This document shows, one piece after another, positions 1 to 32,090 of a stretch of DNA of 32,090 bases. The DNA is from Candidatus Kuenenia stuttgartensis (lineage in GTDB: Bacteria > Planctomycetota > Phycisphaerae > Sedimentisphaerales > CAMDDF01), in the NCBI GenBank assembly GCA_945890885.1, contig CAMDDF010000010.1, positions 1 to 32,090 on the forward strand. The letters are read 5' to 3'. Below the pieces are notes generated by a model that was given only the letters and a program-made list of their open reading frames with translations, did no database searches and had not been told where the DNA came from. Positions within the stretch are counted from its first letter, which is position 1. The number at the start of each line of letters is the position of its first letter. The translations under genes were made by a program, and so were the position numbers.

Positions 1-495
1 CTCAAACTAAGCGTTCATTCCGGTTCTGATAAGTTCTCTATCTATGGTTCTATCAATAAAACGCTCAAAAAATTCAATGCCGGTGTCCATGTCAAGACAG
101 CAGGTACGACCTGGCTGGAAGAAGTTATCGGGCTGGCAATGGCTGGCGGCGAAGGACTGGTGATTGCAAAGCGTATATATCGTGATGCTATGGGACGATT
201 TGATGAGCTTTGTGGTCCATACGCAACGGTTATCGATATTGATGAGGCAAAGTTGCCGAGTCCTGATGCCGTGGATAAATGGAACAGTGATGACTACGCT
301 TCTGCATTGCGCCACGACCAAAGATGTATAAAATATAATCCTCATTTTCGCCAGCTTATTCACGTTGGCTATAAAGTCGCTGCGCAAATGGGAGATGAAT
401 ACCTCAATGCTCTGGTAAAATACGAGGATATAATTGCAGCCAATGTGCGGTATAATGTACTCGAGCGACACATTAAACCAATATTTTTGAGTTGA
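1..495 (+). CDS. tagaturonate epimerase-like (UxaE family), 3' end, truncated by window start
   Basis: Frame 1 is open from base 1: LKLSVHSGSDKFSIYGSINKTLKKFNAGVHVKTAGTTWLEEVIGLAMAGGEGL...KPIFLS*. The SVHSGSDKFSIY and VHVKTAGTTWLE motifs resemble UxaE-type tagaturonate/fructuronate epimerases as remembered. Confidence 0.65.
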   Translation, partial: LKLSVHSGSDKFSIYGSINKTLKKFNAGVHVKTAGTTWLEEVIGLAMAGGEGLVIAKRIYRDAMGRFDELCGPYATVIDIDEAKLPSPDAVDKWNSDDYASALRHDQRCIKYNPHFRQLIHVGYKVAAQMGDEYLNALVKYEDIIAANVRYNVLERHIKPIFLS

Positions 496-687
496 AGTCG
501 GATTCGAATAAGATTAAAAACTCTGGGCCAATACTGCGGTTGCTGTATAATACTGCCGGCGAAATAAATTTAAAATTGATCGTGTTCACATCCTGGCAAG
601 CTTTACGGTGTTATTTTATAGATCGCTGGGCTAAGTGTTGCTGAGCCTTTACGCTCATTTGCTTATTGCAAAATCCAATGCAGCAAA

Positions 688-1160
688 TTATTGCGATTGG
701 CCGCATTGCTCCGTAAAGCACCATCTAAAAAAAAATGCCGGGCTGACGTTGAATAGCTCGCAGAGAATACGTATATGGGCCTTACTCAATTCTCTTTGCC
801 CTTTGAGTACTCGCCAGCCAAGATGGCGATCTCCCATTAATTTTCCGAAGTCAGAGGTTTTCATCACATTTTCTTCGAGCAGGGACTAATAGCTTCAATT
901 GGCGTTACTTCACCGATATCTGTGGCAAAATGTTTTTGTTCATAGCTGTCTATCACAAGACTTAAACTTTCAAGATAATCCTGCTGATCTTTATTCAGGA
1001 TATTTTGTGATGCAAGCAGTGATGCCGCCTTGACCGCTCTGTTGTGGTCTTTTTTATTATGGATGGGGCGAAGCGGGCAAAGTTTGGCCTGAAGTCCAAG
1101 CCATGTTTCAGGTATTGCCGGAGCACCACCAAGCTTTTTCACTTCCCACACCTTCTTCAT
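688..1160 (-). pseudogene. HigA-like antitoxin, frameshifted
   Basis: N-terminal frame: CPLRPIHNKKDHNRAVKAASLLAS...YEQKHFATDIGEVTPIEAI. About 885 the homology moves to another frame: LLEENVMKTSDFGKLMGDRHLGWRVLKGQRELSKAHIRILCELFNVSPAFFF...*. Together these make an almost complete HigA-type protein with its HTH. Confidence 0.75.
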
Positions 1161-2161
1161 AAAAGCCTCCGATTTAAAATGCTAATCACTACTCGCTTGA
1201 TTGTTTCCATCTCTTCCGGATTACTTTCTGCAATAAAAAGGGTGACTGCCGCCAGCCCTTCATTGCTCAGTTTTGGATTCCCTTCGGCATCATAAAGAAG
1301 ATTATTCTGGTTAAGAAAATACAGAAAGATGGATGCTGCAATCCGTTTATTGCCATCGGTGAAGGAGTGATTTTTAACGATAAGATACAGTAGCATAGCC
1401 GCTTTTTCTTCGATGGACGGGTACATTTCCTGACCAGAAAAGCTTTGGTATATTTGACTGACTGAACTTATAAAACTGCCATCTTTTGGCCTGCCAAACA
1501 GATATGATACAAACTGTTTTTTCATGTGATCTATTATTTCGAAACATTCTTCAGCTGTAATGCGAACTGCCGGCTTTTGTGTTTTACCGCCTGCATCAAG
1601 TTTTTCATGGTCATAATCATCAAGTATGCCGAGTCCGCCGGAAAAGTCAGCCAAAAATGAAACGAGCGATGTTGCCTGCTCAAGAGACTCTACCTGATTC
1701 TTCAAACTACGCTCTATAATTCGCAAACTCGACTTTAGAAGCTCAATCTCTTCTGTTTTTTCTCTAAGCCGTCGTTCGTTGATTGTGAATCCTTTGCTCA
1801 AGTGCTCTTTAAGAATGCGATTTGCCCAAATCCTGAATTGTGTACCACGTTTGGAATTGACGCGATACCCGACGGATATAATCATATCAAGATTGTAATA
1901 AAGGACCTGCCTGGTTATTTGTCTTCCACCTTCTGTCTGAACATGTGCAAATTTTGCACATGTTCCAGATTCGGGCAATTCATCGGTTTCTAAGATGTTT
2001 TTAATGTGTTTAACGATTGATGTACGATCAGTTTCAAAGAGTTCAGCTAACTGGTACTGATTGAGCCAAAGCGAATCATTTTCCATGCGAACAGAAATTT
2101 CTGGAGCCCCGTTCTTCAGCTTGAAAATTACGACCTCACCTCTATTGTTGAGCTTACTCAT
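1157..2161 (-). CDS. RhuM-family / Fic-Doc fusion protein
   Basis: 334 aa. N-terminal RhuM-like region (LWLNQYQLAELFETDRTSIVKHIKNIL...NLDMIISVGYRVNSKRGTQFRIWAN) and C-terminal Fic/Doc motif HSFTDGNKRIAA. Start overlaps the hsdM remnant. Confidence 0.85.
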   Translation of the reverse strand: MSKLNNRGEVVIFKLKNGAPEISVRMENDSLWLNQYQLAELFETDRTSIVKHIKNILETDELPESGTCAKFAHVQTEGGRQITRQVLYYNLDMIISVGYRVNSKRGTQFRIWANRILKEHLSKGFTINERRLREKTEEIELLKSSLRIIERSLKNQVESLEQATSLVSFLADFSGGLGILDDYDHEKLDAGGKTQKPAVRITAEECFEIIDHMKKQFVSYLFGRPKDGSFISSVSQIYQSFSGQEMYPSIEEKAAMLLYLIVKNHSFTDGNKRIAASIFLYFLNQNNLLYDAEGNPKLSNEGLAAVTLFIAESNPEEMETIKRVVISILNRRLL

Positions 2162-2678
2162 ACAATCGCTCCGATTGTTTTGATAAGCGGACGGAGTGTG
2201 CAGTATTTGCCATCATTTCTGCCTGCGTTGCCCATATTCTGGATTTTGACTTTGTAGAGGTGCTTATCTCGTGCTTTTCGACACAGGAACGGAACCGTAG
2301 TTCATCTATACGGTTGATTACTTCCCGCATGTTATAGCCGCATTGAATCTTGTTTTTCAGTTTGCTGAATATCTCGCCAATTTTGTATTTGATGGTGTTG
2401 GCGCTGTCAGCGAAAGTTTTGTTTTTTTTCAAGTAGCCAAACAGCTTGCCGTCTGTACCTTTAGGGGTAGCCCATAAGTCCCAGCGGTACTCCAGACTAA
2501 TAATACCTGCGTAGATCTTACCAGCCAGCGGTGCCGCAGTTTTCTTGTCTTTTTCGAAATCATCCAGATATTTCAGAGAGAGAATCAATGATGTTTGTTC
2601 CACATAGCCCAACTCGCTTGAGCATCCTGTATCTTTGTGGAGGATGTTGTTTATATTCTTAAAGGTTTGCTCAAACAA
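2154..2678 (-). pseudogene. hsdM: type I restriction-modification HsdM N-terminal remnant (frameshifted, truncated)
   Basis: FEQTFKNINNILHKDTGCSSELGYVEQTSLILSLKYLDDFEKDKKTAAPLAGK...NTIKYKIGEIFSKLKNKIQCGYNMREVINRIDELRFRSCVEKHEI matches HsdM N-terminus. It continues in another frame as SHLYKVKIQNMGNAGRNDGKYCTLRPLIKTIGAIV* and then stops; the methylase core is absent. Confidence 0.8.
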
Positions 2679-3685
2679 GGTAATGTATCCTTTAATTTGT
2701 TTTCTGATCAGCTATTTCCCGATAATAGGCAAATTTCAGTAGATATTTAAATTATTCTAACCAAAAAAAGAACTAAAAGCAAACCCCTTATTTTGCCCCC
2801 TGAAATCAATATCACATTCATTGACCGTTTGCCTTGGACAGGGCTAACCAGCGGAAAGCCGGTATTGTTCTCAATTTTCAGGCTGAATATTGAAAGTTAT
2901 CTATTGTCTATTTAAGTGTAATCTTGTCTTGTTGTTCCAAATTTAGCTTATGGTCTCTTGGGTATATAATGAGCCCCAAGCAAAATGGGTGTGTGGGTCT
3001 GGCAAAATTTCCGGCAGAAGAGGCCTTTGGGAGCAGAAGCAAATGAGCGGTATTTTAATATCGTCTTTATTGATGTAGGAATGTTATGCCCCTGATATTG
3101 TATGGCCTCATTAAATCTTTCGCATTGTTTAGAGTTTGACGATTTTTTCTCAGGTTGTTCATCTATGCAAATGTGAAATCACCGAACGACTTGAACTTTT
3201 CTATTATTTATTTCAATACCATAATATTTAAATAGTTGCGCATCTTAGTAGATGCTGAAGGCCAGAAGAATCAAACATTAAAGACGACCAGATTTTTTCA
3301 GACAAGCCACCTTGCCAAACAAGCTTAGTCGAAAAACATCCAATTGCCTTTACAGTTTTGATTCTTACTGACTTTTGAAATTGGCCTTTTCCGGGCTGGA
3401 ACTCACTAATTCCGCCTTAAGGTCATAATCCACGCAGGATTTTCTTAGCTGTTGCTGGCTCTGCAGCAACTGTATGAATTCTTACATTTTAGTACCGCTC
3501 TAATTGCTCTTAACCTCGCAATCACACCGCTTCCTATCCTCTGTCAATCACTGCCGCCGACGGCATTTGCTGCTGATGCTGATTATAAAACAATCGGCCA
3601 TCTCGAAGGTCTGCTCACAAAATCGCTTCGCCTAAGGCGTCGCTTTTAGCGCCTACGCATGGCCTTGTATATTCTGCATCAGCCA

Positions 3686-3741
3686 AAAGTTTATAAACTA
3701 CTATCATCTTGTACGATCGTACTGATTGGTATTAACCAATC
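3686..3741 (+). promoter_or_regulatory. promoter/operator region of the Ubl operon: AAAGTTTATAAAC box, 12-bp palindrome GTACGATCGTAC, inverted repeat GATTGGT-ATTA-ACCAATC
   Basis: Read directly: AT box 3686-3698, palindrome 3711-3722, inverted repeat 3724-3741, then AGGAGG SD about 3745 and ATG at 3763. Confidence 0.5.
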
Positions 3742-3762
3742 GATAGGAGGAATAAGCGGAAC

Positions 3763-4041
3763 ATGTCAAAACCAGAAATAACGTTTAAGGCGGGAGCCGT
3801 CAGAGCGTCAGTATTCAGAAACACTGTAATCAAAGCCGGCCAGTCAATACCACTTCCCAAGGTTGTGATTGAAGTTCGGTACAAAGACAAGACCGGCCAA
3901 TGGCAAGGTACCAACAGCATGAGCGTCAATGACCTTCCTAAGGCCATATTAGCCCTGCAGAAGGCATTTGAGTACCTTATGGAACATAAGGCAGATGCAC
4001 CTCAATCAGAGGATACACTGCCAGCAGATGACCAGTATTGA
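3763..4041 (+). CDS. conserved hypothetical (small plasmid-type protein; FKAGAVRASVFRN...YKDKTGQWQGTNSMSVNDLPKAILALQKAFEYL)
   Basis: 92-aa ORF with strong SD (AGGAGG). Confidence 0.75.
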   Translation: MSKPEITFKAGAVRASVFRNTVIKAGQSIPLPKVVIEVRYKDKTGQWQGTNSMSVNDLPKAILALQKAFEYLMEHKADAPQSEDTLPADDQY

Positions 4042-4076
4042 CAGATTGGGAATGATTTCTTAACAACTTTTAAATT

Positions 4077-4122
4077 TGGTGACACGATAGGATGGTCTTA
4101 CCGTGTCATCATTTTATTTTTA
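4077..4122 (+). terminator. terminator-like hairpin
   Basis: TGGTGACACG / CGTGTCATCA stem (10 bp, one G-U) followed by TTTTATTTTTAT. Confidence 0.5.
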
Positions 4123-4140
4123 TAGAAAGAGAGGTGTTTT

Positions 4141-4995
4141 ATGGCATGGCGACCAAACGATCAATTTATCAGTGGTGAGTTAGATAACTCAGAACACGGC
4201 AGGATTATCGGCTGGATGAAATTTGCCGGGATGAAGGAAGAAGTTGCTTTTGATTTGGAAGGAGACTTTCACAGGGATATCAGAGGCGCTAAAATCCGAC
4301 TCAAAGGTGACGGTCAATCACAGGATCAGGCAAAAGCTGCAAAGTATATGGAGGGATTTTGTATTCTGCAGACAGGTGTGGCTGGCGATATTACCGCAGG
4401 ACTGCCGCCCCATGATTACGGGCTGCCAGGTGAAGGCTATGTCGAATGGTTTTCTGATGATAATGGCAGAGTTGTGCTAGAATTTAGCTCAGATCAGATT
4501 GAGATTTTAACACCGCCGATACCATTCTGTGAATCAGACCCTATCGACAGAAACAAGCAGGCACAGAATATGGCAAAGTTTCTGTGTGGTCTTGCATCAG
4601 ATTTGGGTCTTCCGCAAAGCAATGTTATTGCAGTTGGAAATACCGCTGCTGTTGAAAAAGCAAAGATAGTCTTAGCCAACGATAAAATCCGCGGCATGAA
4701 ACTACTGACGAAGGAAATCCGTGAACAACTACCCCCCTTATACAGTCAGGATGGCAAAGGCGGCAAGGCAATCGCTTATGTAAAGTTTTTCATTGGTTCG
4801 TGGACCTGGCATGCAACGGAATTTGATGGCGAAGATACATTTTTCGGTCTGGTTGAGGGCTTTGAGAAAGAACTGGGATATTTCAGTCTTTCCGAGATGG
4901 AAAACACCAAAGGCCCAATGGGGTTGCCGATAGAGCGAGATTTGCATTTTAAGCCGAAGATGCTTGAAGAAATTGCTCCAGAGATGTTCGGGTAA
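4141..4995 (+). CDS. DUF2958-domain protein with additional N-terminal domain
   Basis: C-terminus [21 protein letters not shown]...[38 protein letters not shown]...[10 protein letters not shown] is typical DUF2958; SD GAGAGGTG. Confidence 0.8.
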
Positions 4996-5294
4996 TGGAT
5001 CGCAATGAAAATACTGAAAGGATAAATATGAGAAAAACAATTACTATTAAGGAACAGTGTTCAGATTCACTGCCTGTCGAGATAAAAGTAAATATCTTGT
5101 CTGAAGGTGGTAAAGTCTGGATTCAACCTGATGGCTTCGGTGAAAAATGCGCCGATGATGGCGAAGGCTTTCCTGTTGGTATCGAGATTTGGCAAGGCAG
5201 ACTTCGTTTGATTGTATTTAACGATATCAACGTGGAAGACCCGATAATCCTCAACCTTGAAAATGCCAGAGAATCCAGCCGCATCAATGCCTGA
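4995..5294 (+). CDS. hypothetical protein
   Basis: 99-aa ORF; internal ATG at 5028 preceded by an AAAGGA-like SD is a plausible alternative start. Co-directional within the operon. Confidence 0.6.
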   Translation: MDRNENTERINMRKTITIKEQCSDSLPVEIKVNILSEGGKVWIQPDGFGEKCADDGEGFPVGIEIWQGRLRLIVFNDINVEDPIILNLENARESSRINA

Positions 5295-5420
5295 TTGGAA
5301 TTGCTCCGATTCACACAGTAACATTTAGTATTACCGCTCCAAATTTTTATCAAACCAATTTACGAAAGGAATCCAGATGAAAACAAATTGCGGAGAATGT
5401 GCGCGCAGTCCTCCCCAAAA

Positions 5421-5448
5421 AGTTAGAAGTTAGAAGTACGAAGTTAGA
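5421..5448. repeat. heptanucleotide tandem repeat, 4 units (AGTTAGA consensus)
   Basis: agttaga agttaga agtacga agttaga. Confidence 0.85.
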
Positions 5449-5488
5449 ATAAAAAAACAACAAATCAAAAATTGAAAGGAAAATTACA

Positions 5489-5731
5489 ATGAGAATTTTA
5501 TTCATTAACAACAATGGTTCCGGCTATGCTGATTATGTCAATATTGCTGAGAATACAACTATCAATCAGTTTTTTGCTATCAAGATGCAGAATCAGCAGG
5601 AAAGTGATTATCTGATCCGTGTCAATCGCCAGCCCGTTCCCAAAGACTATTGTCTTCAGGAAGGCGACCGCGTTACGATAACTCCAACGAAAATTGATGG
5701 TGCGAAAAGAAGTGAGAAGTTAGAAGTGTGA
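5489..5731 (+). CDS. ubiquitin-like beta-grasp protein (Ubl)
   Basis: 80 aa: MRILFINNNGSGYADYVNIAENTTINQFFAIKM...DYLIRVNRQPVPKDYCLQEGDRVTITPTKIDGA...; MoaD/ThiS/Ubl-like spacing and context next to E2/JAB/E1 genes. SD AAAGGA. Confidence 0.7.
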   Translation: MRILFINNNGSGYADYVNIAENTTINQFFAIKMQNQQESDYLIRVNRQPVPKDYCLQEGDRVTITPTKIDGAKRSEKLEV

Positions 5732-5752
5732 AGTGAAAAGTGAAAAGTAAAA
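5711..5752. repeat. heptanucleotide tandem repeat, 6 units
   Basis: agtgaga agttaga agtgtga agtgaaa agtgaaa agtaaaa; overlaps the 3' end of the Ubl gene. Confidence 0.85.
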
Positions 5753-5760
5753 ACTTTTAC

Positions 5761-5801
5761 GGCATCTGCTTATGTTTGATTATAGGCAGGTGCCATTTTT
5801 T
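5761..5801 (+). terminator. intrinsic-terminator-like hairpin between Ubl and E2/RING genes
   Basis: GGCATCTGC / GCAGGTGCC (9 bp, one G-U) followed by aTTTTTT. Confidence 0.65.
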
Positions 5802-5818
5802 ATGCATAGGAGAATTTT

Positions 5819-6838
5819 ATGGAAAATCAAAAAAAACTTATACAGCTGTCAAACATGCTGCTGGACAGTTTATTCGAGCTTAAAAAGGCAAGATTGCGGC
5901 AGATCCAGGATGTTATGGAGGGGTTTGGCACCAGGTGCTCTGATACTACGAAAAACTCCCATCTTTTTTATACAGCAGTTGAAAGAAATTGGCTAAGCAG
6001 TGCAGAGCAGGTCATATCGAGGGTAAGCAGGAACCTCACGGATTTTTCATGTTACCTGCAGAGATTCAAAGAGCTTGTCAATGCTGATGAAACAGTGCTG
6101 CCAAAACTTTCTGATATTTATGCAGAGCTTATCCAGATCGAGCGGGAGTTCGGCGAGATAAAATTCGATTCAAACGAAAAAGCCATCTCTGTAATAACTG
6201 AGCCGATCACTCTAAATGATATCCCGCTGGGACCATTTGAAGTAAAACTGTCTATTGATCAGATAAGCAGGCTCTATAATGATACCCCTTACTCGATAAT
6301 TGCATTAGAACCTAATCCGGCAGGATCAAATGAGGAGGTTACTCATCCGCATGTAAGCTCAGAAAGGCTCTGTGAAGGTGATGGCCATGTTGCTATTCGC
6401 AGCGCTATAGAGCAGGGCAGATTCTGCGACTTTTTCACAATGGCGGTAACTATCCTTCAGACCTACAACCCCGGTAGTCCATACATTTCATTGGATGAAT
6501 GGCAAGGAACATCCTGTTATGACTGCGGCTGCACGGTATCTAATGATGACTGCTACTACTGCGAATATTGCGACAGGGATTACTGCAGCAGTTGCAGCAG
6601 CTATTGCCAGAGGTGCGATACAACGGTTTGCCTGGGGTGTTCTTATGAGTGTCCCTCATGTGATGAGCTGGTCTGTCATAACTGTACCGAAAAATGCAAG
6701 GAATGTGATGGAACGTTCTGCAAGAATTGCTTAGATGAAGAAAGATTATGTCAAAACTGCCAGGAGCAGAGAAAGGAAAGCGAAAATGAAGAACAGGAAC
6801 AGCTCTCAGAAGAATCAAAAGCCGATGCTGAGGTTTAG
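5819..6838 (+). CDS. E2-like domain fused to Cys-rich RING/treble-clef-like C-terminus
   Basis: 339 aa. E2-like core: LGPFEVKL...YSIIALEPNPA...VTHPHVSSERLCEGDGHVAIRSAIEQGRFCDFFTMAVTILQTYNPGSPYISLDEW (HPxx...C). C-terminal run of CxxC knuckles: CYDCGC...CYYCEYCDRDYCSSCSSYCQRCDTTVCLGCSYECPSCDELVCHNCTEKCKECDGTFCKNC. Confidence 0.75.
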   Translation: MENQKKLIQLSNMLLDSLFELKKARLRQIQDVMEGFGTRCSDTTKNSHLFYTAVERNWLSSAEQVISRVSRNLTDFSCYLQRFKELVNADETVLPKLSDIYAELIQIEREFGEIKFDSNEKAISVITEPITLNDIPLGPFEVKLSIDQISRLYNDTPYSIIALEPNPAGSNEEVTHPHVSSERLCEGDGHVAIRSAIEQGRFCDFFTMAVTILQTYNPGSPYISLDEWQGTSCYDCGCTVSNDDCYYCEYCDRDYCSSCSSYCQRCDTTVCLGCSYECPSCDELVCHNCTEKCKECDGTFCKNCLDEERLCQNCQEQRKESENEEQEQLSEESKADAEV

Positions 6839-7544
6839 TCCGACAGCGTGGGCGAAACTACTATTTATGCGTGATGTAACAGATAATGAAGTCGGCGGTT
6901 TCGGGATAACACAGGCAAATGATCTACTGTTTGTTACAGATTTTGCCCTGGTAAAGCAGAGGGTAACTTGTGTTTCAGTATCATTTGAAGATGAGTCTGT
7001 GGCAGACTTTTTTGAGGATCAGGTTGAAGCCGGCAGGAAACCGGAGCAGTTTGCCCGTATCTGGCTGCATACACATCCGGGAGATTCCCCTGAGCCGAGT
7101 ATGACCGATGGGGCAACTTTTGCCAGGGTATTTGGAACCTGCGACTGGTCCGTAATGTGCATTGTGGCGCAGGATAGTGGAACCTTTGCGATGCTGAGAT
7201 TCAATGTCGGACCAGGCGGTGAGGTAAAGATACCTGTTTATGTTGATTACAGCTATGAATTTGATGCCGCCAATTTTGAACAATGGACACAGCAGTATCA
7301 GGCGAATGTGATTGTGGATGAGATTTTCAAGCAGGTAAGTAAGCCTGGACATGCAGTTTCGCATAAACAACCATCTGCCGATCTATTTGGTGAGAAACAG
7401 TCAGCCGGCATTCCACAGTTTATAAGTGAGGATTTACTTTCAGAGATTGACAGGATGGAGCCTTTTGAGCGGGAAGTGTTTATGGAAGAACTGGCTATAA
7501 GAAGCGAATTCTGGGATGAAGAAAGTGAGGTGTCATATGGATAA
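6825..7544 (+). CDS. JAB/JAMM (Mov34/MPN) metallopeptidase; ORF track start 6735, likely start ATG 6825
   Basis: JAMM motif with E in NEVGGFG and HTHPGDSPEPSMTD. Start 6825 (MLRFSPTAWAKLLF) leaves a short overlap with the upstream gene. Confidence 0.85.
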   Translation: MLRFSPTAWAKLLFMRDVTDNEVGGFGITQANDLLFVTDFALVKQRVTCVSVSFEDESVADFFEDQVEAGRKPEQFARIWLHTHPGDSPEPSMTDGATFARVFGTCDWSVMCIVAQDSGTFAMLRFNVGPGGEVKIPVYVDYSYEFDAANFEQWTQQYQANVIVDEIFKQVSKPGHAVSHKQPSADLFGEKQSAGIPQFISEDLLSEIDRMEPFEREVFMEELAIRSEFWDEESEVSYG

Positions 7545-8190
7545 CAGGTTCTCAAGACAGGCAGATATTGTGCCAAGAGAGCGAATACTTGACTGTAAAG
7601 CTACAGTTATTGGTGTTGGCGCTATTGGAAGACAGGTTGCAATACAGCTGGCAGCTGTAGGAGTACCCCAAATCCGGATTATTGATTTTGACCATGTGGA
7701 AATCTCCAATTTGGCATCGCAGGGATATCTCCAGAAAGATTTAGGCAGTCCCAAAGTCGATGCAACTGCTGATTTTTTAAGGCAGATAAACAATGACCTC
7801 AGCGTTGAGATAGTATTTGAACGTTTTAAACGCTCAACACTTTCCGGTACCTGCGTTTTCTGCTGCGTTGATAAAATTGAGACACGCAGGCACATATGGG
7901 ATGCCGTAAAAGACAAGGTAAACTTCTTTGTTGATGGGCGAATGTCTGCTGAAGTTTTGCGTGTAATAACCGCCTGTGATGAAAAAAGCAGACAGTACTA
8001 TCCGCAGACACTCTTTGCCGCCCAGCAGGCCCATACAGGTCCCTGTACAGCTAAAACTACGATTTACTGCGCCAATATAGCGGCAGGTTTTATGCTGGCC
8101 CAGTTTACCAAGTATCTTCGGATGCTGCCGGTTGATCCTGATATCCAGATCAATCTTTTGGCCTGGGAGTTAAATGTCGGCAGTTGTTAA
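7537..8190 (+). CDS. ThiF/MoeB/E1-like adenylyltransferase
   Basis: Rossmann motif VIGVGAIGRQ, DFDHVEISNLASQGY, C-terminal GPCTAKTTIYCANIAAGFMLAQF. ATG at 7537 overlaps the JAB stop. Confidence 0.85.
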   Translation: MDNRFSRQADIVPRERILDCKATVIGVGAIGRQVAIQLAAVGVPQIRIIDFDHVEISNLASQGYLQKDLGSPKVDATADFLRQINNDLSVEIVFERFKRSTLSGTCVFCCVDKIETRRHIWDAVKDKVNFFVDGRMSAEVLRVITACDEKSRQYYPQTLFAAQQAHTGPCTAKTTIYCANIAAGFMLAQFTKYLRMLPVDPDIQINLLAWELNVGSC

Positions 8191-8261
8191 AATTAACCAG
8201 AGCTTAGCGATGGTAATGTTTGGCTGTCGCTAAGCCAATTTTTACTAAATGAGGTGTAACC

Positions 8262-8534
8262 ATGTCAAAACAGAAAACCAATGATAATCGAATAACAACA
8301 ATTGGACAGCTTAAAGAGCTGGCAAAGGATGAAAGTGGCCTGGATTGTTTCATCATGCTAAATGGAGGCCTGAGAAGCTCTAAATATATCAGGTATTACC
8401 CTGATGATAACAGCTTTTTTGTGCTGAATCTCATTGATGACAGCCAGCAGGAACTAACTGAAAGCCAGATTCTTGACGGTGCTTATTCCAATATCGGCCA
8501 GGCAATGAAAAAGGGAAGTTTAATAATGGATTAA
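8262..8534 (+). CDS. hypothetical protein
   Basis: 90-aa ORF with GAGGTG SD, same operon. Confidence 0.65.
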   Translation: MSKQKTNDNRITTIGQLKELAKDESGLDCFIMLNGGLRSSKYIRYYPDDNSFFVLNLIDDSQQELTESQILDGAYSNIGQAMKKGSLIMD

Positions 8535-8551
8535 ATTTATGAGGTGAAAAA

Positions 8552-9211
8552 ATGTATTACAAAGAAGTTGATAAACGGTATAGGGAGGTAATGGCAGCTT
8601 TCCTGAAGAAGCATTACAGGTACCACACCATGAACAGCTGGAATAAATCAAACAGCTACGCAAATAACATCAAGCTTTACAACATTGATAAACCTGCTGA
8701 CATTGACAGCAACAAATGTTGGGAAATGATTGGGGTCGCTCAGTGGCAGGAAAAGTTAAGCAGCCTGCTGGAGGATTTTGGCAAAAAGCATAACTGGCTA
8801 TGGCAGGCTGGTATCAATGGCAGAAGCGGCGGATATGTTGTTCTTTACAGAGGCGGCATAAAGCCCAGCGGCTATAAAAGCTACTGCATACATTGCGGCC
8901 AGAAAAACTATCAGGCTGTTGTTGACGGTGAAGTTGGTATCTGCGGCAGATGTGATGCCAGGGCAAGAGTTAATTTCAAGCAGACACATATGCAGGTCTT
9001 TACCTTACCAGGCAAGGAAGTTGATATGCATTGGGATTTTGATGGCTGGACTTTGAGCGATCTGCGGGAAAGAGTTGAGTTGGTTCAGGATTTTGACATG
9101 CTCAGTGATGATCTCGTGGCAGCGTATTTTGATATATGCCGGAACTACCGTATTACTGAAGAAGAAATCCTTGTACCAAAAACGATCAAAGTATTGGAAC
9201 CCATAGTTTAG
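8552..9211 (+). CDS. hypothetical protein with zinc ribbon (CIHCGQ...GICGRCDAR)
   Basis: 219-aa ORF, SD GAGGTG, two CxxC pairs. Confidence 0.7.
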   Translation: MYYKEVDKRYREVMAAFLKKHYRYHTMNSWNKSNSYANNIKLYNIDKPADIDSNKCWEMIGVAQWQEKLSSLLEDFGKKHNWLWQAGINGRSGGYVVLYRGGIKPSGYKSYCIHCGQKNYQAVVDGEVGICGRCDARARVNFKQTHMQVFTLPGKEVDMHWDFDGWTLSDLRERVELVQDFDMLSDDLVAAYFDICRNYRITEEEILVPKTIKVLEPIV

Positions 9212-9222
9212 GAGAATTGAAT

Positions 9223-9543
9223 ATGCTGTATATAAGATTGTTTCACGGCAGATGCGACCCAGATCAGCAAATGGATGACTGGGGAAGCGATGGTCCGGTA
9301 TTTGGACCTTATGAATTTGTGCACACTACTTATGTATCTTTCTTGAGATTAGGCAGGCAAGATGGAATTTGTGATGAGCTGCATGTTCACGAGGATATGG
9401 TCTATTATAATGGGATCTACTATGGTGACTGGAGTGTGTTCGATGCAGCAGTGTTCGAAAAAACAAAATTCCAGATAGCTGTTTTCCAGCAGGATAAAGC
9501 AAATATGCCGGAAAATACTGCACCAAAACTTCCAATTTACTAA
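9223..9543 (+). CDS. hypothetical protein
   Basis: About 106 aa, SD AGGAG, last gene before a strong terminator. Confidence 0.65.
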   Translation: MLYIRLFHGRCDPDQQMDDWGSDGPVFGPYEFVHTTYVSFLRLGRQDGICDELHVHEDMVYYNGIYYGDWSVFDAAVFEKTKFQIAVFQQDKANMPENTAPKLPIY

Positions 9544-9656
9544 GCGGACCAGGCGGACCAATCGCTCACTAGTCCAGACTATACACAACCAATCAGCCGA
9601 CCAAACGAGAAATCCTTATCGAACCTGCCTGTTCTTCTGCTGACGAGTTGACATGG

Positions 9657-9692
9657 GGGGCCTCGGCAAGGCCCCTCATTAAATTTTTATAG
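9657..9692 (+). terminator. intrinsic terminator at end of Ubl operon
   Basis: GGGGCCT-cggca-AGGCCCC perfect 7-bp stem, then tcattaaatttttat. Confidence 0.7.
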
Positions 9693-9775
9693 TCATGCCA
9701 ATTATTGCGATCGAATTCTACACAATCCACTACCGATAACTTTAAATACTCTCAATTCTTTATTGTCATTATAAA

Positions 9776-9985
9776 ATGACATCAGAAAATTTAAACCAAA
9801 CCATTGAAAAGAGTCTCCATACTCTTGAAGAGATCTGCGAGAATACCCGTGCCATACGTCGTGTGGTAAACAGGATACTTGACCATCTTCATGAGCAGGA
9901 AGCTGCTGAAGAGTTCGATGAGGATTACGACATAGATGAGATCGACTGGGATAAGCTCGATGAACGAGATGATATGTTCAGTTAG
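9776..9985 (+). CDS. small acidic hypothetical protein
   Basis: 69-aa ORF; no SD; AT-rich box CTTTAAATAC about 30 nt upstream of the ATG. Confidence 0.6.
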   Translation: MTSENLNQTIEKSLHTLEEICENTRAIRRVVNRILDHLHEQEAAEEFDEDYDIDEIDWDKLDERDDMFS

Positions 9986-9990
9986 ACCGC

Positions 9991-10023
9991 AAAGTTTTTA
10001 TAGAGTATTCACATCGATATTGT
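9991..10023 (+). promoter_or_regulatory. archaeal-like promoter (BRE/TATA), leaderless gene
   Basis: CGCAAAGTTTTTATAG; TATA centre about 25 nt before ATG 10024; no SD. Confidence 0.5.
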
Positions 10024-10353
10024 ATGCGTAAACCTAATCCAGAAACTGAGACCCTGCTTGGCGATATGAGGAATTCATTAGATCGTATCAAAGCATTGAC
10101 AGCATGGCAGCAGCTCAAGCAATCAGAGCAATATCCGGGCCGCCCGCCGGCATTTGTGATGAGCGATCCAACTTGTACAGACCTCAATAATGAGTATTCC
10201 CGCATTATGGCGACATGTTCGCAATTACAGACGGTTTTTAACGCATCAAAAGTTCCTACAATAACAATTGGGCGAACTCGGCGTGAATATTTCAGGCTTA
10301 AACAGGAATTAAATGCCCTTAATGTGCCGGCACGGCTCAAAGGCCTCTTATAA
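10024..10353 (+). CDS. hypothetical protein
   Basis: 109-aa ORF, leaderless-type start. Confidence 0.6.
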   Translation: MRKPNPETETLLGDMRNSLDRIKALTAWQQLKQSEQYPGRPPAFVMSDPTCTDLNNEYSRIMATCSQLQTVFNASKVPTITIGRTRREYFRLKQELNALNVPARLKGLL

Positions 10354-10355
10354 AG

Positions 10356-10928
10356 ATGGGATGGTTCCATATATTCAAAAGACGCCAGCGTAAAAGGAAA
10401 GCTCACAAATCCAGTCATAACCCCAGCGTCCGCAGTTTAGTTGAAAGGCTCCGATCTGATACTTCTTCGCTGCAGCAGCAATTACAGATGATCCAGACCA
10501 CGGTAGATAAGCACGGTGTTTCACTTAATGAGCATACCACATTATTTGAAGATCACAAAGTGAGAGTTGCAAAACTTGAGCAATTGGTCGCCCAGCCGGC
10601 GACTATTGTACCTGCCGAGAGTCCACGCCTGATTAGTCGCTCCCAAACATCTGCTGAATCACCGCTGTCGCGGCAAAAATATGACGTTAATAACTTTTCA
10701 CCACAGGAAAAACGAATCCTGCAGCTATTCTTTGAGCATCAGGATATGGCACTTTCATATACTGATCTGTCACAGGCACTGGGCAAGAGCCCGTTGACCG
10801 TCAAAAACCAGTTACACGAGATACGACTCAAAGCAGACCTTTTTACAAAGACCATCGGTGCTGATAATCGTAACCGTTTCAAGCTCAGGGACGATGTCAG
10901 ACTTCAAAAGTATCTTAATCTCGGTTAG
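10356..10928 (+). CDS. coiled-coil protein with C-terminal winged-helix/HTH
   Basis: Coiled-coil middle; C-term FSPQEKRILQLFFEHQDMALSYTDLSQALGKSPLTVKNQLHEIRLKADLF looks like a wHTH. Confidence 0.65.
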   Translation: MGWFHIFKRRQRKRKAHKSSHNPSVRSLVERLRSDTSSLQQQLQMIQTTVDKHGVSLNEHTTLFEDHKVRVAKLEQLVAQPATIVPAESPRLISRSQTSAESPLSRQKYDVNNFSPQEKRILQLFFEHQDMALSYTDLSQALGKSPLTVKNQLHEIRLKADLFTKTIGADNRNRFKLRDDVRLQKYLNLG

Positions 10929-10994
10929 TCGCCCGACTAGCTGCGGGTGATCGACTAATTTAGTTGATGGATCGACTAACTGCAATTAATCTGG

Positions 10995-12086
10995 TCATTG
11001 TTCAAACCTCAGCGACCAGATCGCAGCCAGCACGACTGGGTCAAAGGCCAACTGGATACGATTGGTATAGGTCTTACTAATCTTTGTGGAAATCAAGAGG
11101 ATCAATCCTAAGCTTTGCAGATACGAGAGATTTGAGTAAAAGTGAACATAGCTGAATGGTTCTTCGTTAAGTCCGGCGCTGATTCGACGATATGCCCCAT
11201 AGATACTTTTGACGTAGCTGTCATGCTGTGATGAGGCGGCTCTTAAAATGCAGAGATTCTGGTCATTGAGATCTTTTATAATATCCACCAGAATATCTCG
11301 TCGTGCCGTCTCGAAATGGTCTTTGATCGGGATACCCGGTTCCAACGCCCACTGATACAGCGTTTTTATTGCAACCCGCACATCTGAATTAGTATTTTTG
11401 ACCGTCATTGCGGCGATTTCGTTGATTATTGCGGTGGGTATGCAGCCAAGCCCGATTTTCGCTCTATCGGTTAGTATTTTCTGAAGTTCAAGAGCATTAT
11501 AGCTTTTAAAATGTACAATTTCCGGCTGGAGCGTGCTTTGGGTACTTGCGTCCAGAAGTTGATGGAATTTTGGATCGTTGCTCAGTAGCAGTACCATATA
11601 GTTATTCGGTGAACGGCTTATCAGATAGAGGATATCTTTGTTCTTGTCCTTATTGCTGATCAGGTCGATTTCGTCCAGAATAAAGACCGTCTTTTGGGGA
11701 TGCAGGTCGGTAAAGTTGTACCAGAGTTCATCCAGACTTACTCCCCGCGGACGAACACCAAGGGCGGAGGCGAGGATTCTAAAACTGGTATTGCACTGAC
11801 GGCAATTAACATAAATGAAGTCGAGTTGTTTTCGATTCCCCAGAATCTGCATGAGGTATTTGGCTATTACACTTTTCCCCGACCCTCGGCAGCCGAGGAT
11901 CAAAACATTATTCGCAATGCCGCTGTGCTGGTATCGCAATAAGGCATCGATGACGGGTTTGGCTTCCTCTCTCATCAAGGGTTTGGCCGGAATATAATTA
12001 AAATTGAAGACATTTATATCCCGAATTCGGGATGTGTTTTTTAGCAGATGACGCTGCTTCTCGGCAAGATATTTCTCGATATCCAT
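10995..12086 (-). CDS. Orc1/Cdc6-family AAA+ replication initiator (archaeal type); ORF extends to TTG 12179, likely start ATG 12086
   Basis: NFNYIPAKPLMREEAKPVIDALLRYQHSG..NNVLILGCRGSGKSVIAKYLMQIL, Walker B VFILDEIDL, sensor 1 MVLLLSND, sensor 2 NSDVRVAIKTLYQWA, C-terminal winged-helix-like region. Confidence 0.85.
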   Translation of the reverse strand: MDIEKYLAEKQRHLLKNTSRIRDINVFNFNYIPAKPLMREEAKPVIDALLRYQHSGIANNVLILGCRGSGKSVIAKYLMQILGNRKQLDFIYVNCRQCNTSFRILASALGVRPRGVSLDELWYNFTDLHPQKTVFILDEIDLISNKDKNKDILYLISRSPNNYMVLLLSNDPKFHQLLDASTQSTLQPEIVHFKSYNALELQKILTDRAKIGLGCIPTAIINEIAAMTVKNTNSDVRVAIKTLYQWALEPGIPIKDHFETARRDILVDIIKDLNDQNLCILRAASSQHDSYVKSIYGAYRRISAGLNEEPFSYVHFYSNLSYLQSLGLILLISTKISKTYTNRIQLAFDPVVLAAIWSLRFEQ

Positions 12087-12110
12087 TGGACGCATTAACT
12101 CTACTGGACG

Positions 12111-12138
12111 TATAAACTCTTGCCGGTTTATAAACTTT
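12111..12138 (-). promoter_or_regulatory. archaeal-like promoter of orc1/cdc6
   Basis: Minus strand CCGAAAAGTTTATAAACCGGCAAGAGTTTATACGTCC; TTTATA centre (12113) about 27 nt upstream of ATG 12086. Confidence 0.45.
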
Positions 12139-12251
12139 TCGGTCGCAATAACTGGCAAAAACCCGATTGTGCTGCTCAAAGATGTAAGTTGTGTATTTAT
12201 AGTGATTTGAATTAGGTTACATGCGCCGATAGAGGGGGGGGATGGTTGTGT

Positions 12252-12591
12252 AAGTTGATTCTTGTGAATGGCTTTGAGTGATGTTTTTGGTTTTTGGTTT
12301 GGTGTTTAGTTTGGTTAGGTAGTTGTTTTGTTGAGTAGCGGTGTTGATGGAGTTGTAGTTGCTGATGGTAGGTTTAGATGTTGGATTTAAGGCGTTAATA
12401 AATGAGGGGAATTTTATATAGTCGGTGTGTAAGATAGTTCAGGTTGATTATTGAGTTTTGGTTTTGTTGTTAGTTGGTTATTTGATTTGTGTAGTGGTGT
12501 TGTTTGAGTTGTGATTGCCGATGGAATGAGGTTGTATTTAAGGGTGTAGTAAGTGAGACGAAATTTTTAAATAGTCTGTGTGTTTGATAGT
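12252..12591. repeat. two tandem imperfect G/T-rich repeat units (about 12252-12438 and 12440-12591), candidate origin region
   Basis: Core alignment: gagtagcggtgttgatggagttgtagttgctgatgg...ggatttaaggcgttaataaatgaggggaattttatatagtcggtgtgtaagatagt versus gtgtagtggtgttgtttgagttgtgattgccgatgg...gtatttaagggtgtagtaagtgagacgaaatttttaaatagtctgtgtgtttgatagt. Only about a dozen C in about 350 nt. Confidence 0.6.
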
Positions 12592-12594
12592 GTG
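12561..12594 (+). promoter_or_regulatory. archaeal-like promoter, leaderless gene
   Basis: GACGAAATTTTTAAATAG; TATA centre about 26 nt before ATG 12595. Confidence 0.5.
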
Positions 12595-12996
12595 ATGGAA
12601 GAGCAAGATTGTCGGGCAATAGGGCGGTATAGGCCGTATAGGAGTTGGGGAGAGCAGCAGATAGCGTTGCTGATGGACAGAGAGGGTATTGCATACCAAT
12701 ATGAATATCCGCTTGCGCTGATGGATGATGGGAAAGTGAAATTGTATTATCCTGATTTTACGTTGCCGTGTTATGGACTGATTGTGGAGTACTTTGGTGT
12801 TCAAAATAGTTCAGACTATGAACGTAAGACGAGTAATAAAATGAATGCTTATAGAAAAGCTGGTATTGAAACGATTGTTATCACAAACGATTTTTTTAAG
12901 GGAGACTGGCCGTCGCGAATAATGGGCCAGATTGAGCATGTCCTGCAGTCGCGGGTTGAGCGATTCGGCAGAAGGAATGAAGGCGAAAAGAAGTGA
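12595..12996 (+). CDS. PD-(D/E)xK-like endonuclease (DUF559/Vsr-like fold, tentative)
   Basis: SWGEQQIALLMDREGIAYQYEYPLAL...YYPDFTLPCYGLIVEYFGV...KMNAYRKAGIETIVIT: PDF...(I/V)EY signature. Confidence 0.6.
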   Translation: MEEQDCRAIGRYRPYRSWGEQQIALLMDREGIAYQYEYPLALMDDGKVKLYYPDFTLPCYGLIVEYFGVQNSSDYERKTSNKMNAYRKAGIETIVITNDFFKGDWPSRIMGQIEHVLQSRVERFGRRNEGEKK

Positions 12997-13200
12997 TTTC
13001 TGGTTAGTGGAGAGACAGTGGAGTTTATACGTAGATTGTAGAATGCTAGCTGGACTGGATAGCTGTTGTAACTGCCCAGTGGTGGGAAAAGTATTTAAAT
13101 GGGCGTGTTTTTTGTAGCTGGTGTATTCGTATGAACTCGGGAATAGTTGGTGCTCTGTTACCATAAATGATAGAGTAGTCGTATCTGGTGTCGTATCGAT

Positions 13201-13621
13201 TTACGCATAAACTGTACTCTTTGCGATTGGTTTATGTTTTTTGTATGGTGGGTGAGCAATGGCCAGGATGATCTGGAGCATGAGGGTGAGCCTGCCTGTT
13301 ATGGCGTTTTGCGTCGCCCGCAATGTACCATTACCATGCCCTGTCAAAATAGTAGTTGGCTGGTCGTGAAAGAATTCGATGATGAGCAGCAGTAACTCTT
13401 TGAGCGGCGTAGTTGTTAGCTTTGCTGAAATTGGATCAAGGTCGCTGTATGCAGCATGAAGCTGCGCGTATTCTAAAAGCTCACGAATAGTATTTGTTAT
13501 TTTGGTTGGCCGACTGATGCAGCAGTGATTGCCTCTTTTGGAGTAATCGCATCGAGAACCGTGATTGATTTTGGTCTATCGTAGAATTTCCAATCAGTGT
13601 CTGTTTCTATTTATTTTTCAC
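13201..13621 (-). pseudogene. frameshifted homologue of the 13751 gene, divergent orientation
   Basis: Minus-strand fragments ETDTDWKFYDRPKSITVLDAITPKEAITAASVGQPK and (shifted frame) ITNTIRELLEYAQLHAAYSDLDPISAKLTTTPLKELLLLIIEFF...KSTVYA*. DNA is similar to 13751-13957 on the plus strand. Confidence 0.6.
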
Positions 13622-13627
13622 CCGAGG

Positions 13628-13741
13628 TAGAGCCGAGTCTTTATAGATTTTTCGCCCTATCGGGTTTTCTGAGGAAAACTCTGGTTTCGAGGTTTCGCTC
13701 TGAAACCAGAGCGAGAAAATGTATAAATCCTTTCGGCTCTA
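13628..13741. repeat. mirrored promoter palindrome
   Basis: TAGAGCCGA (13628-13636) / TCGGCTCTA (13733-13741); CTCTGGTTTC (13679-13688) / GAAACCAGAG (13702-13711); GTTTTC-TGAG-GAAAAC at 13664-13679; TATA-like boxes facing outward on both arms. Confidence 0.75.
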
Positions 13742-13750
13742 TGGCAGGCC

Positions 13751-14233
13751 ATGAAAAATAAACTTAACGAAACAGACACTGATTTTGGAAAAGAACTAGT
13801 GACCAAAATCAACTTAAATGGGTTCTCGATGGATTCATACATGCCAAAAGAGGTTGTCAGCAGCATCAGTCAGTCAACTCCCAAAATATCAAAAGAGTGC
13901 ATTCGTGAGCTTTTAGAAAAGATAATCGCGCAGTATAACATGCTGCACAGCGACCTTGCCCAAATTGTAGCTGCATACTTAAACCAAACAAAAGCTACTC
14001 CTGCCGAAAGCCCCGCCTGCGTGAAGCAACAGAAACAGTTGACCATAGACAGCAAGCCAATAGTTGACATGTTCATTGACTCTGCGGGCCAGCTGTGGGC
14101 TGTAACCGAGAAGCATGATATCAGAAGCTCCTATTACACCGAGACCAGCCTGCCAAAGCAGAGTGCATATATTTTTTATAAGCTGACCATGCCGGCAAAG
14201 AAGCTATCCACTAAGAGTTTTCATTTTAATTGA
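13751..14233 (+). CDS. hypothetical protein; C-terminal region similar to the 14900 gene product
   Basis: 160 aa; TATAAAT at 13722-13728, about 26 nt before ATG; no SD. Confidence 0.65.
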   Translation: MKNKLNETDTDFGKELVTKINLNGFSMDSYMPKEVVSSISQSTPKISKECIRELLEKIIAQYNMLHSDLAQIVAAYLNQTKATPAESPACVKQQKQLTIDSKPIVDMFIDSAGQLWAVTEKHDIRSSYYTETSLPKQSAYIFYKLTMPAKKLSTKSFHFN

Positions 14234-14341
14234 CTATATAATAGATTCAAGAATTTGCCAGATGTGTTTATTGCTGAGCGTATCTTGCCTGTAAGTGAGC
14301 AAAAGAGGATTTGCAGTAATCAATTCGTGAGCGGCCTGTCA

Positions 14342-14404
14342 ACCCAAAGGCATAAAAGGCGTTTCGCCATACCGAGGCTCAACTAGCCATTTAAGCCTTT
14401 GGGT
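14342..14404. other. cloverleaf-like inverted-repeat structure (three-way junction potential)
   Basis: ACCCAAAGGC (14342-14351) pairs with GCCTTTGGGT (14395-14404); inside, GGCG-TTT-CGCC (14358-14368) and GGCT-CAACT-AGCC (14376-14388). Confidence 0.5.
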
Positions 14405-14627
14405 CGTGCTGTGGTTGTTCGCACATTGATTTAATGAGCGGTGCAGTGGCGGCAGCAAAAGATTTACAATGTGTGCTGCCTGACTACACAGACAAGGAGG
14501 TGATAAAAAATGTGTCATCCGCGATGACAAGACTCCTGTGGCCATTCCCATAAATTTTGTAAAATATGTTTGCATAAAAATCAGGAAGCTTATGCTAACC
14601 AGATTTTTCCATTGGTTTTGGTAATGC

Positions 14628-14786
14628 TCAAGATTTGTTCAGTTGTTGGATGGCATCGCAAGAGTGGTTTGAGAGTTGTTCCAGCTTTTCTTTATACTGC
14701 CGCAGCGCTTCCTGAATAATTTTGGATTTGTTTTGTTTGACAAGCTCAAATAGTTCCTTACTCAGATAAATGTTTATGACCGGCAT
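14628..14786 (-). CDS. small ribbon-helix-helix (CopG/Arc-like) regulator, 52 aa
   Basis: MPVINIYLSKELFELVKQNKSKIIQEALRQYKEKLEQLSNHSCDAIQQLNKS*; shorter than the ORF-track cutoff. TTTATATA on the minus strand about 26 nt upstream of its ATG. Confidence 0.7.
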   Translation of the reverse strand: MPVINIYLSKELFELVKQNKSKIIQEALRQYKEKLEQLSNHSCDAIQQLNKS

Positions 14787-14808
14787 ATACACCTATTAGT
14801 AGTCAGAC

Positions 14809-14881
14809 TATATAAATAGATAGATAGTAAGAAGTATATGTTGCAGCACCATAAAGTTTATAAACCTGTCTATCTATCTAT
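14809..14881. promoter_or_regulatory. divergent promoter region with 12-bp inverted repeat ATAGATAGATAG / CTATCTATCTAT
   Basis: Arms 14816-14827 and 14870-14881; left arm touches the minus-strand TATA, right arm follows the plus-strand AAAGTTTATAAAC box (14853-14865). Confidence 0.6.
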
Positions 14882-14899
14882 ACATAGGAGGTGCAAAAA

Positions 14900-15274
14900 A
14901 TGAGTAAGATTGTAACAATCAAGGGCGAGCCGATCATCGACGTATATGAGTCCTATGATGGCAGTTATTGGTATATAACAGAAATGCTATATAAACAGGA
15001 TAGTATCATCGACGGTAAGGTGTACAACGATGACCAGATTTTATTCGGCTATGCCCGATTATCAGCCTGTACAGAATATGCTGAGTTTGGCAATATTTCA
15101 GAAACAGAACTGAAACTGCTAGGAAGCAGGGTCTGGAAGGTGCCAAAGGAAAACTGGGGTGTTTGTCCTGATGTTGAAGTAGGCTGTTTTTCTGAGCAGC
15201 AGGCCGAACTGAAGAACTGGGAAGGTAAACCTTCTCAGCCTTCAGGGCTAAATAGGTTTGAATCTCATTATTGA
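14900..15274 (+). CDS. hypothetical protein (KGEPIIDVYESYDGSYWYITE... domain)
   Basis: SD GGAGGTG; ATG 14900 (ORF track starts at GTG 14891). Confidence 0.7.
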   Translation: MSKIVTIKGEPIIDVYESYDGSYWYITEMLYKQDSIIDGKVYNDDQILFGYARLSACTEYAEFGNISETELKLLGSRVWKVPKENWGVCPDVEVGCFSEQQAELKNWEGKPSQPSGLNRFESHY

Positions 15275-15281
15275 AATCAAA

Positions 15282-15632
15282 ATGAAAAAGAAATTTTCAA
15301 TTACATGGGATGAGTACCATGAATGTTCTGCTACTGTTGAAGCTGAATCTCAGGAGGAAGCTGAGGAAAAGTGGAGTAATATGGAATACCTTGATTTCGA
15401 TGACGATGTACAAAATATAGACAACTTCGAGATTTGTGAAGAAGATGATGAGGAAACGGCGGCGGCGGAGTTAAAACCAGATAATGGTCAGTATGATCAC
15501 GAATGCACCCTTGTTGAAAATGACAAATCAAATGATGCTCTTTCTAGCAGCGGTGAGGGTGGGATGACCTCACCGCATTCTTTGTCATATTCACAAGAAT
15601 TGAAAGGGGGTGAAGAGCAAAATGATAATTGA
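15282..15632 (+). CDS. DpnD/PcfM-like small acidic protein
   Basis: MKKKFSITWDEYHECSATVEAESQEEAEEKWSNMEYLDFDDD; 3' end overlaps a strong hairpin, so the C-terminal portion is uncertain. Confidence 0.55.
   Translation: MKKKFSITWDEYHECSATVEAESQEEAEEKWSNMEYLDFDDDVQNIDNFEICEEDDEETAAAELKPDNGQYDHECTLVENDKSNDALSSSGEGGMTSPHSLSYSQELKGGEEQNDN
15550..15576 (+). terminator. hairpin (terminator or attenuator) within the ORF 3' end
   Basis: GCGGTGAGG / CCTCACCGC perfect 9-bp stem, followed by attctttgtc. Confidence 0.35.
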
Positions 15633-15945
15633 AATGGATGGAAAGATTGAGGAATATATTTCCTTGTATACTGCGATACATAAGCATACAAAGGATATAA
15701 ATATGACCATCGCAATACTGACAGAGATCAGGAAAGATATGCGTGTCGCAGAAATGCAGCAAAACAGGTTTGTAGGTACCGGAGCATTCCCGGCAACTGA
15801 AGGACAACTGTCATATCTCAAGTCGCTTGGGATCAAAGAAACAGATGGTATTAACCGGCAGGAAGCGTCAAAGCTTATTGATGAAGCCAAAAGTAAAAAA
15901 GTCAATACAGAGACCCCTGTTCGAATACCTATGCGGCTTCCATAG
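15622..15945 (+). CDS. hypothetical protein (PATEGQLSYLKSLGIKETDGINRQEASKLIDEAK motif)
   Basis: SD GGGGGTG; ATG 15622. Confidence 0.65.
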   Translation: MIIEMDGKIEEYISLYTAIHKHTKDINMTIAILTEIRKDMRVAEMQQNRFVGTGAFPATEGQLSYLKSLGIKETDGINRQEASKLIDEAKSKKVNTETPVRIPMRLP

Positions 15946-15951
15946 GAACAT

Positions 15952-15977
15952 GACGACCGGGCCTCTGCCCGGTCGTC
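15952..15977 (+). terminator. strong hairpin after the 15622 gene
   Basis: GACGACCGGGC-CTCT-GCCCGGTCGTC, 11-bp perfect stem, followed by gaagagtttt. Confidence 0.55.
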
Positions 15978-16301
15978 GAAGAGTTTTCGCAACTGCCGCT
16001 GCGGTTGCGTGGCTGGCTGGATAAATATAAAAAGCATTAAATGTCAAAATTATGAATATATTAAAAGGTGGGTCTGAATCGCAGGAGTTAATATCTCTGC
16101 CTAAGGTATGGAATATTTTTCTTGTTTTCCTATCAATTTGCCGTTATAACTCTTTATGTTCTGTTGGGCAGATGCCCCAATGACCATATCACCTTTGTAA
16201 GCTGCCCAACGGTGGAGTGATGGAGAAATCCAATTCGTTGCGGGGTTTCTCTTTAAAAATGTGTACAAAATAAAACACTGTACTTTTTGAGAGGAATAAA
16301 A

Positions 16302-17363
16302 ATGAAACGCATTCTCATTTCTACCGTTATGCTCACCCTCATTTCCACAGCTGTTTTTGCCAAGTCGCCCCCTGTGGTCAGCAATATCACCATCTCTCAG
16401 CGGACAGACGGCTCGACGCTTGTTGATATTCGGTACACCCTTTCTGGTGCTGAGGGAGACAATTGTACCGTTTCTGTTCAGGTAAGTTCTGATGGCGGCA
16501 GCACGTGGATGGTTCCTGCAGTATCCTTTACTGGAGCGGTTGGAAGTAATATTACTCCCGGCAACGATAAACTTATTACCTGGGATTGTATAAAGGATTT
16601 GCCCGGTGTGTTTGGCAGTAATTATCGGATAAAGGTAACTGCCGATAACGGTCCAGCGAGAATGGTATGGGTCTATATCAACGATTCGGGCGTTTCTGGC
16701 CATGAGAGGTTTGATGGCTATATGAGCAAATACGAGACAACGAATGCTCAGTATTGCCAGTTCCTCAATGTCGCCAAAGCTTCTAATCTGATAACTGTTT
16801 ACAATAATAGTAGTGTTTATGCAACGAGCGACACCAGTCATTCTCAGCTCTACTATAACCTCGCGGGTGCGGGCTTGACTGGCTATGGGCCCACCAACGG
16901 CGGAGCTGCAAGGATCAAGTATGACGGCAGCTTGTTCACCGTGGATAGCGGTTTCGAGAACCATCCTGTGACCTATGTCAGTTGGTATGGAGCAACAGCT
17001 TTCTGCGAATATTATGGATATAGATTGCCTACCGAATGGGAATGGCAGGCGGTGGCTGATTTTAACGGCAGTTTTATCTATGGCTGTGGGACGAGCAGCA
17101 TAAATAATAATACGATGAACTATTTTGGTTCGACTCATCCATATGGCACGACCTCTGTTGGTGCTTTCGGGGCGTATGGTTACGGGATGTGCGATATGGC
17201 AGGGAATGTCTGGGAGTGGACATCATCGATTTACAGTGGCAGCCTTCGCGTTCTCCGCAGCGGTGGCTGGCCCAACCCTAACGACGGCTGTACTGTCTCG
17301 CATAAGAACAAGCTCGACCAGGACTTCACGTTCAGCGACATAGGTTTTCGGGTTTGTCGTTAA
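16302..17363 (+). CDS. secreted formylglycine-generating-enzyme (FGE-sulfatase/SUMF1) domain protein
   Basis: Signal peptide MKRILISTVMLTLISTAVFA; YETTNAQYCQFLN, HPVTYVSWYGATAFCEYYGYRLPTEWEWQ, MAGNVWEWTSSIY, LRSGGW...IGFRVCR. Confidence 0.9.
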   Translation: MKRILISTVMLTLISTAVFAKSPPVVSNITISQRTDGSTLVDIRYTLSGAEGDNCTVSVQVSSDGGSTWMVPAVSFTGAVGSNITPGNDKLITWDCIKDLPGVFGSNYRIKVTADNGPARMVWVYINDSGVSGHERFDGYMSKYETTNAQYCQFLNVAKASNLITVYNNSSVYATSDTSHSQLYYNLAGAGLTGYGPTNGGAARIKYDGSLFTVDSGFENHPVTYVSWYGATAFCEYYGYRLPTEWEWQAVADFNGSFIYGCGTSSINNNTMNYFGSTHPYGTTSVGAFGAYGYGMCDMAGNVWEWTSSIYSGSLRVLRSGGWPNPNDGCTVSHKNKLDQDFTFSDIGFRVCR

Positions 17364-17524
17364 GTGTTTCTCTTTCTGGATTTTCCATAATCCTTTGCTC
17401 TTTGTTTACCCTTTGTGGGGTGCAGGGGCGTAGCCGTTGCTTGTCTTCTCAGCCAGCACTGGCTCGAAGGTGTTGGGTATTAACGATTTTAATTCAACGC
17501 AGGAATGCCTGTTGTCTTAAAAGG

Positions 17525-19192
17525 TCACTGAGTACCAGCTGTCGCTTCAAGAGCTGCTTTTCCTTTTTCTGTAAGGTGAGTTAGTGCTTGTCTGCCGATT
17601 CTGGTCGTTTCAATTCGTTCTTCTATGAGTAAAAACTTTAAGGCTGTTGTTTTTAATTTCTGGCCTTGCCGTACTGATAGGCCCAGTCGCTTGTATCGTG
17701 CGGCGACACCGCTTTCTGGAGAGTTCTGGATATCCTTTAGGAAGTATATAAGTGGATTAACAACTGCGGGGCCGGCGGCAGGGAGTTTTTCTTTTGCGGG
17801 GTAAAACGACGAATTTTGCGATGCCGATAATGAAGTGTGCTGCATATGCTCCCGAATATAATCATCGGTGATAGTCCCCTTATCTATGATAAATTCCGGC
17901 ACTTTGACCTGAAATGCCCGAGGGATACGTCCTTGAAGCTTTATAATTGCCTCACCCACTTCCAGGCTGCCGAGTAGGTCTTTTTCCTTATCGAGCAAAA
18001 GGCACTGGGCCATGGCGGTTATATCTGTTTTATGTTTAAGATTCATGCATATCGTTGCGTAGGTATTGCCGAGTGCCGGTAGACTGATCTTTGATGGATG
18101 CTGATCAAGTAGAATAAGGCTTTCTCCGAATTCTCTGATTTCTCTAAAGATAATCTCCATAACAGATTGGCCGCCTACTAAACTCCTTCTTTCATCGGAT
18201 AATAAATGATGGGCCTCCTCAATTAGTACACAATGCCGAAAAGTCTCTCTTTTGTTTTCTGTCATACGCTTGTGATGCAGCCACAACAGCAGAGCCTCTA
18301 CAAAAAACACTTTATCGGATTGCGTAAGCGCATCCAATTCCAGAATTACGGAACTATTGAGGATATGATCCAGACTCTTATTGCTGTGCGTATTAAACAA
18401 TGTATCCATATCGCCAAAACACAGCGATGACAGTGCCCTTAGAGTTGATGACAACCAGCCAGATTCTCTGCCACGCAGATCCATACTTTTGGCCTTTAAA
18501 AGAACATCCTTAAATGTTGGCCAGCTTGTTACAAGATTATCATAAACCCCAGCTTCCTCATAGACTGCGTCGACCGCCTGCTGTAATAAGTATAAGACTC
18601 CATTGCCGAGGCAATAGGAATGGGCGATAACTTCATTTAATTTCTTCAACCATGTCTTGGGGCTGGTACCCTCGGGTGGAATGAGGGGATTAAAAGCAAA
18701 TGGCGTGATATCTCTGCCGATGGTGTAGACCTCAACATCCTTGAATTCAGGTTGTGATATTAGATCTCGATAGTTTCGCTTCCAGTCAAATACCAAAAAA
18801 GGCTTTCCTTTTTTCTTAAGTTCCCTGAGTAAAACAAAACCCACGTTGGTTTTTCCTGCTCCAGATCTGCCCAGTACCGCGACATGTTGTATCCATTCAT
18901 CTTCACGAAGACCAAATTCATAAAGATTTTTGCCTGCATAGTGAACCATACCGATCGGGTACTGACCTTCGGCCTGTTCCTTTGTTGGCGGAATCAGGTC
19001 GGCTTCGGGCTGTTCGAGTTTTTGAGGGATATGTTTTGCCACTGCCAGTTCCAGATACTTTTGGATTTGCTGTTTACCCTCTGTATCTTCTGCGCAGTAT
19101 GCTGCAAATACCTGATCCATTGTGGGGCCGAGGATGGGCTTGAGCTTGAGGCACAATTCTCTGACAAGTGTGGAATTATCCCTGTCCGCCAT
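17525..19192 (-). CDS. HerA/DUF87-type P-loop ATPase with C-terminal winged-helix-like region
   Basis: WIQHVAVLGRSGAGKTNVGFVLLRELKKKGKPFLVFDWKRNYRDL; Walker B HCVLIEEAHHLL; LILLDQHPSKIS. ORF track start 19213. Confidence 0.8.
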   Translation of the reverse strand: MADRDNSTLVRELCLKLKPILGPTMDQVFAAYCAEDTEGKQQIQKYLELAVAKHIPQKLEQPEADLIPPTKEQAEGQYPIGMVHYAGKNLYEFGLREDEWIQHVAVLGRSGAGKTNVGFVLLRELKKKGKPFLVFDWKRNYRDLISQPEFKDVEVYTIGRDITPFAFNPLIPPEGTSPKTWLKKLNEVIAHSYCLGNGVLYLLQQAVDAVYEEAGVYDNLVTSWPTFKDVLLKAKSMDLRGRESGWLSSTLRALSSLCFGDMDTLFNTHSNKSLDHILNSSVILELDALTQSDKVFFVEALLLWLHHKRMTENKRETFRHCVLIEEAHHLLSDERRSLVGGQSVMEIIFREIREFGESLILLDQHPSKISLPALGNTYATICMNLKHKTDITAMAQCLLLDKEKDLLGSLEVGEAIIKLQGRIPRAFQVKVPEFIIDKGTITDDYIREHMQHTSLSASQNSSFYPAKEKLPAAGPAVVNPLIYFLKDIQNSPESGVAARYKRLGLSVRQGQKLKTTALKFLLIEERIETTRIGRQALTHLTEKGKAALEATAGTQ

Positions 19193-19742
19193 AGAGACCC
19201 TCCATACCGGCAAAAAGAGAATATCTTTGTTTTGCGCCTCTGTAGGTGCTGGCAGTCTCGAATAGTTTCTCTCTTAGTTCGGCGGTATCTTTCCAAAATG
19301 CCAGTTCTTCTTCTCGTTTGGCGGATTCGAGTTGGAGCAGCTGTGTTTCCAGACTTGACATTCGTTTGGTTCTGTCAGGATTTCTGTTAATGATAACGCC
19401 GTAAAGCGACCCCTGGATTTGCAGATCACGATGCTGAATTTCATCAATATGTTTTTTGTGAAGCTTGCACCGCTCATAGAATAGATTGGCAAGGTGCTGG
19501 ATGCCGACATGCTGCTGTTTCATCTCATTGCCGAATATCTGCTGTGAGATATTGGCGGTCTCATTGACAATAGGAATAAGTGCCTCCTGCAATAATTCAG
19601 CGTCGGGCTTTAACCTGTCAAAATAGCCGTTGGCAGGCCATGAAAGAACCCGAGGATAAGTTACGTCGATTTTTTGGGAAGCATAGCTGCTGTTTTGTTG
19701 AAAATAAAGGTTCCTCAATTCGTATGTTTTGTTCGGCATCAT
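19176..19742 (-). CDS. conserved hypothetical partner of the HerA-like ATPase
   Basis: Overlaps the ATPase start; likely ATG 19742 with GGAGAG SD (ORF track start 19814). Confidence 0.6.
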   Translation of the reverse strand: MMPNKTYELRNLYFQQNSSYASQKIDVTYPRVLSWPANGYFDRLKPDAELLQEALIPIVNETANISQQIFGNEMKQQHVGIQHLANLFYERCKLHKKHIDEIQHRDLQIQGSLYGVIINRNPDRTKRMSSLETQLLQLESAKREEELAFWKDTAELREKLFETASTYRGAKQRYSLFAGMEGLYGGQG

Positions 19743-20029
19743 TTTGTAGTAACTCTCCAGTGATAATATATGGACAATGATGTTTATAAATGTTTCGTCT
19801 AAAGGATAAAGCATTCATAGAAACAGTTTTTAGTAAATACTTTTGTGTTGCTAATATGTCAAATATTTACTGCATTGTTCTATTATTGTCAGGCAGGCTG
19901 ATTGTCTGCGCAACACCCTCAAATCTGAACTTTAGCATCCTCGTGTTTCGTATTGTTCTTGCCTTAAATTTTGGCATTTTAAAAGCGTTGTCGCAAAAAA
20001 AGGCGTTTTTCTCGTTTTTTTGATTACTC

Positions 20030-20057
20030 TTGCAGGTCGCGGCCAATCGAGTATAAT
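20030..20057 (+). promoter_or_regulatory. bacterial sigma70-like promoter for the ECF operon
   Basis: TTGCAG (20030-20035), 16-nt spacer, TATAAT (20052-20057). Confidence 0.55.
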
Positions 20058-20119
20058 AGCCACACAGTAGACCGTGTAGTTCATTATGCAAGTGTTAATC
20101 GTTGACAGAATTGTAAGGC

Positions 20120-20728
20120 ATGAGTATGGATTACAAAAAAGCAAACCAGATTGCAGAACGCATCCGAAACGGCGAAAACAGTGTATTATACAAAGAACTT
20201 GCCTTGATGTGTACCCCATATCTTCTCTGGGTCAAAAAGAAGTACAAATTTTATTGCATTCCGGATGATGACGCAAAGCGGATATTGGTGTATGAAGCTG
20301 TAAACGACAGCATTGTACCAATCAGAAAAAATAAGCCATTTACGATTTGCCTGCAAAATGCATTTCGCAACTGCTGCAGGGACTGGATCAAAAATTATCA
20401 CCACAAAAAGCGAGCCAAAATATGGGCTGAGTTTGATTTTAATGACTATGAGACTGCAGGGTATGGCGGCAGTAAGGAGAATCTTTCGCCGGAGGTTGTG
20501 GCATCTGAAGGCGAAATGATTAAAGCTCTGATGGAAGAACTCATGAAGGATGGACAGTTTTCCCGTGAGGTGATTTTTAGAAGGATGAGTGGTGATAGCT
20601 ATGCGGAAATCGCTGAGGCTAAAAAGAAAACGCACAGTGAATGCAAAAATGTCTTTTGGTGCAATTTTGACCATCTGAAGAAGCGATTGACTCGTCGTTT
20701 CCGAAAAGAAATTCTTGACAACCAGTAG
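20120..20728 (+). CDS. ECF-type RNA polymerase sigma factor
   Basis: 202 aa; sigma2-like ...FTICLQNAFRNCCRDWIKNYHHKKRAK... and sigma4-like FSREVIFRRMSGDSYAEIAEAKKKTHSECKNVFWCNFDHLKKRLTRRF. Confidence 0.8.
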   Translation: MSMDYKKANQIAERIRNGENSVLYKELALMCTPYLLWVKKKYKFYCIPDDDAKRILVYEAVNDSIVPIRKNKPFTICLQNAFRNCCRDWIKNYHHKKRAKIWAEFDFNDYETAGYGGSKENLSPEVVASEGEMIKALMEELMKDGQFSREVIFRRMSGDSYAEIAEAKKKTHSECKNVFWCNFDHLKKRLTRRFRKEILDNQ

Positions 20729-20739
20729 AGGAAAATAAA

Positions 20740-21489
20740 ATGAATTGTCCTGAAAAAAAAATTCTGCAGGATTTGGTTGATTGCGAATTATCCGAGGAAC
20801 AGCATATAGAGGTAATTGCACACATAAAATCCTGTGACAAGTGCAGAGGCCAATTAAAACAAATGTTGGTGTTCTATCGGGCGTTGAGTGACGTTGTTGC
20901 CATGGAGGCCTGCCCATCGAAAGATGAACTTGAAAACTTTGCACATGGCAAACTTTCCTTACAGAACTCAGATCGCGTTAGGGAACATATTGTATTATGT
21001 GCACAGTGTGAATCATATGTTCAACTTTTTCAGGCCACTGATGAGCAATTGGCAGAGCAGGCGGAACGCGAAAAAGTGATATTTCAAAAGGCGGCGGCTC
21101 AGGGAAGGGCATATGATGCGGCCAGGGTAATTCTCAAAAAACTTCTGCCGGATAAAGTATCCGTTTTCGATAGTCTATGGGAACATATTTCCGGTGTTTT
21201 GGAAGAAATGCTGGAGAGTAAATCAATAAAAGGTTTATCGTTTGGCGATAGTGGTGAATTTGCCGGGGCTTTGGGTTTTTCCGGTGTGCCTGACCCGCAG
21301 ACGGCTGCGGCTGCCATTATAATTGGTACTACCCTTGCTACTGCATATTCGCTTGGCAACACGGTAATCGCCTCTGACCCTGCTGCAATTAAACAAACGG
21401 TTTCCGATATTGCTGGCAGATTGGGTGCAGGGAAAGAACTTAAGAAAAGACTCGCCGAAACAGTTCCTCTTCATTTTATTGATATATAG
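20740..21489 (+). CDS. putative anti-sigma factor with two zf-HC2 motifs
   Basis: HIKSCDKC and HIVLCAQC; hydrophobic AAAAIIIGTTLATAYSLG segment; immediately downstream of the sigma gene. Confidence 0.75.
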   Translation: MNCPEKKILQDLVDCELSEEQHIEVIAHIKSCDKCRGQLKQMLVFYRALSDVVAMEACPSKDELENFAHGKLSLQNSDRVREHIVLCAQCESYVQLFQATDEQLAEQAEREKVIFQKAAAQGRAYDAARVILKKLLPDKVSVFDSLWEHISGVLEEMLESKSIKGLSFGDSGEFAGALGFSGVPDPQTAAAAIIIGTTLATAYSLGNTVIASDPAAIKQTVSDIAGRLGAGKELKKRLAETVPLHFIDI

Positions 21490-21508
21490 TCTGTAAGCAG
21501 AGTTATGA

Positions 21509-24301
21509 ATGTTAAGTGTTCCTGTTGAAATTGGCGTTATTGTTCTGGCAGGTTTAACCGTAGTGGGTGGAATACGGGTGGCCAAGAGCGTTCTGTCCTC
21601 AGGCATTGAAAGCTGCCGAGGCCGGTTTTTACTCTGGGCGGCTTTGTTCAATGTTGTTGCAGGTAGTTTCATAGTAGTTTTTCTGGACGCACTTTTTTTA
21701 TGGAAAACATTGGAAACCGGTCGCGTCGCCTTCTTTGAGCTGATAACCGCGATTTCAATGCTCATATTACCCACCCGGTTTATGTGGAACTATCTTGTCT
21801 GCTCTGCCAGATTAAAACAACAATTCAATCTTACGCCATGCACTTCCTCGGGCGTTTATGAGCACATAAACAATTTGGCAGGGATTATGGGTATTGCCTG
21901 CCCAGCAATACTATCCTCACTGCGTGTTACCAAACCGTTTGTCTTTGGAAGGTCGTCCAAAAAAGTGTTTCTGGCCGTTCCTGCCGACTGGCAGCAGGTG
22001 ATTAAAAAAGACACCACGGTAATCCTGATGCATGAGCTTGCACATATACGTAATCGTGATGTGGGATTTCTGACGTGGGCATTTTCTTTCACCCGTGATT
22101 TGTGGTGGTCAATAATCATAGTGGCACCGGCAATAATAGGTGTAATGTTTGTAAAAACAGATATTTCTTTGCCATGGATGCAAGCTGGTATTATTTACGC
22201 GTGCTGTATAATAATTTTACATACACTCTATGTAGCCATAGTACGAGAACGGGAGTATCTGGCAGATAAAACCGTTGCCAGATTAATCTTTTCTGGCCAA
22301 ATAAATGATGCCATTCGCAGCCAGTCGATTTTTGGGGTAACAGGGCGGCACGCTGCCGGCTTGCTACAAATACGATTAAGCATGATCAGACGATTTTCTA
22401 ACTGGCTTTCAGACAAGGCCTTGTTTGGAACAGGTCGAAGTGTTTGGAAATACAGCTTTATTGTTTTCCAATACTTCTATTCGACCCACCCCGATGCAGC
22501 TGAGCGTGCTGCTGCAATAGATGATACGGGTGAGCCGATAATAAATTTTGCCATTAATGAAAAAGAGAGTTTTTTTGCCGGCGTGTCGATAGGGATACTA
22601 GCGGTCACTATTTCACTGGCAGGATATTGGTTTTCCAGCATTATTCTTGGTATAAAGGGCGAGGTTGGCAGTCTGCTTTTGTCTTATGACCTGTTGATGC
22701 TGGCGGTGGGACCTGTGGTGGGTTTTGTGGCAATTATGTGTGCCATACCCATCTGGGCATCGTTAGGGACATCGCCACCCAATGCGAACTATCTTAAACT
22801 GATTTTTGCCAGGCACGGGGTGATGGTGGCGGCTTCGGTATGCGCAGCTTCGCTGATTATACTCAACGGATTGTTTGTCATTCAAACATGGATACTTTTT
22901 GTGCTGCTAACCGTATGGCTTATTCTTGTATCCTTTGCAGCGATTGTGATCAATATTGCGCTTATTTCGCTATGGCAGGATGCCAGATATTTCCTGAAAG
23001 AAGTTGTTGTCGAATTATTGTGGATAATGTTGTGTTTTTATGGAACGGTCGTGGTAGCTGTTTTTGCGTGTGTTGCAATTGCGATTGCCCTTATGGATTC
23101 TGGCAAAACCGTGCTAGGATTCAATGTCATATTTAGTGTTTTACTTGGTCTTTTAGCGAGTGGTTTTTTGAGTGGACGTACGACTATTTCTCGAACGCAG
23201 CAGTATATAATTTCATGTATAGGGCCGTGGACGTTCTATTGCGAAGGTGGGCGGTTTAAACGCTGGGGACCATTGTTTTTTTCTGGCATATGGGCATTGG
23301 AATGTTTTATTCCGGCATTCATATTTTTTATTATTAACTCTGTTTTACTAAGGTATATCACATGGAATCTCGACATCACTATATACTTATGCGCGATACT
23401 AATTCTGTGTTGTGCAGCACTGTGCATAGGCGGACGCAGGAATAGCCGAGTTAGTCGCAGGAAACATCAGGTATATGCGTTATATCACTCACTCAGGCTG
23501 CTTGAGACAAATATTCTGCCAGGTACCAGAGAGACCATAGAACGGTTGCTAAGCACCTATAATCCTGTCGATACGAGATGGAAGCGTTGGAACCGCAGAT
23601 TATTAAGAGTCGAGGTGTTTTTTGAATTGAGTCAATTGGTTCAAGAGCAAACGCAAATTGCCTGGCAGGGGGATATGATTCAATTTGTTTGTGCATGTGA
23701 AAATAAAGGTGGTTTTGGTTTGTGGCCATCCTGTTCTTCTAGACTTTGCTCAACATACCAAAGTCTGTATCTTTTTGAAAAGTTTGGCATTGTTCCAATT
23801 TATAATGTTGACTATCATGCATCATGGATAGGATCGATGCAGTGCAAGGAGGGTATGTTCCAAAGTCAGTGGAGCAAACGACCGCCATACCAAGATACGT
23901 TTTTTGCTATCAAGTCTCTGCAGTTATTAAATCGCCCGCTTATAGGCGACAAGAAGGTTGCTTGTCTTGCATGGGCAAAGAAAACTCTTCTTAATGAAGG
24001 TTTAAAAAACGAACACTGCGATATGATATATTATTGTCTTGCGGTCATTGACGCACTTGATGGAGCAGATATGGGGATTATTGACACTCTTGACAAGTGG
24101 AGCAGTAAAAAACTTCAGAAACTGGCGTTTTCAAATCCGGTCAATTCCTCGGATGCTATTTTATCTGTCCTCAGGGTTTATAGCATCTGTTTAAAGTACC
24201 ACGGTTTCGAGAAAACACCACATTCTATGGAAGCAAAGTCCATTTTGGCACAAAAGCTTGAAAAAGCTATTGTTGCCGAGTTAAGCGGCCTTCGATTCTG
24301 A
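21509..24301 (+). CDS. M48/M56 (BlaR1/HtpX-like) integral membrane metalloprotease with toroid-like C-terminal domain
   Basis: 930 aa; HELAH in VILMHELAHIRNRDV and EREYLADKTVARL; many TM segments; C-terminus GGFGLWPSCSSRLCSTYQSLYLFEKFGI... reminiscent of prenyltransferase/terpene-cyclase repeats. Confidence 0.75.
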   Translation: MLSVPVEIGVIVLAGLTVVGGIRVAKSVLSSGIESCRGRFLLWAALFNVVAGSFIVVFLDALFLWKTLETGRVAFFELITAISMLILPTRFMWNYLVCSARLKQQFNLTPCTSSGVYEHINNLAGIMGIACPAILSSLRVTKPFVFGRSSKKVFLAVPADWQQVIKKDTTVILMHELAHIRNRDVGFLTWAFSFTRDLWWSIIIVAPAIIGVMFVKTDISLPWMQAGIIYACCIIILHTLYVAIVREREYLADKTVARLIFSGQINDAIRSQSIFGVTGRHAAGLLQIRLSMIRRFSNWLSDKALFGTGRSVWKYSFIVFQYFYSTHPDAAERAAAIDDTGEPIINFAINEKESFFAGVSIGILAVTISLAGYWFSSIILGIKGEVGSLLLSYDLLMLAVGPVVGFVAIMCAIPIWASLGTSPPNANYLKLIFARHGVMVAASVCAASLIILNGLFVIQTWILFVLLTVWLILVSFAAIVINIALISLWQDARYFLKEVVVELLWIMLCFYGTVVVAVFACVAIAIALMDSGKTVLGFNVIFSVLLGLLASGFLSGRTTISRTQQYIISCIGPWTFYCEGGRFKRWGPLFFSGIWALECFIPAFIFFIINSVLLRYITWNLDITIYLCAILILCCAALCIGGRRNSRVSRRKHQVYALYHSLRLLETNILPGTRETIERLLSTYNPVDTRWKRWNRRLLRVEVFFELSQLVQEQTQIAWQGDMIQFVCACENKGGFGLWPSCSSRLCSTYQSLYLFEKFGIVPIYNVDYHASWIGSMQCKEGMFQSQWSKRPPYQDTFFAIKSLQLLNRPLIGDKKVACLAWAKKTLLNEGLKNEHCDMIYYCLAVIDALDGADMGIIDTLDKWSSKKLQKLAFSNPVNSSDAILSVLRVYSICLKYHGFEKTPHSMEAKSILAQKLEKAIVAELSGLRF

Positions 24302-24483
24302 CAGCGGCTATTCCATTATCGCGTAAATGAACGTGTATCGGTTAAAAAAAATGATCCGCGTCTTGCCCCTCCGTAAAATTTTTCACAATTTTTCAAAAAT
24401 TATTCCGACATTCCCTTCCTTTTGTGGAGTTTACCTTATGAAGGCACAGAGAGTGTCGTTACTTGAATTTTTGAGAATAAGAA

Positions 24484-24954
24484 ATGTTAAGAGCACGTTT
24501 TGATAAATTTGATAAAGCTAAGAACGCCAGCAAATATACGGAGTTCTGCTTTGGTGAATACGAGGTCGTTATTGATGATGGTCCGCGGATTCGGCTTCCT
24601 CGTCCGATTGTGAAAGGTTTACATGAGCATAGGGTACGCCAGTTATGGCGTTTTGCCGATCCGACCGGGCCTCGCATGATTTTGTGCCCTGATTGTTTCC
24701 GCAATATTTATATTGAGACGGCATCCCAAAATCTTCCCAAATCTATGCCTGCCGAAGACGCTTACCTTAAATATATTTGTACTGGAATGAAGATGGAATG
24801 TGCACTGCCAAATCAAAACAAAATAAGAATTACGGCGATATGTCAAAAACACATCAACGTGAAACCTGGTCAGAGATTGGTCATAATTGGTACGGGTTTT
24901 TGGTTTACAACGCTGCGGCTGGACGACTGGCTCAGGATTGCCAATACAACATAA
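24484..24954 (+). CDS. MraZ/SpoVT-AbrB-like DNA-binding protein
   Basis: GEYEVVIDDGPRIRLPRPIVKGL...LWRFADPTGPRMILCPDCFRNIYIE...IRITAICQKHINVKPGQRLVIIGTGFWFTTLRLDDWL. Confidence 0.7.
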   Translation: MLRARFDKFDKAKNASKYTEFCFGEYEVVIDDGPRIRLPRPIVKGLHEHRVRQLWRFADPTGPRMILCPDCFRNIYIETASQNLPKSMPAEDAYLKYICTGMKMECALPNQNKIRITAICQKHINVKPGQRLVIIGTGFWFTTLRLDDWLRIANTT

Positions 24955-24992
24955 ACGCGGGTTTTTGTGATTGGATAATTATATGCTGAAAA
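24863..24992 (+). repeat. direct repeat copy 1 (3' end of mraZ-like gene plus downstream)
   Basis: Near-identical to 28153-28283. Confidence 0.95.
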
Positions 24993-25008
24993 TGGAAACG
25001 GTTCGGTC

Positions 25009-25716
25009 GTGATATCGGAAAGAAACAATCAGTTCGAGAACGAAATACCTTGTGGAAGATCTATAGACGAATCTTTGATTTTCCTCGGAGTTGTGGGGGA
25101 AAGTGTGACCGAAGCCACGAGAGGGACATTTTCCCTATCCCAACTTGAAGATATTGTCAAAAAGGCTGCGGTACACTGGGGAGCAGGAGATCACCTTTTA
25201 GCTATGTTGTTGTGCAAGTTACCGTCGATGCTTAAAGAACTTCAGTTGTTACCTGCAGTGAATGAGGAAAGTAAAACATTTTTACATGTTAAAACACAAT
25301 ACCGAATATGGACGAAAGGTGAATGCGAAATTGTAAAAGACATTACTAAGTACGAGGCAGAAAAAAATAGCTTCGACTTTTGGATAGATCGCGACGAAAA
25401 AAAAAGTCGGCCATTGAAAAAAAAGTTAGCAAACATAGGCCCTAAGGCGGTAGATCTGCTCATTTATCTTGTTGAAAGACTTGGGGAGAGAGTGTCCAAA
25501 GAACAGCTTTTGAGAGATGTTTGGGGTGAGGAAGTGTACCAAGATATCGAATGTGAAAGGAGCCAGCAAAACAAAATTGAGCTGCAATTGACCAAATTAG
25601 AGCAGTTTTGTGGCGGCAAATTTCGCCAGCATCTGTTTAGTAAGAAATTTGAGAAAGGTATTGGTTTAAATAGTTTGTTTAAGAACAGCTATTTTATATT
25701 TGAAAGGCTTGGTTGA
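25009..25716 (+). CDS. transcriptional regulator with OmpR/PhoB-type winged helix (tentative)
   Basis: GTG start; C-term IGPKAVDLLIYLVERLGERVSKEQLLRDVWGEEVYQD resembles Trans_reg_C. Confidence 0.6.
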   Translation: MISERNNQFENEIPCGRSIDESLIFLGVVGESVTEATRGTFSLSQLEDIVKKAAVHWGAGDHLLAMLLCKLPSMLKELQLLPAVNEESKTFLHVKTQYRIWTKGECEIVKDITKYEAEKNSFDFWIDRDEKKSRPLKKKLANIGPKAVDLLIYLVERLGERVSKEQLLRDVWGEEVYQDIECERSQQNKIELQLTKLEQFCGGKFRQHLFSKKFEKGIGLNSLFKNSYFIFERLG

Positions 25717-25931
25717 GATATTTCCATTTATTGTATGATTAATACAATGTGGCACCAACACGATTTTATCCGTTATCGAGACTTACCTGCAATAGACTGG
25801 CAATTCTTTATGAAAACTTTACCGCACCTTGAAGAATAAAATTTACGTTAAATTGACTGTACTGGTATGTGTGATAAGTTAAAGAGAAGTTAGCTTAGCA
25901 GGTGTTATACATTCTGTAATAAATGAAAAAA

Positions 25932-25946
25932 AATCGGCAGCCGATT
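25932..25946. promoter_or_regulatory. palindrome AATCGGC-A-GCCGATT upstream of parB-like gene
   Basis: Perfect 7-bp arms, 34 nt before ATG 25981. Confidence 0.5.
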
Positions 25947-25980
25947 AAAAGGCAACCAAAAAATCCAGAAGGAGATATTT

Positions 25981-27120
25981 ATGGAAAACATTTCTGTTCA
26001 GCATGGGCCTGATCACGTGGAGTTGGCGGATGTCAGGCAAATCGAGCTTGATAAAATTATAGTCTCTGACTTTTGCTGTCGGAATAGCGAAGGTGATGAT
26101 CTGTCTTGCCTTATGGACTCCATTGTGCAAGAGGGGCTTTTACAATATCCCAATGCTATGGATAATGGCGATGGCACCTTTTTGTTGTTGTGCGGGCGTC
26201 GAAGATATTTAGCGTGCAAAACCCTTGGTTGGCAGCGAATACCGTGTGTGGTGAGGCAAAAAGACCAGAGGGATTTGATCTTTATCGCGCTGACGGAGAA
26301 TTTGCAGCGGTTGGCCTCAAATCCTGTTGATGAAGCGATATTTTTAGGTAAAGTCAAGAAAGAATTTGGCTATACCGAAGAGGAGCTTGGCCGTAGAACC
26401 GGCTTTCAACAAAGTGGGGTTAACGAACGGCTGTCTATTCTGGAGTTGCCTCGTGAAATTCTTATGGAAGTGAGCGCCGGTGAAGCTGGTCGGCTTAAGT
26501 TCACGCATGCCGTGGCTTTGGCCTATCTTATGAAAACTAACCGGAGTCAAAAGGAAAGTGAAATCAGAGATCTTGCGGTAAAAGTGAGAAGATGTCAACT
26601 TACGACGATTGAACTGAAAATGCTTGTAAAGTTAATTACCGGTGGTGGGTATGACCGTTTGCCGGACAAACTTAGAATGCTTCTGTTTAACCATAAATAT
26701 ATGACTGCCAAAGTGGCTAATCTTTATTTGGGCATAGAACAGATATGCCAGGAAAAAGAAATGCAGAAGTATCGCATTGTTGTTCCGACAATTAGAACCA
26801 GGATCGCAGATGTTATCTGCAAAGCCGTTAAATCCAAGTTGCTTTATGACAGAATTAAACAGCAAGTAATTGATTTGATTCAACATGAGGCAAAATCAGC
26901 GGATAGCGGTGCAGATGCCGGCTTAAATGTTAAAACAGTAGCACATCATTTTTCCAAGCTGGTAGATGAAATCAATATCAGCCGGGAAAAGATCATCGCA
27001 TTATCTAAAGATAATCCGCAACAGTTGGCAAATTTCAAGAGAATTGCACAAAACCTCATAAAACAGCTGAAAGAGTTGCTGGCAAACGTAGAGCCAGATA
27101 CGAATAATACCGGTAATTAA
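25981..27120 (+). CDS. ParB/RepB/Spo0J-family protein
   Basis: VRQIELDKIIVSDFCCR...LMDSIVQEGLLQYPNAM...LLCGRRRYLACKTLGWQRIPCVV..IALTENLQRLASNPVDEAIF...TEEELGRRTGFQQSGVNERLSILELP. Confidence 0.85.
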   Translation: MENISVQHGPDHVELADVRQIELDKIIVSDFCCRNSEGDDLSCLMDSIVQEGLLQYPNAMDNGDGTFLLLCGRRRYLACKTLGWQRIPCVVRQKDQRDLIFIALTENLQRLASNPVDEAIFLGKVKKEFGYTEEELGRRTGFQQSGVNERLSILELPREILMEVSAGEAGRLKFTHAVALAYLMKTNRSQKESEIRDLAVKVRRCQLTTIELKMLVKLITGGGYDRLPDKLRMLLFNHKYMTAKVANLYLGIEQICQEKEMQKYRIVVPTIRTRIADVICKAVKSKLLYDRIKQQVIDLIQHEAKSADSGADAGLNVKTVAHHFSKLVDEINISREKIIALSKDNPQQLANFKRIAQNLIKQLKELLANVEPDTNNTGN

Positions 27121-27128
27121 AATCTTAT

Positions 27129-28154
27129 TTGGAGGAACACAAAATGATTGCTTTAGTGCCTGTAAAAGAAGAATCGTTCGCAAAATGGGAAGATTTGTGC
27201 GACATGGTGTTAAGTCGGGATCAGCGTGTTTATGTTGTAAACAGTCGCAATATGGAAATAAAGGATGACGGTATATTGTGTGCTAGTGGATTTGAAGGTC
27301 CTATTGCAGAGTCGGCATTTTCGGGTTTGCTGCGGACATGGAGTATTCCGAATGAGTTTGCCAGAAAAGTGTGCCCTGAGGAGTTACTAAAGATTATGAT
27401 CACGCAGTTGGGGCATCGGCTGAATATTGATGTGCGGATACTTACCATTGATGGTGTTGCACACGCTATCATGCCATTTAATCGGCTGCCGATAATGCAC
27501 ACAGATGTTATTGAGTATTTAGGAAATAGTATCTCGCAGTGCGACGCTGTTTTGGCAGGAAATGTTCTCCGCATTACATCGGTAAACAGCGACTTCAAGG
27601 ACTTGCTTCCTGGCGATGCTTTCGGGTTTGGTTGGGAACTGGTGTGCAGCCAAAGCGGCTGGAATTTAACTGAGGCCTCGCAGTTTGCAATTCGTATGAT
27701 ATGCAGCAATGGGATGCTTGGATTTGACAGGTTTGCCTCGGTCAAACGAAATTACAACAGCAGTGAGCCGGCACTGGAAACGCTTGAGAAACTGGCACAG
27801 TTGCTTGATAGTGCAAACACGCCTGATATGTTTGAAGAGGCGGTTGATTGGGCGGCGAAAACACGGATAGAAAAAAACTATGAGCCAACTCTGAACTATC
27901 TATCGCGGCGGCTGGAAGGTGATGCTACAAAGTCTGCTCTGTCGCAGTTGACGGATTCGCATTCATGGTACGACCTTGTCAATGGGGTCACCGCTCTTGC
28001 GAAAACGCATCAACTGGTGATGCGCCGCAGATATGAGATTGAGGGAGGATTACTCATGAGTTGGTTTGCCAGACAGGGGCGGACCAAAGCACCATGGCAG
28101 ACAGTTTCCTGTGAAAAATGTAGTGTGTGGGATGCAGAAGCACCTCAAGGTTAA
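27129..28154 (+). CDS. DUF932-like phage/plasmid protein
   Basis: 341 aa; DAFGFGWELVCSQSGWNLTEASQFAIRMICSNGMLG region. True start probably ATG 27144 after a GGAGG SD. Confidence 0.6.
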   Translation: MEEHKMIALVPVKEESFAKWEDLCDMVLSRDQRVYVVNSRNMEIKDDGILCASGFEGPIAESAFSGLLRTWSIPNEFARKVCPEELLKIMITQLGHRLNIDVRILTIDGVAHAIMPFNRLPIMHTDVIEYLGNSISQCDAVLAGNVLRITSVNSDFKDLLPGDAFGFGWELVCSQSGWNLTEASQFAIRMICSNGMLGFDRFASVKRNYNSSEPALETLEKLAQLLDSANTPDMFEEAVDWAAKTRIEKNYEPTLNYLSRRLEGDATKSALSQLTDSHSWYDLVNGVTALAKTHQLVMRRRYEIEGGLLMSWFARQGRTKAPWQTVSCEKCSVWDAEAPQG

Positions 28155-28283
28155 CCTGGGTCAGAGATTGGTAATAATCGGTACGGGTTTTTGGTTTACA
28201 ACGCTGCGGCTGGACGACTGGCTTAGGATTGCCAATACAACATAAACGCGGGTTTTTGTGATTGGATAATTATATGCTGAAAA
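28153..28283 (+). repeat. direct repeat copy 2 (orphan mraZ 3' end)
   Basis: Orphan frame MQKHLKVNLGQRLVIIGTGFWFTTLRLDDWLRIANTT*; a handful of differences from copy 1. Confidence 0.95.
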
Positions 28284-28296
28284 AGGAGACTTATTT

Positions 28297-28479
28297 ATGT
28301 GTGCAGACGAAAAAGAAATACCTGATGACAATGCGGATATTCCTGCTGGTGAAGAAGATAAGCAGGACGGCTCAGACTGGCCAGATATGTCTGAAGTTGG
28401 AAAAGACATTGGGGTCAATTGGCCTGATATGGGCGAATTAGGCAAGGATATTGGCAAGCAAATTCCCCCTGTCGGATAG
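28297..28479 (+). CDS. small acidic protein with internal 14-aa tandem repeat
   Basis: SD AAGGAG; DWPDMSEVGKDIGV / NWPDMGELGKDIGK. Confidence 0.6.
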   Translation: MCADEKEIPDDNADIPAGEEDKQDGSDWPDMSEVGKDIGVNWPDMGELGKDIGKQIPPVG

Positions 28480-28626
28480 CAGTAAAGCCACAGCAGATGA
28501 GACATCAGATTTTCATGTGTGCCTAGTTGTGCCTAAGATTGCCTACAACGTCACTGGTATGGCATGGCAGTTTTTGTCATACTTGGTTTTAGAAACAAAT
28601 AGTGTAAATAATGAAAGGAATTAATT

Positions 28627-28812
28627 ATGCCGCTTGGACAAATACCACAATCGATCTGGGGACAAATTATAGAATGGTTAAAATTTTTAGTGAGGCTGCC
28701 TATCATTGCTCTGCTGATGGTTGCTGCGGCGATGTTCTGTTGGGTCGGATTCTGGTTTATCGTACGCCTGAGTATTTATATACATTCTCGTTGTCTTTCG
28801 AGGCCATGGTAA
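28627..28812 (+). CDS. small membrane protein
   Basis: SD GAAAGGA; LPIIALLMVAAAMFCWVGFWFIVRL hydrophobic segment. Confidence 0.55.
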   Translation: MPLGQIPQSIWGQIIEWLKFLVRLPIIALLMVAAAMFCWVGFWFIVRLSIYIHSRCLSRPW

Positions 28813-28815
28813 AAA

Positions 28816-29238
28816 ATGAGTCCGGTACCATTCAATCCAATTAATCCTCAGCAGTTTTCACAGACCGGTGACAGAGTGACTACTGATGTTCAGCGATATT
28901 GCTCGCCGACAGGACAGATTGCTGACATTATCGTTAACGATCTGACAATCGATTCCAATGGCGTCTGGAAAACTGAGAAACTCAGGGAGTGTATCCCTCC
29001 GCTTGCAGACGGAAGAATACCGGATTCGCCGAAGGATATTCGTGAGTGCTGTCGATGTCAAGGTCTGATCCATGTGGAAAGTTCATATATCTGTCCGGTG
29101 TGTAATTTGACATTTTGCATAGTATGTACAACTGAGTTTTCACCAGATAAAGACAAGTCTATCAGGCTTTGTATACCCTGTGTAGAAAAAGCAACCACAA
29201 CCCCATTACAGAAGTTTTACAAGTGGATAGTAGGTTAA
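28816..29238 (+). CDS. zinc-finger (RING/treble-clef-like) protein
   Basis: CCRCQGLI...YICPVCNLTFCIVCTTEF...RLCIPCVE. Confidence 0.65.
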   Translation: MSPVPFNPINPQQFSQTGDRVTTDVQRYCSPTGQIADIIVNDLTIDSNGVWKTEKLRECIPPLADGRIPDSPKDIRECCRCQGLIHVESSYICPVCNLTFCIVCTTEFSPDKDKSIRLCIPCVEKATTTPLQKFYKWIVG

Positions 29239-29239
29239 T

Positions 29240-31315
29240 ATGGTACTAAAAAATAATGGTAATTCATTTGATAATTCCGGCCATCTAACGCCGCAGCAGA
29301 TACAGCAGATGCTCATGGATCCTGCCATAAGAGCCTGGGACAATACCAAACTCTGGCGTGCAGGCATAGCATTGATGAGAAATCCTTTTGATCATGTGCT
29401 TCAGGCTATCTTTGCGCATTTGCTCAGCAAGCAGCGGGAATTGTATGTTCTTAGCGGCAATCCATACTGGCCCAATTATCCGCCTATCGGCACTATCACT
29501 GGCTCAGCTGGCGACATTAAAGTCGGCAGCATGTTCGCTGGCGATCCCGTCGCCTTTTCTGCAAATCGGCTATTCTGCGGTACAGGCATATTTGCCCGCA
29601 TTGGTGCAGGTAAGAGTTCGTTTCTTGCCGAGCCGATCCGGCAGCTGATTGATCAAGATTATCTTGTGATCGTTTTTCAGCAGAAAGATGAGTACAATAA
29701 TTTTGCAACCGAGCCTGCGCTAGCTGGCAAAGTTCTTCCGCTGCGTGATAGCGAATGTATGATTTCTCCCTTTGAGCCAGCCATCGGTGTCTCCATGCAT
29801 GATCACAACAACTCTGTGATCGACACTATAGGCAGATGCTCTGGCCGCATGTACGCACAGCGACTAACGCTTGATCTTAATGACAAATACTCCAAAAAAC
29901 TGCCCAGTGGTTCTTATACTCCTCTTGATGTACTAATTAATATTCACGAAAATTTTGTACCTGGCAGGGGCTCCGTTGAAGCATATTATAAAGAGAGCAT
30001 GCTTTACGCACTTAGGGAGATACAGAAGACATTCGGTGGTATTTTTGACTACTACAGCAGCGATTTCCTGGAAAAAATCTTTAATCGTACGGGGTTGGTT
30101 GCAATTCAGTCTGGCGCTCCGCTGGCAGCATATACTTTTTTTGTGACCATTTTTATCCAATACATCTATTTGCTGCGAAAAGCCGCCAGGTTTACTGTCG
30201 GAACGTTCAAGAAAATCATCATCATTCTTGAAGATGCGACAATGATTACCGATGAAAAGGAGCTGGGCGGCACCTCTCCACTGACAAATCTGGCGTTTAC
30301 AGCCCGTGCTTATAATATCGGCATTGTTTATATCAATCATACAATTGCCACATCCGTTAGTCAGAAACTACTGTCGAATCTCGAAAACATTTTCCTGCTG
30401 GGACTGTCCGGTGAAGATCTTCGCCGAATTCAGCAATTGCTCAATTGTACGCCTGAACAGGCAAAGGTCATCCCTTTGCTTCAGCCAGGCCAGTTTGTCG
30501 CGTTGATACCATCCATGTGGCCAATGGCCGTATTGGGACAGTTCCCCTACAATCCTTCTCCGAGAAAACTGACTGAGGATGAGCGGCTAAAGATAGTCAG
30601 ATCGTTTCTTGGTACCGTCCGCACTGTAAAATCAGGCAGTCATAGATTGCCAATTATTGTTGTTCCGGCATCATCTGCCGCATCATCTGTACCTTCATTG
30701 AACTCCAACCAGATGCAATTTTTGATTCTTGCGGCAACTGGAAAACCGATGCCGCTGGGTAAGTTGTACGAAGTGATCGGACTTGCTCATCGCGATGGCA
30801 AAAAGATAGTCGATAGTTTGGAGCAGAAGGGCCTTATTCGCATATATGCTTTTTCAACGGGCAAAGTCGGCGGTAAGGTCAGTTTTGTCGAGGTTACTGA
30901 TGCCAGCTGGCGGATTCTGATTGCCAGAGGTTTTTCAAGGTCAAAGTCGCTCACCGGCGGGGGATTCCTGCACAATCTTGCAGCTACGCTCATTAACATT
31001 GCAGAAAAGAAGCGGGGCATGACGGTTAATTTTGAGATTGATCTTAAGGGTGTCAGGATCGATGTGGAATCACGGGACAATAAGAGCGGAAAGAGGGTGT
31101 TTATCAACATTGGTGTATCGAGCCCGCAGCGTGAGGCAGATGTTATTGAGAAGATTTTTGCAATGCCGGTAATGAACGGTAATCGTTTTGTTCTGGTGGG
31201 GCTTGATGGGCCGTTTACAAAGCAGGTAAAGGATATTCTGAAGAAAAAAGGATGGAAGAGCGATGCGTTAAATCGCCTTGAGGTGCGTGTAATTGCAGAT
31301 TTTATTGTCGATTAA
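29240..31315 (+). CDS. TraD/HerA/VirD4-like P-loop ATPase with C-terminal wHTH
   Basis: Walker A ARIGAGKSS, Walker B KIIIILEDA, AYNIGIVYINHTIATS...LLSNLENIFLLGL; C-terminal QMQFLILAATGKPMPLGKLYEVIGLAHRDGKKIVDSLEQKGLI. Confidence 0.75.
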   Translation: MVLKNNGNSFDNSGHLTPQQIQQMLMDPAIRAWDNTKLWRAGIALMRNPFDHVLQAIFAHLLSKQRELYVLSGNPYWPNYPPIGTITGSAGDIKVGSMFAGDPVAFSANRLFCGTGIFARIGAGKSSFLAEPIRQLIDQDYLVIVFQQKDEYNNFATEPALAGKVLPLRDSECMISPFEPAIGVSMHDHNNSVIDTIGRCSGRMYAQRLTLDLNDKYSKKLPSGSYTPLDVLINIHENFVPGRGSVEAYYKESMLYALREIQKTFGGIFDYYSSDFLEKIFNRTGLVAIQSGAPLAAYTFFVTIFIQYIYLLRKAARFTVGTFKKIIIILEDATMITDEKELGGTSPLTNLAFTARAYNIGIVYINHTIATSVSQKLLSNLENIFLLGLSGEDLRRIQQLLNCTPEQAKVIPLLQPGQFVALIPSMWPMAVLGQFPYNPSPRKLTEDERLKIVRSFLGTVRTVKSGSHRLPIIVVPASSAASSVPSLNSNQMQFLILAATGKPMPLGKLYEVIGLAHRDGKKIVDSLEQKGLIRIYAFSTGKVGGKVSFVEVTDASWRILIARGFSRSKSLTGGGFLHNLAATLINIAEKKRGMTVNFEIDLKGVRIDVESRDNKSGKRVFINIGVSSPQREADVIEKIFAMPVMNGNRFVLVGLDGPFTKQVKDILKKKGWKSDALNRLEVRVIADFIVD

Positions 31316-31374
31316 AAAAATAAAATAAAATTATGCCGACACCGGCCCGTGTAATTGGAGTGTTGTAATAGGAA

Positions 31375-32088
31375 GTGCATAAAAAAATAGGAGACATATA
31401 TATGACAGAACAAAATATTAATAATGACCCGTTGAAGTCGCCTTTGCCGGATAAATCGCAGGAATTTGACCTTGAGCCGGAAGATCTTATCGCCGCCGGT
31501 ATAAGAGGGATCATCGAGAGAAATATAAAAACTCTCGAAATATGTCCTTCAAAAGAAATTCAGGTTCTCAGTTCTCAGATGGCCGAATGTGTCAGTGCAG
31601 TCTCCGGCAACAGGGATCAAACAGAGCGAGTTGGCAAGCAGATCATGGAACTCAAAAGCCGATACGGTGTGATCGAAGCGGCTCTAAGTGAAAATAAGGC
31701 ATTGAGTCAGCAGTATTTTAATGATCACATCCTTGAGCCTATGGCGCAGTCGCTTTTGCCGATCAATGACCTTATTGAGGGTACAATCAGCAGCTGGTTG
31801 GACACCGCCACTGCCATTGATCCTGAGAATCTTCAATTACTTGAGGTGGTACGGATGCAGCTTATGCAGTTTTTGGGTTTCTACCGTATCGAATATATAA
31901 GGCATGAACCTGGCGTGCATTTTGATCCGAAGGTCATGAAACCATCAAAGATTAGTGAAACCTCGCTTGCGGAACTGGATGGCAAAATTGCCAAATCACT
32001 TCAGGCTGGATTTAGGCTCGACGGCCAGCGATTGCTGCGGTCTGAGAGCGTCGTTTTGTATAGATTTGTAAGGCGTGAAAGTATTTAA
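31375..32088 (+). CDS. GrpE-like nucleotide exchange factor homologue
   Basis: C-term FYRIEYIRHEPGVHFDPKVMKPSKISETSLAELDGKIAKSLQAGFRLDGQRLLRSESVVLYRFVR resembles the GrpE head; helical N-terminal half. ATG 31402 is a plausible start. Confidence 0.5.
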   Translation: MHKKIGDIYMTEQNINNDPLKSPLPDKSQEFDLEPEDLIAAGIRGIIERNIKTLEICPSKEIQVLSSQMAECVSAVSGNRDQTERVGKQIMELKSRYGVIEAALSENKALSQQYFNDHILEPMAQSLLPINDLIEGTISSWLDTATAIDPENLQLLEVVRMQLMQFLGFYRIEYIRHEPGVHFDPKVMKPSKISETSLAELDGKIAKSLQAGFRLDGQRLLRSESVVLYRFVRRESI

Positions 32089-32090
32089 AT

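Follow-up and report, generated by a model that had tools for sequence, protein, structure and literature searches.

Can mobile DNA in a bacterium keep promoters of archaeal form, and if so, what reads them? Core promoters are generally regarded as specific to one domain of life, and a full-text literature search, with most subscription journals outside its scope, found no paper on archaeal-like or archaeal-type promoters in bacteria. The question is raised by a 32,090-nucleotide contig of a Planctomycetota bin (the window, meaning the whole stretch of DNA analysed), for which a preliminary description had proposed a cluster of archaeal-type promoters with leaderless starts, leaving the host to be determined by binning and marker genes.

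The cluster was confirmed and is stronger than first stated, with five of the six boxes lying where they had been placed. Boxes upstream of 10024, 12595, 13751 and, on the minus strand, 14786 have measured centres at 25.5, 26.5, 26.0 and 26.5 nt, and that of 9776, put at about 30 nt, measures 31.5 nt (box 9741-9748). The exception is orc1, where the TTTATA originally named (12111-12116) lies 27.5 nt from the ATG at 12086 but is part of a conserved direct repeat, GTTTATACGT (12108-12117, with its partner at 12090-12099). That ATG, not the TTG at 12179, is the orc1 start, as homology begins at MDIEKYL. A BRE/TATA motif search with a matrix derived only from orc1 promoters (23 sequences) gave nine window matches of at least 13 bits versus 1.0 in shuffles, and the boxes at 3683, 14850 and minus 19797 are additional to those first named (Table 1).

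This enrichment is specific to the element. Other contigs of the same genome gave 24 matches in 400 kb versus 18.7 in shuffles, no matrix excess was seen in 800 kb of host chromosome (2 x 400 kb), and host genes, their promoters drawn from a 400-kb sample, have no such box near -29. Thus, we reject the boxes as a general host promoter type. The claim that Shine-Dalgarno (SD) motifs are absent held for the leaders of two small genes (0 of 10 with SD), but not near 14889 (AGGAGGTG) and 3748 (AGGAGG), where the TATA boxes lie further upstream. The sigma-type promoter described for the ECF operon, TTGCAG-N16-TATAAT, is present at 20030.

Table 1. Features of the window, in order of position (L numbers, other loci)
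Feature	Position	Strand	Details
BRE/TATA box CCAAAAGTTTATAAA	3683-3697	+	16.5 bits; precedes ubiquitin-like cassette (first gene 3763); kept in L038, L052
BRE/TATA box CGATAACTTTAAATA of 69-aa gene	9734-9748	+	15.4 bits; centre 31-31.5 nt from ATG 9776
Small acidic protein gene, 69 aa, leaderless candidate	9776-9985	+	homologs L038, L050, L051; positional counterparts L052, L053, L055, L069, L070
BRE/TATA box CGCAAAGTTTTTATA	9988-10002	+	box 9995-10002; 14.2 bits; centre 25-25.5 nt from ATG 10024
109-aa protein gene, leaderless candidate	10024-10353	+	no Pfam match
Coiled-coil and winged-helix DNA-binding protein, candidate element regulator	10356-10928	+	AlphaFold2 mean pLDDT 71.5; homologs L038, L050, L051
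Orc1/Cdc6-type AAA+ protein	10995-12086	-	AAA, lid, winged helix; tree
Two ORB-like direct repeats GTTTATACGTCC / GTTAATGCGTCC	12090-12117	-	between orc1 TATA box and ATG; kept in most orc1 promoters
BRE/TATA box CGAAAAGTTTATAAA of orc1	12127-12141	-	centre 44 nt upstream of ATG 12086; 19.2 bits, the promoter itself being among the 23 training sequences; kept at 23 loci
BRE/TATA box CGAAATTTTTAAATA	12559-12573	+	box 12564-12573; 15.6 bits; centre 25-26.5 nt from ATG 12595
Phage T7 endonuclease I-like nuclease gene	12595-12996	+	PF05367 4.8e-05, below curated cut-off; homologs in other copies
Candidate replication origin	13023-13212		inverted ORB-like repeats 13023-13032 (+), 13203-13212 (-); TATA-like box 13092-13099 between
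TATAAAT box	13722-13728	+	centre 26.0 nt from ATG 13751; <9 bits by matrix; no homologs for comparison
52-aa ribbon-helix-helix-like gene	14786-14628	-	family assigned by eye only
TTTATATA box	14809-14816	-	centre 26.5 nt from ATG of 52-aa gene
BRE/TATA box CATAAAGTTTATAAA	14850-14864	+	12.2 bits; 39 nt upstream of ATG 14900; then AGGAGGTG
HerA/DUF87 ATPase, core gene of element	17525-19213	-	PF01935 3e-10, 41 bits vs cut-off 23.2; 11 loci
BRE/TATA box CGAAACATTTATAAA	19783-19797	-	15.8 bits; 44 nt upstream of real start (19742) of HerA-partner gene; kept in L050, L051, L052

Box sequence and spacing are conserved across the copies of the element. The 23 orc1 promoters share the consensus CGAAAG[CG]TTTATAAA, with the BRE-like CGAAA immediately ahead of the box (columns -5 to -1, 0.75-1.5 bits each). 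No -35 is conserved among them; 15-19 nt from the box, where a sigma70 -35 would lie, the mean TTGACA match is 2.78 of 6 versus 2.76 when shuffled. The box-to-ATG distance is 25 nt in all 11 copies of the 10024-type gene and 28 nt in 8 of 9 copies of the 9776-type gene (whose box reads CTTAAATA or TTTATAAA in 8 other copies), and the gene divergent from orc1 has an identical 22-nt spacer in 5 of 5 copies, some of these spacings coming from a search restricted to 24-31 nt. The distance is constant despite spacers that are unalignable for both small genes, spacer identity at the fixed-distance genes being merely 33-41%. Additionally, the homolog of the 12595 gene in L052 has its box at 25 nt. 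An ATG follows 15-59 nt downstream of 58 of 104 element matches (a set including the orc1 training promoters) versus 14 of 123 chromosomal ones (p = 5e-13).

In Thermococcus onnurineus, start-site maps place the archaeal TATA centre near -27 and the BRE near -33 (PMC5316973), while in bacterial leaderless genes the box precedes the start by about 12 nt (PMC3160421). At that position we found no TANNNT; only a C at -12 and a T at -10 are strongly conserved. Conservation in many copies of the element supports an archaeal leaderless architecture of BRE and TATA, 25-28 nt to the ATG and predicted leaderless starts.

That part of the original proposal stands, also for copies whose hosts have 60-65% GC; support is lacking for an archaeal host, because several observations place the element in bacteria. 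Binning and marker genes identify the host as bacterial (Planctomycetota), with bacterial 16S and 12 sigma-70 matches in the window's own genome. The window's orc1 family occurs in about 25 genomes, nearly all planctomycete-type, and one copy (G025) lies within a single-contig planctomycete chromosome, surrounded by ordinary planctomycete genes. Neither half of the TBP and TFB pair that an archaeal core promoter calls for in the cell was detected in 23 element-bearing genomes: TFIIB/TFB had no match and TBP no genuine one, though very diverged versions could be missed. The sole TBP match was judged by eye to be the tail of a ThiF-like protein, and the PF08271 zinc ribbon is unspecific, matching in E. 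coli as well and nowhere passing its cut-off. No relative came up in IMG/VR and phage collections.

Two element proteins were considered as TBP-like folds and rejected. The 10356 protein was modelled as a coiled coil joined to a winged helix of MarR/ORC2 type, which resembles those of MepR, SmtB and ORC2. The fold predicted for the first cassette gene (3763), four strands plus one helix, had no convincing counterpart in the PDB. The UBL-JAB-ThiF cassette was also rejected as PRTRC, because NCBIfam equivalog cut-offs were not reached (ThiF 29.8 bits versus 144.75; ParB 36.4 versus 278.6).

Orc1 scores above cut-off for AAA_22 and below it for Cdc6_lid and Cdc6_C, its Walker A residues are invariant, and the tree places its clade next to Thermoplasmatota plasmid Cdc6 as sister group (support 100/99); the HerA ATPase passes the cut-off for its central domain. 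As ORB-like repeats span the predicted orc1 start region, orc1 is probably autorepressed, and its product probably also acts at the inverted repeats of the candidate origin. Eight of the nine copies inspected have such an inverted pair, its members separated by 110-270 nt.

With slightly better than even confidence, we interpret the element as an archaeal-plasmid-derived integrative replicon, long resident in Planctomycetota, whose archaeal core promoters are maintained by selection. The boxes would be the core promoters of this Orc1/Cdc6-type, HerA-bearing replicon, its replication module would descend from an archaeal plasmid lineage, and its promoters would have kept BRE, TATA and initiation about 25-28 nt downstream. 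The small genes would then yield leaderless mRNAs, and orc1 and the HerA operon short-leader mRNAs. Counting against this interpretation are the lack of detected TBP or TFB in the 23 genomes and the fact that a TATA-like box can double as a sigma -10. As the reader we favour a factor, highly diverged or element-borne, that acts within the planctomycete and, like TBP/TFB, sets the start by its distance from the TATA box; expression in an unseen archaeal host is our second choice. That element-bearing planctomycetes run a second, archaeal-type initiation pathway, with a TATA-measuring factor unrecognizable as TBP/TFB, element- or host-borne, on bacterial or element RNA polymerase, is a speculative proposal that we consider doubtful.

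Alternatively, TTTATAAA may serve as a promoter of the -10-only type, read by the host's RNA polymerase with a sigma factor or with a T4-late-type sigma borne by the element. Leaders would then be about 15 nt long and lack an SD, and the archaeal likeness would be inherited or convergent. We judge this unlikely: the host's sigma-70 complement and undetected TBP/TFB favour it, as does the -10-only form of T4 late promoters (TATAAATA). A haloarchaeal promoter is also active in E. coli (PMC8943987). Against it stand the conserved CGAAA, TTGACA matches no better than shuffled, the invariant distance to ATG without SD, and the element specificity of the boxes. It is also rather improbable that the element is a shuttle whose archaeal-type promoters function in an archaeal host not yet sampled, with the planctomycete as second host expressing the sigma-type cargo (ECF operon). 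The window does combine archaeal-type promoters with the sigma-type ECF promoter, and Orc1's nearest kin are archaeal plasmid proteins; however, close relatives are all in bacterial genomes, archaeal matches in the same scan are just 23-26% identical, 293 Thermoplasmatota genomes contain only the sister family and 398 Thermoproteota genomes nothing close, and element GC follows that of the planctomycete host (r = 0.94; orc1 third positions, r = 0.97).

Composition-based binning alone would produce part of that correlation, and the window's tetranucleotide match to its bin is the lowest (0.53 versus 0.63-0.78 for other contigs), as misbinned archaeal plasmids might show. We nevertheless reject misbinning as very improbable, because of the chromosomal copy in G025 and the family-wide host range; the window also carries planctomycete-like cargo (FGE-sulfatase, ECF), which speaks against it too. 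Equally remote is the idea that the boxes are not promoters and instead serve an element protein as AT-rich operators or replication sites: Orc1-binding-like repeats adjoin the orc1 box and another box lies inside the candidate origin, but box-to-start distances are fixed at many unrelated start codons, and most of these have no repeats.

A bacterial mobile-element family has kept its archaeal-type BRE/TATA promoters, spaced to the exact nucleotide, in hosts whose GC reaches about 65% and at protein identities below 50%. Thus, either something reads the boxes in planctomycetes or the elements still visit archaea, and either outcome bears on how genes pass the domain boundary.

Among known systems, T4 late promoters (gp55) also have an AT-rich box and lack a -35, but their box occupies the -10 position counted from the start site and no BRE accompanies it. 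Thermoplasmatota Cdc6 plasmids (Picrophilus pPO1 and related loci) hold the sister Orc1/Cdc6 clade, and pPO1 also encodes a large ATPase; unlike our element, it is a 7.6-kb plasmid in archaea, its only HerA match is weak and local, and its protein shares 31% identity with the window's Orc1 over 67% of the protein. Bacterial leaderless genes with TA-like -10 boxes (PMC3160421) are likewise leaderless candidates in a bacterium, yet there the distance from box to start is about 12 nt, compared with 25-28 nt and a BRE here. Relative to the archaeal leaderless promoters of T. onnurineus (PMC5316973), those described here differ in having predicted start sites and in lying on elements in bacteria without detected TBP/TFB, and agree in the A-rich BRE directly upstream of an 8-bp TATA, a TATA centred 25-28 nt ahead of the start (taken here as the ATG), the T at -10 and the lack of an SD.

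C10, the contig that makes up the window, belongs to a 2.14-Mb bin (completeness 95.6%, contamination 1.3%). Binning and marker genes, the host check proposed in the preliminary description of archaeal-like promoters, indicate a bacterium, with a bacterial 16S, 12 matches to sigma-70 region 2, and neither TFIIB nor TBP found in the bin. The window had the lowest tetranucleotide fit to the bin among sampled contigs (0.53 versus 0.63-0.78), and relatives were therefore sought. Orc1/Cdc6-like homologues (47-65% identity) occur in five further genomes of the same order, including a single-contig, 4.25-Mb genome (G025) whose ~12-kb element adjoins ordinary planctomycete genes (acyltransferase, Tat-signal oxidoreductase, ECF sigma and LamG-type proteins, identified by eye). 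Scanning 84,980 species yielded 22 close loci, nearly all in Planctomycetota records (exceptions: a few Hydrogenedentota, two plain 'bacterium' and one labelled Actinomycetes), and archaeal matches of only 23-26% identity. Carriers comprised 6 of 392 planctomycete species in an even sample, and no relatives were found in IMG/VR or a phage collection.

TATA-like boxes described upstream of starts 10024, 12595, 13751 and minus-strand 14786 are present, centred 25.5, 26.5, 26.0 and 26.5 nt from the start, and that of 9776, put at ~30 nt, lies at 31.5 nt. The orc1 box was misassigned: TTTATA (12111-12116) falls within a GTTTATACGT-like direct repeat present in two copies, and the true BRE/TATA, CGAAAAGTTTATAAAC, lies just 5' of it, centred 44 nt from ATG 12086. 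The start of orc1 is 12086 rather than 12179, the point from which homologues align and which suits the promoter; for the HerA-partner gene, 19742 replaces 19814 as the start.

Alignment of 23 orc1 promoters by their boxes yields the consensus CGAAAG[CG]TTTATAAA. The BRE opens with C (17/23) and G (16/23), and the two invariant T's carry 1.75 bits. No -35 was found in these promoters, TTGACA matching at shuffled level. The resulting matrix, whose training set includes just one promoter of the window, that of orc1, found nine sites of at least 13 bits in the window versus 1.0 shuffled, and five versus 0.3 in the 20-kb G025 element region. Chromosomes, at 400 kb each, lay near the shuffled level (window's genome, 24 versus 18.7; G025, 8 versus 5.7). 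Thus, the boxes belong to the element, not the host. The sigma-type promoter reported for the ECF operon was also confirmed; this operon is bacterial-style cargo beside archaeal-style core genes.

Among matrix matches of at least 11 bits, an ATG lies 15-59 nt 3' of the box in 58/104 element and 14/123 chromosomal cases (p = 5e-13). The distribution of distances has maxima at 25-28 and 41-45 nt, the latter fed by training orc1 promoters within the element set; the former comes from genes other than orc1 (18/104 versus 2/123, p = 3e-5). Two small genes recur upstream of orc1. Among boxes 24-31 nt from the ATG, and with several copies assigned by position and size rather than sequence, the ~105-aa gene has its box at exactly 25 nt in 11/11 copies and the ~65-aa gene at 28 nt in 8/9 (31 nt in the window). 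Their leaders lack a Shine-Dalgarno sequence, and to that extent the reported absence holds. The gene divergent from orc1 keeps an identical 22-nt spacer (5/5 copies); spacer identity between copies is only 33-41%. T at -10 is invariant. This sequence evidence makes a strong case for an archaeal, conserved promoter architecture.

Five loci (L066, L060, L062, L064 and L067) form a second arm of the family, with a 57-aa zinc ribbon and a 265-aa double zinc-ribbon protein directly 3' of orc1 and a divergent membrane protein with a leaderless 22-nt spacer. In the window, an inverted ATAGATAGATAG operator, flanked by TATA boxes, separates the ribbon-helix-helix-like gene from its neighbour. A PRTRC assignment for the ubiquitin-like cassette was ruled out by curated cut-offs.

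Features of the window
Feature	Position	Remarks
Ubiquitin-like conjugation cassette	3763-9543	kept on several element copies
Cassette members	4141; 5489; 5819; 6735; 7516	DUF2958 protein; ThiS-like UBL; Cys-rich RING-like; JAB isopeptidase; ThiF E1
Candidate Orc1 origin	13023-13212 (stretch 13016-13225)	inverted GTGGAGTTTAYRCGT-type repeats, BRE/TATA-like box between; conserved across copies
Stretch with ribbon-helix-helix-like 52-aa gene	14628-14900	divergent from gene at 14900
Box of HerA-partner gene	19783-19797	
ECF sigma, zinc-finger anti-sigma, BlaR1-like membrane peptidase operon	20120-24301	TTGCAG-N16-TATAAT at 20030
Direct repeat (156 bp, 92% identical)	24844-24999; 28135-28290	either side of ParB region

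ORB-like GTTTAYRCGT repeats are common to the copies (element loci have 39 over 314 kb, host DNA 3 over 1.3 Mb). Two lie between the orc1 TATA and ATG, and their position across the predicted start region suggests that orc1 is autoregulated. In 8/9 copies inspected, either orc1 or the nuclease gene is followed by an inverted pair, 110-270 nt apart. Four copies carry a tyrosine integrase gene (PF00589 confirmed in three), that of locus L038 with its own box 25 nt upstream; none was found among the window's clustered genes.

The 19 element Orc1 proteins form a single clade (support 99/99), sister to Thermoplasmatota plasmid-type Cdc6, including Picrophilus pPO1 (100/99), and both stand apart from other archaeal Orc1. 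No match better than 4e-37 was found in 398 Thermoproteota genomes. Thus, an archaeal plasmid lineage is the most likely source of the replication module. The element is long resident in bacteria: its GC tracks host GC (r = 0.94, n = 21), although part of this correlation would arise from composition-based binning, and orc1 third-position GC does so still more tightly (r = 0.97, n = 15). The G025 values (0.505 versus 0.519 for the host) are independent of binning. Copies whose hosts have 60-67% GC still retain the AT-rich boxes, a sign of selection on them.

Searches of 23 genomes that carry the element found neither TFB nor a genuine TBP. A PF00352 (TBP) match at L075 (~1470-1770), in a planctomycete genome, is by eye the C-terminal end of a ThiF-like protein, a likely false positive and a caution for bacterial TBP searches. 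We hypothesize that the promoters are read by an unrecognised factor measuring from the TATA. They might instead be used in an unseen archaeal host, against which host range and composition count, or the host sigma might take the TATA as a -10; here the fixed spacing, BRE conservation and element specificity argue for archaeal-type use.

The archaeal-like spacing first proposed would agree with published maps. These place TATA near -27, BRE near -33 and an A/T-rich element at -10 (PMC5316973), which the element boxes at 25-28 nt from the ATG, the predicted transcription start, and the T at -10 resemble. In contrast, bacterial leaderless genes carry their box ~12 nt ahead of the start (PMC3160421), whereas those of the element's small genes lie at 25-28 nt.

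Follow-up and report, generated by a model that had tools for sequence, protein, structure and literature searches.

The machinery that starts replication is considered to be among the deepest differences between bacteria, which rely on DnaA, and archaea and eukaryotes, which rely on Orc1/Cdc6. A gene for an Orc1/Cdc6-like protein was noticed in a 32,090-nt stretch of DNA (hereafter, the window) from a genome of the Planctomycetota, and the locus raises the question of whether such a gene truly belongs to a bacterium and what its role there would be. According to the preliminary description of the window, it implied either a cross-domain replicon or integrated element, or a chimeric contig. 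No report of a bacterial Orc1/Cdc6 was found among the 5.39 million open-access papers searched.

The orc1 gene, its protein and its phylogeny

The orc1/cdc6 gene occupies positions 10,995–12,086 on the minus strand and encodes 363 residues from an ATG at 12,086; the assignment was based on TIGR02928, on AF2 modelling with Foldseek and on the starts of homologues. The open reading frame was intact and genuine, as first described, whereas its span of 10,995–12,179, with a TTG start at 12,179, was revised. The ATG at 12,086 was preferred because homologues begin with MD[IL]xxY, which is the N-terminus in nearly all relatives, and because positions 12,087–12,142 form a non-coding block of promoter and boxes. 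The distance between this block and the ATG varied out of frame among the relatives.

The window protein matched TIGR02928 (orc1/cdc6 family replication initiation protein) with E = 9.8e-39 over positions 4–348 of the 366-position profile. In the NCBIfam ranking, TIGR02928 stood above all other models; five ORC1 models came first, and IstB reached only E = 0.04. The nearest solved structures by sequence were Sulfolobus Cdc6-1/Cdc6-3 (E = 1.8e-22). A match of the AAA_22 type was obtained in Pfam, and those of Cdc6_C and Cdc6_lid were sub-threshold only. The AF2 model, for which the alignment input was 20 natural homologues, had a mean pLDDT of 90.9 and superposed end to end on 2qby, 2v1u, 1fnn and 1w5t, winged helix and lid included. 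Moreover, ranks 1–44 of the Foldseek search against the PDB were all Cdc6/Orc1/ORC chains, aligned over the full length. The AAA+ core was invariant in 20 related sequences, termed type A, with Walker A (G65xRGxGK71), Walker B (L137-D138-E139), sensor 1 (L168xN170) and sensor 2 (R237). The initiator-specific helical insertion (ISM) was present as helices 101–109 and 118–128 between strands 89–94 and 133–138, aligning with the corresponding segment of 2qby, and the C-terminal winged helix was present in the model. The window gene encodes a full-length Orc1/Cdc6 relative composed of an AAA+ domain with ISM, a lid and a winged helix, and the AAA+ motifs and winged-helix-like region of the preliminary description were confirmed. 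The type-A proteins scored 117–139 bits against TIGR02928, for which the curated cut-off is 181 bits. Because these scores were below the cut-off, type A appears to be a divergent branch of the Orc1/Cdc6 initiator family, outside its core subfamily. The Cdc6 of the archaeal plasmid pPO1 scored 127 bits, likewise under the cut-off.

In the maximum-likelihood tree, the 20 type-A proteins formed one clade (99/98). The Cdc6 of pPO1 (Picrophilus) was its sister with support of 100/100, though on a long branch, and both were nested in archaeal Orc1/Cdc6, far from the DnaA outgroup. The tree included no TnsC/TniB/IstB sequences; these were ruled out as the closest family by the profile and Foldseek rankings. 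Kinship with bacterial transposition or MoxR-type ATPases, which had been named at the outset as the contrary outcome, was not found, since profile and fold searches group the protein with Orc1/Cdc6. Derivation of the module from archaeal plasmids of the pPO1 kind is the best explanation. A second bacterial Orc1/Cdc6 clade, type B (7 sequences), lay elsewhere in the archaeal tree and scored 235–243 bits against TIGR02928, over the cut-off. The type-B orc1 loci (L008, L036, L037, L039, L043 and L006) represent an independent lineage with canonical archaeal ORBs. Further divergent Orc1/Cdc6 proteins of Planctomycetota were observed outside types A and B in L031 (168 bits against TIGR02928), L114 (137 bits) and L118.

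Host genome, distribution and element genes

The window makes up the whole of a 32-kb contig (C10); the genome to which it belongs measures 2.14 Mb, is 96% complete and has a bacterial 16S rRNA. The preliminary description had suggested searching for the same gene in other bacterial genomes, and type-A homologues were found in 12 of the 347 genomes of the window's class at E < 1e-70, as well as in further classes of Planctomycetota. The type-A clade of 20 sequences is scattered sporadically over the phylum. An alignment-based scan of GTDB r220 contigs gave relatives, and a single-protein scan of the same contigs gave none. The named matches among these contigs were nearly all Planctomycetota MAGs, the exceptions being label conflicts and one 23% DPANN relative. 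A contig labelled Actinomycetes (L056, CSMAG_2756) appears identical to a contig of G063, a genome of the window's class by GTDB, and its NCBI label looks wrong. No type-A relatives were found in the viral contigs and phages searched.

In one genome (G025), a type-A homologue was located inside a contiguous, single-contig Planctomycetota chromosome of 4.25 Mb. COG4299, oxidoreductase, sigma and FecR-type genes lay on one side of the homologue, and pheT and lon lay on the other side past the integrase (names read from translations). Genes of both window halves had homologues in the same G025 region. The tetranucleotide affinity to the host was 0.62 and 0.64 for the window halves, and that of the host contigs was slightly higher (0.66–0.89). 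The GC content of the elements followed that of their hosts with r = 0.97 over 0.40 to 0.68, a correlation that is partly circular, composition being used in binning. A chimeric or misbinned contig is unlikely because of the bacterial 16S rRNA and the homologue within the 4.25-Mb chromosome. Of the two possibilities first raised, the cross-domain replicon or integrated element was upheld by the G025 chromosome, the G025 homologues of both window halves and their equal host affinity, and the same evidence spoke against the chimeric contig. No direct sign of an extrachromosomal form was seen, and the window contig ended without overlap. A search for integration ends in G025 showed a tRNA-Asp next to an integrase, without a second copy of an att site. 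In G025 (L084, 7,480–15,717), a CRISPR-Cas-like gene set with an array separates this integrase from the orc1 module.

The genes conserved alongside orc1 encode an endonuclease I-like protein, a HerA/DUF87 ATPase together with the partner upstream of it, and a membrane coiled-coil protein, the last of which was not found in the window. The HerA/DUF87-family ATPase (17,525–19,213, minus strand; PF01935, E = 3e-10) had homologues in at least 8 element loci and is conserved as a partner of both type-A and type-B orc1. The first gene of its operon (19,176–19,742, minus strand) had its start revised by homology to L048. The small nuclease (12,595–12,996, plus strand), of the Phage_endo_I or PD-(D/E)XK-like kind, matched PF05367 at E = 5e-5, under its cut-off; it had homologues in 8 loci and is a conserved neighbour of the Orc1–HerA module. 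HerA, nuclease and coiled-coil genes also accompany the type-B orc1 of L018. Three small genes on the plus strand between 9,777 and 10,928 (9,777–9,985, 10,024–10,353 and 10,356–10,928), the last with a C-terminal winged-helix-like part in its product, had homologues upstream of orc1 in L048 and L011 and were linked to orc1 in the closest relatives. Integrases were found near some relatives. The window additions to the conserved companions were a ParB-family partition protein (25,981–27,120, plus strand; PF02195 and PF17762, with TIGR00180 above its cut-off) and a second DUF87/HerA-like ATPase, which together with a small upstream gene spans 28,816–31,315 on the plus strand, both of these with homologues near the G025 element.

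A PRTRC-like ubiquitin-type cassette was located at 4,141–8,190 on the plus strand, with DUF2958, UBL (5,489–5,731), a gene at 5,819–6,838, JAB (6,735–7,544) and ThiF/E1 (7,516–8,190). This cassette was present in some relatives only and is conserved in the elements of G025, G052 and G042. A defence function was rejected, PADLOC giving only generic HerA/DndH and E1-like matches. A RhuM–Fic fusion protein (PF13310 and PF02661) was observed at 1,157–2,161. At 20,120–21,489, a weak sigma-70-like gene is followed by an anti-sigma-like gene, without homologues in the related elements examined; the sigma and anti-sigma pair of the preliminary description is plausible here but weak, the best NCBIfam sigma match having E = 0.018.

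Initiator-type boxes, promoters and the putative origin

In all type-A loci examined, the sequence just before the orc1 start codon contained a pair of 11-nt boxes (consensus AGTTTATGCGT) repeated at a spacing of 18 bp, and the box is family-specific, reading (G)GAGTTTAYGCGTG. In the window, the tandem pair (GAGTTAATGCGTCC and GAGTTTATACGTCC; 18-bp repeat) lies at 12,088–12,119 on the minus strand and touches the start codon, an arrangement conserved in 21 non-redundant loci. A weight matrix trained solely on these upstream tandem boxes was used for scanning elsewhere. Convergent box pairs, 80–290 nt apart and no more than 800 nt after orc1, were found in 13 of 17 loci, against an expectation of 0.03 from dinucleotide shuffling; 395 further stretches from these loci and 768 stretches of host DNA contained none. 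In the type-A loci, the two boxes of a convergent pair stand 100–260 bp from each other. The pair was not found by the matrix scan in L048, L051 and L053. The boxes were clustered at orc1 and were not scattered over many promoters. The extended boxes read GTGTGTGGAGTTTAYGCGTG, frequently with a G-rich end. The GC content of the enclosed core was lower than that of the locus by at least about 0.10 in 12 of 16 loci, and the core often contained TTCWATATTGAAAA; AT-enrichment of the core was absent in the window (GC 0.43 vs 0.43 for the surroundings), L049 and L050.

The putative origin of the window is located at 13,010–13,225, as indicated by the box scores and the counterpart in relatives. Its convergent boxes (13,022–13,032 on the plus strand and 13,203–13,213 on the minus strand) are 181 bp apart, both score at least 15, and they form the only convergent pair in the 32 kb. 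The pair lies 936–1,117 nt from orc1, past the nuclease gene and on the orc1 promoter side, not directly after orc1; the window orc1 is inverted relative to its neighbours as arranged in L048 and L011. In terms of sequence layout, the convergent-box arrangement of type A appears to be that of an archaeal oriC. The canonical archaeal ORB occurred in the window no more often than by chance, and the TRF search for tandem-repeat iterons gave nothing at the origin. In the type-B loci, boxes reading TTCCA(C/G)TGGAA(A)C, which is the canonical archaeal ORB (PMC4164010), flank an AT-rich segment that immediately precedes orc1. The box type therefore switches with the initiator type, as would be expected for replicator–initiator pairs. 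In many type-A loci (e.g., L056, L054 and L061), the origin-like region contains a palindrome, CCACTnnnnAGTGG, that is also repeated upstream of the BRE/TATA-like box, which points to a likely second binding protein. The preliminary description mentioned none of the origin-like inverted boxes, the putatively autoregulatory boxes and the archaeal-type promoters, nor how widespread the family is.

A BRE/TATA-like promoter of orc1 (CCGAAAAGTTTATAAA) was located at 12,127–12,142 on the minus strand; its spacing was kept in 21 of 21 loci, with the box at 36–42 nt to the ATG. Another such box (ACGAAATTTTTAAATA), at 12,558–12,573 on the plus strand, precedes the nuclease start codon by 21 nt. When a matrix trained on the orc1 sites was applied to other genes, most loci had a like element ahead of the HerA operon, at about −61 to −66, and ahead of the membrane coiled-coil gene, at −38/−39. 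In the window, such boxes precede the genes at 9,777 and 10,024, the nuclease and the HerA operon, and boxes were recorded at 9,733 and 9,987. Enrichment over all element genes was not seen (7 per 32 kb in the window; host mean 3, range 0–8), and the fractions of genes with BRE/TATA at leaderless distance were similar, without element-wide excess. The promoter claim is therefore confined to the core genes. TBP and TFB were found in 0 of the 13 hosts searched, with archaeal controls positive, and these predicted sites may be read by a bacterial sigma factor. An extremely G/T-rich, skewed stretch at 12,284–12,591 (plus strand), made of two degenerate copies of ~155 bp, carries the nuclease promoter; its local score was 101 vs a shuffle maximum of 43.

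Proposed function and comparison with known systems

The orc1 gene probably encodes the protein that starts replication of a mobile element, either plasmid or integrative, resident in Planctomycetota; this protein would recognise its own box and use an origin with the layout seen in the archaeal plasmid pPO1. Box binding and origin activity are inferred here from sequence. The type-A Orc1 would bind the (G)GAGTTTAYGCGTG boxes, and the convergent pair would mark off the core of the origin as the site of initiator assembly and DNA opening. Negative autoregulation would come from the tandem pair, which covers the start and promoter of orc1. A non-MCM ring would follow, namely the HerA-family ATPase of the element (as helicase or translocase) or the host DnaB. 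Genuine MCM was not found in the 13 hosts, in which only background AAA+ matches of at most 40 bits occurred, as in MCM-free controls. Because the hosts are without MCM, the leading candidate for a ring ATPase partner of Orc1 is the HerA-family ATPase encoded near it in many elements; otherwise, there would be a hand-over to the host DnaB. Against the initiator reading stand the absence of TBP, TFB and genuine MCM from the hosts, the window core without AT-enrichment, the position of the window pair past the nuclease gene, the lack of a convergent pair in L048, L051 and L053, and the lack of a direct sign of an extrachromosomal form. A broader reading is tentative and somewhat doubtful: Planctomycetota may harbour working archaeal-type replicons with Orc1/Cdc6, a cognate inverted-box origin and BRE/TATA-type promoters, without TBP, TFB or MCM, with the initiator acting on a ring other than MCM (host DnaB or HerA-family ATPase). 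The results suggest that a whole archaeal-type replication module was adopted by bacteria. If this is true, a conserved archaeal-kind initiator and origin pair on mobile DNA across a bacterial phylum would indicate that the divide is crossable by a whole functional unit. It would make a long-standing question testable, i.e., whether Orc1/Cdc6 works with a bacterial helicase or needs MCM, and it would bear on ideas of viral or plasmid replication systems displacing cellular ones.

The protein may instead descend from Orc1 but act as a regulator or maintenance factor, in the manner of haloarchaeal Orc1-2, with boxes serving transcription or partition rather than replication start. Haloferax Orc1-2, which shares these domains, is documented not to act as an initiator (PMC9738581); every locus has tandem boxes that overlap its orc1 promoter, the window has a ParB gene, and the hosts are without MCM. 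This is considered unlikely, as a convergent pair flanking a mostly AT-rich, gene-free stretch, common to pPO1, suits an origin rather than a regulon, and the boxes are concentrated at orc1. An archaeal replicon with contigs wrongly binned with Planctomycetota MAGs is very improbable and largely refuted already by the homologue within the single 4.25-Mb bacterial contig, the GTDB r220 matches (bar the label conflicts and the DPANN relative) and the GC correlation with the host. The archaeal type of the protein, box layout and promoters and the absence of TBP/TFB from the bins would fit such an error, and the compositional match carries the circularity described above.

An inert relic of archaeal transfer, carried but non-working in bacteria, would agree with the absence of archaeal transcription and replication machinery from the hosts. 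However, 20 diverged sequences across Planctomycetota classes retain the catalytic and wing residues, the boxes and the promoter, which requires selection in bacteria and makes a relic less probable again. The least probable reading is a bacterial transposition or mobilisation AAA+ protein (TnsC/TniB/IstB-like) that merely resembles Orc1. Its location in a mobile element and the AAA_22-type match point in that direction, but a transposase is absent beside the gene, the winged helix and lid align end to end with Cdc6/Orc1, and both the NCBIfam ranking and the nesting within archaeal Orc1/Cdc6 are contrary to it.

The type-A module resembles several known systems to different degrees. Haloferax Orc1-2 shares with type A the AAA+ domain with ISM and the wH, and is a family member acting as a regulator; it regulates the DNA-damage response, whereas type A is tied to an origin-like box pair (PMC9738581). 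Origins in archaea lie beside orc1/cdc6 and consist of an AT-rich region with ORBs on its flanks (PMC4010727, PMC5333045). As in the chromosomal oriC of Pyrococcus, Sulfolobus and haloarchaea, the type-A initiator gene lies beside a region flanked by inverted boxes (PMC4010727, PMC5333045); in contrast to these archaea, the type-A hosts have no MCM, and the type-A box differs from the common archaeal ORB TCCA[CG]T[TG]GAAA (PMC4164010). Type-B Orc1/Cdc6 of Planctomycetota (L008, L036, L037 and L043) has in common with type A the bacterial host and the BRE/TATA promoter, and in L018 also related HerA, nuclease and coiled-coil neighbours. Type B differs in its separate Orc1 clade, its scores above the TIGR02928 cut-off and its canonical ORB, TTCCA(C/G)TGGAA.

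The plasmid pPO1 of Picrophilus oshimae, a Cdc6–oriC replicon as is the pTA1 kind, resembles type A in that convergent boxes flank a core beside cdc6, with BRE/TATA and a box touching the ATG. It differs in its archaeal host, its box letters (GTGTGTGTRNAWTGCAC) and a protein identity of only ~31%, and this 7.6-kb plasmid is without the ubiquitin cassette and other genes of the window element. Like the type-A elements, pPO1 encodes a COG0433 (HerA/FtsK-like) ATPase (PMC3177234); phmmer gave no match between it and the element HerA at the default reporting threshold, and the kinship stands at the COG level from that source. In pPO1, the members of a convergent 32-nt pair stand 183 nt from each other on either side of a very AT-rich core adjoining cdc6, and a box touches the cdc6 ATG after a BRE/TATA sequence. 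This region was regarded by the authors of pPO1 as the likely oriC and the Cdc6 as the initiator (PMC3177234).
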